Source: Nitrospira sp. (GTDB lineage Bacteria; Nitrospirota; Nitrospiria; Nitrospirales; Nitrospiraceae). Taken from it: 64,000 nt of DNA. Shown piece by piece: positions 1 to 64,000 of the stretch. Positions within the stretch are counted from its first letter, which is position 1; every line of letters starts with the position of its first letter. Location of the stretch: assembly GCA_019636875.1 (NCBI GenBank), contig JAHBWR010000007.1:1-64000 (forward strand), written 5' to 3'. Made by a program: the position numbers and the translations under genes. A model generated the notes under the pieces. That model did not search any database. It was not told where the DNA came from and worked only from the letters and a program-made list of their open reading frames with translations.

Positions 1-2237
1 TACGGCTCTGGCGGCTGTTTCTCGGGGGTAGGACTCTCTTCTTCAAAAAACTCTATGTGCCCTGTACCGACATTATAGATGGCGCCAACGACTGCAACCC
101 GACCCTCCTGGACGAGGCCGGCGAGCGTACGACTCTTTTCGCGGAGTGCCGTCGTCACTTGCAACACGTTCTGGCGGGCAACCGTGTCGACCAGCTGGTC
201 GATCTCCGAATTCGGTCGTGCATCGACCGTCGTGTGTACGTCCGGAATGGCCGATTGCTGGATGGTATGAATAATGTGGTCGAGATGTTCACACCCTGTG
301 GCCTCGGCAACCGATCGAGATGAGCCGTTGAGTTGCACAGCAGTGGTCACAGCGCCGCACCGTGTGTGGCCTAACACTAAAATCAACTTGGCCTGTGCGA
401 CCGCACACCCATACTCCGCGCCCGCCAGCACGTCCGGAGTCGCCACGTTTCCGGCCACGCGGATACTGAAGATGTCTCCCAATCCAAGGTCCAAGATCAA
501 CTCGGCCGGAGTTCGGGAATCGATGCAACTGATGACGACAGCCAGCGGATGTTGCCCCTTGCCGGTGGCGCGGATCTGGCGACCCCAATCGCGGGTGAGC
601 CGTCGGCCGGTGCGAAACCTCTCATGACCCTCTCTCAGAATGTTGAGAACCTGATGCGGGGTGAGCGTCGCTTGGAGTTCAGGGGTCGAGTAATCGACAT
701 AGTGCAGCCTGTCGCGTAAGTCATACTTATCCTGAAATCCCAGGAGACTCACCTTGATCCCACGGGCCGGTCCTGTTCGCTCTTTATACTCACGAATCAA
801 CCCAAATACATCAGGATCGATGTAATCCGTGCTCTGTGCGTCCAGCAAGACATGCCCGTTGCGGGGAATATCGGTCAACACAGTGGAGAGTGCGGCGCGA
901 TTCAGAAAGCTGACCTGATTGGGCAACTCGATATGGACCACATCGTTACCGGGATGTTTTTCCGTGTAAGACTGCATCGGGCGCCGGAGGTTGCTGTGGA
1001 GAATAAAAGCAATGGCCACGGCTAACCCGATCAGCGAACCGATCAGAGGATCGGTCAAAACGATAGCGACGACGGTTGTAGCAAACGGGAAGAACTGATT
1101 GTACCCGTCATGCCACATTTGTCTGACCAGTGCAGGACTGGCGAGTTTGGCGCCGGTGTCCACCAGAATGGCCGCCAAACACGCCAACGGGATCATGTTC
1201 AGCCAAGTAGGAATGAGCGGGATGCTGATCAGCAACAACGTGCCATGAACGATCGTGGCAAGTTTTGTTTTTCCACCGGAATTCGCATTTACGGAGCTAC
1301 GAACGATCTCTGATATGACCGGGATTCCGCCGATCATCCCACAGGTCACGTTCCCGACACCTTGCGCCACCAGTTCCCGGCTGGGTGGAGAGGAGCGTTG
1401 CTGTGGATCGACTCTGTCCGCGGCTGCTAAGTTTAGTAATGATGCGAGGGATGCCACCATCGCGATCGTCAGGGCAGCACTATAGATTGCCGGATTCGCC
1501 CATTGAGAAAAATCAGGCGTCCAAAAAAGGTCGAACAACTCCCCCATGTTCTCCGTCACCGGCACCTGTACGAGGTGGCTCGGCTCAATCAGCCACGGTT
1601 CCCCAAGATGCTCAAACCAGAACCGCACTCCTATGCCAAGCAAGATCACGGCTATGGGAGCCGGAATGCCTGAATCCTTGAGCAGCGGCCACCGGTTCCA
1701 GACGATGAGCAAAGCAAGTGACGCAAGGCCGATGACGGAGGCCCCTGGTTCGATGCCTCCGGTGAGACCCAACAGTTCAGTGAACGTGTTCTGATCGTCG
1801 ATTTGGCTGAACGCCAAGTTTCCCTCGGGATTGAGGTCATGGCCAAAGAGATGGGGTATTTGTTTCAGAATGAGGATCAGCCCAATGGCGGCCATCAACC
1901 CCTTCACCAGGCTGGTCGGGAAAAAAGCGGAGATGGATCCGGCCTGGACCACGCCCAAACCGATTTGGATCACCCCGGCAAGAAGGACGGCCAACAGGAA
2001 CGCCGGGAACGACCCGAGCGTATGAATCTCAGCCGCCACCACCATTGTCAAGGAAGCGCCCGGACCACTGACACTGATGGGCGACCCGCTGATGGCACCG
2101 ACCAGCATGCCGCCGACAATCCCCGCTAACAATCCCGATAGCAACGGGGCGTCGGACGCAAGCGCAATCCCGAGGCACAGGGGAACCGCCACGATAAAAA
2201 CGATAATTCCCGATTTCAGATCATCCAAATATTTCAT
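1..2237 (-). CDS. SulP-family anion (bicarbonate/sulfate) transporter fused to beta-carbonic anhydrase, partial
   Basis: Reading the minus strand from the ATG at 2237 gives an open frame of 745 codons that runs off the left edge, so the C-terminus is missing. The first ~390 residues are a hydrophobic SulP permease core beginning MKYLDDLKSGIIVF. A STAS-like stretch follows (SVLLDAQSTDYIDPDVFG region). A beta-carbonic anhydrase domain comes next, with the zinc-site motifs CIDSR and GHTRCGAV, both intact. SulP-carbonic anhydrase fusions are known and are thought to take up bicarbonate and interconvert it with CO2 at the inner membrane. AGGTG lies 9 nt before the ATG. It is divergent from transketolase. 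The ion carried (bicarbonate or sulfate) cannot be told from sequence. Confidence 0.9.
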   Translation of the reverse strand, partial: MKYLDDLKSGIIVFIVAVPLCLGIALASDAPLLSGLLAGIVGGMLVGAISGSPISVSGPGASLTMVVAAEIHTLGSFPAFLLAVLLAGVIQIGLGVVQAGSISAFFPTSLVKGLMAAIGLILILKQIPHLFGHDLNPEGNLAFSQIDDQNTFTELLGLTGGIEPGASVIGLASLALLIVWNRWPLLKDSGIPAPIAVILLGIGVRFWFEHLGEPWLIEPSHLVQVPVTENMGELFDLFWTPDFSQWANPAIYSAALTIAMVASLASLLNLAAADRVDPQQRSSPPSRELVAQGVGNVTCGMIGGIPVISEIVRSSVNANSGGKTKLATIVHGTLLLISIPLIPTWLNMIPLACLAAILVDTGAKLASPALVRQMWHDGYNQFFPFATTVVAIVLTDPLIGSLIGLAVAIAFILHSNLRRPMQSYTEKHPGNDVVHIELPNQVSFLNRAALSTVLTDIPRNGHVLLDAQSTDYIDPDVFGLIREYKERTGPARGIKVSLLGFQDKYDLRDRLHYVDYSTPELQATLTPHQVLNILREGHERFRTGRRLTRDWGRQIRATGKGQHPLAVVISCIDSRTPAELILDLGLGDIFSIRVAGNVATPDVLAGAEYGCAVAQAKLILVLGHTRCGAVTTAVQLNGSSRSVAEATGCEHLDHIIHTIQQSAIPDVHTTVDARPNSEIDQLVDTVARQNVLQVTTALREKSRTLAGLVQEGRVAVVGAIYNVGTGHIEFFEEESPTPEKQPPEP

Positions 2238-2725
2238 GCGAGCGGTCACCTGGTTTTGGCCAGTCGTCGACTCTCACCGCCATCATTCGGGCATGCTTCG
2301 CCGACCTGGGCGAGCACGTTGTCAACGACATGTCCTATTTGCACCAACAGCATCATTATTTGAAGTACGCACACGACTCGTGCCCGCAACAGCTCTATCG
2401 CATCATCGGTCGGGACACACCTAGAGTAATTACTAGGCGGGCTGGCTCACCTTCTCTATCCCACACCCGCGTAATGCACCATCGCAGATCCCATCACAAC
2501 TGAAACGCAATCCTACTATTTACCGCGACAAGGGTTTCAACCAGTCGCTTGATTCAACGATTCACCTTACGCTGCGGTCATACATCGAATGCGGCCTTCA
2601 GCCGACTGCTCACTCGAAAGTCAACGAATCACATCCGCATGAATCCGGCTGTCGGCAAACCTCATCACGCGCATGCACGGCCGCAAATACCCGAGAACGA
2701 CCATTCCGTGTAGGAGGAATACATC
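2238..2725. promoter_or_regulatory. Divergent intergenic region between SulP-CA and transketolase
   Basis: 488 bases without a convincing gene. It must carry the promoters for the minus-strand transporter and for the plus-strand tkt-nuo block. The one structure I see is an imperfect inverted repeat, CCTAG-N8-CTAGG, at 2420-2437. I could not fix a -35/-10 pair with confidence. Confidence 0.4.
2711..2717 (+). promoter_or_regulatory. Ribosome binding site fixing the GTG start of transketolase
   Basis: TAGGAGG ends 8 nt before the GTG at 2726. It supports this non-ATG start, because no in-frame ATG with a comparable site lies nearby. Confidence 0.75.
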
Positions 2726-4621
2726 GTGACTCTCATCACCCATACCGATCGAGCGAGTTTTCATCACACCCTCCGTCCCGGATTGCACAACATCGCGACG
2801 CGATTGCGCATCGCCTGTATTCAAGCGACCACCAAAGCGGGAAGCGGTCACGTAACCAGTTGCTGTTCAGCGGCCGACATTGTGTCGGTGTTGTTCTTTG
2901 CCGTCATGCACTATGACCCTCAGCGACCGGACTATGTCGGAAACGACCGCTTCATCCTCTCAAAGGGGCATGCAGCTCCCCTGTTGTACGCCGCCTGGGC
3001 CGAGGCGGGTCTTCTTCAACACGCTGAGCTGTTGGAACTTCGACGTCTCGATTCCGACCTGGAAGGTCATCCGACTCCACGCCTTCCCTTCGTAGATTTC
3101 GCCACAGGGTCTCTGGGACAAGGCCTCTCGGTCGCCGCTGGAATCGCACTCAACGCGAAGCGATGGAGAGGAAACGGGATCCGCGCATATGCGCTGCTCG
3201 GTGACGGAGAAACGGCCGAGGGAGCGGTGTGGGAAGCTGCAGAATTCGCGAGTGATCACTCGTTGAATAATCTTTGTGCCATCGTCGACGTGAATCGCCT
3301 CGGTCAGTCCGGACCGACCAGATTTCAACATCAGATGGACGCGTATCGTGTGCGATGGGAGGCAGTCGGATGGCATGTGATTGTGGTCGACGGGCATGAT
3401 CTCGGCGCACTCCTCGATGCTTTTGATGAAGCCGGGGCGATTTCCGAAAAACCCACCGTCATCCTGGCCAGAACTCTGAAGGGCAAGGGCATCGCCTCGG
3501 TCGAAAATCATGAAGGCAAACATGGGAAACCGCTTCCTGAAGATGAAGCGACCCAGGCGATCCAAGCGTTGCAGGAGACATTTCTCGACCATGCACCGCA
3601 ACCATTCATCCCCAAACCCCTATCTGATGAAACCTCAGCAATGATGCCGAAGTCGTCAGCACAGCGCGACACCATCCCATCTTCCGGAGAGGAGAAGCCG
3701 ATCGCCACACGAACCGCCTTCGGTGACGCGATGGTCGCCCTCGGACAGATCGATGATCGTGTCGTCGGGCTGGACGGCGACGTGCAAGATTCCACCAGGA
3801 TGCAGAAGTTCGCCGAGGCCTTTCCCGACCGGTTTGTTGAATGTTTCATCGCGGAGCAGAACATGATCGGCGTGGCCGCAGGGCTCGCCGCGTGCGGCAA
3901 GGTTCCGTTTGCCGCAACCTTCGCCTGTTTTCTCACGAGGGCCTACGACGTCATTCGTATGGCGGCCATCAGCAACGCCAACATCAAGCTCGTGGGCTCC
4001 CATGCCGGAGTGAGCATCGGCCAGGACGGCCCCTCTCAGATGGGGCTCGAGGATATTGCGATGATGGCGGCACAACCGAACACCGTCGTCCTCTATCCGG
4101 CAGACGGCACCGCCACGCATCGTTTGGTTCAACAGGCCGCCAATCACCGAGGGCTTGTCTACATCAGAACCACCAGAGGAACGACACCCTCCCTGTACTC
4201 AGATGAAGACACGTTCATGATCGGCGGTAGCAAGATTCTGCGATCAAGCGAGTACGATCAGCTCACACTCGTTGCCGCAGGCATCACAGTCAGCGAGGCG
4301 CTGAAGGCCTACGACGAACTCAACGAACACGGGATCTCCGCGAGGGTGGTCGATCTATACAGCCTCAAGCCTGTCGACCGCCCGACACTCGTTGATTGTG
4401 CCCACGCGACACATGGCCGCCTGTTCACGGTCGAGGATCACTATGAACATGGTGGCCTCGGAGACATCGTGCTCGCCAGTTTGAGCACTGAGCGCGTGCA
4501 TGTCCATAAACTGGCCGTTCGTGAGATCCCACGCAGCGGTAAGCCCGATGAATTGCTCGACAGGTATGAAATCAGCGCAGGCGCGATCGTCAAGGCGGTC
4601 CGAGACAACCTTCGCATGTAA
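2726..4621 (+). CDS. tkt: Transketolase
   Basis: 631-residue thiamine-diphosphate enzyme that moves two-carbon ketol units between sugar phosphates in the non-oxidative pentose phosphate pathway, in the cytoplasm. The N-terminal half carries the ThDP/metal motif GDGE...N (LLGDGETAEGA, then IVDVN about 30 residues on). The central domain starts near residue 330 with RTAFGDAM and contains the acidic catalytic region FIAEQNMIGVAAGLA. The C-terminal domain has VDLYSLKP. At 631 residues it matches the shorter animal/archaeal-like type rather than the ~660-residue E. coli type. The start is a GTG. It ends 49 bases before nuoA in the same direction, so it may be co-transcribed with complex I. Confidence 0.95.
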   Translation: MTLITHTDRASFHHTLRPGLHNIATRLRIACIQATTKAGSGHVTSCCSAADIVSVLFFAVMHYDPQRPDYVGNDRFILSKGHAAPLLYAAWAEAGLLQHAELLELRRLDSDLEGHPTPRLPFVDFATGSLGQGLSVAAGIALNAKRWRGNGIRAYALLGDGETAEGAVWEAAEFASDHSLNNLCAIVDVNRLGQSGPTRFQHQMDAYRVRWEAVGWHVIVVDGHDLGALLDAFDEAGAISEKPTVILARTLKGKGIASVENHEGKHGKPLPEDEATQAIQALQETFLDHAPQPFIPKPLSDETSAMMPKSSAQRDTIPSSGEEKPIATRTAFGDAMVALGQIDDRVVGLDGDVQDSTRMQKFAEAFPDRFVECFIAEQNMIGVAAGLAACGKVPFAATFACFLTRAYDVIRMAAISNANIKLVGSHAGVSIGQDGPSQMGLEDIAMMAAQPNTVVLYPADGTATHRLVQQAANHRGLVYIRTTRGTTPSLYSDEDTFMIGGSKILRSSEYDQLTLVAAGITVSEALKAYDELNEHGISARVVDLYSLKPVDRPTLVDCAHATHGRLFTVEDHYEHGGLGDIVLASLSTERVHVHKLAVREIPRSGKPDELLDRYEISAGAIVKAVRDNLRM

Positions 4622-4670
4622 AGCCTGTTGTACGAGCGGAACGACAGAGACAAGAACCCGTTGAGGCATC

Positions 4671-5051
4671 ATGGAAGGTGAGACACCAGAGTCCCTGCAA
4701 TCTCTATTCTGGTATGCGACGGCCGTGTTCGTCGTGATCGGCACAACATTGCTCGTTTCTTATCTGGTAGGAGAGCGACATGAGAGTCCGGCGACATCAG
4801 ATCCCTATGAATCTGGCATCGTGCCGACAGGATCGAATCGATTTCGCGTGCCGGTTCAGTTTTATCTGGTCGCGATGCTCTTTGTCATTTTCGATCTGGA
4901 GGCGGTCTATGTATTTGCCTGGGCCCTGGTCGTGCGTGAAGCGGGATGGCCGGCCTTCTGGGAAATGACGATTTTCATCGGCGTCTTGCTGATCGCACTG
5001 ATCTATGTGTGGAGGGTCGGAGCTTTGGATTGGAGGAAGAATGCACCGTGA
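4671..5051 (+). CDS. nuoA: NADH-quinone oxidoreductase subunit A
   Basis: 126-residue membrane subunit of complex I with three predicted transmembrane helices. It shows the family signature in the loop after helix 1 (YESGIVPTG) and the conserved stretch [12 protein letters not shown] in helix 2, whose acidic residues belong to the quinone-channel/proton-path junction. It is the first nuo gene. Its 3' end overlaps the proposed nuoB start by 11 bases. Length is typical. Confidence 0.96.
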
Positions 5052-5757
5052 TCGCGTATCCCCAAACAACCAGGAATCAGCCGAAACACATCAGGCCGAT
5101 GAAAATACCGACCGGAATCGCCTGCGGCTCTTGGAGGCAGACGGGTATCAGGAGGCCGTGCGCCGCGTGATCGTACTGGCACGGTTGCAAGACCTCCTCG
5201 CGTGGGGGCGGAAAAACTCACTGTGGCCGTTCAACTTCGGCTTGTCCTGCTGTTACATCGAGATGGCAACGAGCCTGACCAGCCGTTACGACATCGCGCG
5301 CTTCGGCTCAGAGGTTGTCAGGGGAAGCCCCAGACAAGCCGACGTCATCGTCATCGCGGGCACGGTATTCCGGAAAATGGCGCCCATCATCAAACGGCTA
5401 TACGAGCAAATGATGGAACCGCGTTGGGTCATCTCGATGGGATCCTGCGCGAACTCCGGCGGAATGTACGACGTGTATTCCGTCGTTCAGGGCGTGGATA
5501 AATTCCTTCCGGTCGATGTGTATGTGCCAGGTTGTCCGCCCGCTCCCCACACGTTGATGGAGGGTCTGTTGCTGCTGCAAGAAGCCGTCGGCAGCGAACG
5601 ACGCCCTCTGAGTTGGGTGCTCGGTCCCGAGCATATTAAGCGTCCGATCTTACCAGCCCGCCGAGATCTCGCCAGAGAATCCCGACAACAAGCTCGAACA
5701 TTTCCCGGCATGGACACGGTGGCGTGGTATTCGAGCAAGGATCAAGGACCACGATGA
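5041..5757 (+). CDS. nuoB: NADH-quinone oxidoreductase subunit B
   Basis: 238 residues from the chosen ATG. Subunit B carries cluster N2, the last FeS centre before quinone. The ligands are visible: adjacent cysteines in SCCYIEM, a cysteine in [11 protein letters not shown], and one in VPGCPP. The family core starts at about residue 45 and is preceded by a variable hydrophilic N-terminus. I chose the ATG at 5041 because GGAGG at 5032-5036 precedes it. An in-frame ATG at 5005 lies further inside nuoA and lacks such a site. The gene ends in a TGA that overlaps the nuoCD start. Confidence 0.96.
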
Positions 5758-7502
5758 TGCATGACCTTCCGATACTCGACGAATTGCGGCTGAGGTTCGG
5801 AAAGGATTCCGCTCAGATCGAGGAGACGCGGGACGATATACCGACCATCTCGACGAATAAAGCCTCCGTCCTTCCTCTCCTTCGCTTTCTGAAGGAGGAC
5901 ACCGATCAGCCCTACCGGATGTTGTTCGACATGACCGCGATCGATGAGCGAAACCGGACAACTCGTCCGATGGACGCTTCGAACGAATTTACGGCGGTCT
6001 ATACGCTGTTCTCGTTTGATCGGAATCAAGATCTTCGCGTCAAAGTTCCCCTCGCCTCGGACGATCTCTTGCTCCCCTCGATCACGTCGATCTGGCCCTC
6101 GGCAAACTGGTACGAGCGTGAGATATGGGACATGTTCGGAATCAGGTTCAATGGGCATCCGTATCTTCGTCGACTGTTGATGCCGAAATCCTGGGAGGGA
6201 CATCCTCTTCGAAAGGATCATCCGGCGCGCGCGACGGAGATGACGCCGTACGAGCTCGAAGAGGAGGACGAGCAGACGGAGCAGGATCTGCTCAAATTCA
6301 GTCCTGAAGAATGGGGCATGCAGAGAACGCATGACCAGGTCGAGTACATGTTCCTCAACTTGGGTCCCGCCCATACCGGTACCCACGGCATTCTTCGTCT
6401 CGTGGTGCAGCTTGCCGGAGAACAGATCGTCGATATCGTGCCGGACATCGGCTTCCACCATCGTGCAGCGGAAAAAATGGGCGAGCGCCAAACCTGGCAT
6501 ACCTACATCCCCTACACCGACCGAATCGATTATCTCGGGGGCGTCATGAACGAGCTCCCTTACCTGCTTGCCGTCGAACGGCTCGCAGGCATTCGGGTGC
6601 CGGCTCGTGCTCAGGTCATCCGGGTCATGCTGGCGGAACTCTTTCGAATCGCCAGCCACTTAGTCTGGTACGGCACATTTGCTCAGGACGTCGGGCAGCT
6701 GTCCCCGGTCTTTTACATGTTCACGGATCGTGAGCGGGTCTTTCACATCATCGAGGCGATTACCGGCGGACGCATGCACCCTGGGTGGTTTCGTATCGGA
6801 GGCGTGGCACACGATCTCCCGCAGGGATGGGAGCATCTCGTCCGAGAATTCCTGGAATACCTGCCGCCCCGATTAAACGAATATGACGACCTGGTCCTCG
6901 GCAACCGGATTTTTCAGGCCCGAACCAAGGGGGTAGGCCGCTATACCACGCAAGAGGCCATGGATTGGGGCGTAACCGGCCCCGGTCTGCGCGCGACGGG
7001 ATTCAGCTGGGACTTTCGAAAGACCCAGCCCTATTCCGGATATGAGCAGTTCGACTTTGAAGTACCGACGGCCACCAACGGAGACTGCTACGACCGTGGC
7101 CTCGTTCGAGTCGAAGAAATGCGACAAAGCCTCCGCATCATCGAACAATGTCTGAATCAGATGCCGGAAGGCCCGACGAAAGCCGACCATGCCCTCACGA
7201 CTCCGCCGGACAAGGCTCGAACGCTCCATGATATCGAAACTCTCATTCAACACTTTCTCGCCGTGAGTTGGGGCCCGAGGATTCCCGCGGGAGAGGTCAT
7301 GGCGAAGGTCGAAGCCACGAAGGGATGCAATGCGTACTACTTGATCAGCGATGGGGCGCCCTGGCCGTATCGAGTCCGCATTCGCACTCCGTCGTTCCCG
7401 CATATCCAAATGGTCCCGTCGATCTCGAAAGGGCATTTGTTGTCGGATCTTTTGGCGATCTTGGGAAGCGTGGATTTCGTGTTAGCGGACGTCGATCGAT
7501 AG
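5754..7502 (+). CDS. nuoCD: NADH-quinone oxidoreductase fused subunits C and D
   Basis: 582 residues. The N-terminal ~180 residues are NuoC (30-kDa family; [17 protein letters not shown], then LRKDHP). The rest is NuoD (49-kDa family), starting near [17 protein letters not shown] and containing the quinone-pocket region [14 protein letters not shown]. It sits in the peripheral arm next to NuoB. The C-D fusion is the E. coli-type arrangement, whereas many bacteria keep them separate. The ATG at 5754 overlaps the nuoB stop as ATGA. An upstream in-frame GTG at 5724 is less likely. Confidence 0.96.
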
Positions 7503-7553
7503 CGGAGCGAACAGAAAACGGCCTGCGATGATCTCTGTGGAGCCTGATGACCG

Positions 7554-8060
7554 ATGAGCCATAGCAAAGACATCCGATCGATGTTGTCGGAGCACGAGAA
7601 GGACATGATTAACGAGGAATTGTCTCACTACCCCACCAAGCGGGCCGGTGCAGTAGAGGCCTTAATGATTGTTCAGCGGCAGCGAGGGTGGATCTCCGAT
7701 GACCTACTGTTGGCGGTCGCCGACCATGTGGATATGGCGCCTGCCGAGCTGGATCGTTCGGCGACCTTCTATAACCTCATCTTTCGGCAACCGGTCGGTC
7801 GACATCTGGTGCTCGTCTGCAACAGCGTGACCTGTTGGCTCATGGGGGCGGACCGGTTACGCGAACGACTCCGGTCCCGTTTCGGTATCGACGCCGGCGA
7901 GACATCGGCGGATAGTCGTATCACCGTTCTGCCGAATGTCTGTTTAGGAGCCTGTGATCGCGCCCCCGCCGTGCTGATCGATGAAACACTGCACGGGCCA
8001 TTGACCGCAGACGAACTGGACCGGCTGCTTGACTCGTCTCTCTCGGAGACGCTCCCATGA
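7554..8060 (+). CDS. nuoE: NADH-quinone oxidoreductase subunit E
   Basis: 168-residue thioredoxin-fold subunit holding the off-path [2Fe-2S] cluster N1a. The ligand pattern is complete: C-x4-C in VCNSVTCW and C-x3-C in VCLGACDRAP. It belongs to the NADH dehydrogenase module with NuoF and NuoG. It starts 51 bases after nuoCD and its last four bases overlap nuoF. Confidence 0.96.
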   Translation: MSHSKDIRSMLSEHEKDMINEELSHYPTKRAGAVEALMIVQRQRGWISDDLLLAVADHVDMAPAELDRSATFYNLIFRQPVGRHLVLVCNSVTCWLMGADRLRERLRSRFGIDAGETSADSRITVLPNVCLGACDRAPAVLIDETLHGPLTADELDRLLDSSLSETLP

Positions 8061-9358
8061 CTATCGACCGCCGACCGTTGACAGAACAGATTCGTCGCAA
8101 CGGCCCGCCGCCGACACTTTGCGAGTATGAAGATCGCGGTGGATATGCGGCCATCCGAACGATGCTGACAGAGATGACCCCCGAAGAGGTTCAGCGGGAA
8201 GTCACCGATTCGAACCTACGAGGACGTGGTGGCGCCGGCTTCCCGACCGGCAAAAAATGGAGTTTTGTCCCGATGGGAGACGATGCGCCCCGTCCCAAAT
8301 ATCTGGTCGTCAATGCCGACGAAATGGAGCCGGGGAGCTTTAAAGATCGTGTGCTCCTCGAAGGGCATCCGCATCAATTGATCGAAGGGATCATCATCGC
8401 CGCCTATGCGATTCAAGCCGAGTGTGCCTACATCTTCATTCGCTGGGCCTATCGCCGGTCTGCGCTTGCTCTCGAGCGAGCCATTCGTGAAGCACGTGAG
8501 AGCGGACTGCTCGGTCACGATCTACTGGGCTCAGGGTTCAACCTGACGGTCCATGTCCACACCAGCGCCGGCCGGTATATCTGCGGGGAAGAGACGGCGC
8601 TCCTGAACGCATTGGAAGGACATCCGGTCATCCCTCGCGCCAAACCACCATATCCGCAAGTCAGCGGACTCTGGGGCAAGCCGACCATCGTACAGAACGT
8701 GGAAACCCTCTGCAATCTTCCTCACATCCTCGCCCATGGCGCGGAATGGTACAGAGGCCTTGGAAAAGGCAAGGACAGCGGAACCAAGCTCTATGCCGTC
8801 AGCGGACGAGTGAACCGGCCCGGCGTCTGGGAACTGCCGATCGGGACGACAGTGCGCGAGATTTTAGAGCATCATGCCGGAGGCATGCAGGAAGGCTACG
8901 CGTTTCGTGCCATGCAGCCGGGAGGAGGATCGACCGCATTTCTCACTGACGCGCACCTCGATATGGCGATGGACTTTGAATCGCTGTCGTCTGTCGGAAG
9001 CCGTCTCGGCACCGGAACGGCGATCATCCTGGACGACCGCACCTGTCCCGTCGGTTTTGTGCGGAACCTTGAACATTTTTTTGCCCAAGAATCCTGCGGA
9101 TGGTGCACGCCTTGTCGAGACGGATTGCCCTGGGTCGAGCGTCTTCTTGCCGCCCTCGACAGCGGAGACGGGCGCCCACAGGACATGGACATTCTCGAAC
9201 GCCATGTAACGTTCCTGGGTCCAGGCAGGACCTATTGCGCGCACGCACCAGGAGCGATGGAACCATTGAAGAGCGCGTTAGAGCATTTTCGTTCGGACTT
9301 CGACCGGCACATCGACGAGCGAGGCTGTCCATGGGCGAAGACAGGAACGGATGAATGA
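8057..9358 (+). CDS. nuoF: NADH-quinone oxidoreductase subunit F
   Basis: 433 residues, the normal length. It binds FMN and NADH and carries [4Fe-4S] cluster N3. Motifs are GRGGAGFPTGKKW (nucleotide/FMN), NADEMEPGSFKDR (FMN; the NADH side), and ESCGWCTPCRDG with a later cysteine in RTYCAHAPGA for N3. It is the electron entry, or in reverse flow the exit to NAD+. It overlaps nuoE by 4 bases and is followed 6 bases later by nuoG. Confidence 0.97.
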   Translation: MTIDRRPLTEQIRRNGPPPTLCEYEDRGGYAAIRTMLTEMTPEEVQREVTDSNLRGRGGAGFPTGKKWSFVPMGDDAPRPKYLVVNADEMEPGSFKDRVLLEGHPHQLIEGIIIAAYAIQAECAYIFIRWAYRRSALALERAIREARESGLLGHDLLGSGFNLTVHVHTSAGRYICGEETALLNALEGHPVIPRAKPPYPQVSGLWGKPTIVQNVETLCNLPHILAHGAEWYRGLGKGKDSGTKLYAVSGRVNRPGVWELPIGTTVREILEHHAGGMQEGYAFRAMQPGGGSTAFLTDAHLDMAMDFESLSSVGSRLGTGTAIILDDRTCPVGFVRNLEHFFAQESCGWCTPCRDGLPWVERLLAALDSGDGRPQDMDILERHVTFLGPGRTYCAHAPGAMEPLKSALEHFRSDFDRHIDERGCPWAKTGTDE

Positions 9359-9364
9359 TCGCTG

Positions 9365-12118
9365 ATGACTAAAGCACGAAACCACTCCGTCACGATTCAT
9401 GTGGATGGGCGATCCTTTCAAGCGGATGCGCAACGAAATCTGTTGGAGAGTTGTCTCTCGCTGGGGTTCAACCTCCCGTACTTTTGCTGGCATCCCGCCA
9501 TGGGTTCCGTCGGGGCCTGCCGACAATGTGCGGTCAAACAATTCAAGGACGAATCCGACACAAATGGTCTCATCGTAATGGCCTGCATGACTCCCTCGGC
9601 TGAAGGAACACGAATTTCAATCGACGACCCTGAAGCACGGGAATTCCGTTCGAGCGTGATCGAATGGCTGATGCTCAACCATCCCCATGATTGCCCGGTC
9701 TGCGATGAAGGCGGCGAATGTCATCTCCAAGATATGACGGTCATGACGGGTCACGTGTCTCGCCGATATCGGGAGTCGAAACGAACCTATCGCAATCAGT
9801 ACCTGGGATCGTTCGTGACCCATGAGATGAACCGGTGCATACAATGCTACCGCTGCGTGCGGTTCTACCGTGATATCGCCGGCGGGGAAGACCTGAATGC
9901 GTTCGGTTCGCGCGACCGGCTGTATTTCGGCCGGATGCAAGACGGAACGCTCGAGAATGAATTCAGCGGCAATCTGGTGGAAGTCTGTCCCACCGGCGTC
10001 TTTACGGACAAGACGCTGTCGCACCATTACTCACGAAAATGGGATATGCAGAGCACCCCCTCGATATGCAGTCACTGTAGCGTCGGATGCAACGTCCATC
10101 TCGCCGAGCGAGCCGGCATCATGCGGAGGGTCACCAATCGTTATCACAGCCGCATCAACGGATATTTTTTGTGCGACCGCGGCCGATTCGGGTATGAATA
10201 CGTCAATCACCCGCAGCGCCTTCGTCGCCCGGCCGTTCGTCCTTCCCGCGAGAACTCCGCCCCCTTAATCTCGCTCTCACCCGCCGAGGCGCTTGCGAGG
10301 CTCCGTTCTCGCCTGTCTGAGCGAAAGAGAATCGTCGGCGTCGGTTCGCCAAGGGCTTCGCTCGAATCCAACTACGCGCTGAGGACCCTGGTCGGCCGCG
10401 AGCATTTCTTCAGTGGGATGTCCATTGTCGAACATCGCGACGCGTCGTTGATCCTCCAAATCCTCACGGATGGGCCCGCGCCGAGCTGGTCGATTCAACA
10501 AGTCGAGCAGGCTGATGCGGCGCTCATCTTGGGTGAAGACCTGGTGCACACGGCACCTCGGTTGGCCCTGGCGCTGCGCCAGTCGGTGCGTGAACAGCCG
10601 ATGGAGCAGCTCGATGGACTGAACATTCACCGTTGGCAAGATGCCGCCGTGCGTACGGCATTGCAAGGTCAGAGAGGGCCCTTGTACATCGGCTCGGTCG
10701 CCGGCACCTCTCTCGATGACGTAGCCACCCGAACGTTCAGAGGCTCTCCATGCGATATCGCCAGACTGGGATGTGCCGTGGCACATGAGATCTGCCATGA
10801 TTCACCCAGGATCTCCGAGTTGACCTCCGAGGAATCCGCCTTGATCCGTGAGATCGCCAGGGCTCTGGCCTCGGCCAAACGTCCGGTCGTGGCGGTAGGT
10901 GCCGGAACAGGGGAAGCCTGGATCATCAAAGCCGCTGCAAATGTGGCGTGGGCATTGCACCGCCGTGGCGTTGCTGCCGGTCTCGTTTTCGCGCCTCACG
11001 AATGTAATACGTTGGGCCTTTCCCTGCTGGGCGGAAACAGTTTCGAACAAACCACGGCGATCGAAGGCGATCGGGATCGCGATGCCTTGCTCATTCTTGA
11101 GAATGATCTGCGCCGACGGCTGGAGACGGCTACCTTGAATCGCTGGCTGGAGCGGTTCGACCCGATCATCGTGATTGATCACGTGGATGACGCCATCCTT
11201 GATCAAGCCGGGTTTGTGTTTCCCGCCTCCCCCATCGCGTGCAGCGACGGATCGCTCGTGAATCATGAAGGTCGCGTGCAGCGATTCTTTTCCGCCATAG
11301 CGAAGGAACAGGATGTCCAAGTGAGCTGGCGCTGGATCCAGGACATCGGCCGCGTCTCCTCCCTCGAGTCGTTTCATGCAATGGCGGATTGGACCAGCCT
11401 CGAGCAGATTCATGCCGCGATGGCCGAGGACTTCCCGGTCTTACGTCGGATCGGTGAAGCGGCCCCGCCGGCGCAGTTCAGGATAGCTGGGCAGAAAATT
11501 CCGCGAGCCCCGCATCGGTTCAGCGGACGCACTGTACTTCCCGTGCTTGAGACGATCCACGAGCCTCAGCCCCCCCACGACCCCGAAAGTCCCCTGGCTT
11601 TTTCGATGGAAGGGACGCCATCTCAACCGCCTTCCCCTCTCGTTCCGTTTTTTTGGTCATCCGGCTGGAACTCCAACGAGGCGCTCAATAAATTTCAGGA
11701 CGAGGTCGGCAGATCGCTGCACAACGAACACCTCGGGATTCGATTACTTGAACCGCAACCCGATGCGCGGAGCCGGTTCTTCGAGAATCCCCCCCCTCGT
11801 TATGAACGCAGAAACAATCAACTGCTCCTGGTGCCGCTTCCACGGTTGTTCGGTTCGGAAGAACTCAGCGCACGAGCCTCGGCAATCCAAGAGCAGATTC
11901 CGAAGGCCGCCGTCGTCCTCCATCCTCGAGAAGCGGATCGACTCGGTTTGCGGAAGGGTCAAGCGGTCGACGTCACCGCGCCGGGTCTTACACGACGCTT
12001 GCCGTTCGAGACGGACGAGACTATGGCCGGAGGCCTTGCCGGGCTGCGCCTCACACCTGGCGGAGTCTCTGTTCCACTGCCTGCCTGGGCGACGCTCAAA
12101 GGAGCACCATCGCCATGA
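9365..12118 (+). CDS. nuoG: NADH-quinone oxidoreductase subunit G
   Basis: 917-residue peripheral subunit. From the N-terminus: a [2Fe-2S] ferredoxin-like domain (YFCWHPAMGSVGACRQC, then MACMTP); the His-Cys3 N5 site (HPHDCPVCDEGGECHLQD); a [4Fe-4S] pair (CIQCYRCVRFYRD and EVCPTGVFTDK); and a CSHCSVGCN motif with a distal CDRGRF cysteine, matching the extra cluster N7 found in only some bacteria. A long molybdopterin-oxidoreductase-like domain without cofactor completes it. It overlaps nuoH by 4 bases. The last ~250 residues are Pro/Arg-rich and less conserved. Confidence 0.95.
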   Translation: MTKARNHSVTIHVDGRSFQADAQRNLLESCLSLGFNLPYFCWHPAMGSVGACRQCAVKQFKDESDTNGLIVMACMTPSAEGTRISIDDPEAREFRSSVIEWLMLNHPHDCPVCDEGGECHLQDMTVMTGHVSRRYRESKRTYRNQYLGSFVTHEMNRCIQCYRCVRFYRDIAGGEDLNAFGSRDRLYFGRMQDGTLENEFSGNLVEVCPTGVFTDKTLSHHYSRKWDMQSTPSICSHCSVGCNVHLAERAGIMRRVTNRYHSRINGYFLCDRGRFGYEYVNHPQRLRRPAVRPSRENSAPLISLSPAEALARLRSRLSERKRIVGVGSPRASLESNYALRTLVGREHFFSGMSIVEHRDASLILQILTDGPAPSWSIQQVEQADAALILGEDLVHTAPRLALALRQSVREQPMEQLDGLNIHRWQDAAVRTALQGQRGPLYIGSVAGTSLDDVATRTFRGSPCDIARLGCAVAHEICHDSPRISELTSEESALIREIARALASAKRPVVAVGAGTGEAWIIKAAANVAWALHRRGVAAGLVFAPHECNTLGLSLLGGNSFEQTTAIEGDRDRDALLILENDLRRRLETATLNRWLERFDPIIVIDHVDDAILDQAGFVFPASPIACSDGSLVNHEGRVQRFFSAIAKEQDVQVSWRWIQDIGRVSSLESFHAMADWTSLEQIHAAMAEDFPVLRRIGEAAPPAQFRIAGQKIPRAPHRFSGRTVLPVLETIHEPQPPHDPESPLAFSMEGTPSQPPSPLVPFFWSSGWNSNEALNKFQDEVGRSLHNEHLGIRLLEPQPDARSRFFENPPPRYERRNNQLLLVPLPRLFGSEELSARASAIQEQIPKAAVVLHPREADRLGLRKGQAVDVTAPGLTRRLPFETDETMAGGLAGLRLTPGGVSVPLPAWATLKGAPSP

Positions 12119-13068
12119 ACGAACTGGTGCTCATCGTCTTGCTCTTGGGCTCACTGTTTACGATCAGCGCGCTCCTCATCTGGGTGGAACGAAGGCTGCT
12201 CGGGCACTGGCAGGAACGCTACGGACCGAATCGCGTAGGACCGGGAGGAATTCTCCAATCTGCGGCCGATGCCATCAAACTCTTGGCAAAGGAAGATTGG
12301 ACTCCTCCCTTCGCCGACAAGCCCGTGTTTGTACTGGCTCCAGCGGTCGTCGTGTCCGCCGTCCTGTTGTCGTTCGCGGTCGTCCCCTTCACCCCGTCGT
12401 TGATTGTGGCCGACCTCAATATCGGATTGTTGTTTGTCTTCGCCCTGTCGTCGTTGAGCGCCTACAGCATTGTCTTGGCAGGCTGGGCGTCGAACAGCAA
12501 GTACGCGTTGATCGGCGGGCTACGCGGTTCGGCTCAAATGTTCAGCTATGAAGTGTTCATGGGGCTTTCCGTCATGGGTGTCGTGATGCTCGCCGGCTCC
12601 TTCCGGTTACGAGATATCGTGGAGGCGCAACAGGACCTCTGGTTCTGCATTCCACAAATGATCGGCGCCGGCATCTTTTTCATCGCGGCCCTGGCGGAAA
12701 CGCACCGTCTCCCCTTCGACATCCCCGAAGCCGAAGCGGAGCTCGTCGCGGGCTATCACACGGAATACTCAGGCATGAAATTCGGCATGTTTTTTCTCGG
12801 CGAATACCTCGGCATCGTCCTGATGTCGTCGCTCACCGTGATCTTGTTTTTGGGTGGCTGGCAAGGGCCGTGGTTGCCTCCGCTGGTCTGGTTTTGGCTC
12901 AAGACGTTCATGGTCATCATGGTGTTTTTTTTGATACGGGCGACCTTACCGAGGCCTCGATTCGACCAGTTGATCACGTTCGGGTGGACGGTATTGTTGC
13001 CGGCGTCGCTGCTTAATTTGCTCGTAACGGCAATCATCATCCTCACGAACGGACACGATGCGCTATGA
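12115..13068 (+). CDS. nuoH: NADH-quinone oxidoreductase subunit H
   Basis: 317-residue, eight-helix membrane subunit that contacts NuoB/D and forms part of the quinone chamber. Typical family stretches are visible: [21 protein letters not shown] near residue 25, [14 protein letters not shown], and the acidic loop [24 protein letters not shown]. Length is typical. ATGA overlap with nuoG at the start. It ends at 13068, just ahead of the nuoI ribosome binding site. Confidence 0.97.
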
Positions 13069-13082
13069 GAGCAGGAGGTCGT

Positions 13083-13607
13083 ATGAATCCAGTGATATCC
13101 GGTCTGAAAGCCTTGTGGCGGATATTCGCGCGGTTGTTCAAGCGGCCCGTTACGATCGAATACCCGGATCAGCCTCTGCCCGTGTCCTCACGATGGCGCG
13201 GACGCATCGTGCTGTCCCGTGATCCGGACGGGGAGGAACGTTGTGTCGCGTGCTATCTCTGCTCCGTCGCCTGCCCGGTGGACTGCATCGCGCTTCAAGC
13301 GACGGAGGACGCACATGGTCGCCGGTATCCGGATTGGTTTCGCATCAATTTTTCACGATGCATTTTTTGCGGATATTGCGAAGAGGCGTGTCCGACGTAT
13401 GCGATCCAGCTCGTCCAGGACTTTGAGATGAGCGAGTATCGAAGGACGAGCCTTGTCTATGAAAAAGACGACCTGTTGATCTCCGGAACCGGTAAGTATC
13501 CCGACTACAACTTCTACCGCGTCGCGGGGGTGGCGATCGGCGGGAAAGACAAGGGGGATGCGGAGCGCGAACAACCTCCGGTCGACGTGCGGAGCCTGCT
13601 GCCATGA
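13083..13607 (+). CDS. nuoI: NADH-quinone oxidoreductase subunit I
   Basis: 174 residues from the chosen start. It carries two [4Fe-4S] clusters, N6a and N6b, through [20 protein letters not shown] and [18 protein letters not shown]. Electrons pass from NuoG through it to N2 in NuoB. I chose the ATG at 13083 because AGGAGG (13073-13078) lies directly upstream. An in-frame ATG at 13065, overlapping the nuoH stop, would add six residues and cannot be excluded. It overlaps nuoJ by 4 bases. Confidence 0.95.
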
Positions 13608-14110
13608 TGGATTTCTTTTTTTACGTGGCCGCTTCTGTGGCGATCTCGTCCACTGTCTTGTTCGTCATCGCGCCAAACGCCGTCCATGCGTTGCTCAACC
13701 TGATCCTCTCCTTCCTGGCGATCGCGGTGATATTTCTGCTGTTGGGCGCTCCCTTCGCCGCGGCATTGGAAGTCATCATCTATGCCGGAGCCGTCATGGT
13801 GTTGTTCGTATTCGTGATCATGATGCTCCAGGTCGGTCCGAAATCCGTCGAGCAGGAACGCCGCTGGATAGGGATACGGATTTGGTGGGTCCCAGTCGGA
13901 TTGGCCATGCTTCTGCTCGCGGAAGTCGGGACCTTGATCGCGACCGGGGCGGTGACGGCCGAATCCGGACCTCGTCGAGTCGGCCCCGAGGAGGTCGGTC
14001 TCGTGCTGCTGAGTCGATACCTGTTGGCCGTAGAGCTGGCCTCCCTCCTCCTGCTTCCTGGAATTCTCGGCGCCTACTACCTTGGACGTCGCCGGAGGGA
14101 GGACCCATGA
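13604..14110 (+). CDS. nuoJ: NADH-quinone oxidoreductase subunit J
   Basis: 168-residue membrane subunit with five predicted helices. The third contains the family stretch [19 protein letters not shown], which forms the pi-bulge helix in known structures. It lies between the quinone site and the antiporter-like subunits. ATGA overlaps with both nuoI and nuoK argue for coupled translation. Confidence 0.95.
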
Positions 14111-14415
14111 GCGGCCCGCTGGTGGTTCATGCCGTGATGGTCGCCGGAATCCTCTTTGCCCTCGGCCTAACCGGGCTGCTCGCACGGCGCAATCTGTTGT
14201 TCATGCTGATGTCGGTGGAAGTCATGCTCAACGCCGCCGGTCTCGGGTTTATCGCGGCCGGCGCACGATGGGGAGCGCCTGATGGACAGGTGATGTTTCT
14301 ATTCATCTTGACGCTGGCTGCGGCGGAAGTGCCCGTCGCGCTCGCGCTGGTACTGCAGGTGCATCGCCGATTCCACACCCTGGACGCTGATGCCGTCACC
14401 CTGATGGAGGGATAG
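14107..14415 (+). CDS. nuoK: NADH-quinone oxidoreductase subunit K
   Basis: 102 residues with three transmembrane helices, the normal size. It has the two buried glutamates expected in the proton path: one in [13 protein letters not shown] and one in [14 protein letters not shown] longer open frame extends upstream inside nuoJ, but the ATG at 14107 overlapping the nuoJ stop gives the canonical protein. Confidence 0.95.
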
Positions 14416-14417
14416 TC

Positions 14418-16451
14418 ATGCTCGACTGGTTCTGGATCATTCCAGCGTTGCCGTTGGCAGGATTTCTCGTCCTGACGCTCGGCCCATCCCTGTCCCGTGC
14501 GACCGTGTCCGGCATGACGCTGGCGACATCCACGCTGGCCGCCATGCTATCGGCCTCCATTGCCGTTGCGCTTCTGCAGCAAGGGTTTCATCCCGTCGGC
14601 TACAGTCGAAGCCTCTGGACCTGGATAGATCTCGACGGATTCACCACCCGAATCGCGCTCTACATCGACGCACTGTCGATGACGATGGTCCTGATCATCA
14701 CCGGAGTCGGACTCCTCGTTCAGCTCTATGCGACGGAATACATGTCCGAGGACGATGAGTATCAGCGGTTCTTTGCCTACATGAACCTGTTCGTCGGCTC
14801 CATGTTGGTCTTGGTACTGGCAGACAATCTTCTCCTGCTTTTTCTCGGCTGGGAGGGTGTGGGATTGTGCAGTTATCTCCTGATCGGATTCTGGTATCGC
14901 GATCTGCTCAACGGTCGGGCAGCGCGGAAAGCGTTCATCGTGAACCGGATCGGTGACGCGGCAATGCTGGTCGGGCTCTGTTTGTTGTTCACAGAGCTGG
15001 GCACGCTTGAGATTCAAGCCATCCTCCGGAACGCGACGTTACAGTGGACGATCGGCGATCCGCTGGTGGTCACGGCCACCGTACTCTTATTGGGAGGCGC
15101 GATCGGCAAATCCGCACAGGTTCCGCTGCACGTATGGTTGCCGGATGCGATGGCCGGTCCCACGCCGGTCAGCGCACTCATTCATTCCGCCACCATGGTC
15201 ACAGCCGGTGTGTATCTGATCGCCAGGACCCACACTCTGTTCGCACTAGCACCGGTCACGCAAACCGCCATCGTCGTCATCGGAACCACGACGATGCTGT
15301 TCGCCGCGTCAAGCGCGCTGGTTCAACGGGATATCAAACGCGTATTTGCCTATTCGACCATCAGCCAATTGGGCTACATGTTCATAGCCTTAGGTGTCGG
15401 GGCCACAGGGGCAGCAATCTTCCACCTCTTTACCCACGCCTGTTTCAAAGCGCTCCTATTCTTGCTGGCCGGAGCACTCATGTTCAGTCTGCATCACGAA
15501 AAGGATCTCATGAACATGGGCGGGTTACGACGAGACCTCCCGCTGCTCTTTTGGGCCGCCGTCATTGGAGCGGCCTCACTGTCGGGTCTTCCCTTCATCA
15601 CAGCAGGATTTTTCAGTAAAGATCAGATTCTCCTCCAGGCGTGGATTTCACCGAACGGAGGCCGATGGTTGCTGACCGCCGGCCTCATTGGCAGTGTGCT
15701 GACCGCCCTCTACAGTTTCAGAGTGGTGTTCTTGGCGTTCTTTGGTGAGAAGCACAGGGAGGTCTCCAAGTCTCCAGGATGGAGAATGACCCTTCCAATG
15801 GGCATATTGGCCGTATTGTCGCTCGGAATCGGGTGGCTTGGGTGGTCGCCTCGGGCAGAGGAGCCTTCTTGGTTTATCCGGTTGATGGACACCGCCATGC
15901 CGGTGCATCAACCGGATCCCATCACAGAGGCGCAAGCCGGTATGGTCGCGGTCCTGGCCTCGAGCGCCGCGTTGCTGGGAGTAGCTGGAGCCTATCTGAT
16001 GTACATGCAGCGACCGGCGAGCCTCGAAGCTGTAGTGAAGACGGAAGCTGTTCAAGCAATCAGGCAATTCCTCTTTCGTGGATGGGCCTTCAATTGGCTG
16101 TACCGGCTGACGATCCAAAAACCTTTCAGATTATTCGCCCAGGCAGCCAAACATGACCTTGTGGAACGCGCGTACGATCGGCTGCTGGTACGGCCATTCC
16201 TCAGCACGGCTGGTTCGGCGAAGGGCGACATCGTGGACCAAGCCTATGAGCGTTTGCTCATGCGTCCTTTTCAATGGGTCGCTGATATCAATCAAGACGA
16301 TGTGCTGGATCGGCTCTACAGAGGGTTGACACGGCTGGTAGAACAAGCCGCCGTCACGGCCCGCCGACTGCAGACCGGCCAGGTACGATGGTACGCCACC
16401 GTGTTAGCCGCCGGTGCCGTTGGCCTGGCAGGATTGGCGGTGCTCGCATGA
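14418..16451 (+). CDS. nuoL: NADH-quinone oxidoreductase subunit L
   Basis: 677-residue distal antiporter-like subunit of complex I. It shows the Mrp/NuoL core, with FLGWEGVGLCSYLLIGFWY (conserved glutamate), GKSAQVPLHVWLPDAMAGPTPVSALIHSATMV (read in two parts; conserved lysine near its start) and FAYSTISQLGYM. The C-terminal extension after about residue 570 would form the lateral helix. It contains three related units built on the pattern D-[IVL]-[VL]-x2-[AL]-Y-[DE]-R-L-L-x-R-P-F, the third degenerate. A final transmembrane helix follows. The stop overlaps the nuoM start. Confidence 0.96.
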   Translation: MLDWFWIIPALPLAGFLVLTLGPSLSRATVSGMTLATSTLAAMLSASIAVALLQQGFHPVGYSRSLWTWIDLDGFTTRIALYIDALSMTMVLIITGVGLLVQLYATEYMSEDDEYQRFFAYMNLFVGSMLVLVLADNLLLLFLGWEGVGLCSYLLIGFWYRDLLNGRAARKAFIVNRIGDAAMLVGLCLLFTELGTLEIQAILRNATLQWTIGDPLVVTATVLLLGGAIGKSAQVPLHVWLPDAMAGPTPVSALIHSATMVTAGVYLIARTHTLFALAPVTQTAIVVIGTTTMLFAASSALVQRDIKRVFAYSTISQLGYMFIALGVGATGAAIFHLFTHACFKALLFLLAGALMFSLHHEKDLMNMGGLRRDLPLLFWAAVIGAASLSGLPFITAGFFSKDQILLQAWISPNGGRWLLTAGLIGSVLTALYSFRVVFLAFFGEKHREVSKSPGWRMTLPMGILAVLSLGIGWLGWSPRAEEPSWFIRLMDTAMPVHQPDPITEAQAGMVAVLASSAALLGVAGAYLMYMQRPASLEAVVKTEAVQAIRQFLFRGWAFNWLYRLTIQKPFRLFAQAAKHDLVERAYDRLLVRPFLSTAGSAKGDIVDQAYERLLMRPFQWVADINQDDVLDRLYRGLTRLVEQAAVTARRLQTGQVRWYATVLAAGAVGLAGLAVLA

Positions 16452-18004
16452 TCCTACTCCTATTGATCGCATTCCTGATGCTCGGTGGCCTCATTGCTTG
16501 GGTGTCGGAACGGCTTGGACCACAGTGGCCTCGTTGGATCGCTCTCGGAACGACTGTCGTCAGCCTCTGCACCATCGGGCTCGATACGATCCCTCACCTC
16601 TTCGGGGACGTCGTCCCCTCGTCAAATCCGTGGCTGCGGGAATTTACCGTTCCGTGGATTCCGCGGTTCGGCATCGGCCTTCACCTGGCGATGGACGGTC
16701 TTGGTTTTTTGCTCATCGTCCTAACGCTCACACTCGGGATAGTGGCCGCCATCGCGTCTTGGACGGAAATCACGAGTGGGATCGGATTTTTCCATTTCAA
16801 TCTCCTCTGGGTGTTGGCCGGAATCGCGGGTGTCTTCGTCGCGATGGATCTCTTCCTCTTTTTTGTGTTCTGGGAATTAATGCTGGTCCCGATGTATCTC
16901 CTGATCAGTATTTGGGGTCATGAGCGACGTTCATACGCGGCGACAAAATTCTTTCTCTTCACGCAGGCCGGCGGGCTGCTGATGTTGATCTCCATTCTCG
17001 CACTGTCGATCGTGCATTACCGACAGACCGGTGTTACGACGTTCGATTATGCCGTTCTATTGGGGACTTCGCTCCCACCGGAGACGGAGTTCTGGCTGAT
17101 GTTGGGGTTTTTCGCCGCCTTTGCGGTGAAGCTGCCGGCGGTCCCGTTGCACCCCTGGCTGCCCGACGCCCACACCGAAGCCCCGACCGGCGGCAGCATC
17201 ATCCTGGCCGGGATCTTGCTGAAAACCGGCGCCTACGGGATGTTACGGTTTGCCATCCCGCTCTTTCCGAACGCCTCCGAAACCTTTGCGATCGTGGCCA
17301 TGACGCTGGGCGTGGTGGGAATTTTGTACGGCGCCTTGTTGGCGTTCGCACAGACCGACTTCAAACGGCTTGTGGCCTACAGCAGCGTGACCCACCTCGG
17401 TTTTGTCTTGTTGGGAATCTACGCCGGTACCCTGCACGCAAGGGAGGGAGCGATCATGGCGATGATCGCCCATGGTCTCAGCACGGGAGCGTTGTTCATG
17501 ATCGCCGGCGTTCTGCAAGAACGTCTCCGTACGCGCGACATGCGGCGCATGGGGGGGTTATGGCCGGTCGTACCAAAGTTGAGCGGGGTCACGCTCGTCT
17601 TCTCCATGGCCTCGCTCGGCATCCCGGGATTGGCAAACTTTATCGGCGAGTTCCTCGTCTTGCTGGGCACCTATCGCGTCAATATTCCTCTGGCGGTTCT
17701 GGCGACGATCGGGGTGGTGGGAGCTGCCTTATATTCGTTAATCCTCATTCAGCGGACATTTCACGGAGAGAACACAGAAAACTGGAAGGTGCCTGATCTC
17801 CGCGGAGTGCAGTTTGCCACTCTCGGTTCGATGATTCTCGTGAGCCTGACACTCGGACTCTACCCCCAACCACTTTTGAAGATTTCAAAACCTGCGGTCG
17901 CGCGAATCCAAACCTGGGGGTCTCCCCCCCCCGCACAGGAGACGTCCGCTGTTCCCGAGAAAGACGTTTCAGACCGCGCTACTCCTTCGCCGCCGGATCG
18001 ATAA
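16448..18004 (+). CDS. nuoM: NADH-quinone oxidoreductase subunit M
   Basis: 518 residues of a fourteen-helix antiporter-like proton-pumping subunit. Recognisable stretches are FFVFWELMLVPMYLLISIWG (catalytic glutamate), AFAVKLPAVPLHPWLPDAH (lysine) and YSSVTHLGFVLLG. A longer frame opens upstream inside nuoL. The ATG at 16448, overlapping the nuoL stop as ATGA, gives the usual N-terminus. Only one NuoM is present, so this is not a two-NuoM complex. Confidence 0.95.
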   Translation: MILLLLIAFLMLGGLIAWVSERLGPQWPRWIALGTTVVSLCTIGLDTIPHLFGDVVPSSNPWLREFTVPWIPRFGIGLHLAMDGLGFLLIVLTLTLGIVAAIASWTEITSGIGFFHFNLLWVLAGIAGVFVAMDLFLFFVFWELMLVPMYLLISIWGHERRSYAATKFFLFTQAGGLLMLISILALSIVHYRQTGVTTFDYAVLLGTSLPPETEFWLMLGFFAAFAVKLPAVPLHPWLPDAHTEAPTGGSIILAGILLKTGAYGMLRFAIPLFPNASETFAIVAMTLGVVGILYGALLAFAQTDFKRLVAYSSVTHLGFVLLGIYAGTLHAREGAIMAMIAHGLSTGALFMIAGVLQERLRTRDMRRMGGLWPVVPKLSGVTLVFSMASLGIPGLANFIGEFLVLLGTYRVNIPLAVLATIGVVGAALYSLILIQRTFHGENTENWKVPDLRGVQFATLGSMILVSLTLGLYPQPLLKISKPAVARIQTWGSPPPAQETSAVPEKDVSDRATPSPPDR

Positions 18005-18006
18005 TC

Positions 18007-19461
18007 ATGCCCGTTCACGACATCATCGCGCTGCTACCTGCCCTAATCCTTGCAGGTGGCACGCTCGTCGTCGTGCTGGGAGCTGCCTGGAACTGCTCTC
18101 ACGGCATGGCGAGTCGGACGACCGCGATCTCGCAGGTCTTGGCATTGACCAGCCTCTCGCTCGCTTCGAGCGTGATTCCCCGACCGGTGACTTCCCTGTT
18201 ACTCGTCGACGAATTCACACTCTTCTATACCGCGCTCATTCTCATCGGAGGGCTGGGGGTGAGCCTCCTGTCACAGGGATATCTCGACGGCACGCTGGAC
18301 CGGCACAATGAATACTACGCGCTGATCTTGCTTGCCTCGTTGGGGGGATTGGTGCTGGTGATGTCCGTGCATGGCGCATCATTTTTCTTGGGCCTGGAAC
18401 TACTGAGCGTCTCACTCTATGTCCTACTTGCCTACAGGCGGGACGAGCCGCGCGCGTTGGAAGCCGGAATCAAATATCTGCTCCTATCAGCCGCAGCGTC
18501 TGCCTTCGTTCTGTTCGGTTTCGCCCTCCTCTACTTTTCGAGTGGAGAACTGGCTTTTGCGGCCATGCAGCCGTCCCTCACAAAGGCAGGCCGAACCGTG
18601 TTCCTCGTCGGCCTTGCTCTCATTTTGACCGGCATTGGATTTAAGTTGGCGGTGGTGCCGTTCCATCTGTGGGCGGCAGATGTCTTCCAGGGCTCACCGC
18701 TACCCGTGACCGCATTCATCGCGACGATCTCCAAGATCGCCGTCGTCGGCCTGCTCCTCAGAGCCTTGGTCCATACAGGCGGGAGCGCCGACGAGGCGGT
18801 GATCGCGACCCTCGGGATTTTAGCGGTCGCGTCCATGTTCCTTGGAAACTTGCTGGCGCTGCTCCAAGAGAACGTGAAGCGCCTGTTGGCTTATTCCTCT
18901 ATCGCGCATCTTGGATACCTGCTCGTGGCCGTCGTCGCAGGCGGTGCGCTGGGAGCAGAGGCCGTCGGGTTCTATGTCGCCGCCTACATGGTCACCATGC
19001 TGGGGATATTCGGCGTCCTGATGCTCTTGTCCAGGCCCTCCATGGAGGCAGAACAGGTAGAGGATCTTGCGGGATTGTTATGGCGGGACCCTCTTGTCGG
19101 TGCGATCTGGGTTATCGCTGTCCTGTCCCTCGCGGGTGTGCCGTTGACGGCCGGATTTGTCATCAAGTTCTATGTGGTCGTGGCAGGCCTCTCGAGCGAC
19201 CGATGGCTGCTGGTTCTGTTCTTCGTCGTCAACAGCGTGATCGGGCTCTTCTATTACCTCAAATTGATCCGCATCGTCTTGGTGAGAGAGTCCGGCTCCT
19301 CAGAACGACCGATGCACGCGATGATCCCCAGATGGAACTGGTCCGATGGATTCGTGCTGGCATCACTCATCCTCGCCATCATCGGGTTGGGCGTCTATCC
19401 GATTCCATTCATCGATGTCATCGAACAGGCCGCGGCGGTCTTGCCGATTGGAACAGACTAG
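18007..19461 (+). CDS. nuoN: NADH-quinone oxidoreductase subunit N
   Basis: 484-residue antiporter-like membrane subunit completing complex I. Motifs are FFLGLELLSVSLYVLLAYRR, FKLAVVPFHLWAADVFQGSP and LAYSSIAHLGYLLVA, with the buried Glu and Lys residues in place. It starts 2 bases after the nuoM stop and is the last nuo gene. An 80-base gap follows before transaldolase. Confidence 0.95.
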   Translation: MPVHDIIALLPALILAGGTLVVVLGAAWNCSHGMASRTTAISQVLALTSLSLASSVIPRPVTSLLLVDEFTLFYTALILIGGLGVSLLSQGYLDGTLDRHNEYYALILLASLGGLVLVMSVHGASFFLGLELLSVSLYVLLAYRRDEPRALEAGIKYLLLSAAASAFVLFGFALLYFSSGELAFAAMQPSLTKAGRTVFLVGLALILTGIGFKLAVVPFHLWAADVFQGSPLPVTAFIATISKIAVVGLLLRALVHTGGSADEAVIATLGILAVASMFLGNLLALLQENVKRLLAYSSIAHLGYLLVAVVAGGALGAEAVGFYVAAYMVTMLGIFGVLMLLSRPSMEAEQVEDLAGLLWRDPLVGAIWVIAVLSLAGVPLTAGFVIKFYVVVAGLSSDRWLLVLFFVVNSVIGLFYYLKLIRIVLVRESGSSERPMHAMIPRWNWSDGFVLASLILAIIGLGVYPIPFIDVIEQAAAVLPIGTD

Positions 19462-19541
19462 GGACCTGACCAGTGGTGTCTCATGAGGACTGTGCATTAT
19501 GGTGAATCCAGTCATCCTTCACCTTTATGAGGAGCCACAAT

Positions 19542-20855
19542 ATGGACGCTCATTCTCCTCACACCGGAACCGTTACAGGGATTGCTTCCGAGGCGATGAA
19601 GGTGTTGGCGCGCCCCACGCACCCCTCCAGAAGGTCAACACTTGTTCCTCATCCACGGCTCGATGCCTTGCGTCGCCTCGGCACGACGAAGATCTATGCC
19701 GATACGGCCGACGTCGAAGAACTGAACGATCTTATCGCAATCGACGAACAATCGATCTATGCCGACGTGGACGGCAACACCGCCAACCAACCGCTCGTCC
19801 ACAAAGTCATCCAGCATTATCTCTCGCGATTCGACCCACGAGCCTTCGTCGAACAATTCGTGTTCCCTCGTGAACGACAACCGACACCCGAGCAGTCCGC
19901 CCTCTGTTACGCCGTGATTTGCGCCAAGATCGGGAACGATTTCGATCATCTATTTGCCGGTGAAAGGTCGTGGGAGGTCAGTCTTCAACTCCACATGGGC
20001 CTGACAAGATTTCCGGACCTTGCGAAGAACATCGCTCGATCGATCCGCCGGATGACCCCGTCGGCAATCATCAAAGTTCCTTTCGCTCCTTACGCCCCTG
20101 AATGCTTCATCGTGGCCCGTGATCTCGAGCGCGAGGGCATACCCGTAAACTTCACCTCCACCTTCTCCGCCAGGCAAGTGGTCGCAGCCGCCCTCCTCTG
20201 CAACGTCGCGAGGACCAATATTTTTCTCGGCCGGCTTGACCAAGGGCTCCAAGCCTGTCTGCTGGGCGCGCATGTGAGTCTGGAAGCCCAGCGCAACTTG
20301 CGGCGCCTCAGGCAATCCGCCGGCGTGAACACGCAGCTGATTGTGGCTAGTCTACGGAACTGGGAAACCTTTCTTCATACAGCCGGGTGCGACATCTATA
20401 CGGCACCGGTGAAGGTGTACCGCGACTGGATGACGCAAGAACAGATTGATCAGGACCAACTGGTGTCGCGGCTCGAGCAATCTTACGGCGATCGTCTCGG
20501 CATATCTGCTCAGGTCCTCTCCGAACTCGGATCTGAACGGATCGCAAGACTCTATGATGTTGAGCCTTCCTTCGTCGACTTTTTGATGACATTCCGTGAA
20601 ACACATGAATGGGCGGAGCTGACCGATCCCGAAGCGCTGTTCAAACGATTTGAGGAGGCAGGATTCGGCGATATCTTTTACAGCCCACGCCAGAATGATT
20701 GGGCGGAAATTCGTCGAGGGAAAATTCCTGATCTGAACGGCTCGCTCATACGGCAACTTCCGCTGGACACGCTCTACAGTTTGCTTGCGGACGCAGATTT
20801 CGAAAAACATCAAGAGGATATGGACGCCCAAGTGGCGCAATACGTGAGCTCTTAG
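19542..20855 (+). CDS. tal: Transaldolase-family protein
   Basis: 437 residues. Transaldolase moves a dihydroxyacetone unit between sugar phosphates through a Schiff-base lysine, which fits the K in AIIKVPFAPYAPE. Other family stretches are KIYADTADVEEL (N-terminal Asp), DGNTANQPL, VNFTSTFSARQ and NIFLGRLDQGL. It is longer than the 220- and 320-residue classes because of an ~50-residue N-terminal and a longer C-terminal part. GAGGAG at 19529-19534 precedes the ATG at 19542, so I reject the in-frame ATG at 19527. With tkt it brackets the nuo operon. Confidence 0.85.
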   Translation: MDAHSPHTGTVTGIASEAMKVLARPTHPSRRSTLVPHPRLDALRRLGTTKIYADTADVEELNDLIAIDEQSIYADVDGNTANQPLVHKVIQHYLSRFDPRAFVEQFVFPRERQPTPEQSALCYAVICAKIGNDFDHLFAGERSWEVSLQLHMGLTRFPDLAKNIARSIRRMTPSAIIKVPFAPYAPECFIVARDLEREGIPVNFTSTFSARQVVAAALLCNVARTNIFLGRLDQGLQACLLGAHVSLEAQRNLRRLRQSAGVNTQLIVASLRNWETFLHTAGCDIYTAPVKVYRDWMTQEQIDQDQLVSRLEQSYGDRLGISAQVLSELGSERIARLYDVEPSFVDFLMTFRETHEWAELTDPEALFKRFEEAGFGDIFYSPRQNDWAEIRRGKIPDLNGSLIRQLPLDTLYSLLADADFEKHQEDMDAQVAQYVSS

Positions 20856-20934
20856 TCGTGGTCGGTGGTAGAGACGAGTAACAAGCGGGATTCTCAATCT
20901 ACACTTGATTGTCGGACCACTACCGAGGTGATTC

Positions 20935-21393
20935 ATGCAACTTTCAGAAGCCTATCTCACTCTCGTCGGCCGCATCCTAATCGGGATCATTTTCGTCATG
21001 TCCGGCGTCAATAAGATACTCACGCCCGACGCAACACAGCAATATATGGCATCGCATGGACTACGCACGCTCACCACGATGCTTTATATCGTAACTATCA
21101 TAGTGGAGATCGGAGCCGGAGCCTGTCTGTTGATCGGCTATCAGACCAGGCGAGCCGCATCACTCCTCCTGTTTTTCATGATCCCGACGACGTTGCTCTT
21201 TCATACCAATTTCTCGGATCAGAATCAGATGATTCACTTCCTCAAGAATCTGTCGATGAGCGGAGGGCTCCTTTACGTGATGACCTATGGCGCGGGAGCG
21301 ATCAGCATAGACGCGCGGGAGCGGATTCGCCGCCCGAATCGCGCGAACATGATACATCCATCGGAGGACGCTCACATCGGCCACGGACCTTAG
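20935..21393 (+). CDS. DoxX-family membrane protein
   Basis: 152 residues, four predicted transmembrane helices, beginning EAYLTLVGRILIGIIFVMSGVNKI, a typical DoxX/SURF4-like start. The tail after about residue 125 is hydrophilic. Members of this family are small inner-membrane proteins of mostly unknown role, some linked to redox or sulfur stress. It is co-directional with transaldolase, 79 bases downstream. Substrate and function cannot be assigned. Confidence 0.8.
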   Translation: MQLSEAYLTLVGRILIGIIFVMSGVNKILTPDATQQYMASHGLRTLTTMLYIVTIIVEIGAGACLLIGYQTRRAASLLLFFMIPTTLLFHTNFSDQNQMIHFLKNLSMSGGLLYVMTYGAGAISIDARERIRRPNRANMIHPSEDAHIGHGP

Positions 21394-21448
21394 GGATGGA
21401 TGGGGAGAGCACGAGTGCCGGTCGTTAGACCGATCATCGGCTCACCGC

Positions 21449-21796
21449 TTATTGGACTAGATCCAGTTGCTCTCGAATGACCTTCTTCACGTTGATCGGA
21501 CCGTCTTCCTTACCGGACGGGCAGAGGTTCGCGAGAGGATAGAGCAATCGGTCGAATTCTCGGACCAGCGAAGCAATCACATGATCGGTCGCCCAGTCCT
21601 GTTCCGCTACCTCCATGATCCACCGCAAGGCTCCGGCAGATGTTTGGCACCGGTCAAGCCGAACCACGAACGGTTTGACCGAGATCGATTTATGAAGAAC
21701 CAGCGTGCGACGCTTGGAATCGAATGTCCAAACCGGCGTTGTGCGTGATCTTTTCACGTTTACCTCTCTCTTGAGCTGTCTCGGTGAAGAGTTCAT
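21449..21796 (-). CDS. Hypothetical protein coupled to dodecin
   Basis: 115 residues, no family recognised, no signal peptide or membrane segment. It is basic at the N-terminus and has an alpha-helical middle ([13 protein letters not shown], then [14 protein letters not shown]). Its ATG overlaps the dodecin stop as ATGA, so the two are probably translated together. It is convergent with the DoxX gene. A short hairpin (CGGTC-GTTA-GACCG) sits in the gap between them. Confidence 0.6.
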
Positions 21797-22104
21797 ATTC
21801 GTCTTTGCCTAGTTTTTGACGTCTTGCCTGGCAACAGGATACGTCCTTTACTCAATCCCTGCAGACTTCGACCATGATTTTGGTCTTCGGATGTTTCGAT
21901 CGTGAAGCCAACCTTGAGCGTGACCTGCCAGCGAATCTCGGATCCGTTTTCGATCTCTCCCCGTACGTCAACCACTTCGAACCACCTTAGAGACCGGAGC
22001 GTTTTGGAGGCGGTTCGGATCGCATGCTCCACGGCCGCTTCAAATGTCGAGCGGGACGTGCCGGTCAATTCCACGGTCTTATAGACATGATCGCTTATAC
22101 TCAT
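21793..22104 (-). CDS. Dodecin-family flavin-binding protein with C-terminal extension
   Basis: 103 residues. Residues 1-67 match dodecin: [19 protein letters not shown], then [18 protein letters not shown], the flavin-stacking Trp region, and [10 protein letters not shown]. Dodecins are dodecameric cytoplasmic flavin stores of about 70 residues. About 35 extra basic residues follow here, so either the tail is real or an earlier stop has been lost. The ATG at 22104 follows GAGGAGG at proper spacing, so an in-frame start at 22137 is rejected. Confidence 0.85.
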
Positions 22105-22233
22105 TTCTATCCTCCTCACATATAGGAACTTGTTCACACGGCATCAATCTCGCCTATACCCGGCAATCCGGAGGCAGCTCTCGAACGAGGTTGCAAGAGC
22201 CGAATGAGCAGGTCGACTTTCAAATTAGAACAT

Positions 22234-24087
22234 TCATTGATTGCCTCCTTCGAGTCGTCGATTCAAATCATAGGCCGCGCTGATCAACGCCAGATGGGTG
22301 AAGGCTTGAGGGAAATTCCCCAAATGATTGTTGCTTCGACCTAACTCTTCGGCATACAGCCCAAGATGGTTGGCATATCCCAGCATTTTCTCGAAAATGA
22401 GCCTCGCCTTATGGAGATCCCCGGCACGGGATAAACATTCTACATACCAGAACGAGCATAATGAGAACGTCCCCTCTCCACCCGCCAGCCCGTCGTTCTT
22501 CCGGGCCAGCCCGTCATAGCGATAGACAAGGGAGTCCTCAACGAGATGCTGCTCCACGGCCTTCATGGTCGAGAGCCAGCGGGGATCGGTTGGTCCGATA
22601 AACTTCACGAGCGGCATGAGGAGGCAGGAGGCGTCCAAGGATCGACCGTGCTTATACTGGGTGAACGTTGCGCGCTCGGCGTCCCAGAATTCCGTCATGA
22701 TTTCAGAAAATATGGCATCGCGCTCATGTACCCATCGGTCTGTGGGCGCAGGAAACGATCGCTTCTGTGCCAAACGGATACCCCGATCAAGGGCCACCCA
22801 GCACATGAGCCGTGAACTGAGCCACTCCTGTGTTTCGCCACGGACTTCCCAAATACCCTGTCCCGTCTGCCGCCAGTTCTCACAGACCCAGTCCAGAAGC
22901 CGAGCCAGGTGGTGCCAGAGATCGTATGAGATCGGAGTCCCATATTTGTTATAAAGATACACGGCATCCATGAGCGCGCCGTAGAGATCGAGTTGCAGTT
23001 GCAGATAGGCATCGTTCCCGATCCGGACAGGAGACGATCCTCGGTATCCCTGCCAATGCTTCAACTCGGCTTCCTGGAGTTCTTTGTGCCCCCTGATCCC
23101 ATAGACGACCTGCAGTGAGCCATCCCATTCTTGGGCAGTGCACCGTTCCTCGATCCAATGCATGAACGCGGCCGCCTCTTCCGTATACCCAAGCCGCAGA
23201 AAGGCGTAAATCGTAAAGGTCGCGTCGCGGATCCAGGTATGCCGATAGTCCCAGTTTCGGCTTCCACCGATTTCTTCCGGAAGGCCGAATGTTGGGGCGG
23301 CGACAAGCGCTCCGCTGGGCCGATATGTCAGCAATTTTAGGGTGAGCGCAGACCGAGTGACCATCTCGCGCCAACGGCCACGATAAGTTGAACGTCCTAC
23401 CCACTCGCGCCAGAAATTCAGCGTGTGCTTAAAGGCCTCAGACACTTCATGATCATCGACCTGACCTGTCGGAGTGTCCAACTCGGCGTCCTCCAAGATA
23501 AAGGATGCATGTTCTTCCGTCGCGAGCCGAAACTCCGCCGTGACGCTCCCGTTTCGCACGTGCATCGGAATCGAGCCTCTTAGACGCAGAGTCATCTTGT
23601 GTGGACCCTCCGCGACAAACAGGAATTCTTGTTCTCCGTGCCGGACGACTTTGTGGCCCGCTCGGCCATAATCAAACTTTGGCGCGCAGACCATCCGAAA
23701 CCTGGCCGTTCCGTGCACCATCTTGATCCGGCGGATCAAACGATGCGCATGATTCTGTTCCTCGACAGGCATGAGATCAGATAACTCGACGACACCATCA
23801 TCCGAATAGAAACGCGTCAGAAGAATGTTGGAATCGGGAAGATAAAACTGGGTTCGGCGCTCCGCCTCATGGAGAGGATCAATTCGGAAATGGCCTCCGT
23901 GTTCGGGATCCAGCAATGAGGCAAAGATCGTGGGCGAATCGAAGGCGGGAAAGCACATGAAGTCGATCGCGCCGTCCGTCGCGACGAGCGCCACGGTATG
24001 GAGATCACCGATGATTCCATGATTTTCAATCGACGGGAACGAAGTCATGGAAGGAGAGTGGTGCATGGTCGGTTTCTCCGGTTTCAT
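22234..24087 (-). CDS. Glycoside hydrolase family 15 protein (glucoamylase/trehalase-like)
   Basis: 617 residues. The N-terminal beta-domain carries the signature SIENHGIIGDLHTVALVATDGAIDFMCFP (read across residues 17-47). The (alpha/alpha)6 barrel follows, with GSRNWDYRHTWIRDATFTIY and EGTFSLCSFWYVECLSRAG, where the catalytic acids are expected. This GH15 branch includes bacterial trehalases and glucan hydrolases. It has no signal peptide, so it probably acts in the cytoplasm on trehalose or glycogen-type glucans. An ATG at 24066 with GGAG 9 nt upstream is an equally good start. It lies upstream of dodecin on the same strand. Confidence 0.88.
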   Translation of the reverse strand: MKPEKPTMHHSPSMTSFPSIENHGIIGDLHTVALVATDGAIDFMCFPAFDSPTIFASLLDPEHGGHFRIDPLHEAERRTQFYLPDSNILLTRFYSDDGVVELSDLMPVEEQNHAHRLIRRIKMVHGTARFRMVCAPKFDYGRAGHKVVRHGEQEFLFVAEGPHKMTLRLRGSIPMHVRNGSVTAEFRLATEEHASFILEDAELDTPTGQVDDHEVSEAFKHTLNFWREWVGRSTYRGRWREMVTRSALTLKLLTYRPSGALVAAPTFGLPEEIGGSRNWDYRHTWIRDATFTIYAFLRLGYTEEAAAFMHWIEERCTAQEWDGSLQVVYGIRGHKELQEAELKHWQGYRGSSPVRIGNDAYLQLQLDLYGALMDAVYLYNKYGTPISYDLWHHLARLLDWVCENWRQTGQGIWEVRGETQEWLSSRLMCWVALDRGIRLAQKRSFPAPTDRWVHERDAIFSEIMTEFWDAERATFTQYKHGRSLDASCLLMPLVKFIGPTDPRWLSTMKAVEQHLVEDSLVYRYDGLARKNDGLAGGEGTFSLCSFWYVECLSRAGDLHKARLIFEKMLGYANHLGLYAEELGRSNNHLGNFPQAFTHLALISAAYDLNRRLEGGNQ

Positions 24088-24277
24088 CTCAGGCTGAACA
24101 TCACTACTCCTGTATCGAATCCAACCCCAAGACTACTGGGCGAAACCCTAGCCTAGCTTCTCCTCCTCTACACGTTGTCTATTGGGACGTGGAGTGAAAA
24201 CAGAGGGTCAGCTCTGTGAGGTGTGCATCATCGCGGATAAGAATCTTGAACGACTACCGAAAGGAATAAACCGTCCG
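24088..24277 (-). promoter_or_regulatory. Upstream region of the GH15 gene
   Basis: 190 bases between the sensor kinase stop and the GH15 start, on the same strand. On the minus strand it contains GCTAGGCTAGGG near 24150. Related GCTAGGG strings occur upstream of pqqA and of the CBS-pair gene. No promoter could be fixed. Confidence 0.25.
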
Positions 24278-27262
24278 TCAAGGCTGAGATACCCGATCTT
24301 GCATCACTCCCATAAGCACCCGACAGAGTTCAACGGCAGCCACATCTTTGTACAGGAATGCTCTCGCCCCCGCTGCCAGCATCGCCTTCCTCGTGGCCGC
24401 ATCAGTGTTCACCGACAGACCGATGATATAGATGGACGGCGCGGTCGCCATGATGCGTTGTGTCGCCTCAATTCCATTCATGCCCGGCATATTGACGTCC
24501 ATCACGATCGCGTCAGGTTGTAAGACGTGGGCCAGCTCAATCGCTTCCATACCGCTTGACGCTTCCCCGATTATGTGGAAGTCACAATGGGATTCAAGCG
24601 AAACACGAACGCCTTCTCGTACCATGGCATGGTCGTCGACCAATAACACCCGCACTCTGGATCCAGGTGAGGGATCGGAGCGACCGGTCGGCTGTGGTCG
24701 TCCTAGCGGCCCGGAGTCCGCCTCATGGAGCTGGCCATCGGCCGTCGGCCTGCCAAGTGCCGGCGACTCACACGGCAAGGCCAGCGTCACGCATGTCCCT
24801 CGACCAGGTGAAGAGTCAATGTCCAGTCGACCCTTGAGCGCCTTCATCCGTTCCTGAATACTGAAGTGGCCGAATCGCGTCGAGATGGATTGCTTACCAG
24901 CAGCAGCAGCAGCAGCAAGATCGAAGCCCTGGCCTTCATCCGCAACCTGGATACAAATCTCTCCATTGATCTGCTTGGTAAGCGACACCGTCGCACGATC
25001 AGTTCCGGCGTGCTTGATCACGTTCATGAGCAGCTCTCGGACGGATTGAAATAGAAGCACTGCCTGCTCTTCTAATAGGGTAAGAGAATCGAGCGTACTG
25101 TCGACTTTCACCAGAAGTCCGTGCTGGCGCATCTGATCACTCAGGAATTCGAGCGCCTTCGGAAGCCCGAACTGATACAGGACTTGAGGGCTGAGTTCCG
25201 CAACCAACGATCGGGTATAGGTGAGGGACTGATCCAGGACCTGATCGATGTCCTCCAAGATTTTTCCATGAGGTTCGGATCCGACAAGACTTCTCAGTTG
25301 ACCGCATTTCATACGACAGACTACCAGGAGCTGAGCCAGATAGTCGTGCAAGTCTGTCGCCAAACGACGGCGCTCGCGCTGTTCAGTCAAGGTCAACTCT
25401 GTAGCCATGGTTCGAAGCTGATGCTGTTTTTCCATCAGTTCATCCGTCCGCTCCAAGACCCTCGTTTCCAGTTCATTCTTCAAGCGATGGATCTCTTGTT
25501 CATGGCGAACTCGCTCGGTCATATCATAGAAATAGCACACCACTCCAAACAGCCCATCCGGTAACGTGACTCGCTCGATCCTCCAGTCATAAGATTCAAT
25601 CTCGGTGGTATCGTTGCGCTCCTCCGTGGTATCCATTGACCGGTACGACTCTCCCGTCTCCAGGGTGTGCCGAAAGCGTTCGATTGCCTGAGTAGCAAAT
25701 GGCTCAGGCCACAGGATTCGGAGCACCTCCGCAAAGTCTCTCCCGATCATGGGATTGATGGTGCTGAATACCTTCTGCGCCCCCGCGCTCACTTGCGAAA
25801 GGCGGAACTCGGAATCCACCACATAGACCCCGAATGGATTGTTCTGGATCAGGTTGAGAAACATGTCCCGACTGCGGCGGAGCTGATCCTCGCTCCGCTT
25901 GCGCTCTGCTTCAGCGTTGAAACGCTGCACCGACTGACCGACCACGTTGGCGATCGCTTCTAGAAAGTGAACGTCATCGTCTGAAAATCGTCGTTTCTTC
26001 AGGGTATGGGCTCCGAGTACGCCAAAACGAGAGCCTGGTCGCCCAGCAATCACGCAACTCATGCCACTCACGATTCCATGGTCGAGGAGGAGGCCTGGGC
26101 CGGAGAAGCGGGACTCACTCTCCAACTCTTCCACGATGACCGAGCCTTGACTGGCCAGCGTAAACCCTACTTGTGAGTTCAGTTCGGCACCCACCGTCGC
26201 GTCGCCAACCAATCCTTCTCGCCAACCGACTCCGGCACGGAGTCTGAATTCCTTTCCATCCGGACTCAACTCGAGGATTTTGCCAAATTCGACTTCGAGG
26301 GTCTCAGCCATTCGCTGGACGGCCTGGTTCAAGATGTCGTCGAGATCGGACACCTCCAGCGCGAACTGCCCCAGATCGGCAACGACACTCTGCTGCTTGG
26401 CATGAATTCTGAGCTGTTCCTGAGCCGCTTGCCGCTCACGAACACTGACGATCGAAAGGAGTAGACCCTTTCCCGACGATGTTATCAGGGAAGTCACTGA
26501 CATCTCGATTGGAAACCCTGTCCCGTCTTTCCGTCTGGCTACCAGAGGCCGCCCATGCCTGGACGGGCGATCCATCGGTGCCGTGATACCGTCAGTTCGT
26601 ATCTTCCGGAACTCCGTACGGAATTGCTTGGGTACCAGTTCTTCCACAGCCATTCCGGCCCACTCGTCCCCCTCATAGCCGAACAAATTCTCAGCCTGCC
26701 GGTTCATGACACGAATGCTCCCCGCTGAATCGATCAGGATCTCCCCGACGGGAGAGCCTTGGATGAGCGATATCAGCGTCTCCTCGGCGTGCCTTCGATT
26801 GAGGATGACTCCGGCCACAATCCACACCACGGCGATCGTCAAACCGCGGTTTAAGAGCACCATCCAGAGGCTCCCGGAAAAGGACGAGGCTGTCAGAGCC
26901 GGAACGATCAGGGTGAATGCCGTACACAGGCTTGCGGTGACGATCGGAGCGAGAAATCCTGGCAACCATGCAGTCATCAGCATGGCGACCACATAGAGAA
27001 AGGATATCGATATGCCCAGCGGTGTGAGGAAATCGAGGAGAAAGACTGCCGTGATGATCACGCCCAGCGCGATCAGGATCGGCACCGTATTCCATGAAGT
27101 CTTTCCCAGACTCAGGGGTCGAGACAGATCCTTCCCATTGAGAGGAAGGTGTGGTGAAACGGGCGAGAGATTGGTTGACGTATCTTGGTCTTCTGAGTTC
27201 TGCATCAACACACTTTTCCCTGTGCGCTCGAAACAGAGAGGATTCTTTACCCCAAGTCCCAT
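24278..27262 (-). CDS. Hybrid sensor histidine kinase (membrane, PAS-GAF-PAS-HisKA_3-HATPase-REC)
   Basis: 994 residues. Order: hydrophobic sensor with four to five helices (~57-150); PAS (~155-275, LISLIQGSPVGEILIDSAG); GAF (~285-450); PAS (~465-590, LIQNNPFGVYVVDSE); coiled coil; HisKA_3 with the phospho-His in RRRLATDLHDYLAQLL; HATPase with N-box VRELLMNVIKHAG and G1 DEGQGFD; then a NarL-type receiver (LLVDDHAMVREG, phospho-Asp in VMDVNMPG). No DNA-binding domain follows the receiver, so the output must be a separate protein. A (GCT)6 run encodes six alanines in the ATP lid. The start is uncertain: 27205 is possible. The single-domain regulator at 27493 is divergent. Confidence 0.9.
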   Translation of the reverse strand: MGLGVKNPLCFERTGKSVLMQNSEDQDTSTNLSPVSPHLPLNGKDLSRPLSLGKTSWNTVPILIALGVIITAVFLLDFLTPLGISISFLYVVAMLMTAWLPGFLAPIVTASLCTAFTLIVPALTASSFSGSLWMVLLNRGLTIAVVWIVAGVILNRRHAEETLISLIQGSPVGEILIDSAGSIRVMNRQAENLFGYEGDEWAGMAVEELVPKQFRTEFRKIRTDGITAPMDRPSRHGRPLVARRKDGTGFPIEMSVTSLITSSGKGLLLSIVSVRERQAAQEQLRIHAKQQSVVADLGQFALEVSDLDDILNQAVQRMAETLEVEFGKILELSPDGKEFRLRAGVGWREGLVGDATVGAELNSQVGFTLASQGSVIVEELESESRFSGPGLLLDHGIVSGMSCVIAGRPGSRFGVLGAHTLKKRRFSDDDVHFLEAIANVVGQSVQRFNAEAERKRSEDQLRRSRDMFLNLIQNNPFGVYVVDSEFRLSQVSAGAQKVFSTINPMIGRDFAEVLRILWPEPFATQAIERFRHTLETGESYRSMDTTEERNDTTEIESYDWRIERVTLPDGLFGVVCYFYDMTERVRHEQEIHRLKNELETRVLERTDELMEKQHQLRTMATELTLTEQRERRRLATDLHDYLAQLLVVCRMKCGQLRSLVGSEPHGKILEDIDQVLDQSLTYTRSLVAELSPQVLYQFGLPKALEFLSDQMRQHGLLVKVDSTLDSLTLLEEQAVLLFQSVRELLMNVIKHAGTDRATVSLTKQINGEICIQVADEGQGFDLAAAAAAGKQSISTRFGHFSIQERMKALKGRLDIDSSPGRGTCVTLALPCESPALGRPTADGQLHEADSGPLGRPQPTGRSDPSPGSRVRVLLVDDHAMVREGVRVSLESHCDFHIIGEASSGMEAIELAHVLQPDAIVMDVNMPGMNGIEATQRIMATAPSIYIIGLSVNTDAATRKAMLAAGARAFLYKDVAAVELCRVLMGVMQDRVSQP
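24899..24916 (-). repeat. (GCT)6 trinucleotide run inside the kinase ATP-lid
   Basis: Six consecutive GCT codons (CAG-type on the plus strand) encode six alanines directly after the G1 motif DEGQGFDL. Unit gain or loss would keep the frame and change the lid length. Confidence 0.9.
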
Positions 27263-27492
27263 CGTTCCGCAACTAGCTACTCACCCAGGTCAGAGGGAAA
27301 GCCGCGCTCCCATATTAGCGGCCCTGCCAACCCATCCGCATCTACTTCCCACCGGGGGGAGTGCTAGTTTGTTCAGACTCAAGTTTAGACAATAATTACG
27401 TATTCAGGTACGTAGGTGCGCACGTTTGACCCGACTGCCCGTATCAAAGAGTGGCATAGAGAAAGTGATATCCGTTGAGGCATTGAGGGCTG
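27263..27492. promoter_or_regulatory. Divergent region between hybrid kinase and response regulator
   Basis: 230 bases with a more AT-rich centre (around 27380-27415) that probably holds both promoters. No clear operator was seen. Confidence 0.4.
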
Positions 27493-27876
27493 ATGAGTAC
27501 TATTCTCCTCATTGAGAAGGACTCCGGCTTACGCCATAGATTACGGAGTGCGCTGATGGAGGCTGGCCATGATCTCATCGAGGCAGCCGATGGCGAAACC
27601 GGCCTTGCCCAGTTTCACGCCATCGGCGCGGACCTCGTCATGACCGATGTTGCTCTCCCTGGCAAAGGCGGCCTCGAGGTGATGGCCCAAGTGCTCATCG
27701 AACAACCACACACGAAAATATTCGCACTGGCGGTTCCTCAAAGCGATCGAGGTGTCGATCTTCTCGAGGTGGCGGAGATCCTAGGTGCGACTCGCACCTT
27801 TGAAAAGCCGATCGACGTCCCAGAACTGGTACGGGCTATAGACGAGGAGCTCATAACAACCTGGTCGTCAGAGTAA
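27493..27876 (+). CDS. Single-domain response regulator (CheY-like)
   Basis: 127-residue receiver domain. It starts MSTILLIEKDSGLRHRL, has the phospho-acceptor Asp in VMTDVALPGKGG, and the switch Lys in FEKPID. There is no output domain. It is divergent from the hybrid kinase and ends 24 bases from the convergent OmpA-like gene. It may act in a phosphorelay or by protein-protein contact. Pairing with the neighbouring kinase is an inference from position. Confidence 0.88.
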   Translation: MSTILLIEKDSGLRHRLRSALMEAGHDLIEAADGETGLAQFHAIGADLVMTDVALPGKGGLEVMAQVLIEQPHTKIFALAVPQSDRGVDLLEVAEILGATRTFEKPIDVPELVRAIDEELITTWSSE

Positions 27877-27900
27877 CGATGGGTCGTGTCTACCTCGCCA

Positions 27901-28992
27901 TTACTGCATAGCCGGCACCAGGACGATCTCAACTCGTCGATTCTGAGCTTTCCCGGAATCCGTATTATTGTCTGCGATCGGCTTGCTTTCCCCATAGCCT
28001 TTGATGTCCATCCGCTCTGCCGCGATCCCTCCTTCGAGAAGAATCTTTTGAACCGACTGGGCACGCGACTCAGAGAGGGACAAATTGTACTCGCTCGACC
28101 CGTCCGAGTCGGTATGTCCTTCGATGAGCAGATGTTGATCTGGGACAGCCGCCAGCGTCTGCGCGATCGTGGCCAGCTGTTGCTTCATCCCCGGCTTGAC
28201 GTTGGACTTGTTGACGTTGAAAAAGATGTTCCCCGGCAACGTGACCACAACCCCCCGGGCCTCCTCGCGCACCTTCGCCAGGCGTGACAGGGTCGCGGTT
28301 AACTCCGCGCGCGATTGTTCGTGCTCCGCACGAAGCCGCGCGAGCTCACGTTCGGCCTGTTCCGCGCGAGTCTGCTCAGCGGCCAACGCCGCGAGCTTTT
28401 CCTGCTCCTCACGCAGCCGGGCAGCCTCCTGTTCTCCGCGAGCCTGTTCTTGCGCCAGCGCACGTTGTTTCTGCTCCTCACGAAGTCGAGCAACCTCCTC
28501 TTCTGCGCGGCCCCGTTCAGCAGCCAGTTTTTCATCGGCCTGACGCAGCGCCTGTTCCTGCTCTTTGGCGAAGGCTTGCATTCGTTCAAGTTCTGCTTCC
28601 TGCTCTCTTGTTCTCAGGGTGGCAAGTTCAGCGTCACGCAAGGCGATCGCGTTGCGGGTCTTCCTGTCATGTTCACGCCGGATCGTTTCCTCTGCTGTCT
28701 GAGCTTCTGCTGCATATTGCGCTTGCCTCGCCTCAGCCTCCGCCATCCGTGCCCGGTGAAGAATCGCCGATGCATCATGATCCTTTTCCCAGGATTTGTT
28801 GGCGGCATCTAGATTGGCCGCCGCGGAATCATAGGTACGGGTTGCCCGTTTGTCGGCATTAGCGGCTCTGGCATCTTGGAGTGCCAATCGTGCATCGACA
28901 AGTTCCTCCGGTGGCGAAGGTGGTGTTGCACAAGACGTCATGGTCAACAGACCCAATAGTACGCTGCTCGTGGTCCAGACTGTGTTTTGCAT
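27901..28992 (-). CDS. OmpA-family lipoprotein with DUF4398-like N-terminus and coiled coil
   Basis: 363 residues. A lipoprotein signal ends at LLTMTSC. A DUF4398-like helical region follows (LVDARLALQDARAANADKRA). A long Arg/Glu/Ala/Gln coiled coil runs from about residue 90 to 245. The C-terminal ~110 residues are an OmpA peptidoglycan-binding domain (FNVNKSNVKPGMK, LLIEGHTDSDGSSEYN, LSESRAQSV). The protein should be anchored in the outer membrane and bind peptidoglycan across the periplasm. The next gene upstream encodes a second DUF4398 lipoprotein, so the two may form an envelope unit. Confidence 0.9.
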   Translation of the reverse strand: MQNTVWTTSSVLLGLLTMTSCATPPSPPEELVDARLALQDARAANADKRATRTYDSAAANLDAANKSWEKDHDASAILHRARMAEAEARQAQYAAEAQTAEETIRREHDRKTRNAIALRDAELATLRTREQEAELERMQAFAKEQEQALRQADEKLAAERGRAEEEVARLREEQKQRALAQEQARGEQEAARLREEQEKLAALAAEQTRAEQAERELARLRAEHEQSRAELTATLSRLAKVREEARGVVVTLPGNIFFNVNKSNVKPGMKQQLATIAQTLAAVPDQHLLIEGHTDSDGSSEYNLSLSESRAQSVQKILLEGGIAAERMDIKGYGESKPIADNNTDSGKAQNRRVEIVLVPAMQ

Positions 28993-29067
28993 AGGAACCT
29001 CTTTTTTTCCTCTCAGCTCATTATTCTCGAAACTGATGACCTGCTCGGATTACGGATGCCGAACCGG

Positions 29068-29436
29068 CTACCGTTTGATCTTGGCCTCAAGCTCGTCCGC
29101 TTGCCGTCGCACGGCGGTGGCCTCGTTTTTCATCTGCTCAGTCTGAGCCTTGGCTTGGGCCGCTTCGGCATAAGCCGTCGCTTCAAGAATGTGGTCGCGG
29201 GCGACTTGATGATCTTCTCGACCTGACGCCTGCTGGGCAGCACCGAGCGCCTGTCTGGCTTTCTGAAGAAGGTCCGGAGCGCGGTCAAATGCCCCTGCCG
29301 ATTCAGCGCTACGGATCGTCGCTTCGGTTTCCGCCAGTTGCCCTGGCGTCACGGGGGAGACACCCGAAGCACATCCGCCCGCAATGAACGATAGTGCCAT
29401 GACCACGGACACCCCCGTCATATTCATCTTCTTCAT
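29068..29436 (-). CDS. DUF4398 lipoprotein
   Basis: 122 residues. A signal peptide with lipobox FIAGGC is followed by two or three helices rich in Ala, Gln and Glu (LAETEATIRSAESAGAFDRA, LLQKARQALGAAQ). This is the DUF4398 pattern seen again at the start of the OmpA-like protein 75 bases downstream. Function unknown; envelope location is inferred. The ATG at 29436 follows AAGGGG at good spacing, whereas an in-frame TTG at 29442 is less likely. Confidence 0.8.
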   Translation of the reverse strand: MKKMNMTGVSVVMALSFIAGGCASGVSPVTPGQLAETEATIRSAESAGAFDRAPDLLQKARQALGAAQQASGREDHQVARDHILEATAYAEAAQAKAQTEQMKNEATAVRRQADELEAKIKR

Positions 29437-29486
29437 AAACAACCCCTTTCGGCATACTTCATCTTATGTTGAAATGGTGACCTGCC

Positions 29487-29753
29487 TCATACGTCCACCA
29501 AATTGCGGCCTCGCTCAATGGCCTTCTGAACTTTCTCGGTCGCTTGCTCTTTTGCCTTCTGGATCTTCTCGCTTGCCCGTTCCGTGACATCTCCGGTTCG
29601 GTCACGGACATCCTCGGCGAAATCAGCGATCCGGCGACGAGTGCGCGTTCCTGACTGCGGAGCATAGAGCAACGCCGCCGTCCCCCCGACCACGCATCCT
29701 GCGAGAAATGACAACGCGACTTCCAGCAATCCATATCGGTCGTTTGCCATCAT
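29487..29753 (-). CDS. YtxH-like small membrane protein
   Basis: 88 residues. An N-terminal helix (VALSFLAGCVVGGTAALLYAPQSG) with the typical YtxH 'LLYAPxSG-x-TRR' junction is followed by a basic/acidic amphipathic helix (ASEKIQKAKEQATEKVQKA). YtxH proteins are general-stress proteins of unknown biochemical role. It starts with tandem ATGs after GAAGGAAGG, and either could be used. Same strand as the two envelope lipoproteins downstream. Confidence 0.8.
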   Translation of the reverse strand: MMANDRYGLLEVALSFLAGCVVGGTAALLYAPQSGTRTRRRIADFAEDVRDRTGDVTERASEKIQKAKEQATEKVQKAIERGRNLVDV

Positions 29754-30081
29754 CCACCTTCCTTCTTAAGTGTTACTGTGCCTAATGTCCCGTAATCCAG
29801 TGTGCACGGACGGAAATGGCTCGATCCCTGGCGGTGGCAAACAATGAGATCGTCATCGCATATCAGTGCGACAAGCATTTTGACGGCATCGGCGATCATC
29901 GTCGTCTTCCATCAGGTTGTGGGATGTTCTTTCGTCCAGTCTGTTCGACTCACCGAATCAGACTCTTCTGGAATGACGGTTATCCGACTCTCGAACTTTC
30001 TGCATCTTTTCAAAAGCCCCGGCACGCGATCCTGCCCAAGACATCAACCGGAAACCTAGACTGTTTGAATGCCCTAATCGG
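29754..30081. other. Intergenic stretch without a supported gene
   Basis: 328 bases between YtxH and the thioredoxin-fold gene. Two overlapping plus-strand frames of 85-89 codons exist, but neither has a good ribosome binding site or a recognisable protein. I see no repeat or terminator. Confidence 0.4.
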
Positions 30082-30459
30082 TTAGGCATACCCCTTGAAC
30101 TCTTTTTTTTTCTCTTTCCCAGGGACATCCTCCGGGAAGGAGGGTGCCTCGACCGGTGGTGGATCGGGCAACGGCGAAGATTCCTCCACGGTCTCAGGAG
30201 GCTGTACAACCGGCTCTGGAGGTTTATACACCTCGATCAGATAGGATAGGATTTCATTCTCATCTCCTGCCAAAATACGCTCCCGATCACTATCCACGAG
30301 CGTCGGGACTTTGGCCTGCCCCGACACCTTCATGAGCTGCGTGCGTTTCTCAAGATCCTTCGGCACATTGCGGAGAATGTAGTCGATCGCCCAATCCGAC
30401 AATCGTTGTCGTACCTTTTGCGAATGGGGGCACTCCTCAAATTGATACAGTTCGAGCAT
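30082..30459 (-). CDS. Glutaredoxin/GST-N-like protein with proline-acid tail
   Basis: 125 residues. Residues 1-75 form a glutaredoxin-like fold: MLELYQFEECPHSQKVRQRL contains a CPHS motif (one active-site cysteine), then the cis-Pro KVPTLVDSD, then ENEILSYLIE. The last ~45 residues are Pro/Glu-rich, ending basic (GKEKKKEFKG). A monothiol CxxS site suggests glutathione-linked chemistry rather than disulfide reduction. GAGGAGG six nt before the ATG at 30459 fixes the start against an in-frame 30489 start. Confidence 0.82.
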   Translation of the reverse strand: MLELYQFEECPHSQKVRQRLSDWAIDYILRNVPKDLEKRTQLMKVSGQAKVPTLVDSDRERILAGDENEILSYLIEVYKPPEPVVQPPETVEESSPLPDPPPVEAPSFPEDVPGKEKKKEFKGYA

Positions 30460-30979
30460 ATGGGGCCTCCTCGGTATTGAGCGGACCACCCAGCTCAGTG
30501 TCCGTTTGTATCGACAAATGCATCACCCAAACGATTCGCTGTTCACTACCTCTCGCTTTCTATCAGGCGGCTTCTCTTTATTCTGAGCCAGTACTTCAGT
30601 TATCAGTCAGGAGACGTTTCCGATGACGCTATTAGTCAACGTTAAAATGGACAAGCCCACTCTGCCACTAGAACTACCCCTAGCCGGTGACGGATGACGA
30701 GTGTATGGGTTCAATTCAACATGAGCAGCCAACACAAACGCCAAAATCAAATGGTGAGATCGAACCTTGTCCACTACCTAACTAACGAGACGACTAGGAG
30801 TTGATCGAGTACACCAGAGGCATGGCATGCAGTATTACGACCGATATGGAAAGATGAACAGATTTCATGAAGACGTCAGACTCTTCAGGTGATCGTTCGG
30901 GGACAACCTAGACAAGAAATGGCGCACGGCACACTCACCCAGCGGCAAAGACCGCACACATAGTGGAAGGAGATTTACC
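30460..30979. other. Intergenic region upstream of the CBS-pair gene
   Basis: 520 bases, more AT-rich than its surroundings, with no credible gene. It separates divergent transcription units and should hold both promoters. It includes AACTACCCCTAGCC near 30672. The inner TACCCCT fits the NarL heptamer consensus, but it is a single unpaired copy. Confidence 0.4.
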
Positions 30980-31435
30980 ATGCAGGTACGCGAAGTCATG
31001 CAAACAGCAGTACGGAGTTGTGGGCCGGGTACCACTGTCGCAGAGGCCGGCGTCGTGATGTTCCGCGCAGATTGCGGTGTGTTACCGATCACCGACGATA
31101 CGAACAAACTTCTCGGGATGGTGACCGATCGAGACATCACGGTGGCGCTCTGCACACGTGGAAAGCGAGCCGACGAGTTGACCGTACAGGACATCACCTC
31201 CAATGGTCCGGTAACGTGCGGAGTGGAAGATGACCTTCGGACGGCGATGCGCAAGATGGCGGATGCCCAGATCCGGCGGATCCCTGTGATCAGTAGCGGT
31301 GGACAATTAGAGGGCCTCTTGTCCATCAATGACATTATTCTTCACGCGAAGGCACGAGGGAACGGACTCTCCTATGCGGACGTGATGGAGACATTGAAAT
31401 CCATTTGCACCCATCGAGAACCGGTGACTGCCTGA
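30980..31435 (+). CDS. CBS-domain-pair protein
   Basis: 151 residues made of two CBS motifs (VREVMQTAVRSCGPGTTVAEA and VQDITSNGPVTCGVEDDLRTA), each ending in the usual GMVTDRDI / GLLSINDI strand-turn. Such stand-alone pairs bind adenine nucleotides and act as energy sensors or stress regulators. No attached catalytic domain is present. AAGGAG precedes the ATG at seven bases. Downstream, in the same direction, is a small membrane protein. Confidence 0.88.
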   Translation: MQVREVMQTAVRSCGPGTTVAEAGVVMFRADCGVLPITDDTNKLLGMVTDRDITVALCTRGKRADELTVQDITSNGPVTCGVEDDLRTAMRKMADAQIRRIPVISSGGQLEGLLSINDIILHAKARGNGLSYADVMETLKSICTHREPVTA

Positions 31436-31487
31436 AGACGATCTCCGGTCACGGTCCTTGCTGGAACGGTGATGTGGGAGACCTGCC

Positions 31488-31892
31488 ATGATTCTCGTGC
31501 ACGTACTGATCGCTCTTCCGATCGCGCTCCTTGTTGGAGCCTTGGTTGCACGGGTGTTTGACCGACAGACCTCCGTGGTGCGTCTTCCGTTGTTCTTTCT
31601 GGCAATCTTCCTGGGAGCCTGGAGCGGGGGGCTTGTGACCCTCCCGCTCCGGAAGCTCGCTTGGGCTGTGTATTGGGTTCCGTTCTTTGCCGGGGGCATA
31701 CTCATCGCGATGCTGGTGATCCTGGTTTCGATGATGCCCTCCCTTCAAACCTCTGCGGAAGAAAGCCTAAAGCCAAGGACGGAACGGACGGGACACCTCA
31801 CGTTTATGGAGGGATTCCTCTTGGCTCTCAGTACTCTCCTTGCAATCCCGATCACGCTTCACCACATCGGAGTATTTTCCCCTGCGAATTAG
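31488..31892 (+). CDS. Four-helix membrane protein of unknown function
   Basis: 134 residues with four predicted transmembrane segments (roughly 3-22, 33-52, 62-84 and 108-128). A short charged loop after the third contains ESLKPRTERTGH. No family recognised. GGGAG lies upstream of the ATG. It is 52 bases after the CBS gene and probably in the same unit. Confidence 0.65.
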   Translation: MILVHVLIALPIALLVGALVARVFDRQTSVVRLPLFFLAIFLGAWSGGLVTLPLRKLAWAVYWVPFFAGGILIAMLVILVSMMPSLQTSAEESLKPRTERTGHLTFMEGFLLALSTLLAIPITLHHIGVFSPAN

Positions 31893-31923
31893 CAGACGAG
31901 AACCTCCCCTGTCGGATGCCGCG

Positions 31924-32247
31924 CTACCGATTTTCATTCATCACGATTTTCAGGAGGGCGGCGCCAAGTTTCGGATTCGCATAGACGCCGAATGCGTCCA
32001 CAATCGTTCCACGGGTACCGTCCGATGCCTCCACCGCGTAGATGACGGACATATCGTCAGGGTCGCTGATTCCTTCGAACCGATGATGCTCCACGATGCT
32101 CAACTCGCTTTCTTTCAACAAGCGCTCGGAACCGGCTATGCGAAACGCCCCGTCCACATACTCGAAATCAGCCTCAAATCCACGTGCCTTTAGCGCGCGT
32201 ACTGCTTCGGTCATGCTGATATAGGATTTGCTCTTCTCTACATTCAT
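31924..32247 (-). CDS. Small conserved protein of the type annotated 'phosphoribosylpyrophosphate synthetase'
   Basis: 107 residues. The pattern HRFEGISDPDDMSVIYAVE and GTIVDAFGVYAN matches a short family that databases often label phosphoribosylpyrophosphate synthetase. It lacks the real enzyme's length and PRPP loop, so I treat it as unknown function. The ATG at 32247 follows GGAG at nine bases, which rejects a much longer in-frame start at 32613 that would cover the next gene's end. Confidence 0.7.
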   Translation of the reverse strand: MNVEKSKSYISMTEAVRALKARGFEADFEYVDGAFRIAGSERLLKESELSIVEHHRFEGISDPDDMSVIYAVEASDGTRGTIVDAFGVYANPKLGAALLKIVMNENR

Positions 32248-32267
32248 GTGTTGTCTCCATCCTCCGT

Positions 32268-32819
32268 TCAGGTTGGTTCCTTTCCTGATATCGAGACGTA
32301 CATTCCCCCGAATAAGTTCAACACGATCGTGAGAATGATTCCCTGGACGACCCATCCGATCACGCAGACACCAACCGCTCGGGTCATGCTTCGATAATCC
32401 AAAGCTTGTCGTACTGCGATGATCATTGCCACCAACATCCAGACACCGGTCACCAGGAGTACGGCTTGGGCGAGAGACGGACTCACAGCCAGGACTCGGA
32501 GAATTCCTGGTGAACTGGCAAACCCGATTGTTCGGAGCAGCTCCTTGTGGGTGGCGTGAGTCTGTGGTTCCGGAAGGAGCTTCGTGCCGATGAAATAGGT
32601 CAAAAACGCCCACACATACCAGCCGAATAATGCCATTGCGGTTCCTATGACCAGACCTTCGAGGCCACCGGTCTTGAGGAGACCGATGCCGGTCGCCAGG
32701 CTGGACAACAGGACTACTCCCATGGCCTGAGCGAGCGCGCCTGGGTCGGCTTCCACTTCCTCATACAGTCCGGCATCGAGCTTCGCAGCTCGAATCATTC
32801 GATCAACGAATAGACTCAT
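32268..32819 (-). CDS. Yip1-like membrane protein
   Basis: 183 residues. A soluble N-terminus (MSLFVDRMIRAAKLDAGLYEEVEADPGA) is followed by four to five transmembrane helices, with YFIGTKLLPEPQTHATHKELLRTIGFASSPG in the middle as two adjacent family blocks. This matches the Yip1 domain, bacterial members of which have no known role. The start at 32819 is the natural beginning of the family. A longer frame from 32939 adds non-conserved residues. Confidence 0.78.
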   Translation of the reverse strand: MSLFVDRMIRAAKLDAGLYEEVEADPGALAQAMGVVLLSSLATGIGLLKTGGLEGLVIGTAMALFGWYVWAFLTYFIGTKLLPEPQTHATHKELLRTIGFASSPGILRVLAVSPSLAQAVLLVTGVWMLVAMIIAVRQALDYRSMTRAVGVCVIGWVVQGIILTIVLNLFGGMYVSISGKEPT

Positions 32820-33221
32820 ATCTGTCTTCGTTTCAGCATGACGATCATGCCCGGCTAACGGGGGTGGACCATGGCACCTTTGCACTAGCCCCCGAATGAA
32901 CTGAGGATCTGCCACAATCCCTTCAACCGTTCGTACCACGACGTCTCATAAAGGCACAGCTGGAGGAACTACTAGTGGTGCCGGCTGTGTGTCGTATCGG
33001 TACCCACTCAATCTTGGCGAGCTCCGGACACCTCTGCATTGAGGTCTCGTGGCGTGTCCTTTTCGCACATTGGGATACACATTTGCGCTGATCGTTCTAG
33101 GCCTTTGAATCCCCACCTAGGGATTTGACGAGCTCCGCAGGCCCGTTAATGCGGCGTAGAATCGCTTCAACACTTGCTATCCATGGGGGTTCTGCTTGAG
33201 GCGAGGAATGAGGTCGGCTTT
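32820..33221. promoter_or_regulatory. Divergent intergenic region with an AATCCC...GGGATT palindrome
   Basis: 402 bases with no supported gene. At 33108-33125 there is a perfect inverted repeat, AATCCC-N6-GGGATT. TTGACG follows at 33125, and TAATGC lies 16 bases further on, which could be a weak promoter for the zinc-ribbon gene. Confidence 0.45.
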
Positions 33222-33452
33222 ATGAACCAACAACCAGTCGGATTTTGCAACGGGTGCGGAAAGATCCTCGATGAGATTCAGCCCGTGAGTCCTCAGAGTC
33301 AGTGGATTGAAGCACGCGCCTTTCTGGTCAAATATGGGTTCACCTGGGACGATCTCCGTCTGCAACACAACTTTTGTCCTGACTGTCGCAAAGTGGCGAC
33401 TGCTATCAAACCCGACACCTCGCCGGGAGCTCACTCCAAAGCAATGCCCTAA
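33222..33452 (+). CDS. Small zinc-ribbon-like protein
   Basis: 76 residues with two CxxC pairs (FCNGCGK and FCPDCRK) about 45 residues apart, likely a single zinc site. No other domain. The chosen ATG at 33222 follows GAGG at eight bases. In-frame starts at 33174 and 33183 are possible. It lies 38 bases ahead of the TPR gene in the same direction. Function unknown. Confidence 0.65.
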   Translation: MNQQPVGFCNGCGKILDEIQPVSPQSQWIEARAFLVKYGFTWDDLRLQHNFCPDCRKVATAIKPDTSPGAHSKAMP

Positions 33453-33490
33453 CGTAGTATCGTGAGAGCCCGGACGATATCCTGCGAATT

Positions 33491-34210
33491 ATGATGATGC
33501 TTCGAAAACTCACAAGCCTTGTCGTCATCGTCCTGATCCTGTTGATGCTGCTGTTCGATCGGCTCCCCGAAAAAGCACAGGCCACATCGTGGGAGATGTA
33601 TCAGTCCGCGGGACACCAGGCCATTGCTGAGAGACGACTATCTGATGCTGAAGAGTTCCTCCTTGCCGCAGCGCGACAGATTGAGAGTATGAATCCCGAT
33701 GATCCACGCCTGGCGAGTACGCTCAATGATCTTGGAGTCCTGTACGGCATGCAACAGCGAGACACTGAGGCTGAGTCGGTCCTTCATCGCTCTCTCGTGA
33801 TTAATGAAAGAGCATTCGGTCGCCAACATCTAACCATTATTTTGATATTGCAAAATCTCGGTGTGATTTATGCCGTGCAGGACAAGTTTCTCGAGGCACA
33901 CCAAGCGGCTCGCGAAAGCTTAGCCATCAGCCTGGAGCTGTTTGGAGCCGGTCATCCCCGCACCGGTTCCACCTGTCGAACCCTGGCGGTCGTTTATGAG
34001 CTGCAGGGCTCTTACGAGGAAGCAGAACAATTCGCAGAGCGCTCGGTCACCATCTTTGAAAATACGGTAGGCGAAGGCCACCCTGAAACTTTGGAGAGTT
34101 TGGAACTCTTGATCAGGTTGATGTGGATCACCGACAGAGAAAACGAAGCTCAACAACTTGAGACCCGCCTTAATACCTCCCTACAAAGGTCCCACTCTGA
34201 TACTAAATGA
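33491..34210 (+). CDS. Secreted tetratricopeptide-repeat protein
   Basis: 239 residues. A signal peptide (LVVIVLILLMLLFDRLPEKAQA) is followed by four to five TPR units of the kinesin-light-chain type (LASTLNDLGVLYGMQQRDTEA; ILILQNLGVIYAVQDKFLEA; STCRTLAVVYELQGSYEEA). It likely mediates protein contacts in the periplasm. Partner unknown. It is convergent with the PRC-barrel gene. Confidence 0.85.
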   Translation: MMMLRKLTSLVVIVLILLMLLFDRLPEKAQATSWEMYQSAGHQAIAERRLSDAEEFLLAAARQIESMNPDDPRLASTLNDLGVLYGMQQRDTEAESVLHRSLVINERAFGRQHLTIILILQNLGVIYAVQDKFLEAHQAARESLAISLELFGAGHPRTGSTCRTLAVVYELQGSYEEAEQFAERSVTIFENTVGEGHPETLESLELLIRLMWITDRENEAQQLETRLNTSLQRSHSDTK

Positions 34211-34455
34211 GCGAGTGCCTCTCCTATGGTTGCAGCCAGCAGATCCTTTCACGCTCTGACGTACATCAGCACGCATCCCTTACGGCTGAACGGATCGGCA
34301 TCTGCCGGTCCGTCCAACCTGCGGTCTTGACTCGCAAGACGAATGACGTGTCGACTGCATCAACCAGGCAAGTCGACCGTGCGTGAGGCTATTCGGAATG
34401 ACCGAACCATACGGAGGGCATCGGACACCTCAAATGGTCGTCACGCATCCTCAAT

Positions 34456-35280
34456 TCATTTGGCCGATATTCGACCGGTCGCGACACCCTTGGGAATCTG
34501 CAATCCTGCCGATTGCGATAACTTCATGATGGCGTGCATCATGTGCTCGGTCGCATCTTCCGTTTGTTTTTTCTGGCCATGTTCAATGGCCTCACCCAAG
34601 GCATAGACTCCTTCGTTGAGTCGCTCGTTGAGGCCATAGCGTTGAGCCTGCTTGGCAAGATCAAGCGATTTCTTGGCATGCGTGACCAACGCCTCGGCTT
34701 TGCCTTGCTTCCCAGCCGATTTGGCTTCCATCGCATGATGAATCGCTTCACGTACCTGGTCCGTGAATTGAGCCCGATCCTCGCCCTTCATCTTCTGACT
34801 TCCTTCACCCGACGCTGAGCGCTTCGCCGCCTTTGTGGCGTTCGGATCCAACTCATAGAATTGATAGATCACGAAAGCCCACTCATTATTCGACATATCA
34901 GGCCAGTTATTTTTGTCAAACCCTGGAGCATTCTTGAGACGCTCTTCTTTGACGTTCACGATGAAATGATCTTTGTCATCGCTCAGGGCCATCGCTTCCC
35001 AGGGGATGGCAAAATACTTATCACCCACCCCAAACACTCCCCCGAACGAGAGGACGGCATACTCGACAAATCCTCCGTCTCGCCAGTTGATGACCAAGTC
35101 CTGAATGTCACCAAGATCCTTCCCTTCCGAATTTTTGACTGGCTTTCCGATCAAGCTCGTCGCCTTGCTGGCCCCTTCGAGTGATATCCCCGCGTGCACA
35201 GACGCTATTTGAAGCGCGGTGACCGATACCAGCGTGAGGATGCCGCTGGCAAGGAGCGAGTTTCGTACGCTGTTCATCAT
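34456..35280 (-). CDS. Secreted PRC-barrel protein with C-terminal SmbP-like metal-binding helices
   Basis: 274 residues. A signal peptide ends near SVHA. A PRC-barrel domain follows (SLIGKPVKNSEGKDLGDIQDL, YAVLSFGGVFGVGDKYFAIPW). The C-terminal ~90 residues (from DQVREAIHHAMEA) are helical and His-spaced (HHAMEA, ALVTHAKKSL, AIEHGQ, EHMMHAIMKL), resembling the small metal-binding protein SmbP of Nitrosomonas. This suggests periplasmic metal binding (inference). GGAGGG upstream supports the ATG at 35280 or 35277. A second PRC-barrel gene lies just upstream. Confidence 0.8.
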   Translation of the reverse strand: MMNSVRNSLLASGILTLVSVTALQIASVHAGISLEGASKATSLIGKPVKNSEGKDLGDIQDLVINWRDGGFVEYAVLSFGGVFGVGDKYFAIPWEAMALSDDKDHFIVNVKEERLKNAPGFDKNNWPDMSNNEWAFVIYQFYELDPNATKAAKRSASGEGSQKMKGEDRAQFTDQVREAIHHAMEAKSAGKQGKAEALVTHAKKSLDLAKQAQRYGLNERLNEGVYALGEAIEHGQKKQTEDATEHMMHAIMKLSQSAGLQIPKGVATGRISAK

Positions 35281-35340
35281 ATGTCCCTCCTTCAAGTATA
35301 AACGAGGCCTCTTCTAAGGTCCCCATGGTTATGGATGTGC

Positions 35341-35910
35341 TCACTGTCTCGTGACGACATGAACCTGGTGGATCCTTGTTCCTGTGAATTCGGTATCCCG
35401 AAGGACGTCGCTCCAGAAACATTCGCAGACGCGAGGACGTCCTTTGTCATAGGGGGCAACAGTAGATGTAACGACTGTCGCTCCAACGGCTCCATAGGCT
35501 GCGGCCAACGATCGATCATAAAAACGGTACATGATCACTTCCGGGGCCCCGTTGAGTTGTGCCTGGTTCATATTCAGCACGAAGTGATCCTCCCCTTTAT
35601 CACCCGACAAAGCCTCCGATGGGACTCCACCGTGTTTTTCTCCGTCGCCTAAACCTCGGCTTAGAGACAACACGGCATATTCCCTGTACCCATGGCTGTT
35701 CCAGTGGAACACCCTGTCTTCGATCCGACCTATGTAGTTCCCCTCCTGGTCGACTACACGTTTGCCGATCATGGCTGTAGGATTGGATATCCTCTCTGTC
35801 CGACCGTCCGTGGAAGGCAGGGTTCCGATCCATACGGCAACGATGATCGAGCAACCCGCGACCCCCCATCTGAGGATGGCAAGCGGTGGTGTCAGAACAG
35901 AACTACACAT
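35341..35910 (-). CDS. PRC-barrel domain protein, membrane-anchored or secreted
   Basis: 189 residues from the chosen ATG. An N-terminal hydrophobic segment (LRWGVAGCSIIVAVWIGTLP) precedes a PRC-barrel (AMIGKRVVDQEGNYIGRIEDR, EYAVLSLSRGLGDGEKHGG). The C-terminal ~60 residues are unlike the neighbour's SmbP-like tail and contain VCECF. It is a divergent paralogue of the gene 61 bases downstream. A longer frame from 35988 exists. Confidence 0.7.
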   Translation of the reverse strand: MCSSVLTPPLAILRWGVAGCSIIVAVWIGTLPSTDGRTERISNPTAMIGKRVVDQEGNYIGRIEDRVFHWNSHGYREYAVLSLSRGLGDGEKHGGVPSEALSGDKGEDHFVLNMNQAQLNGAPEVIMYRFYDRSLAAAYGAVGATVVTSTVAPYDKGRPRVCECFWSDVLRDTEFTGTRIHQVHVVTRQ

Positions 35911-36325
35911 TTCTTCAACTCTTTGGCATTCATGCACTCCGATTGAGTTCAAAAGTGATGACTCCCCAAAATGATTAGATCGACTCACGATGCAAAACAG
36001 AGGCCGCTCAGAAGCTACCCTCTCGTCTCAACGTTCCTCATCCTAAAGCCTGAGTAGATAAACAAAAGGTTCTTGCGCCTAGAACAACAGCCACAGTGCC
36101 TCTGAGGACAACATGTCTGGCCTGAGACATGGCTTCCATGCGGAAGGGCTTGAGGCGACCCTGTTCGCGACACAGGAATGCACCGACTGGTCCGACGATG
36201 GAGTCCAGCGCTTCCATAATCCCCACCTATGGATCTTCATCTCCGACACTCCTGTGACCAGGGGATCTACCAGTACCCTACCGCCATAGATGGGCGTAGC
36301 TGTACACACAGGAGGACTTCGCAAC
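35911..36325. promoter_or_regulatory. Divergent intergenic region carrying a second AATCCCCACCTA element
   Basis: 415 bases without a supported gene. The string AATCCCCACCTA followed by TGGAT at 36218-36234 repeats the element at 33108, and both lie about 110 bases before the downstream start codon. GAGGACAACATGTC at 36104-36117 resembles the first part of the 59939 repeat. Confidence 0.4.
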
Positions 36326-36874
36326 ATGTCTACACCGAAACACATACACGTCGATCAGGATCACGAAAACCAAGTCATCCGGCAGTATGAGGAAGACGAC
36401 GAGGATCAGGAGGAAGGGACTTCGGCAAAAGACACCTTCGCCTCGGTTTCGACGAGTGATTCGCAACCCTCCGACGCCACACTATACGGTGGCGATGTCG
36501 ACGCCGCGCAGCAGCAGACAGATGCGGGTGAGGAAACGGTGGGTGGATCGAGCCCCACTCCCGATCAGGATGTGGTTGAAAAATTGGGGGAAGCCGTGGG
36601 TATTACATATGAAGATAATGAGCCTCTCCGGTTCGGCGACAAACTGGCAGATCGCGATGCACAGCGCTGGGAACTAAACCCTGCTTCCTCGGAAGACTAT
36701 CGTGAGCGGCTGCGCAACCTGTCCGAGGATGGCGAATCGACGACAGGGCACATTCCATCGGCCGGACGCTCGACCACACGATCGGACCGAGCACGAAGCA
36801 CGGAGAAGAATACATCCCGCTCGACCCGCCCGGCCGGAGCCCGTGCCCGCAAGGCTCAGAAGAAAAAGCGCTGA
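36326..36874 (+). CDS. DUF6335-family protein
   Basis: 182 residues. The conserved block lies around residues 85-125: EAVGITYEDNEPLRFGDKLA then RDAQRWELNPASSEDY. The N-terminus is acidic and probably disordered, and the C-terminus is strongly basic (ARARKAQKKKR). No function is known for the family. AGGAGG nine bases before the ATG at 36326 fixes the start. Confidence 0.8.
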   Translation: MSTPKHIHVDQDHENQVIRQYEEDDEDQEEGTSAKDTFASVSTSDSQPSDATLYGGDVDAAQQQTDAGEETVGGSSPTPDQDVVEKLGEAVGITYEDNEPLRFGDKLADRDAQRWELNPASSEDYRERLRNLSEDGESTTGHIPSAGRSTTRSDRARSTEKNTSRSTRPAGARARKAQKKKR

Positions 36875-37074
36875 TACCCGCTAGAAGTTCTTTCAAGGCC
36901 TCTCTTCCCTTGGACCAGCTCAGGGCCAACGGAGATGTGGTGCTAATAAGAGCGTCTTCCGTTCGTTCCTATTGAGTGTTCTGACGCACAGACATGGGAT
37001 GTTGAAATAACTTCCATGACACATGCGGTCGTTGAGGCAGCAACGCGTTTCACCAATTAAAAAGGAGGCTAGAA

Positions 37075-37581
37075 ATGCAGAAGCAGAACAACGGGACCAT
37101 AGGTCGTTTGATGGCTGGCGCAATGATCAGCGGAGCACTACTGCTGGGGGCAGCCAGCCAGGGCTTAGCAAAGCAGGAATCCGGACATCACCGTTTTAAG
37201 GGTGAGGTGATCGAACGGGCCGGCTCCATGGCGGTGAAGTCTGAAACCGGAACGACGTACCAATTGAGTGCAAATGAGGCACAGCGTCAGGGTCGCGCGT
37301 TTAAGTCCGGTGACAAAGTTGACGTCACGGTCAACGAAAACAATGCGATCGTCGATATTCATTTGGAAGGCCAGAAAGGAAAACACACGTTCGTCACAGG
37401 GAAGCTCGTACATATTGGACAGATGAACAAGAATGTAAAACTTCAAACGGCAGAAGGCGACCGGTCTTTCCCTTTGCTCTTACAGGAGACCAAGACAAGG
37501 GGTATTCCTGAGGGCACTGTGGTGACGGTGGAATTAAACGAAGCGGGTACGGTGGTCGACCTCCATGAGGGGAAGCGGTGA
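37075..37581 (+). CDS. Secreted protein of unknown function
   Basis: 168 residues. Signal peptide cleaved near GLAK (LMAGAMISGALLLGAASQG). The mature part looks like two small beta-rich repeats (FKGEVIERAGSMAVKSETG and FVTGKLVHIGQMNKNVKLQ), both followed by valine-rich strands ending VDIH / VDLH. No family recognised with confidence. AAAGGAGG precedes the start. It may be an OB-like periplasmic protein (inference). Confidence 0.72.
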   Translation: MQKQNNGTIGRLMAGAMISGALLLGAASQGLAKQESGHHRFKGEVIERAGSMAVKSETGTTYQLSANEAQRQGRAFKSGDKVDVTVNENNAIVDIHLEGQKGKHTFVTGKLVHIGQMNKNVKLQTAEGDRSFPLLLQETKTRGIPEGTVVTVELNEAGTVVDLHEGKR

Positions 37582-37643
37582 GCTTCCCCAATCCGCTGCC
37601 GCAGGACTATAACAATGCATGACTTCATGTCATACTCACCGCC

Positions 37644-38549
37644 TTGAACAGCCTCACGACTTATCCAATCGAGGTACCATTGCAAATCACAACCCTCTAC
37701 GGTGAGGTCGTAATCCCATCCGCTCCGTATCTCACCAACCTGTTGCGTACAATGTATGATGGTGACCTCTGCTTCGGTGAAGCTCTGAAGCGACCGATGG
37801 TCATTTGCAACTTTGTTCAGACCCTGGACGGCATCGTCTCCTTCAAGATTCCTGGCAAGTCCGGGGGAGCTGAGATCAGCGGACACAACCAAGAGGACGC
37901 GTTCATCATGGCGGTCTTACGTGCCTGTGCTGACGCGGTGATGATCGGAGAAGAGACGTTTCGCAATGCGCCCGGGCATGTGTGGACCGCGGGCGCTGTG
38001 TTCCCTGCGTTGGCCGATGAGTTTCGGACGTTTCGCAAACAAGCCGGCAAGATTTCTCTTCATCCCTTGAACGTCATCGTCAGCGGCAGAGGCCATGTCG
38101 ATCTGAATCAGTCCCTGTTCAGGCAGACCGAAATCAAAAGTCTTGTCTTAACGACCCAACAAGGCGCTGCGCGATTACGACAGCAATATGGTGCCACATT
38201 GCCCGCGACAGTCCGTGTGCTTCCCGGCAACGACGTCCTCGCTCCAGCGGACATGATGACATTGCTCCGGACCGAGTATGGAATACAGCTGCTTCTGCAT
38301 GAGGGGGGACCGTCATTACTGGCTGCATTTCTGGAACAGCGGTGGATTGACGAACTCTTTCTCACCGTCTCTCCTCAAATCGTCGGACGAGGTCCGACAG
38401 GTGAACGGCCGTCCTTTTCAGGCCCGCTTAAATTACCTCCCGAGCAAGCACAATGGGGGAAGTTACTGTCGGTAAAATGCGCCGCCAAGAGCGGCCATCT
38501 TTTCCTTCGGTACCAACCTAACGAATGGAGGGAACCGCAGGATGAATAA
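37644..38549 (+). CDS. RibD C-terminal-type (dihydrofolate-reductase-fold) reductase
   Basis: 301 residues. The core matches the RibD C-terminal reductase domain: RPMVICNFVQTLDGIVS, ADAVMIGEETFRNAPG, VIVSGRG, and QLLLHEGGPSLLAAFLEQ with LTVSPQIVGRG. The deaminase half of true RibD is absent, so it is a stand-alone NAD(P)H-dependent reductase of unknown substrate. The frame opens at a TTG at 37644 with no strong ribosome binding site, so the exact start is uncertain. Confidence 0.75.
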   Translation: MNSLTTYPIEVPLQITTLYGEVVIPSAPYLTNLLRTMYDGDLCFGEALKRPMVICNFVQTLDGIVSFKIPGKSGGAEISGHNQEDAFIMAVLRACADAVMIGEETFRNAPGHVWTAGAVFPALADEFRTFRKQAGKISLHPLNVIVSGRGHVDLNQSLFRQTEIKSLVLTTQQGAARLRQQYGATLPATVRVLPGNDVLAPADMMTLLRTEYGIQLLLHEGGPSLLAAFLEQRWIDELFLTVSPQIVGRGPTGERPSFSGPLKLPPEQAQWGKLLSVKCAAKSGHLFLRYQPNEWREPQDE

Positions 38550-38706
38550 GCGACCAGTCAGAGAGCCTCCGACTCCAAAGAAGCCGCCGGTCAAACAACC
38601 ACCGACTCCTAGGAAACCGCCTATCAAGGAGCCGCCGCGATCGCCTAGGAAAAGCTCGATACCGATCGGTGATCCGCCGAAGAAGCGACGTCCTCATAAC
38701 CTCTGA
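38542..38706 (+). CDS. Short proline/lysine-rich protein
   Basis: 54 codons overlapping the end of the reductase gene by 8 bases. The product is made of repeated PP-T-P-[KR]-K/P units (EPPTPKKPPVKQPPTPRKPP). It is too short and simple to assign. The overlap and in-frame repeat make it a plausible small gene, but only a weak ribosome binding site is present. Confidence 0.4.
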   Translation: MNKRPVREPPTPKKPPVKQPPTPRKPPIKEPPRSPRKSSIPIGDPPKKRRPHNL

Positions 38707-38746
38707 AACTTCCTGCCGATTCACCATCATGCACGGTGCCCCGCGA

Positions 38747-39892
38747 TCAGGGTTCGCGATAGGAGATTCGATAGATTGCGCCGGCCATATCATCGGAGAC
38801 CAGCAGCGCACCATCCGGCATGACCATGACGTCAACAGGGCGCCCCCATGCCCGTTGGCCTTGAAGCCAGCCCTCAGCAAAGACGGAATATCGCATGTGC
38901 CCTTGCCCATCTCGTGACACCATCGTGATTCGATACCCGCTTTTTTCACTCCGGTTCCAAGAACCGTGTTCGGCAATAACAATTTGATTTCGATATTCCT
39001 TGGGGAACATGTCACCGGTGTAAAAGCGCATGCCCAGAGACGCGACATGAGGTCCAAGCTCGGCGGCAGGCGCCGTAAATTCTCGGCAGGCACGTGTGCG
39101 TCCGTACTCAGGATCCGAGAGGTTGTTCCCATGGCAATAGGGATAGCCGAAGTGGAGTCCTGGCTTCTCCGCATGATTGAGCTCGTCCGGGGGTTGATTG
39201 TCACCGAGATAATCCCGTCCATTTTCCGTAAACCATAACTCATGGGTGGTCGGGTCCCAGTCGAAGCCGACCGAGTTCCGGACTCCGCGCGCGACAATCT
39301 CATATCCACTCCCGTCAGGATTGAGGCGACCGATGAGGGCATACCGATCGGGATCGGGCTCGCAAATATTGCAGGGTGCACCCACCGGTACATACAATTT
39401 TCCATCGGGACCGAACGCGATAAACTTCCATCCATGACTGGTCTCTTTCGGGAAGCCGTCCGTAACGACCACCGGTGGTGGCACATCCTTCAAGTGGGCG
39501 TCGATCTTGTCGAATCGCAGGATGCGATCTACGGCAGACACGTACAGCGACCCTTTTCGATAGGCGACCCCGACCGGCATCTGCAGCCCGCGAGCAATCG
39601 TCAGCACTTCATCGGCACGCTGATCGCCATCTTTGTCCAACACCGCATAGACATCGCCCTTGTCCCTTGTGCCGACAAAGAGAACACCGTCTTGTCCCAA
39701 TGCCATACCACGTGCATTCGGAACCTTGTCTGTGTAGAGGGCGATGGTAAACCCAGGGGGAAGTTTGATCGTATCGAGAGAAAGCCTCCCGGCTTCGATC
39801 CGGCTCCCGAAGACGAACAGGGTCAACAAGGCACAGACCAGCCCGACCGTGCGATTCAGGACCATGCTTCGTCTCACGCGGCAGGTATTCAT
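38747..39892 (-). CDS. PQQ-dependent sugar dehydrogenase (soluble GDH/aldose dehydrogenase family)
   Basis: 381 residues with a signal peptide (VGLVCALLTLFVFGSRIEAG), so periplasmic. The six-bladed propeller family is recognised from LPPGFTIALYTDKVPNARGMAL, the blade with HGWKFIAFGPDGKLYVPVGAP, RGVRNSVGFDWDP and HGSWNRSEKSGYR. These enzymes oxidise aldoses to lactones with PQQ. It lies 45 bases after pqqE on the same strand, so cofactor and enzyme are probably co-expressed. The ATG at 39892 follows GAGGAAG. Confidence 0.88.
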   Translation of the reverse strand: MNTCRVRRSMVLNRTVGLVCALLTLFVFGSRIEAGRLSLDTIKLPPGFTIALYTDKVPNARGMALGQDGVLFVGTRDKGDVYAVLDKDGDQRADEVLTIARGLQMPVGVAYRKGSLYVSAVDRILRFDKIDAHLKDVPPPVVVTDGFPKETSHGWKFIAFGPDGKLYVPVGAPCNICEPDPDRYALIGRLNPDGSGYEIVARGVRNSVGFDWDPTTHELWFTENGRDYLGDNQPPDELNHAEKPGLHFGYPYCHGNNLSDPEYGRTRACREFTAPAAELGPHVASLGMRFYTGDMFPKEYRNQIVIAEHGSWNRSEKSGYRITMVSRDGQGHMRYSVFAEGWLQGQRAWGRPVDVMVMPDGALLVSDDMAGAIYRISYREP

Positions 39893-39937
39893 GATGACTT
39901 CCTCCTCAATGGATGAAAGATCCACACGCTCACGGCC

Positions 39938-41041
39938 TCATCGTGAAGAATGCCCTAGACCGGTCCGATGCTCGAACAGGACCGGAATGCTGACTGAGCG
40001 ACCGGCCTGAGCTCTCGCCGACTCAATGACGTGATGACCGGGAGCCAGTGTGCAGGCGGGATCGGGCAGACCGGCATCTCCCATGAGGTGAAACGCTTGG
40101 CAGCGACAGCCTCCAAAATCTATGGCCCGGCGGTCACAAGTGCGGCAAGGGTCCGGCAGCCATTCTTCCCCCCGAAATCGGTTGAATCCCGAGGAACGGC
40201 GCCAGATGTCCGCGAGCCGGTGCTGCGTGACCCGTTCGAACTGCAACCCTGGAATCGTATGTGCCAGATGGCAGGGCAACGCGAGTCCCTCCGGGTTGAC
40301 CACGATGAACCGGCGTCCCCATCCTTCCATGCAGGACTTTGGGTATTCCGTATAGTAGTCTGGCGTGACGAAGACGACCTCCATTCTTCCACGCAGGCGC
40401 GTTTTCGCCTCAGCTGCAACGGTTCGTGCCCACTTGATGTGCTCCCGAGTGGGCAGGAGTGCATGGCGATTCTTTAATGCCCATCCCAGGTACTGCGTAT
40501 TCGCCAACTCAAGTCGATCGGCGGCGACATGTTCAGCCAGCGCGATGAACTCTTCGATCTCGGCAATATTTTCCCGATGCAGGACGACGTTCAGCGTCAA
40601 TGGAAGTCTGAGCGACGTCGCCCACCGCATGGCGTCGAGCTTGCGGTTGAACGCTGGCGTTCCAGCGAGACGGTCCGAAACGGCCCCCCTCGTACTTTGA
40701 ATGGAGATCTGCACGCTATCCAATCCCCTTTCACGAAGTCGGGTGAGCCGTTCGAATGTGAGCGGAACTCCGCTCGTGATAAGGTTCGTATAGAGATCGA
40801 GCCTACGGGCCCGTTCGACCAGGAGTTCCAAATCATCTCGCAACAGGGGCTCGCCGCCGGTGAGGTTGAGTTGAATCACCCCAAGTTCTTCGGCTTCTTG
40901 GAAGACCCGAATCCACGTGTCGGTATCGATTTCCTTCCCATACTCCGCAAGATCTGACGGATTCGAACAATAGGGGCAGTGAAGCGGACACCGATAGGTG
41001 AGTTCGGCAATCAACGTATAGGGGCGATACTTGTTGTTCAT
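39938..41041 (-). CDS. pqqE: PqqA peptide cyclase (radical SAM)
   Basis: 367 residues. Radical-SAM cluster motif C18-x3-C22-x2-C25 (TYRCPLHCPYCSN), then GGEPLLRDDL. The C-terminal SPASM-type cysteines are present in KSCMEGWGRRF, LPCHLAH, DPCRTCDRR and FGGCRCQAF. It forms the Glu-Tyr carbon-carbon bond in the PqqA peptide, the first step of PQQ synthesis, with PqqD presenting the peptide. ATGA overlap with pqqD. Confidence 0.95.
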   Translation of the reverse strand: MNNKYRPYTLIAELTYRCPLHCPYCSNPSDLAEYGKEIDTDTWIRVFQEAEELGVIQLNLTGGEPLLRDDLELLVERARRLDLYTNLITSGVPLTFERLTRLRERGLDSVQISIQSTRGAVSDRLAGTPAFNRKLDAMRWATSLRLPLTLNVVLHRENIAEIEEFIALAEHVAADRLELANTQYLGWALKNRHALLPTREHIKWARTVAAEAKTRLRGRMEVVFVTPDYYTEYPKSCMEGWGRRFIVVNPEGLALPCHLAHTIPGLQFERVTQHRLADIWRRSSGFNRFRGEEWLPDPCRTCDRRAIDFGGCRCQAFHLMGDAGLPDPACTLAPGHHVIESARAQAGRSVSIPVLFEHRTGLGHSSR

Positions 41042-41319
41042 GCCGCACCTTGAAGCAGGCCACGATCAGCAAGAATAGCCAGAAATTCTCGCACCGCTCG
41101 ACTGATTTCACCTCGCGACACGTCACCATAAGATCGGATGAGATGATCGACGATCTCATCGATCGTCCATTCACCCGTACAAAGACGCACAATCGCCGTG
41201 GCGGTCTCGTTCAGTTCGAGTCCGGTTTCAGGGTACAACAAGAGGTAGCGGTCGGTCCGCCGATCGAAGCGAAGGCGAACCTTTTCACTAAGCCGAGGCC
41301 TGACGGTGGCGTAATTCAT
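41038..41319 (-). CDS. pqqD: PqqA-binding chaperone
   Basis: 93 residues from the ATG at 41319 (MNYATVRPRLSEKVRLRFDR). The family pattern YPETGLELNETATAIVRLC and a C-terminal LAILADRGLL are clear. PqqD binds the PqqA leader and delivers it to PqqE. Its start overlaps the pqqC end by 32 bases, an unusually long overlap. No later in-frame ATG exists. Confidence 0.93.
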   Translation of the reverse strand: MNYATVRPRLSEKVRLRFDRRTDRYLLLYPETGLELNETATAIVRLCTGEWTIDEIVDHLIRSYGDVSRGEISRAVREFLAILADRGLLQGAA

Positions 41320-42055
41320 CACTGTTCTGTTTGCCTTCTGATCCCATTTCACCAGAGGCCAGAGAGAGGTGATCGAGCAGGGTCCACAAGATGTCTGCTT
41401 TCTTGATCAAGGCCCTCACGCACCTCTCTTGAAGCGCATAGGTGGTCGCGTGCTGCACCACGAATTCGACGGCCTGAACGGAATCGAGCGTTGCACGAGC
41501 GATGCGCAATTGAAAATACTCCAGGGACTCCGACCGAACCCAAGGATAATGTTGTTTCCACGCCTCGAGGCGCCTCGCCATCAGGGAAGGAGCAAACAAT
41601 TCCGTGAGCGAAGAGGCCACGGCTTCGAGAAGCGGAACGGCACGGACGAACCGAACATAGTCGTCACACGCGAGCTTGACTCCAGGAAGCACGTCTCGAT
41701 AGCTCTTCACGGCTTCGACGTCGAGCCCCACGCCTCGCGCTAATTCAAGCCATAGCGCGAGTCCGCCTTCCCCTTCCTGCCCACCGTCCTGATCCCGAAT
41801 GCGACGAAGCCACATCCGTCGAAATATCGGGTCCTCGGATTTTGCGACGATGCACGCATCTTTGATAGGAATTCGCGTTTGATAGTAATAGCGGTTCAAC
41901 ACCCACTGCTGAAGCTGTACCTTCGTCAACTGTCCGTTATGCATCCGTTGATGGAACGGATGGTGGTCATGGTAGCGACACGCGCCCTCCTGCTTGAGCC
42001 ATTCGATGAAGGCTTCCTTTGCGAGCCGATCCGGAGGGAGCGCTTCCTTTATCAT
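41288..42055 (-). CDS. pqqC: Pyrroloquinoline-quinone synthase
   Basis: 255 residues. Cofactorless oxidase that carries out the last ring-closing oxidation of PQQ synthesis. Family stretches: YHDHHPFHQRMHNGQLTKVQ, WVLNRYYYQTRIPIKDA, DGGQEGEGGLALWLELARG and YFQLRIARATLDS. The start codon overlaps the pqqB stop by one base (TGATG). Confidence 0.95.
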   Translation of the reverse strand: MIKEALPPDRLAKEAFIEWLKQEGACRYHDHHPFHQRMHNGQLTKVQLQQWVLNRYYYQTRIPIKDACIVAKSEDPIFRRMWLRRIRDQDGGQEGEGGLALWLELARGVGLDVEAVKSYRDVLPGVKLACDDYVRFVRAVPLLEAVASSLTELFAPSLMARRLEAWKQHYPWVRSESLEYFQLRIARATLDSVQAVEFVVQHATTYALQERCVRALIKKADILWTLLDHLSLASGEMGSEGKQNSDELRHRQASA

Positions 42056-42978
42056 CACACGAGGATTCCCATTCCGTCCCACGCGACTTCCCATCCAGCC
42101 GCATCGACGAGTGTCCGTTCAGGAGAATCTACCCTCAGCATGGGATTGGTGTTGTTGATGTGAATGAACACCCGGCGACGAGCCGTGATCTGCGAAAGCA
42201 TCGCCAAGCTTCCGTGCGATCCACTGACAGGCCAGTGCGCGAGGTCTTCCGCTGACTTCCCGAGGAATCCAGGTGCGGATAACTCATCACTCGACCAAAA
42301 CGTACCGTCAAACATGATGCAATCGGCGTCTTCGAGCGCATTGAGCACCGAGGAAGTGATCCGGCCGACGGCCGGAAAATAGGCGAACACTCCCCCATCA
42401 TCCGATTGTCGAAATCGAAGTCCCACATTTACATCCGGTTCCCCCGGTGACACGAGTCCTTCCAAATGGATGGGAAGTTTTCCCGGAACGGCCACCGCCA
42501 TGACCGACAGCCCTGACGGTCTTCCATCCGCGAGCAAGAGTGGTTCTTCAACATCGAGCTTCAGCGTCCGCCAGGTGACCTGTTCGGCAAACCGTTGGAG
42601 TGTCCGATACAAGACATTACCTTCGGTAAATCCTCGACGCACCGAGTCCGTCGTATAGATGACCAGCCGATGGTTCTCTCGGAGCGTGAGGAGCCCCAAA
42701 CAGTGGTCCAGATCTCCGTTTGTCAACACAATTGCTTGGATGGGGGAAGAGCGTGATTGAGGAGGATGAAGGGACACACAACTCTCGATCTGAGCACGAA
42801 TATCCGGAGAAGCGTTGATGAGAAACCAGTCACTAGCTCCCGCGCTGAGGCCGACGGATTCCTCCATCCGTGTGATGGCAGCAATGCGTCCCTTACGTAC
42901 ACCCGCACAATTGACACAGGCGCAGTTCCACTGTGGAAAGCCACCTCCGGCAGCTGACCCTAGGACCCGGATGACCAT
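42055..42978 (-). CDS. pqqB: PQQ biosynthesis protein B
   Basis: 307 residues, metallo-beta-lactamase fold. It starts MVIRVLGSAAGGGFPQWNC, with CVNC and the metal-site string LTNGDLDHCLGLL; toward the end are HGSLAMLS and VFIHINNTNP. PqqB hydroxylates the Glu-Tyr precursor in recent models. It overlaps pqqA by one base. Confidence 0.94.
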   Translation of the reverse strand: MVIRVLGSAAGGGFPQWNCACVNCAGVRKGRIAAITRMEESVGLSAGASDWFLINASPDIRAQIESCVSLHPPQSRSSPIQAIVLTNGDLDHCLGLLTLRENHRLVIYTTDSVRRGFTEGNVLYRTLQRFAEQVTWRTLKLDVEEPLLLADGRPSGLSVMAVAVPGKLPIHLEGLVSPGEPDVNVGLRFRQSDDGGVFAYFPAVGRITSSVLNALEDADCIMFDGTFWSSDELSAPGFLGKSAEDLAHWPVSGSHGSLAMLSQITARRRVFIHINNTNPMLRVDSPERTLVDAAGWEVAWDGMGILV

Positions 42979-43139
42979 CAGATCGATCCATAGGTGTTCG
43001 GAGGATTCGCGATAACTCCGGATGACGGCATGCTCTGCAATGAATCCTTCGCATCGGCCTCATCCCGGAAATCATCTTGGTACGAGTTGATTTCGGAGTC
43101 CATTTTTATTTCTATACATGAAGGCGCTTCCCACTTCAT
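42978..43139 (-). CDS. pqqA: PQQ precursor peptide, long form
   Basis: 53 codons, starting MKWEAPSCIEIKMDSEINSY. The precursor residues are E16 and Y20 (EINSY), at the same positions as in known PqqA of about 22-29 residues. Here the peptide continues 33 residues past Tyr20 before the TGA, which overlaps the pqqB start. GGAGGAG at 43145-43151 sits five bases upstream of the ATG. After PqqE links E16 and Y20, a protease must remove both flanks. No pqqF/G protease gene is in the window. Confidence 0.9.
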   Translation of the reverse strand: MKWEAPSCIEIKMDSEINSYQDDFRDEADAKDSLQSMPSSGVIANPPNTYGSI

Positions 43140-43144
43140 GATTG

Positions 43145-43151
43145 CTCCTCC
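43145..43151 (-). promoter_or_regulatory. Ribosome binding site of pqqA
   Basis: GGAGGAG on the minus strand, five bases before the ATG at 43139. It supports the short pqqA gene, which would otherwise be easy to miss. Confidence 0.8.
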
Positions 43152-43349
43152 TTCTCTCTCTTAAATGGGCACTCCTCAAGCGGCGACATGAATCGTCGGT
43201 AGGCCGACCTCACGAATGACAGCGACAGCTTGCGTTCATTGGTGGTGGTCCGCACCTCTCATTTACCCTAGCTCTACCAATATAAGCGCTCGCATCTCGG
43301 TTTTGTTGCGTGATTCAGCCGACGGAGTAAGTGGCACAGACGACCGGTC
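43152..43349 (-). promoter_or_regulatory. Gap between the respiratory operon and pqqA
   Basis: About 200 bases on the pqq-coding strand. GCTTATATTGGTAGAG is followed by CTAGGGTAAAT near 43262-43290, a possible promoter zone for pqq, though no standard -35/-10 pair is clear. Read-through from the upstream respiratory operon is also possible, because no terminator hairpin was seen. Confidence 0.35.
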
Positions 43350-44672
43350 CTACGGGCAGGGGTTGCAACCTTCATAGGTCCGACGTTCATCAGACAGCTC
43401 CATCACCCCATAAACCAGGTACCCGTTGTACGCGCGAGCCGTTTCCCGCACCCACCCCATCGTCAACATTACCACCATGGTACAGCCGGCGATCACGATA
43501 AGAATCCGCTGGTTCGCGCGATCCTGACCGTTCACAGGCTCAGCGGTCGATCTGGATCCAAGACCGATGAAGGCACGCAGGAAGAGGATCCAATTCAGCA
43601 GACCGAAGAACACGAGCGCGGCAATCGCGATATATTTATTCGGCTGCATTTTGCCGAGCGGATTGATCTCGATGTCGGTCAGTTGGGACAGTCCGGGAAT
43701 ATGGTGCAGATGGTACGGCATCGCGAAGACAAGCCAGGCGATGACGAGTACCACCACGCTCACCGGAAGGATCAAGCGCGCGGTGTCGTCGGGCTTGCCG
43801 GTCGAAGCGATGACCCGGAGAATATACAAGGACCCAAGCACGGCGATCAGTCCATAGAACAGGGCGACCAGATCGAATAGCCAGGAGCGGCCGCCGAGCA
43901 TGAGCGTGTGAAACGCCTGCGGTTCGGCATACCGCACATGGAGCAGGTATTGATAGCCGATCACCGGCATGACCAACAGCGCCCCAAAACCCACGGCGAA
44001 ACAGAACCCACCGGCCCAGCGATAAAAAAGACGGTCTTCCTCGACTCGTGCAAACAGGAAAGCCGTACCGCACCAGGCCGCCAGGGCAAATCCGGCCCAT
44101 GTCAGGTTTCCAAACCACCGATGAAGATCGAGATCGATCATGGTCGGATTCAAGATATTGGCCCACGAGGAGTCGGGAGGATGTGGCGTCAACATATAGG
44201 AGGCGGTGATATCGATAAAAAACATCGCCACCACTGCGCAGACGGCTGCGAGCCACGCGAACGCCAGATGCACACCTCTGCGCCAGTCTGGAGTGGACGA
44301 CCAGCTCCATAGGTAGTACCAGGCATAGGCAAAGACGGCTTCTCCAAAGAATAAACAGGCCTCCAGCACGAACGGCCAGAACATGATCCGAAAAATCTGG
44401 TGCCAAAACCGAGGCCAGAACATGTTGAGCGCGAACACCAGCGATACCCCAAAAAATGAGATCGTGGCGGTGCTCAACACCAAGGCGAACGCGATCATGT
44501 GCGCCAGCCGTCGATAGCGAGACTGACCTGTCACGTGGGCCAGTGTCGCGACCACCGCACCGATGACCGCGCAGCCGACAACCAACGTGGCGAACAAACT
44601 ATGGCTCAGCGCTGCCGCCGCGATCGCGCCACGACCGTACATCATCGGCATATGAAGCGGTTCAAGGTCCAT
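43350..44672 (-). CDS. Cytochrome bd-like membrane subunit, CydA-like with conserved Glu pair
   Basis: 440 residues, about ten transmembrane helices. By position and local pattern it resembles CydA: H24 in ALSHSLFATL (like the heme b595 ligand), E104 and E111 in FVLEACLFFGEAVFAYAW (like the Glu pair near the active site), and H184 in DLDLHRWFGNLTW (like the heme b558 ligand). The C-terminus ends GCNPCP. The long quinol-binding Q-loop of CydA is not evident. It is the last gene of the respiratory operon, 14 bases after the other bd-like gene. The electron donor and whether it reduces O2 are unknown. Confidence 0.8.
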   Translation of the reverse strand: MDLEPLHMPMMYGRGAIAAAALSHSLFATLVVGCAVIGAVVATLAHVTGQSRYRRLAHMIAFALVLSTATISFFGVSLVFALNMFWPRFWHQIFRIMFWPFVLEACLFFGEAVFAYAWYYLWSWSSTPDWRRGVHLAFAWLAAVCAVVAMFFIDITASYMLTPHPPDSSWANILNPTMIDLDLHRWFGNLTWAGFALAAWCGTAFLFARVEEDRLFYRWAGGFCFAVGFGALLVMPVIGYQYLLHVRYAEPQAFHTLMLGGRSWLFDLVALFYGLIAVLGSLYILRVIASTGKPDDTARLILPVSVVVLVIAWLVFAMPYHLHHIPGLSQLTDIEINPLGKMQPNKYIAIAALVFFGLLNWILFLRAFIGLGSRSTAEPVNGQDRANQRILIVIAGCTMVVMLTMGWVRETARAYNGYLVYGVMELSDERRTYEGCNPCP

Positions 44673-44686
44673 CGCAGTCCTTGAAG

Positions 44687-45907
44687 TTACGGTTGAGGGC
44701 CAGACAGAGGTCGGTCCATGATTGATTGCCTCGCCTCGTCCGGAATAGAAATCACATGGCGTATCGTATCCGGACGGCGCGCGGTCTCCCGGATGACACC
44801 CATCGTGAGGTACGTCAGCACCGCAACAACGGCCAGGGCTGCCGAGAGGTGTCGAATGAGCGGTCTCCGGTACCGGTCAGGCGACGAGACGTCCCTAAAC
44901 AAGCCGCGGGCTCGGTACAGCACCACGGCGCTCAGCGTCACGAGCGCGAAGGTCCAGACGCGTCGGAGGTCCGGATAGCCGACGGACAGCACCATGGCGA
45001 GTACGAATGAGCCGGCTGCGACCACGCTCCACCACTTCGCCATCCCCGTCGATACGACAGTATGAAGCCAGAGATGACTGCCGAGGAATAATGCGCCGAT
45101 TAGGACAAATTGAGCATAGATCCAGGGCTGGTAGGCCCCCTGTATGAGTTGTCGATAGGCTTCCGGTGCTGATGCGCTGATTGCCTGCGCATAAAACAAT
45201 CCGCTCAGCGGTTGAATCATCAGGACGATGAATCCGATCAACAGCCCCATCTTCAACAGACGCACATAGTACTCGGCGTCGTCCCCTTGTGCGGCGGCAA
45301 GCCGCCACGCGGAATACCCGGCCAGCACATATCCGGCCATGACGAGATTGCCCAAAAAGCGATGTGCGATCAGAGGAACCCACGTTGGATTCGCAAGGCG
45401 GCTCCATGCATCGCCGGCCGACACCGGAGTGAGCATAGAGGACCCGATTCCATCGAGTACGGCGACCCAGATGAGCATCAGCAAGGCCGCGAGGACTCCG
45501 AGCATCCGATGGAGACGCGGGCTCCTCGCGCGCAAGGGATCCCAATAATGGTAGTAGGGATAGAGCGCGAAGAGCTGCACGAGAAAGGCGATCATCGCGA
45601 CATAGATCGGGTAGCGAAAGCGGTTGAACAGGTACGCGTTTGTCAGGGGGAACAGCCCGATGAGCAGTTGCACCATGAGGACCGCCAACACCAAGCTCGC
45701 CGTATAGGTCACGATCGTAAATCGCGTCATCGATCGGGCGGCATCGAGCAGCCACGGACGGCGTTCTCCCGCCCACTCAGCAGGCGGCGCGAGCATCAAG
45801 AAACCGACTCCCAAACCAGCGAGCAGGATATGCAGAAGCGCGAACAGGCCTACCACGAGACTGTTTCCGATCAGCGGGAATTCGATGGCAGGCAGGGTCG
45901 GCATCAT
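44687..45907 (-). CDS. Cytochrome bd-like membrane subunit lacking the Glu pair
   Basis: 406 residues, about ten transmembrane helices. It is related to the gene downstream. H26 (LFALLHILLAG) and H182 (LIAHRFLGNLVMAGYVLAGY) match the bd heme-ligand positions. The helix that carries two glutamates in the partner reads YPIYVAMIAFLVQLFALYPY here, without them. It therefore looks like a heme-binding but probably non-catalytic partner (inference). It begins 28 bases after the DUF3341-cytochrome c gene on the same strand. Confidence 0.78.
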   Translation of the reverse strand: MMPTLPAIEFPLIGNSLVVGLFALLHILLAGLGVGFLMLAPPAEWAGERRPWLLDAARSMTRFTIVTYTASLVLAVLMVQLLIGLFPLTNAYLFNRFRYPIYVAMIAFLVQLFALYPYYHYWDPLRARSPRLHRMLGVLAALLMLIWVAVLDGIGSSMLTPVSAGDAWSRLANPTWVPLIAHRFLGNLVMAGYVLAGYSAWRLAAAQGDDAEYYVRLLKMGLLIGFIVLMIQPLSGLFYAQAISASAPEAYRQLIQGAYQPWIYAQFVLIGALFLGSHLWLHTVVSTGMAKWWSVVAAGSFVLAMVLSVGYPDLRRVWTFALVTLSAVVLYRARGLFRDVSSPDRYRRPLIRHLSAALAVVAVLTYLTMGVIRETARRPDTIRHVISIPDEARQSIMDRPLSGPQP

Positions 45908-45935
45908 GACGATGAGATCTCCGGAACGGTTGCTG

Positions 45936-46955
45936 TCAGGGTTGAGACAAGGATTTGACGTAGGTCACCACGGAGTGCCGCTCCTCAGCGGACAGTTCGC
46001 CTTGAAAAGCCGGCATCACATCCCTCCCCTCAACCGCCAAACCATAGGTCACCGTATCGTAGAGTGCCGCTTCGGATAATCCTTGTACATACGGATCGCG
46101 AAGATCCGCCGGTTGCTCCTTCAAATAGGCGACGACCGGACCGTTGCCCGTCCCGTCCCGTCCGTGGCAATGAGAACAGTTGATACGAAAGAGTCTGGCC
46201 CCTTCATCGAGCTCCTCTTGAGTCGTGAGAGACTTGCGCAGCAACCGGCTGTCGCGCGGCACCGAGCCTTTCGGCGAATGGATCCGCGGGGCTTCCTGCG
46301 ACTGATAGGACGATTGATCTTGCATGTCTCGTGAACAGGCCGGCACGCCACACAAGAGCCAGGCCACGACGAGCATGCCGGCGGTCGTCCGTCTGTCTAG
46401 CTCCACGCCAGGTGGAATCGATGACGTGGCATGGTGATGGCGGATCTCAAGCGCCCCGGCCTGTTTCAGCAGCGTTTGGACCAGCTGCAGTTGCACCGAA
46501 TTCGACGGGAGAGACAGAACCACCTCAATGAGGCCATCATCGATGCGCGGATCGCGCTCGACGGCATCCCGGCGTTCCGATCGAAGCCGGATAAGCATCG
46601 TGACGAACGTGGTGACGATCGCCATCAGCATCATCGTTTCAAAGGAGATAATCCCCACGACCGGAGGGGCCACGATCGGTTTTCCTCCCGTCATGATGGG
46701 ATACAGAATCGCCGTCCCTCCGGCGACCACCACCCCGAGGACGAGGCCGACCAGACCAGCTATGATCGCAATACGATGCAACGGGAGAGGTGCGGGACGC
46801 ACCAAGCCCGTCTCATGAAGCGGCAGCGGCGAACGGATTTCCATCGCGCCCTCCGGCACACCGGCTTGTCGGAGTTTCTCGACAAGCGACTCCGGATAAC
46901 CGGACGGCTCAAAGAGCGCCCGCACCGTTATCTCATGTTCCGTGACGGGTCCCAT
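45936..46955 (-). CDS. Fused ActD (DUF3341)-ActE (cytochrome c) subunit of alternative complex III-like enzyme
   Basis: 339 residues. The N-terminal ~150 residues match the DUF3341 ActD subunit (ALFEPSGYPESLVEKLRQAG; two helices at about 65-87 and 95-122). After a second hydrophobic or lipoprotein-like segment (VVAWLLCGVPAC) comes a mono-heme cytochrome c domain with CSHCHGRDG and the distal region DVMPAFQGELSAEE with an axial Met. In characterised complexes ActD and ActE are separate proteins. The gene start overlaps the NrfD-like gene by 23 bases. It should be membrane-bound with the heme on the outer side. Confidence 0.85.
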   Translation of the reverse strand: MGPVTEHEITVRALFEPSGYPESLVEKLRQAGVPEGAMEIRSPLPLHETGLVRPAPLPLHRIAIIAGLVGLVLGVVVAGGTAILYPIMTGGKPIVAPPVVGIISFETMMLMAIVTTFVTMLIRLRSERRDAVERDPRIDDGLIEVVLSLPSNSVQLQLVQTLLKQAGALEIRHHHATSSIPPGVELDRRTTAGMLVVAWLLCGVPACSRDMQDQSSYQSQEAPRIHSPKGSVPRDSRLLRKSLTTQEELDEGARLFRINCSHCHGRDGTGNGPVVAYLKEQPADLRDPYVQGLSEAALYDTVTYGLAVEGRDVMPAFQGELSAEERHSVVTYVKSLSQP

Positions 46956-48270
46956 GGACGAGGCCTTCCTTTTCTTCCCAGATGGAAATCACCGGGACAA
47001 ACTTGACGGCCAGAGCATAGAGCAGGACCGCCAACGCCAACGATCCCACGATGATGGTCATTTCCACCCAAGACGGGAAGTAGCTTCCCCAATTGAACGG
47101 CAGTCGGGGATAGGTCAATGGCGGCACGAGGATCAGGACACGCTCGATATACATTCCGATGTTGATAAAGACACCGACGAGCATGACGCCCAACGGCCAC
47201 CGGCGAAAGGCCGGGTTCGTCAACGTCGCGAGCGGGATGAAGTAGATACAGATCGCCATGAACCAAAAGGGAACGGCAAACGGACCGATCAGAAGAGCAT
47301 CCACCACCCACATGTGATCCGGACTCTTCGCGTACCAAATGGTGAGCAGTTCAGCGAAATACAGATAGGCGAGAACAAGTGTCGTCACGACCAATAACTT
47401 GCCGATTTTGTCGAAATGCTCCGACTCAATATAGCGCTCGAGACGATAGATCTTCCGAAGCACATATAACCCGATCGCCACCAATCCTACGCCGGAATGC
47501 ACCGCACCGACGACGAAGTAGGGCGCGAAGATCGTGGAGTGCCACGCGGGAACCAGCGACACGCCGAAATCCCATCCGACGATCGAATGGACGGACACCA
47601 TCACCATCACGATCAACGGTGTAATGATCCGCAGAGCCGTTTCAAGGACCTGCCATTGGTTCTGTGTGCCGGTCCATCCGAGGGAGAGCACGCGGTACAA
47701 CGGTTTCCGCCAACCGCCGATCCGTTCACGCAACAACGCAAAGTCGGGGATCAACGGCAGATACAGATAGATGGTGCTGGCGGTCGCATAGGTAAAGACG
47801 GCGATGGCATCCCACATCAGCGGTGATCGAAAATTCGGCCATAGTTCCCGCTGATTGGGATACGGCATCAGGTAATACCACCGCCAGACGCGCCCCAGAT
47901 GGAAGAACACGAACAAGGTAGCGATCATCAACGAAATGAACGTCATCAATTCAGCGATTCGCGTGACAGGCCTTCTCCACTCCGCCTTGCTCAGACGCAG
48001 CACACCCGAGATGAACGTGCCGGAATGGCTCGCGCCGACCCAAAAGATGAACGACGCGATATAGACACCCCAGAAGATCGGCGGATGCAAATTCGTCTGC
48101 CCGATCCCCGTGTCGACTTGGTAATACCAGGCCCCCGCACCCAGAGCCACGATTGCTCCAAGGACGATCAACAACAAGAAATAGGCGGGGGTCGCACTCT
48201 GCAACGGAGCGAGCAGATCTCGATTGATGCTCGACATCTTCTTCCATGCAGTTCGGTCGTCGGCCGTCAC
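46933..48270 (-). CDS. NrfD/PsrC-like quinone-interacting membrane subunit (ActC-like)
   Basis: 445 residues with about ten transmembrane helices and the ActC pattern: GVYIASFIFWVGASHSGTFIS, WRRPVTRIAELMTFISLM, SIVGWDFGVSLVPAWHSTIF and FNWGSYFPSWVEM. In alternative complex III this subunit binds quinol and passes electrons to the FeS subunit. It overlaps the FeS gene start by 4 bases. The N-terminus is cytoplasmic and hydrophilic. Confidence 0.9.
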   Translation of the reverse strand: MTADDRTAWKKMSSINRDLLAPLQSATPAYFLLLIVLGAIVALGAGAWYYQVDTGIGQTNLHPPIFWGVYIASFIFWVGASHSGTFISGVLRLSKAEWRRPVTRIAELMTFISLMIATLFVFFHLGRVWRWYYLMPYPNQRELWPNFRSPLMWDAIAVFTYATASTIYLYLPLIPDFALLRERIGGWRKPLYRVLSLGWTGTQNQWQVLETALRIITPLIVMVMVSVHSIVGWDFGVSLVPAWHSTIFAPYFVVGAVHSGVGLVAIGLYVLRKIYRLERYIESEHFDKIGKLLVVTTLVLAYLYFAELLTIWYAKSPDHMWVVDALLIGPFAVPFWFMAICIYFIPLATLTNPAFRRWPLGVMLVGVFINIGMYIERVLILVPPLTYPRLPFNWGSYFPSWVEMTIIVGSLALAVLLYALAVKFVPVISIWEEKEGLVHGTRHGT

Positions 48271-48974
48271 GCGATTCTCTTCAGGTAGGTGATCGCTGGG
48301 TGCGTACCCTGTGATTCGAGCAGATGGAAGGCTCGGTCTTGACGCGCCAATTGCGAAACCCGGCTTTCGGGATCATGGCGGTCACCGAATACCAAAGCGG
48401 AGGTCGGACAGGTCTGCACGCAGGCCGGTATGATATCGCCGTCACGGACGGGCCGCCCTTCCTTTTCCGCCTGTTCCTTGCCTGCCCGAATGCGTTGCAC
48501 ACAAAAGGTGCATTTCTCCATGATCCCGTTTTGCCGAACCGTCACGTCTGGATTGAGCTGTTCCTCGAGGGGAGGATCCCAGTGTGGGTCGAACCAATTG
48601 AATTGTCGTGCAGTATAGGGACAGTTGTTGCCGCAGTAGCGGACACCGATGCACCGATTGTAGACTTGGGCGTTCAATCCTTCCGGTGTGTGGTAGGAAG
48701 CATACACCGGACAGACTGGTTCACAGGGCGCGTCATCACAATGCTGACACAGCACCGGCATGAATCGAGTTTGCACATTCGGATACTCCCCTTCCCAATA
48801 CCGCTCAATCCGGATCCAATTGATTGCCCGACCCTCCGATGCTTCGTCTTCACCTGAAATGCGGATGTTGTTTTCCGCATGGCACGCGACGACACAGGCT
48901 TCGCACCCCGTACACCGATCGAGATCGATGACCATCTCCCACTTATGGGATTTCGTCTTATTGGTATCAGCCAT
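48267..48974 (-). CDS. Four-cluster FeS subunit (ActB2-like)
   Basis: 235 residues. Four cluster motifs: CTGCEACVVACHAEN, CQHCDDAPCEPVCPVYA, CIGVRYCGNNCPYTARQFNW, and CTFCVQRI with CVQTCPTSAL. In the third motif the second cysteine is replaced by Val, leaving three ligands, as expected for the [3Fe-4S] cluster next to the quinone site in ActB. In known alternative complex III this domain is fused to the molybdopterin-like domain; here it is a separate gene 75 bases downstream of it. Confidence 0.92.
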   Translation of the reverse strand: MADTNKTKSHKWEMVIDLDRCTGCEACVVACHAENNIRISGEDEASEGRAINWIRIERYWEGEYPNVQTRFMPVLCQHCDDAPCEPVCPVYASYHTPEGLNAQVYNRCIGVRYCGNNCPYTARQFNWFDPHWDPPLEEQLNPDVTVRQNGIMEKCTFCVQRIRAGKEQAEKEGRPVRDGDIIPACVQTCPTSALVFGDRHDPESRVSQLARQDRAFHLLESQGTHPAITYLKRIA

Positions 48975-49049
48975 AATGTCCGGTACCTCCTGATCAAGGG
49001 GGTGGTAGACTCTCTCCGGCGTTTTCGTTACGCCTATGTGCCAACCGTT

Positions 49050-51230
49050 TCACCGCCGATCGATCGCGATTAAATCACTCGGTTCCATGGTAGGCCGTTC
49101 GAGTGTCGCCAGCCGTCTCTTCTCTCCGGTACGTTCGATACGAACCCTGGTGGCGCCTGCCGCCAAAGTCCCGGTCATGCTATCAAGAGCCGGCGCCAGC
49201 AATTCGGCTGGGTTCACCCCGCGGTTCTTGGCGTATCGACCATAGCTGGCATGGCCCTGTCCGAGCGGCATGGCGACCACATCGGGATGAATACCTGGAA
49301 AAAGAACTGTCGACGCGGTCAACGTTCCAAATGGCGAGATCACCCGCACGACATCGCCGTGAGTGATACCTAGATCCTTCGCGGTCCTCGGATTGACTTC
49401 CACCCAAGAGCCCCACACCACCGTCGTCAAGGTGTCGGGCAATTCCTGGAGCCATGGCCTGTTGGCCCCCTCACCATGGCCAAGTGCCATCGAGGCGTAA
49501 GGATGAAGAACAAAGGGATAGTCAGGTTCTTCGCCGACAAAGCGTGCTTGTTCGAATGCACGTGAGGGCGCGAAGTTCACCGGGCCTGCAGCTTGGCTCG
49601 GCTCCCTCCACAGCCCACCCTGTTGCAGAAGCTCGATCCACTCAGGCTCAAACCAATCGGCGGTCTGGGTATGCGGTTGATCGGCAAGAACGGTTTTCCA
49701 TCGCCCGCGTAACAGGTCGTAGAAGGTCTTGGATTGACCATGGCCGAGGTTCAACCGACGACTCAGCTCAAGAATCGTGTCGCCGATCTGCTGCGTCTCA
49801 TATAACGGTGTCACGACCGGCTGGGACAAACCCATGGTCTGTGCAGGGTTCTCAACGACATGATCACCCCATGACTCCAGCGCGTCTCGATCCGGCAGCA
49901 GGAGATCGGCATACTCTGACGTTTCATCAAGAAATGAACTGAAACTGACGACGAACGACGCCTGTTCAAACAACGTTTTGATCGGCACGGCCCGCGGCAT
50001 TGTGAAGAGCGGATTACAGCCATACAAGAGCAGGACTGGACCAGCACCAGCATCCTGTTTCTCCGCCAATTCGAACATCATCTGTTCGGTCAACCACGGG
50101 ATTGAACGGTCATCACGAGCTTCGTCGTGACACCAACCTTGCGCTATGGGTGCTCGGCCCAGATGATGGGCCAATGCATTCAAGCCGTTGATCGAGATCA
50201 ACGAGAGCGTACCGTTCGTTTGCGAACAGGCCGAGCCACCTCCGATGGCGACCGGAGCTCGTGCGGCATCGAAGTCCTGTGCCAAACGAACGATCACCTC
50301 GCGTGAAAGGCCTGTGACGTGTTCGACTTCATCCAGTCGAACAGAACCATAGAACCTGTGGAACCGTTCAAATTCCTGTCCGTGTGCCGTCGATCGATGG
50401 GCATCAAGAATGAGCTGTCCGATACCAAGAGCCAGCATCCCTTCCGAGCCTGGTCGAATCGGAAGCCATTGATCGGCGTTCGCGGCGGTCACCGACATCC
50501 TTGGCTCAATATGGACGTACCGGCCACGTACCGTTGCACGCCCCTGTCGCATCTGACCGAAGGCGATGCCCATCGCGACCGGAGACAGCCAGTGTTCGAG
50601 AAACGGGGCCCCGAAGGACAGCAGATAATCCGCGTGGGCCAGATCATAGACCGGCGCTCCGTCCCCTCCCATGCTCTCACGCCATGCGGCATGTAACGGC
50701 AATTCCGCGTCCGGTGCATAAAAATAGAGCGTGCCCCCCATCGAATCCATAAATTCGGACAACAATCGGGCAAGAGTTCCGGACACCGGCCTTGTCACCA
50801 TCATCGGTGGCACGCGTCCGTCCCGAAGAACCTGCGCCAACCTCTGCAACCCTTCTTCCCATTTGAGTGGGACAAACGTGCCTGCTCCTCGAGGACCTTC
50901 CCGTTGAAATGGGTGCCGAAGCCGATCCGGGTTATAGAGACTTTGGAGCGAGGCCTGCCCTTTTGCGCACAGTTTCCCATGATTCACCGGATGGTCCGGA
51001 TTACCCTCGATCTTCTTGGCTCGTCCTTCCATCACGCGTACGAGAATGCCGCATCCGGCAGCACATTCTCCGCACACGGACGCGTACCAATTCGCCACCC
51101 CTGGCACGATCTGATCATCCGGGAGGAGATAGGGAACAAGCCGGTCAACTTCCTTCTTGCAACCGGGAATGATGGATCCGGCCGTCGCCGCACCGGCCAA
51201 CTTGAACAATGTGCGTCGTCCTACATTCAT
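49050..51230 (-). CDS. Molybdopterin-oxidoreductase-like subunit (ActB1-like)
   Basis: 726 residues. A twin-arginine-like N-terminus (GRRTLFKLAGAATAG) suggests Tat export. A [4Fe-4S] motif C-x2-C-x3-C (VCGECAAGCGILVRV) with a later cysteine in GKLCAKGQ follows, then the MopB domains (GVNPAELLAP region at the C-terminus). In structures of alternative complex III the equivalent domain has lost its cofactors. Whether this protein binds Mo cannot be decided from sequence. It lies between the pentaheme and FeS genes. Confidence 0.88.
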   Translation of the reverse strand: MNVGRRTLFKLAGAATAGSIIPGCKKEVDRLVPYLLPDDQIVPGVANWYASVCGECAAGCGILVRVMEGRAKKIEGNPDHPVNHGKLCAKGQASLQSLYNPDRLRHPFQREGPRGAGTFVPLKWEEGLQRLAQVLRDGRVPPMMVTRPVSGTLARLLSEFMDSMGGTLYFYAPDAELPLHAAWRESMGGDGAPVYDLAHADYLLSFGAPFLEHWLSPVAMGIAFGQMRQGRATVRGRYVHIEPRMSVTAANADQWLPIRPGSEGMLALGIGQLILDAHRSTAHGQEFERFHRFYGSVRLDEVEHVTGLSREVIVRLAQDFDAARAPVAIGGGSACSQTNGTLSLISINGLNALAHHLGRAPIAQGWCHDEARDDRSIPWLTEQMMFELAEKQDAGAGPVLLLYGCNPLFTMPRAVPIKTLFEQASFVVSFSSFLDETSEYADLLLPDRDALESWGDHVVENPAQTMGLSQPVVTPLYETQQIGDTILELSRRLNLGHGQSKTFYDLLRGRWKTVLADQPHTQTADWFEPEWIELLQQGGLWREPSQAAGPVNFAPSRAFEQARFVGEEPDYPFVLHPYASMALGHGEGANRPWLQELPDTLTTVVWGSWVEVNPRTAKDLGITHGDVVRVISPFGTLTASTVLFPGIHPDVVAMPLGQGHASYGRYAKNRGVNPAELLAPALDSMTGTLAAGATRVRIERTGEKRRLATLERPTMEPSDLIAIDRR

Positions 51231-51279
51231 CTAAGCTGTCTCTCCAAGCTGATTCCTCTCATGCGTTCCGGGTTCCGTT

Positions 51280-51816
51280 TCAGTGATGACAGGTCAGACA
51301 GTCGAGCGATCCCCCTTCCCGACGGTGGCACGAGAGGCACCATCCCATCTCGAAGGTCGCGGCCCTCGGCGTATGCGGCATGTCTTCCACTCGCCCATGA
51401 CAGTGGATACATTCCATCCCATGATGGAGATGCATCTCGTGCGTGAAATAGACAAAATCCGGAAGGCGTTGGAGTCGGACCCACTGAATCGGCGTCTCCT
51501 GTTCCCAATACACCCGAAGCTTCTTCGTTTCCGATGTGTCTTCCTTGAGGTTCTGATGGCATCCCATGCAGAGCTGCATGGACGGCACACTGGCAACGCG
51601 GGATATGGTTGCATAGCGATGGCAAAACAGGCAGGACACCTCCAATTGACCAGCATGAAGTTTGTGGCTGAACGCGACTGGTTGGATGTCCTGTTCTGAA
51701 CTGTCAGCTGAGCCACTGGCATATAAGAATCCGACAACGAGCGCGCCTCCACCGACGGCAAGTACGATGAATACCGCCTTACCTATGGAACTACGCGCTA
51801 GGGATGTGGATCTCAT
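51280..51816 (-). CDS. Membrane-anchored pentaheme cytochrome c (ActA-like)
   Basis: 178 residues. One N-terminal transmembrane anchor (AVFIVLAVGGGALVVGFLYA), then five CxxCH sites: CLFCH, CMGCH, CIHCH, CLSCH and CLTCH. Histidine-rich strings (FSHKLHAG, FTHEMHLHHG) provide distal ligands. This matches ActA, the periplasmic pentaheme subunit. It is the first gene of the operon. The final CLTCHH is at the very C-terminus. Confidence 0.9.
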   Translation of the reverse strand: MRSTSLARSSIGKAVFIVLAVGGGALVVGFLYASGSADSSEQDIQPVAFSHKLHAGQLEVSCLFCHRYATISRVASVPSMQLCMGCHQNLKEDTSETKKLRVYWEQETPIQWVRLQRLPDFVYFTHEMHLHHGMECIHCHGRVEDMPHTPRAATFEMGWCLSCHRREGGSLDCLTCHH

Positions 51817-51857
51817 CGATTAATTCCCGTTCATTCCACGCTCTGTATGAGGGACGA

Positions 51858-52415
51858 TCATCGCTTCTCGCTATTGCGCTTCAGGTAGTCCGCGAGTTCG
51901 CTCGCGTGCCCCTCGGTTTCTTGGAGAATATGGAGAAGAATTTCCCGTGTAATGAGATCTTTGTCGCCGATCTCTCGAATCAACGCGCTATAGGCCTCGA
52001 CTTGGCGCCGCTCGAGTAACAGGTTTTCGCTGACCATGTCGGTCAGAGAAGTGCCTTGTTCCGGATGGACCCCGATTGACGCTGCCCTGCTCGCAAGCTC
52101 TTGCAAGTCGAAAATCGGTACACCACCGAGCTGTTGGATCCGGCTGGCAAGTTGGTCGGCATGCGCGAGTTCTTGGTTGGCATGCTGTTCAAATTCGACC
52201 TTGAGCCCGGGCGACAGCAAAGAGACAGCCATGTAGCCATGTTGTTTGTATTGGAGGTAACTCGTGATCTCCGTCGATCGCAGCCGATTGAGAGAACTAA
52301 CGACGTCCTGCGGCTGAGCCAGATACTGCTTGGTCACCGCCCCTTCCGCGATTGCGTTGTGGAGATCTTCTTCATTTCTTGTGCCGACGGATTCATCCTG
52401 CATCGTTGCTTTCAT
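51858..52415 (-). CDS. Ferritin-like diiron protein (bacterioferritin/Dps-type)
   Basis: 185 residues of a four-helix bundle. Iron-ligand positions are visible: E in STEITSYLQYKQHGY, E-x2-H in HANQELAHADQL, E in LLLERRQVEAYS, and E-x2-H in LQETEGHASELADYL. It probably stores iron or detoxifies peroxide. It is just upstream of the respiratory operon on the same strand, 42 bases before the pentaheme gene, and might be co-transcribed with it. GGAGG seven bases upstream favours the ATG at 52415 over 52421. Confidence 0.85.
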   Translation of the reverse strand: MKATMQDESVGTRNEEDLHNAIAEGAVTKQYLAQPQDVVSSLNRLRSTEITSYLQYKQHGYMAVSLLSPGLKVEFEQHANQELAHADQLASRIQQLGGVPIFDLQELASRAASIGVHPEQGTSLTDMVSENLLLERRQVEAYSALIREIGDKDLITREILLHILQETEGHASELADYLKRNSEKR

Positions 52416-52568
52416 CGTCATCCCTCCTCTTTCATCATGAATTGATTGTTCTTAGAGCTCTGTTGTTCACACCAAGCCTCTCGGTCCTCTCTCCTGATTG
52501 CCCATAAACGATCATCCGGATCGATGAGCCACCCATACTCAACCTCTTAATGGTAGATGAGTTGCACC

Positions 52569-54209
52569 CTATGCTGTGAGTGCATGCAACCGTTCGCTCA
52601 AGCGAATGTTCTCGTCGTAATCCACCGGACAATCGATGATCGACGGCACCGGCTGCTTCAGAGCGTCTGCCAGCATAGGTGCTAACTCCGAAGATTCGGT
52701 GACACGGTACCCGACCGCCCCGAAACTTTCCGCATAACGAACGAAATCAGGGTTCCCGAAATCCACGAACGAGCTGCGGCCGAACTTGAGCTGTTGCTTC
52801 CAACGGATGACCCCGTAGCCATTGTCCCGCCAGATCAGGACGACGATGGGGAGATGTAACCTGACTGCAGTTTCCAGTTCCTGTGAGTTCATGAGAAACC
52901 CGCCGTCCCCGGTGACGGCGACGACTCGTCGCTCGGGATACAGCAATTTCGCCGCAATCGCGCCGGGCAGGGCGATCCCCATCGCCGCGAACCCGTTGGA
53001 GATGATGCAGGAGTTCGGCACGTCGCAGGGGAAACTGCGAGCCATCCAGAGTTTATGGGCCCCGACATCGCATATCACCACGTCGTCTTGTTTCAGCGCG
53101 GCCCGCAGATCGGCAATGATGCGTTGTGGTCGCAAAGGCCACGAATCCGGATCCGGTTCCTCAGCTGCAAATCCTTCAACAACGCTCGCTCGCGCATCCT
53201 GAGCCCACGATGCCGCGAACGGTGCCGCCTGGACGCCGATCTGCCCCAGCGAAAGGCGGAGGTCCCCGAGTACTCCTACCTCGACAAAGTAGTGCTCATC
53301 GACTTCCGCCGGCGAGACATCGATATGGATGATGCGTTTGTCACATCGGGGATTCCACAAACAGGGAGCGTATTCGACGAAATCATAGCCAAGGGCAATG
53401 ACCACATCGGCTTGTTCCAGAACGATCGAGGAATAGTCGCGGGCTTGGAGGCCAACCGTATACAAGGACAGTGGGTCGTTGTCCGGAAGGACCCCCTTAG
53501 CCATAAACGTATGGAGCACGGGGATACGCAAGCGGCGCGCGAATCGTCTCGTTGCCTCATGAGCCCATCCGCGGACGACCCCATTTCCGGCAAGCAACAC
53601 AGGACGCTTGGCTCTGCGCAGCACCTCGACTGCACGGGTAACTTGGGTCGGAGACGGTTCCGGTAATACCGGCGATTGCACCGGTAAGGGTCCAAGTTTG
53701 ACCGATTCCTCGATTGATTCCTCTGCGACGTCCTCAGGCAGCTCGAGATGGGTGGCTCCGGGTTTATCCGTTTCAGCGATCTTGAAGGCTTTTCGGACAG
53801 CCTCAGGGACGACCTCCGGTTTCGGAATCGAGGTATTCCATTTTGTGATGGGTCGAAACATCGACATCACATCGATGTACTGATGCGATTCTTTGTGACG
53901 TCGATTCAGCGAGGCCTGCGCCGTGATGGCGACGAGAGGGGTCCGGTCCAAGTAGGCATCCACGACCCCGGTCAGGAGGTTGGTCGCGCCGGGGCCCAAC
54001 GTTGATAGACATACTCCTGCTTTACCGCTGAGTCGACCATAGACGTCGGCCATGAATGCCGCGCCTTGTTCATGCCGTGCCTCAATAAATCGAATCGAGG
54101 AATCCGCTAAAGCCTCGATCAATTCCAAATTTTCTTCGCCTGGCAAGCCGAAGACGAATCGAACCCCTTCCTGCTCGAGACAGCGGACAAGGAGGTTGGC
54201 CGAGTTCAT
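52569..54209 (-). CDS. Thiamine-diphosphate enzyme, acetolactate-synthase large-subunit-like
   Basis: 546 residues with the three-domain fold: FVFGLPGEENLELIEAL and EARHEQGAAFMADVYGR (catalytic Glu), STLGPGATNLLTGVVDA, the central domain (RPVLLAGNGVVRG), and the ThDP/metal motif GDGGFLMNSQELETAVRLHLPIVVLIWRDN (residues ~440-470). It condenses pyruvate or uses a related 2-oxoacid. No small regulatory subunit gene is nearby, so it may be a catabolic acetolactate synthase or another member of the family. ATG at 54209 chosen; an in-frame start at 54254 exists. Confidence 0.8.
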   Translation of the reverse strand: MNSANLLVRCLEQEGVRFVFGLPGEENLELIEALADSSIRFIEARHEQGAAFMADVYGRLSGKAGVCLSTLGPGATNLLTGVVDAYLDRTPLVAITAQASLNRRHKESHQYIDVMSMFRPITKWNTSIPKPEVVPEAVRKAFKIAETDKPGATHLELPEDVAEESIEESVKLGPLPVQSPVLPEPSPTQVTRAVEVLRRAKRPVLLAGNGVVRGWAHEATRRFARRLRIPVLHTFMAKGVLPDNDPLSLYTVGLQARDYSSIVLEQADVVIALGYDFVEYAPCLWNPRCDKRIIHIDVSPAEVDEHYFVEVGVLGDLRLSLGQIGVQAAPFAASWAQDARASVVEGFAAEEPDPDSWPLRPQRIIADLRAALKQDDVVICDVGAHKLWMARSFPCDVPNSCIISNGFAAMGIALPGAIAAKLLYPERRVVAVTGDGGFLMNSQELETAVRLHLPIVVLIWRDNGYGVIRWKQQLKFGRSSFVDFGNPDFVRYAESFGAVGYRVTESSELAPMLADALKQPVPSIIDCPVDYDENIRLSERLHALTA

Positions 54210-54360
54210 GAAGCCTCGCACCAAGGATGAAAAATCGACCTTCTGATTCGGCACACTGTCATAAGTCGTTTTGTATCCGAGAAATCACGACGTCTGTACT
54301 GGGACTTTCCCCAGTACAGTGAAAGTTGATGACGTGCCACACTCACAATTATCCAAGACG

Positions 54361-54864
54361 ATGAGTACGACCGTGCATGTCATTATTCTCATGGGAGCCG
54401 CGGGCGCCGGTAAATCAACGGTGGGTCGACAGTTGGCGAATGAGCTCGGCTGGTGTTACGTCGATGGGGATGACTTCCACCCGGCTGCCAACCTCGACAA
54501 GATCAATCACAATCTACCGCTCACGGACAAAGATCGACGTCCATGGCTCGAACACCTTCGGACGGCCCTCAGAGGGTGGGTAACCAGCGGAACGTACGTG
54601 GTACTGGCATGTTCTCTCCTCAAGGCCGTTCATCGAGCAAGGGTCCTCGGCCATACCAAAGGCCATGTGAGAATCGCCTATTTGAAGGCTGACCGTCCGC
54701 TTTTGAAGCGCCGCCTGCTCGATCGTACGGACCATGTCATGAAAGTCGACCTGCTCGACAGTCAACTTGAGACGTTGGAGGAGCCGATGGACGCCCTATT
54801 CCTCGATGCATCCGAACCGCCACAGAGGCTCGTGCAGCGGATTCTCGACGCATTCGAGCTTTAG
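54361..54864 (+). CDS. gntK: Gluconokinase
   Basis: 167 residues, the usual length. Walker A MGAAGAGKSTVG, then DGDDFHPAANLDKINHNLPL and PLTDKDRRPWL, the gluconate-binding signature, and ACSLLKAVHRARVLG. It phosphorylates gluconate to 6-phosphogluconate in the cytoplasm. It is divergent from the acetolactate-synthase-like gene. A longer in-frame start at 54271 is less likely because the family begins at MSTTVHVIILMG. Confidence 0.92.
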   Translation: MSTTVHVIILMGAAGAGKSTVGRQLANELGWCYVDGDDFHPAANLDKINHNLPLTDKDRRPWLEHLRTALRGWVTSGTYVVLACSLLKAVHRARVLGHTKGHVRIAYLKADRPLLKRRLLDRTDHVMKVDLLDSQLETLEEPMDALFLDASEPPQRLVQRILDAFEL

Positions 54865-55112
54865 TTCATTCCATCGTGTTGCGACAGCCAATGTCTTCGA
54901 GCAGAGGAGGTTCTCATCTCGGGTCACCGGTTCCCAGGCAGAAGCCTCGGTACTGATGACCAGAATCAGCTATCGAGAGCCTGCACTATACGATTCATCT
55001 AGGTATTAGAGGAGGCTGCCCCCGCTCGCTGGGAGGTTTCACCCTTGGACTTATTGGAATAATTCTCTGCGAATCTTTCAGATACTTGAGCGTGCGAAAA
55101 GGCGTAGTTGCT
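54865..55112. other. Convergent gap between gluconokinase and the DUF5069 gene
   Basis: 248 bases with no supported gene. A purine-rich AGAGGAGG near 55007 resembles a ribosome binding site, but no start and frame follow it. No clear terminator hairpin with a T-run was found. Confidence 0.4.
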
Positions 55113-55577
55113 TCAGATCCGTCCCTCCTCAAGATCGTAGATATCGAAATAGTGGTACACGACCTTGTGACGCGGAACGGAGGCCGCGATGTACTCCTCC
55201 ATGAATTCTTGCAACTCAGGTGTCAGGTCGCTCAATCGTCGATCGCGCTGTTGATTGTTCCATACGACGATCTCCGCCCTCCAACGCTTCTTAGCCTGCG
55301 CCTCAATCCACTCGGCAATCTCCTCATCTATTGCGCCGGTCTCCACAATCGACCGGAAAGCCCCATAATCGATCCCGGTGAACTTCAACCACTGCTGGTC
55401 CAGCGGACAGTTGGAGTGGTATTCCCCCTGCCAGCCGACGAGATCAGCCCGGCATTTGTCTACGGCACGGGCGGCTAACACATATCCGGCCAGCGTGTCC
55501 CTCGGGCTGCGTGGGAACTGGGTGCCGTTACGCAAATCTAGGGCCAACGTTTTTACCTTCTCCAGATTGTCACTCAT
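55113..55577 (-). CDS. DUF5069-family protein
   Basis: 154 residues. The pattern ALDLRNGTQFPRSPRDTLAGYVLAARAVDKCRADL (N-terminal third) and FRSIVETGAIDEEIAEWI matches the DUF5069 family. It is cytoplasmic, mostly helical, with no membrane segment. No biochemical role is known. It is convergent with gluconokinase. Confidence 0.85.
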   Translation of the reverse strand: MSDNLEKVKTLALDLRNGTQFPRSPRDTLAGYVLAARAVDKCRADLVGWQGEYHSNCPLDQQWLKFTGIDYGAFRSIVETGAIDEEIAEWIEAQAKKRWRAEIVVWNNQQRDRRLSDLTPELQEFMEEYIAASVPRHKVVYHYFDIYDLEEGRI

Positions 55578-55628
55578 GGATTCTCCTTTTCGCCCACGAT
55601 TGCTCAGCGTGTCATAAGTATTTTACTG

Positions 55629-55853
55629 TCATCTCTCGGGGAGCATCACGTATAACCCAACCACAATGAGAGGCCCCACGATATAGGCGGCCCGTTTCCC
55701 AAAACTGTCATAGACTCCATAGATCAAGATCGCCCCGATGAGCGTGAAGTAGATCGACCCAATCCCCCGATAGGATCCCTCAATCTCTTCCGCCAAGGCG
55801 AGCGTGGGCCAGGAGGCTATCAGTCCGGTCACGATTCGAGATATTCGAAACAT
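55629..55853 (-). CDS. Small membrane protein with signal peptide
   Basis: 74 residues. A cleavable-looking signal (SRIVTGLIASWPTLALA) is followed by two transmembrane helices (IGSIYFTLIGAILIYGVYDS and AAYIVGPLIVVGLYVMLP). Function unknown. GGGAGG eight bases upstream selects the ATG at 55853 over a GTG at 55862. Confidence 0.68.
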   Translation of the reverse strand: MFRISRIVTGLIASWPTLALAEEIEGSYRGIGSIYFTLIGAILIYGVYDSFGKRAAYIVGPLIVVGLYVMLPER

Positions 55854-56320
55854 GGTCTTCACCTCCCATAAAAAAGTGTGCCGCTGATGGATAGGGGCAG
55901 CACAATTGCAAAATCGTCAGGACCGACCTCTGGGGGACCATCCGTTCTGAAGATGTTCCAGTCAAACAACAATTGATGAACGCCACACCTGGCACAACCT
56001 CTAGTCATGGCACTGTAGTCTCGAGCGAGAGGTATTTGCGTAGTCTGGATTGGAGCGATCAATTCGCTCCTGCACGCAGAAGGCCAGGTTGCGCCACTGC
56101 CATTCGAGTCCTTCTGTGAATTGTGATACTCCACAAGCGAGGGTCGATATGGAGGGACAAGTCGTCGTGCGGCGGAAAGATTGTCCGTCTCGGATAGGCT
56201 GCAAATCGCCAGAAATCGCAGGACAAGAGCGACGGATCAATGGAATCGGGGTTGCAGGTATAACGCGGTGAGACTTCCGTGTAGAGGTGAGGGCGGTGTT
56301 CTATGGAAAAGTAAAGTTAC
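55854..56320. promoter_or_regulatory. Divergent intergenic region with copy A of a 33-base inverted-repeat element
   Basis: 467 bases without a supported gene. It contains GGACAA...TTGTCC at 56155-56187, matched at 26 of 33 positions by a second copy at 59939-59971. The element ends about 133 bases before the pyrophosphatase start. Confidence 0.45.
56155..56187 (+). repeat. 33-base inverted-repeat element, copy A
   Basis: Arms GGACAA (56155-56160) and TTGTCC (56181-56186) with a 20-base spacer. The last 13 bases (GAAAGATTGTCCG) are identical in copy B. Its position in a divergent promoter gap suggests an operator or RNA structure. Confidence 0.6.
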
Positions 56321-56867
56321 ATGTCCTTCCCTTTCCACAAGATTCCGCCATGGGATCCGAAGACCAGGCTCGTCAATGTCATCATTGACACGCCTCGCGG
56401 CAGTCGAAACAAGTTTAAGTTCGACGAACAGTCGGGCTGCTTCAAGCTGTCGCGCATCCTGCCGGCAGGACATGTCTTTCCATACGATTTTGGGTCAATT
56501 CCCGGCACACGTGGCGAAGACGGCGACGCACTCGATGTGCTCATGGTCATGGACGAGCCGACATTCCCGGGCTGCCTTATCAGGGCGCGTTTGATCGGCG
56601 TGATTGTCGCGAGCCAGACCGAAAAAAGGCCACACGATCTCAAACGACCGACTGGTCGCCGTACCTCAGACCCCGGCCAATAAGCCGACCATACAGGAGC
56701 TTTCTGAACTCGGAACGGCCTGGATCGAGCAGATTGAGCATTTTTTCACTTCCTACAATGCCGCTCAGAATCGGCAATTCGCGCCATCGCGTCGGCTCGG
56801 CGCCGCTCAAGCGGAGCGCATTCTAGGTCGCGCGATCGCTCCCGACGCACTGAAGAAAGGTCAGTAG
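56321..56867 (+). pseudogene. ppa: Inorganic pyrophosphatase (family I) with a frameshift
   Basis: Two overlapping frames together make one ~180-residue family-I pyrophosphatase. The first frame encodes PAGHVFPYDFGSIPGTRGEDGDALDVLMVMD, with the metal-binding Asp triad, up to VASQTEK. After the six-A run at 56622-56627 the reading frame shifts, and the second frame continues KKGHTISNDRLVAVPQT and EQIEHFFTSYNAAQNRQF, with the expected later motifs. Removing one A would restore a single frame. It may be a true pseudogene, a slippage site or a sequence error. It ends directly against the CHAD gene. Confidence 0.82.
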
Positions 56868-57740
56868 ATGAAGCAGCAAGATGTGAACGGCACTCTACAG
56901 GCTGAAACGGTACGCGATGAGTTGCTGGGCCACATTAAGATGGCGGTCAAGGCACTCCGTACCCGTGAACCATCAGACGAGCAAATCCACCATGCGCGCA
57001 AGGAGCTCAAGCGGGCTCGGGCAGATCTGCGGCTATTGCGACACACGATCGAGCAAACGGCTTATGCTCGCGAGAATGCCGCATTACGCGATGCCGCGCG
57101 ACCGCTGAGCGGCGTGCGAGATGCGGCAGTTCTGAAAGAGACCGTGGAAATAGTGCTCAAGAGCGGGCGGAGCGGCGCACGCCGGAGATTGCTCCTAACA
57201 GTGCGCGGAGCACTCACACAGGCACATCGGGAGGCTCGCGCGGAATTACGCATGCTGAACGCCGTCAAGGAAAGTGTTGCGTGCCTGGTTGCAGCGGCGG
57301 CCCGTATGCGTCAGTGGCAGTTCGAACAACCTCACACGGCATCACTGTATAAAGGATTGCAACGAATCTACAAACAGGGGCGCGCGGCGTTCACGACGGC
57401 TTGTGCTGATCCTACAAATGAGCATCTTCACGAGTGGCGTAAGCAAGTGAAATACCTCGGCCAGTCGATGGAGGTGTGGAAGGCGCATAATGCGACCGGC
57501 GTGGAGAGACTCGTCAAGCGCGCCGACAAGCTGGCCGACCTCCTGGGAGATGATCACGATCTCGCAGTCTTCGCAGAGCGGCTGGAGCAGCTCGCCTCAC
57601 CTCATCCGATCCGGCCCGCCATCACCCGCGATATTGTCGGACGACGGATCCATCTGCGAAAAACAGCTCTGACGAAAGGTCGCCGCTTTTTCAAAGCCAA
57701 GCCGCGCGCGTTCGTCCGCGAAATCACGTACCACGGCTGA
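56868..57740 (+). CDS. CHAD-domain protein
   Basis: 290 residues, all helical, with the conserved histidines and basic residues of CHAD: DEQIHHARKELKRARADLRLLR (residues ~42-63) and EHLHEWRKQVKYLGQSMEVW, then LADLLGDDHDLAVF. CHAD binds inorganic polyphosphate and is found at polyphosphate granules. It starts immediately after the pyrophosphatase frame (stop TAG, then ATG), so the pair points to polyphosphate/phosphate metabolism. Confidence 0.9.
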   Translation: MKQQDVNGTLQAETVRDELLGHIKMAVKALRTREPSDEQIHHARKELKRARADLRLLRHTIEQTAYARENAALRDAARPLSGVRDAAVLKETVEIVLKSGRSGARRRLLLTVRGALTQAHREARAELRMLNAVKESVACLVAAAARMRQWQFEQPHTASLYKGLQRIYKQGRAAFTTACADPTNEHLHEWRKQVKYLGQSMEVWKAHNATGVERLVKRADKLADLLGDDHDLAVFAERLEQLASPHPIRPAITRDIVGRRIHLRKTALTKGRRFFKAKPRAFVREITYHG

Positions 57741-57796
57741 CGCCAGACATACGAGTGCTCAACAATAGAGCAACGGACGCCTGTCATTCGTTCGAT

Positions 57797-58246
57797 TTAC
57801 TCCTTGATCTCCGGCTCGACGAGTTGTGCCAAGTTCCGTAGAGATTCTTGCCACCCCAAATAACAGGCTTCCAGCGGAATCACCTCCGGAAGACCTTCCT
57901 GCTCGATGCTGAGCTCCGTACCGACCGAGACTTCTTTGAGGGTAATCGTCGCCATGATCTCCCCCGGCAGATTCGGATCATCGAACGTGTCTGTGTAGCG
58001 AAGACGTTCACTTGGTACGAGTTCGAGATACTCGCCGCCGAACGAGTGGCTCTTGCCGGTCGTGAAGTTGGTAAACGACATTTTGTACTAACCTCCGACC
58101 CTCGCTTCCAACTGATGCACTTTGCCCGTAAATCCGTTCGGCGGCAGCCACTTATTCATCGCGTCGGCATCGAGAAACGCGCGATAGACCTTGTCCGGCT
58201 TAGCGGCTAAGACTCGGTGCAGGCGGGCGGTATTTTTGGTAGACAT
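57797..58246 (-). pseudogene. SRPBCC/AHSA1-family protein interrupted by an in-frame TAG
   Basis: The frame starts at an ATG at 58246 after AAGGAG and reads 52 codons (HRVLAAKPDKVYRAFLDAD, MNKWLPPNGFTGKVHQLEARVGG). It meets TAG at 58088-58090 and then continues in the same frame for 96 more codons with normal family sequence (YKMSFTNFTTGKSHSFGGEY, CYLGWQESLRNLAQLVEPE). In relatives this position is commonly Ser or Thr; TCG to TAG is one base change. Without the stop it would be a complete 149-residue protein. The downstream part could also start at the ATG at 58081, giving a 94-residue fragment. Confidence 0.82.
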
Positions 58247-58506
58247 AGCTTCTCCTTTTCGAGTCGATTGACGATCATGACTAATTTACCTGCTTACTTC
58301 CTAGTCGAACGAGGAGCTATAAATCGACAACTGACGAGAGTCTTTTCTTACGACTCCCTTGATGCAGCCGCTTCTATGGACCCGTTGTCCCAGTTCCGCC
58401 CGACGAGAGGCTGACCGAACACGGGGTCTTTATCGGCGATCCCGCGCGGCTACCGCGAGCACCATCTTGCCTTTTGGCACAAAGGCTGAGGAATGATACG
58501 CGCTAG
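58247..58506. other. Gap between DUF899 and the SRPBCC frame
   Basis: 260 bases, no supported gene. A minus-strand run reading YHSSAFVPKGKMVLAVAARDRR in two pieces near 58430-58500 hints at a gene remnant, but I could not match it to a family. Confidence 0.3.
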
Positions 58507-59253
58507 CTAGCCATTTTCGGAAACCAGGTCGTCGGAATGTCCGGCCTTCACTCGAGGCCACTGGACGATGGGACGTCCATCGATACGATACGGGTGCTCT
58601 TCTTCGTCGTCCTTCCACGGTTGCGGCCAGCCGGTCGGCGAATCCTCCCACCATTCTTGCCGCCCGTACACCGTCATGTCGAGCAGCGGATAGCTGTTGC
58701 CCATCACCTCAACGCCGCGCCTCGTTGTCCAGTAGGTCTCGAAGATTCTGTCGCCCTGGCGTAGGTAGCACATGATGTACATCATGCCCGCCCTGCGACC
58801 GTCCAAGAGAGTGTCGAGCGACGTTCCCTGGACTGAGTACCATGGGATCTCCCAGCCCATGAAGTCACGGTACCGAGCACTCTCTTCGTACGGACCCTGG
58901 CAGAAGGTGGCGTACGTGACATTTCGGGAATGCAGAAAGGACAACTCGCGGACCTGCGCCGTGTACAAGGCGCAGCCTTCGCACTGCTCCGGCGCCGTGC
59001 GGCCCGTGTGCCACATGAAGTAGTAGGCAATGAGCATCCGGCGACCCTCAAACACATCCAATAGCGTCACCAGCCCACTGTCGCCGTTGAGCGACACCGC
59101 ACCATCGACCTCAACCATGGGGAGCCGCCGACGAGCGGCCGCAATGGCGTCGCCTTCCCGCATGTGGGCCTTCTCTCGGACCCGCAATGCGTCCAGCTCG
59201 GCCTGGAACGTGCTCCGATCGACCATTGCAGGTACGCTAAATTTATCTCCCAT
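58507..59253 (-). CDS. DUF899-family thioredoxin-like protein
   Basis: 248 residues. It begins MGDKFSVPAMVDRSTFQAEL and contains LLDVFEGRRMLIAYYFMWHTG, CEGCALYTAQVRELSFLHSRNVTYATFCQGP (central) and FMGWEIPWYSVQG, the DUF899 pattern. The fold is thioredoxin-like and a CxxC (CEGC) is present, but no enzyme activity is established. A longer frame opens at 59319; 59253 is the family-typical start. Confidence 0.88.
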   Translation of the reverse strand: MGDKFSVPAMVDRSTFQAELDALRVREKAHMREGDAIAAARRRLPMVEVDGAVSLNGDSGLVTLLDVFEGRRMLIAYYFMWHTGRTAPEQCEGCALYTAQVRELSFLHSRNVTYATFCQGPYEESARYRDFMGWEIPWYSVQGTSLDTLLDGRRAGMMYIMCYLRQGDRIFETYWTTRRGVEVMGNSYPLLDMTVYGRQEWWEDSPTGWPQPWKDDEEEHPYRIDGRPIVQWPRVKAGHSDDLVSENG

Positions 59254-59349
59254 GACGTCATCCTCCACCTCCATCGACCGGTCATTCATTAGTGGCGATC
59301 GCCATCCGAAGAGATCCACCAGCGAAGCAATCGCTTTATCGATCTCGAA

Positions 59350-59718
59350 TCATGGATCTTCTCTCCCGACGGTAAAGGGGTCGTCGATGAGCCAACGCCA
59401 ACTCCCGGCCGTCTGATGTCGGGCCACCTCGATCGCGTGTACTTTCATCTGCTGAGGCCCGGACACCGTCCAGTGAGTATGCATCAGCGCGATGTCATTG
59501 GTGTGAACGATCTGCTTGATTGAGTACTCGAAGCGAGACTTCGTGGCCACTAGCGATGACAATTCCTGTTTCAGCCTGTCTTGTCCTCTGATCACTTCAC
59601 CCGCTTGATTCAGAAACGCCACTTCGCGATCGTAGAGTGTGAGCACCGAGTCCATGTCAGCTTCGGCCATGTGCTGTCGGAACAGACAGCAGATGTCTTC
59701 AGGGCTGTGTGCTGACAT
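59350..59718 (-). CDS. SnoaL/DUF4440-like (NTF2-fold) protein
   Basis: 122 residues, alpha+beta NTF2-like fold: FRQHMAEADMDSVLTLYDRE, LNQAGEVIRGQDRLKQEL, and ending in LIDDPFTVGRE. Such proteins are small ketosteroid-isomerase-like enzymes or binding proteins. The substrate is unknown. It is 96 bases upstream of the DUF899 gene on the same strand and may share its transcript. Confidence 0.82.
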   Translation of the reverse strand: MSAHSPEDICCLFRQHMAEADMDSVLTLYDREVAFLNQAGEVIRGQDRLKQELSSLVATKSRFEYSIKQIVHTNDIALMHTHWTVSGPQQMKVHAIEVARHQTAGSWRWLIDDPFTVGREDP

Positions 59719-60099
59719 GGCTCATGTCTCCGGGCTGGTTTGGTACAATCTTCTTCGTAGCATCATCTGCGTGACAGTCCATGACGTGTGGGGTGACTCT
59801 CCGCGTGAAGAGCCCTCGTATGTCGTAAGCATGTTGCGTTCCAGCTTCGGTTGGTTAGAGATAGATGTATAGTGGAATGTTCCTCGACAGCCACTCCACG
59901 CGAATGGTGGAGGGAAACAAACGTTTGAGTTCCGATGAGGACAACTTGTCGTCGAAGGGAAAGATTGTCCGAAAACGGAATCATCACCCCTTCAATAATT
60001 CAGAGACTATGGATGTTGTGATGAATGGCAAGGCCTGGAATCAGGATTGCACACTTCACCTTTGGTGCAAGCTCGTTTCTGCAATAATCGGATACGACC
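59719..60099. promoter_or_regulatory. Divergent intergenic region with copy B of the 33-base element
   Basis: 381 bases. It holds the second GGACAA...TTGTCC element (59939-59971). A 104-codon frame at 59865-60179 shows no recognisable protein and overlaps the proline-rich gene, so I do not call it. Confidence 0.4.
59939..59971 (+). repeat. 33-base inverted-repeat element, copy B
   Basis: GGACAA (59939-59944) and TTGTCC (59965-59970), same 20-base spacing as copy A. The left arm also forms GACAACTTGTC, a near-palindrome. It ends 129 bases before the proline-rich gene's ATG. Confidence 0.6.
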
Positions 60100-60375
60100 A
60101 TGAACATCCAAGGCGCGCGAGCTCTTCTTTGCATGACCTTCTTCCTCCAGGTAGTTCCATTGCCTGGAATTCCTCTTGATCGTTCCGAAGTGGTCGACCC
60201 ATTGCCACCTCAGCCGATTCCGGATCCTGCACCACAACCTGAACCGATCCCACCAGCTCCTGTCCCTGCTCCACAACCAAAACCATTGCCTCCTGCACCT
60301 GTTCCTCCTCCACAACCAGAACCCATTCCTCCTGCTGAGCCTCAACGTACTCCAGCTCCATCGATTCCAAAATGA
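60100..60375 (+). CDS. Proline-rich secreted peptide
   Basis: 91 residues. A hydrophobic N-terminus (ALLCMTFFLQVVPLPG) is followed by tandem proline repeats of about 10-12 residues (PAPQPEPIPPAPVPAPQPKP, then PLPPAPVPPPQPEPIPPAEP), which would form polyproline-II rods. No family assignment. It precedes an mlaC-like gene by 54 bases. The antisense frame (Glu/Val-rich) is judged a shadow. Confidence 0.55.
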   Translation: MNIQGARALLCMTFFLQVVPLPGIPLDRSEVVDPLPPQPIPDPAPQPEPIPPAPVPAPQPKPLPPAPVPPPQPEPIPPAEPQRTPAPSIPK

Positions 60376-60429
60376 AGCATCTCCAACAGCAGGACTCACT
60401 CACCCTGAGAAATGAAAGGAGGCTCGCCT

Positions 60430-61083
60430 ATGCCTCAATGCGAATGCAGAAAATCCGTCTCGCGAGGTCAGGTTGCCTGTAGGCTCGCGCAGCTTGCCGT
60501 AATCTTCGTCATGGCTAGCTGGGCAGCCTCGTCTGTCCAGGCTGCTCAGCCGACAGTGGAGTCTGCCTTGGCCGTGGTCAAGGACACGCTGTCCGGAGTA
60601 TTGGCGGTTTTGAACAACGCACAATTACAAGAGTCGGAGAAGCGCCGGCATATCGAAGATATCGTGGCGACCAGATTCGATTATCGAGAAATGTCCAAGC
60701 GAACGCTAGCCGCACAGTGGAAACGTCTGACCGAGCCGCAACAAGCCGAGTTCGTCGACTCCTTCAAACTGTTTCTGTCAGACCGGTATGCAGGAAAAAT
60801 TCGAGACTATGCAGGTGAAAAGGTGGAGTACCTTGGTGAGCGCTTAGACGGCAATTACGCAGAGATTCGGACCAGATTGGTCTCCAGCAAGACCAGTTAT
60901 CCGTTAGATTATCGCCTGATCTACAAAGACGGACAATGGCATGCGTACGATGTCGTGATCGATGGAGTGAGCTTGGTGAAAAATTACCGCAGCCAGTTCG
61001 AGCGTATTATTCGAGCCGACTCGTACAACGAACTGATTCGACGCATGAAGGATCGTACGCTCGCTCAAGAGCAGAAGGATTAG
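60430..61083 (+). CDS. MlaC-like phospholipid-binding periplasmic protein
   Basis: 217 residues. A signal region (LAQLAVIFVMASWAASSVQA) precedes an MlaC/Ttg2D domain: HIEDIVATRFDYREMSKRTLA, WKRLTEPQQAEFVDSFKLFL, and QWHAYDVVIDGVSLVKNYRSQF. MlaC carries phospholipids between the membranes. No other mla gene is here, so its partners must lie elsewhere. AAAGGAGG seven bases upstream selects the ATG at 60430. Confidence 0.88.
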   Translation: MPQCECRKSVSRGQVACRLAQLAVIFVMASWAASSVQAAQPTVESALAVVKDTLSGVLAVLNNAQLQESEKRRHIEDIVATRFDYREMSKRTLAAQWKRLTEPQQAEFVDSFKLFLSDRYAGKIRDYAGEKVEYLGERLDGNYAEIRTRLVSSKTSYPLDYRLIYKDGQWHAYDVVIDGVSLVKNYRSQFERIIRADSYNELIRRMKDRTLAQEQKD

Positions 61084-61090
61084 CTTCACC

Positions 61091-61471
61091 TCACCGATTC
61101 TCTCGGTGGCAAATCTCTAAACGATTACCACTTGGGTCTTCGAAAAAAACGGCATAGTATTGCGGGTCCTCGCACAGCGGACCTTTGATGTTGCTGGCTC
61201 CAGCCTGTCTGACAATCGCCGCCAGCCGATCGACTTCTTCACGGCTGTCCACCCACAACGCGACTCGGCATTCATTGGCGACATGGGAAGAGGATTCAGT
61301 CACCCCGAAGAATTCTGTGGCGCCGTCGGAATCTTCCACTTCGTATGTCAACCAGCCGGGAATGGATACCTCACGCGTGAACCCGAGCGCAGGCAACAGT
61401 CGTTCGTAAAACGGCCGCACCTCCGCGAGGTTTCGCACCCGAAGATCGATATGGTCGAATCGAGATGACAT
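61091..61471 (-). CDS. VOC-family (glyoxalase-like) protein
   Basis: 126 residues, two beta-alpha-beta-beta-beta units: FDHIDLRVRNLAEVRPFYERLL and YYAVFFEDPSGNRLEICHREN. The metal-ligand His and Glu positions of the VOC fold are present (H7 and the terminal LEI). Substrate not predictable. It is convergent with mlaC, with only 7 bases between them. Confidence 0.85.
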   Translation of the reverse strand: MSSRFDHIDLRVRNLAEVRPFYERLLPALGFTREVSIPGWLTYEVEDSDGATEFFGVTESSSHVANECRVALWVDSREEVDRLAAIVRQAGASNIKGPLCEDPQYYAVFFEDPSGNRLEICHRENR

Positions 61472-61520
61472 GCTCAGCTCTTGTTAGAATTGTTCATGTG
61501 GCACAACCTCGTTGAATGGA

Positions 61521-62048
61521 TCATCGCCTGTTCTCGTTCGTCGCTGTCGAGCGACTTCCGCGCCGCGCTGCCTTAATGGCAGCGACATCGATCTTTTGCA
61601 TGGTCATCATCGCATCAAAGGCACGCTTGGCCTCATCGCCCCCGGCCGCCATCGCCTCCATTAGCACGCGTGGTGTAATTTGCCAGGAGATGCCCCACTT
61701 ATCCTTGCACCAGCCACATTCGCTCTCCTCCCCGCCATTGCCGACAATGGCGTTCCAGTAGCGATCGGTCTCCTCCTGGTCGTCGGTCGCGATCTGGAAC
61801 GAGAAGGCTTCATTGTGCTTGAAGGTGGGACCACCATTGAGACCGATACAGGGGATCCCGGCCACGGTGAAGTCCACCATGATGACCTCGCCCGCCTTGG
61901 TGGAGGGGTTATCGCTCGGCGCGCGGGTGACTTTCCCCACTGTACTGTTAGGAAAGGTCTTCGAATAAAAGTCGGCAGCAGCCTCGGCATCGTTGTCAAA
62001 CTACAGGCAGATCGTGTTCTTCTTTTTAGAAATCATCTTTTTGGCCAT
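61521..62048 (-). pseudogene. PhnB-like VOC protein interrupted by an in-frame TAG
   Basis: The frame starts at the ATG at 62048 after AAAGGA, reads 15 codons (KKMISKKKNTICL), and meets TAG at 62001-62003. It continues in frame for 159 codons (FDNDAEAAADFYSKTFPNS, MVDFTVAGIPCIGLNGGP, CKDKWGISWQITPRVLMEAM) to a normal end. Relatives typically have Trp at this position (LWFD); TGG to TAG is one change. No start codon with a good ribosome binding site follows the stop until the ATG at 61940, which would lose the first strand and helix. Confidence 0.82.
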
Positions 62049-62125
62049 ACCCATCCTTTCGCTTCAAGAGAATTTCAAGGACCTTGCACTTGTTCCCTTG
62101 CTCCGTCGACGACGAGTGCTTTGCG

Positions 62126-62725
62126 CTATTGCTTTCGCTCGTAATGGATTTCCATGCCTTTCGTCTCTTTGCCGTTTTTCCCGATATGGTACATGGTGAA
62201 GGTCTGGGTGTTGGAATCGGGTGTCTTCCAGACGGCTCGATGCTTCATGGTTCCTTCATAGGGATCGGGATGGTCGCCTTTCAGTGTGATGGTCGTTCCG
62301 TCTTTACCGCCTGTTCCATGCATGACGAAGAGACCGGTCCCCATCGTACTTTTCCATGTGGACACATATTTTTTGGTGGAATTGTCATATCCTGTCACGT
62401 TGATGCCGGAGAACGGTTGGCCCATCATCTCGCCTGTACACTCCTGTTGTAGGAACCGTCCGTCCAGGATCATTCTCATGTCACAGGTGCCCGTGGATTC
62501 CTCCGGTGGTTGCCCCGGCTTTATCCACGATTTGGTGTGGGTGGTCCACGTCCCCTCCAGCTCGCCAAGTCTCTTGTGCTGGTCCCCAGGTGTCGCGAGC
62601 TTCTGATAGGTCTCCGTCATGGCCTGAGGATCGAGTTTCCGCGACTTCTGGTCCGGCTTGGCCAGCGCTGGAGACCCGATAAGGATCATACAAAGACATG
62701 TGACTCTGATGGCTAACTTACGCAT
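62126..62725 (-). CDS. Secreted DUF1579-family protein
   Basis: 199 residues. A signal peptide (VTCLCMILIGSPALA) is followed by the DUF1579 beta-barrel pattern: LGELEGTWTTHTKSWIKPGQ, GRFLQQECTGEMMGQPFSG, GYDNSTKKYVSTW. Function unknown. GAGGAGG six bases before the ATG at 62725 fixes the start. Confidence 0.87.
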   Translation of the reverse strand: MRKLAIRVTCLCMILIGSPALAKPDQKSRKLDPQAMTETYQKLATPGDQHKRLGELEGTWTTHTKSWIKPGQPPEESTGTCDMRMILDGRFLQQECTGEMMGQPFSGINVTGYDNSTKKYVSTWKSTMGTGLFVMHGTGGKDGTTITLKGDHPDPYEGTMKHRAVWKTPDSNTQTFTMYHIGKNGKETKGMEIHYERKQ

Positions 62726-62787
62726 AGCGAACCTCCTCTGCTGATGGACAACATCCCTCACACGTTTAGATGTAAGATTCTATATTG

Positions 62788-63168
62788 TCATGTCGCTTGT
62801 CTTTGCCAGAGTGACAGGACATTGCCCTCCGGATCCGCGAAGTCCGCCATAAAACCACATTCGTCCACGGAATGTTTGGGCGTGATGACCTTCCCACCGC
62901 CCGCCTCGATCGCCTTGAGCGTCTTGTCTATCGATTCCGTTTCAACGATGAGTGACGGGGACTCGTCACCGGACTGTCGCTTATAGAATCCTCCGTTGAT
63001 CCCACCAAGTTCAGTCGGGTTCTCATCTTTCTCCACTGCCGTCGTGTATGCCATCGCACTCTGGTCGCCACATGATTTGATCTTCCAGTCGAACACCGTT
63101 CCATAGAACTCGCTTACTTTCTGAAAGTCCGATGCGGGAATCTCAAACCCTACGATTTTGTTCTGCAT
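62788..63168 (-). CDS. VOC-family protein
   Basis: 126 residues: IVGFEIPASDFQKVSEFYGTVFDWKI at the start and FADPEGNVLSLWQRQ at the end, both VOC units intact. Similar to proteins annotated as glyoxalase/bleomycin-resistance-like; substrate unknown. One of three intact VOC genes within 3 kb. Confidence 0.85.
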   Translation of the reverse strand: MQNKIVGFEIPASDFQKVSEFYGTVFDWKIKSCGDQSAMAYTTAVEKDENPTELGGINGGFYKRQSGDESPSLIVETESIDKTLKAIEAGGGKVITPKHSVDECGFMADFADPEGNVLSLWQRQAT

Positions 63169-63239
63169 GGTATTTCTCCGTTATCGTGAGCATAGTTTCT
63201 GAGCTCGTTGCTCTTTTCTTTCCATCGAAGTCATCGACA

Positions 63240-63617
63240 TCAAGAGCTTGCGGTATCCCGTGTGAGCAATTCCAGGAGATGCCCGTTCAAATCTCGAAAG
63301 TAGACACCTCGGCCGCCATTCCAATCATTGAGCGTTCGGTTCTCCGGATCCCATGGATGGCTGCCATATGCCAGGCCGGCCTGCTGAACTCGCTGTACAA
63401 TGGCATCGAATTCGTCGTCACTCACGTGAAACGCATAGTGATGGGATTCAAACGAATCATCCTGATCGAAATCAAACGTGAGTCTGTCATTCACCCTTAC
63501 CGGAGCAAAATGCCCCGAGGATCCCTCATAGGCAAGCCCGAAGAGGTCGGCAAAGAATCGAGCCGATGCCTCTTTGTCATGCGCAGGCACGATCGTGTGA
63601 TTGAGCTCAATCGTCAC
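63240..63617 (-). CDS. VOC-family protein, GTG start
   Basis: 125 residues from a GTG at 63617, which has GAGG six bases upstream and gives the family-typical beginning TIELNHTIVPAHDKEASARFF. It ends with YFRDLNGHLLELLTR. An ATG at 63638 would add seven atypical residues. It overlaps the upstream gene by 11 bases. Confidence 0.83.
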   Translation of the reverse strand: MTIELNHTIVPAHDKEASARFFADLFGLAYEGSSGHFAPVRVNDRLTFDFDQDDSFESHHYAFHVSDDEFDAIVQRVQQAGLAYGSHPWDPENRTLNDWNGGRGVYFRDLNGHLLELLTRDTASS

Positions 63618-63825
63618 GAAGAACCTCACATGCACCATGCTCTGTGAACGCAGTCAGCTCCTGTACGCTGCCTTCAAAGCGCGCTTTCCAGTCTGCTTGA
63701 GACGCAAAATGCGCGGGGTTCTCCATCGATCGCCGATAGAGTTCCACTGTTGACCGCACCCATGCTTTCGCGGCATCTTCACCGTCTCGAGCGCAGAGCA
63801 TGGCAATTCGCCTCCGCTCACTCAT
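63607..63825 (-). CDS. Small hypothetical protein
   Basis: 72 residues, helical: MSERRRIAMLCARDGEDAAKAWVR, then LYRRSMENPAHFASQADWKAR. Its end overlaps the VOC gene, suggesting co-translation. No family function is known and no clear ribosome binding site was seen, so the start is tentative. Confidence 0.6.
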   Translation of the reverse strand: MSERRRIAMLCARDGEDAAKAWVRSTVELYRRSMENPAHFASQADWKARFEGSVQELTAFTEHGACEVLRDD

Positions 63826-64000
63826 TATGGCGCGACTGGTCGCCGGAGGACATGCCAAGGACTGAACGCACGTTCCCTTCCTCGACTGGATGGGAAACTT
63901 GGTCCTCGCTCTCCGTGGTGCCGTGCTTGGTACGTTCAACCGGGACTGGTTTCGCTAGACGGTCTCCGCTCCGCCATATCTCGAGAGAAATGGCCAAAGA
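63826..64000. other. Right-edge sequence without a supported gene
   Basis: 175 bases to the window end. No gene start, repeat or terminator could be supported. Confidence 0.3.

Follow-up and report, generated by a model that had tools for sequence, protein, structure and literature searches.

An ActF-less ACIII operon of Nitrospira sp. ending in an asymmetric CydA'-CydA gene pair

Archaeal CydAA' of the Caldivirga type is a quinol-oxidizing heterodimer of CydA and CydA', and the OR-N classification reportedly goes back to Murali, Gennis and Hemp in 2021. Enzymes of the bd type have been described as pseudo-symmetric CydA-CydB heterodimers (PMC4602095). For 47 Nitrospirales genomes, a 2025 paper describes ACIII modules (actABCDE) with a split ActB and without ActF or ActG, nearly all of which are followed immediately by an OR-N5 CydAA' (PMC12342949). 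A full-text literature search for "OR-N5" returned that paper only, beyond an unrelated match; its accessible portions hold no residue-level asymmetry of CydAA', which Murali et al. may give. Bd-like proteins of Nitrospinota and Nitrospira have been treated as putative, probably cytochrome c-oxidizing terminal oxidases (PMC10839748, PMC8115632, PMC10579370), and one of these papers states that experimental confirmation is lacking for bd-like oxidases.

Here, we report the analysis of a CydA'-CydA gene pair of Nitrospira sp., located on a stretch of 64,000 nucleotides (the window; GenBank assembly GCA_019636875.1, contig JAHBWR010000007.1, positions 1 to 64,000). We put the probability at roughly 75% that the pair is an OR-N5-type CydAA' oxygen reductase ending an ActF-less ACIII operon, in which ACIII feeds CydA and CydA' is a degenerate partner. 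The gene-pair type is already described in Nitrospirales, and a catalytic subunit with a degenerate one is the field's current reading; added here are the fixation of the asymmetry across the sampled clade, the presence of the E445 position in both subunits and of the quinol site in neither, and the location of the pair where ActF is missing.

Sampling, distribution and models

The 440-amino-acid CydA was used as the query. Matches at E ≤ 1e-126, taken as close, turned up in 21 of 235 Nitrospirales genomes. Among 295 genomes drawn from across the phylum, there were 12 matches at E ≤ 1e-30, of which 10 were close (one of them new, G368) and 2 distant. Twenty loci were fetched, which together with the window gave 21 CydA and 20 CydA' sequences, because one contig (G233) ends before CydA'. 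A partial match near a contig end (G065) was left out of the counts, and the two distant matches (G379 and G400; E ~1e-31, Tyr at the E99 position) were counted as other bd-like proteins, not as OR-N5. The residue alignment had 59 rows (the window pair, the pairs from 20 further genomes, other bd-like proteins and E. coli K-12 CydA). Single chains were modeled with AlphaFold2 from six-sequence alignments, and CydA' was assigned to the CydA family from Pfam, alignment and fold comparison.

The operon was found in 7 of the 37 genera of Nitrospirales, as well as in one other family of the class. A contig scan with two peptide patterns returned two loci (Nitrospira sp. ACE_NIT12 and Nitrospirales bacterium NPIRA01), a count that says little about range since the patterns are narrow, and a search of a plasmid collection for copies of the pair gave no match. 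Across the phylum, ACIII is uncommon, with the ActD family present in 9 of 148 genomes, 5 of which had the bd-like pair. Three ActD stretches with no bd-like gene (L083, L084 and L085) had an ActF-like gene after ActE, and a fourth (L086) had neither an ActF-like nor a bd-like gene.

An ActF-less operon and its neighborhood

The operon runs ActA, ActB1, ActB2, ActC, ActD-ActE, CydA', CydA (Table 1), the pair being its last two genes, with 14 bases between the two open reading frames. The same order, ending in CydA'-CydA, was found in 18 of the 20 fetched loci, some of them broken off at a contig end before ActA; the contigs of the other two were too short to reach any act gene. CydA' lay immediately before CydA wherever both were visible (20/20, window included). 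The window and these 18 loci thus have the OR-N5 gene order, two CydA paralogues downstream of actA-B1-B2-C-D-E with no ActF, and it is from this gene context that the pair takes its subfamily name. The locus resembles the published OR-N5 CydAA' of Nitrospirales in this order, in the split ActB, in lacking ActF and ActG and in belonging to the same bacterial order, and nothing in the accessible portions of that paper sets the window locus apart (PMC12342949).

Table 1. Operon genes and key codons of the two bd-like subunits, in window coordinates
Feature	Position	Strand	Remark
ActA, pentaheme cytochrome c	51280..51816	-	five CxxCH
ActB1, molybdopterin-enzyme-like	49050..51230	-	four Cys of N-terminal 4Fe-4S site kept
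ActB2, iron-sulfur subunit	48267..48974	-	15 conserved Cys, as expected for one 3Fe-4S and three 4Fe-4S clusters
ActC, NrfD-like	46933..48270	-	quinone-site residues H124, S149, D154, D234
ActD-ActE fusion, one CxxCH	45936..46955	-	PF11821 80.4 bits, Cytochrome_CBB3 48.1 bits; lipobox-like Cys207 at junction
CydA' subunit, 406 aa, degenerate paralogue	44687..45907	-	H26, H182, E374, R377 kept; Glu pair replaced by A104, Q111
Codon A104 of CydA' (E99 position)	45596..45598	-	
Codon Q111 of CydA' (E107 position)	45575..45577	-	
CydA-like subunit, 440 aa	43350..44672	-	H24, E104, E111, E410, R413 form the complete E. coli-type oxygen-site set, plus H184; quinol-site positions lost
Codon E104 of CydA (E. 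coli E99 position)	44361..44363	-	Glu in 21/21 CydA
Codon E111 of CydA (E. coli E107 position)	44340..44342	-	Glu in 21/21 CydA
Codon M342 of CydA	43647..43649	-	invariant in CydA and other aligned Nitrospirota bd-like proteins; missing from CydA'
Codon E410 of CydA (E. coli E445 position)	43443..43445	-	Glu in both subunits

Motifs and profiles identified the expected ACIII parts, namely a pentaheme ActA, the ActB clusters, an ActC with a quinone site, ActD and a monoheme ActE. The four quinone-site residues reported for the ActC of R. marinus (PMC8076601) were all present in 19 of 19 ActC rows. ActF was found neither in the operon nor in any of the seven pair-bearing genomes checked (7/7), where the ActF query returned ActC alone and ActC was the only NrfD-like protein above the cut-off; two ACIII control genomes did show ActF in the same check. 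We therefore name the operon an ACIII-type module without ActF. It shares ActA, ActB, ActC, ActD, ActE and the ActC quinone site with ACIII that has ActF (solved structures and L083 to L085) and differs in having CydA'-CydA after ActE instead.

An ActD-ActE fusion was seen in the window and 8 of the fetched loci, against 9 loci with two separate genes. The lipobox-like Cys ahead of ActE was conserved in 18 of 18 rows, fused or separate, so signal peptidase II may cut the fusion into ActD and a lipoprotein ActE. The four Cys of the ActB1 4Fe-4S site (C53, C56, C60 and C88) were kept in 17 of 17 rows, whereas the aligned ActB chains of R. marinus and Chloroflexus ACIII lack them; in modules of the present type, ActB1 may hold an additional cluster.

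A PQQ cluster adjoins the operon (window 38747-42978), with PqqB (352.4 bits; cut-off, 245) and a glucose/sorbosone dehydrogenase-like protein, and the open reading frames after PqqB are presumably PqqC, PqqD and PqqE. In one fetched locus (G003), the genes after CydA differ from this cluster. Farther off, the window has a NuoG-like protein (9365-12118) before three adjacent antiporter-like proteins (14418-19461; Proton_antipo_M), one of which has a chain-5 N-terminus. A complex I with a doubled M subunit has been described for Nitrospira (PMC8115632), and the genes at 9365-19461 perhaps encode such a complex.

Fold and site residues of the two subunits

Both proteins scored above the curated Pfam cut-off of 26.2 bits for Cyt_bd_oxida_I (PF01654; CydA, 59.0 bits; CydA', 33.3 bits), and pairwise they were 26% identical over 294 columns. 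A PDB sequence search with the 406-amino-acid CydA' gave no match at E ≤ 10. Model confidence was a mean pLDDT of 69.4 (pTM, 0.76) for CydA and of 76.4 (pTM, 0.79) for CydA', and both predicted chains had the two four-helix bundles of the CydA fold. The best PDB matches of both models were CydA chains of bd enzymes (CydA model, Z 20.5-24.6, 308-325 residues, root mean square deviation [rmsd] 3.7-4.5; CydA' model, Z 27.6-31.0, 308-321 residues, rmsd 3.0-3.3), and Foldseek ranked CydA above CydB for the CydA' model. With CydA chains as the best match, we ruled out that the subunits are CydB-like or unrelated membrane proteins. The partner of CydA in canonical CydAB is CydB; here, the neighbor is a CydA paralogue linked to ACIII, and the operon has no CydB gene. 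Besides this pair, the source genome of the window encodes a further bd-like pair as well as a canonical CydA (470.9 bits).

The second-best structural matches were ActF chains of ACIII (Z 17.7-19.0 for CydA and 19.1-19.8 for CydA'; 282-290 residues), followed by PsrC (Z 15.3 and 16.6, respectively), with the remaining rows at 9.8 or below. None of the 7 genomes checked has an ActF at any locus, the pair fills the slot after ActE and the models resemble ActF chains, so CydA'-CydA might stand in the structural place of ActF. CydA' would then dock on ActC/ActD and pass electrons from ActA/ActE to CydA, and complex III and terminal oxidase would be a single obligatory quinol:oxygen machine with a bd oxidase in place of a heme-copper one. 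We regard this arrangement as possible, if doubtful. A fold shared by CydA and the NrfD-like PsrC was published in 2015 (PMC4602095), so the likeness to ActF is not special to the CydA/CydA' pair.

The preliminary description of this locus, made from the letters of the DNA, had placed His at CydA heme-ligand positions in both proteins and a Glu pair in the 440-residue protein only. Both points are borne out by the 59-row alignment, in which H24, E104, E111 and H184 of CydA align with H19, E99, E107 and H186 of E. coli CydA, and H26 and H182 of CydA' with H19 and H186. E104 and E111 sit in the right helix, since a separate pairwise alignment also set them opposite the two helix-3 Glu residues in CydA chains from Geobacillus and C. 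glutamicum; their spacing is 7 residues, as in Geobacillus CydA (8 in E. coli). In CydA', the E99 column held Ala (14/20) or Gly (6/20) and the E107 column Gln (16/20), Met (3/20) or Leu (1/20), and neither Asp nor Glu occurred anywhere in the helix segment of the Glu pair (0/20). The loss of the Glu pair in CydA' is thus fixed across the sampled clade, which settles the question of fixation that the preliminary description had left to an alignment of homologues.

The E445 position, which the preliminary description did not mention, was Glu in both subunits (CydA E410, 21/21; CydA' E374, 20/20); E445 is a heme b595 ligand in E. coli (PMC6853902; PMC8585947 on bd-II). All equivalents of H19, E99, E107, H186, E445 and R448 were present in 21 of 21 CydA. 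CydA' kept H26, H182, E374 and the R448-like R377 in 20 of 20 and lacked the E99 and E107 residues in 20 of 20. As judged from these aligned residues, CydA is the only subunit of the pair with the full oxygen site (H19/E99/E107/E445), and CydA' has lost the Glu pair, yet not every heme-ligand position. Since residues like H19, H186, E445 and R448 are kept, "non-catalytic" need not mean "without heme."

The kept residues of CydA', together with invariant residues of its own (e.g., H120, R98 and E44), could also be read as a second catalytic site in which different residues substitute for the Glu pair, making the asymmetry only apparent. With no acidic residue in the helix in any of the 20 CydA', Ser or His at the R9 position and the M342 segment missing from all 20, we consider this very improbable and keep to one catalytic CydA with a degenerate CydA'.

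K252 and E257 we take to be the quinol-site residues of E. coli CydA. Their positions held Ala/Val and Met in CydA and various other residues in CydA', and R391 was kept in neither subunit. Both subunits therefore lack the quinol site of canonical quinol-oxidizing bd (qOR, CydAB), and electrons need another source. Neither this loss nor the ACIII genes, which bear on the electron supply of the pair, figured in the preliminary description. Window CydA thus shares with E. coli CydAB the oxygen-site and heme-ligand positions and the two four-helix bundles, and differs in lacking K252/E257 and M393/R391. In E. coli, M393 is the second axial heme b558 ligand (PMC6853902). At its position, all 21 CydA had Leu, and CydA' had varied residues, with Met in 1/20; the change to Leu in CydA counts against our main reading, in that it makes the way by which electrons would reach the active site less certain. 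An invariant Met (M342) with a Lys 3 or 4 residues on occurred in CydA and in each of the 16 other Nitrospirota bd-like rows, and the segment with M342 was deleted in 20 of 20 CydA'. As a guess, M342 is a candidate substitute axial ligand opposite H184.

Other bd-like pairs of Nitrospirota (P1/P2 and Q1/Q2, probably the OR-N1 and OR-N2 pairs of the literature) resemble the window pair in being paired genes, in lacking the quinol site, in keeping H19 and H186 and in sharing the M342 and K346 positions. They differ in having Tyr at E99 and Glu at E107 in 14 of 14 rows, both partners alike, and Ser at the E445 position in 13 rows, the 14th being a truncated open reading frame. Among the pairs in the alignment, the OR-N5 pair is the only one with the canonical set in one subunit and the Glu pair dropped in the other. 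A distant bd-like gene in another family of the phylum (L070 in G379, 4891-6402) also had Tyr at E99 and Glu at the E107 position; it adjoins genes for a two-heme cytochrome c, a molybdoenzyme-like protein and an iron-sulfur protein.

Rather than ending on oxygen, the pair could be a module that shuttles electrons between cytochrome c and the quinone pool, possibly with ACIII running backwards and making quinol in a nitrite oxidizer. Reverse electron transport has been raised for other bd-like proteins of nitrite oxidizers that have no quinol site (PMC3578206), and the top NCBIfam score of ActB1 was for QrcB, a subunit of the menaquinone-reducing Qrc complex, at 331.8 bits and so short of the cut-off of 440. 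ActC, however, matched solved ActC chains at 254-284 bits, and all 21 CydA, unlike the other aligned bd-like proteins, have the E99, E107 and E445 residues together, which is hard to explain without oxygen reduction. We find such a module unlikely, and oxygen reduction by CydA the better account.

In the tree, CydA (21 rows) and CydA' (20 rows) each formed one clade (SH-aLRT, 99 and 100, respectively). The stem branch was 1.98 changes per column for CydA' versus 0.98 for CydA, in a tree that carried a long-branch warning, and CydA' was less identical than CydA in 177 of 190 genome pairs (mean, 50.5% versus 59.8%). As to a single duplication, holding CydA and CydA' together cost 0.81 log-likelihood units (p-AU, 0.475), holding CydA and other OR-N together cost 0.64 (p-AU, 0.477), and the grouping of CydA' with other OR-N had a support of 53. 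The divergence and long stem of CydA' would also suit an absence of any CydA/CydA' heterodimer, with CydA forming a homodimer or joining another subunit and CydA' acting elsewhere, for example in anchoring or assembly. This we think quite unlikely, given that CydA' stands directly before CydA at all 20 loci with both visible, that the operon offers no CydB gene and that bd enzymes are described as heterodimers of pseudo-symmetric partners (PMC4602095). The catalytic CydA with degenerate CydA' proposed in the preliminary description is supported by a Glu pair that one clade invariably has and the other lacks, by two single clades of which CydA' is the more diverged, and by models that are both closest to bd CydA.

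Proposed working and meaning

In our main reading, ACIII and the pair would form one joint complex. Quinol would be oxidized at ActC, on the outer membrane face, and its electrons would be relayed by the ActB2 iron-sulfur clusters to the ActA hemes and monoheme ActE, and from ActA/ActE to CydA. With hemes bound at the kept ligand positions, the H24/E104/E111/E410 site of CydA would reduce oxygen to water. CydA' would be the structural partner of CydA, in the role of canonical CydB, and may have retained at least one heme.

The locus offers a clean natural case of asymmetry in a bd-type pair, with an oxygen site that sequence assigns to one predicted subunit, in a bacterial group whose other bd-like pairs have changed the site alike in both partners. 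If the pair works with ACIII, these bacteria would have a unit of complex III and oxidase in which the oxidase is of the bd type, and it would follow that ActF can be replaced. Being compact and conserved, the operon is a reasonable target for structure work.
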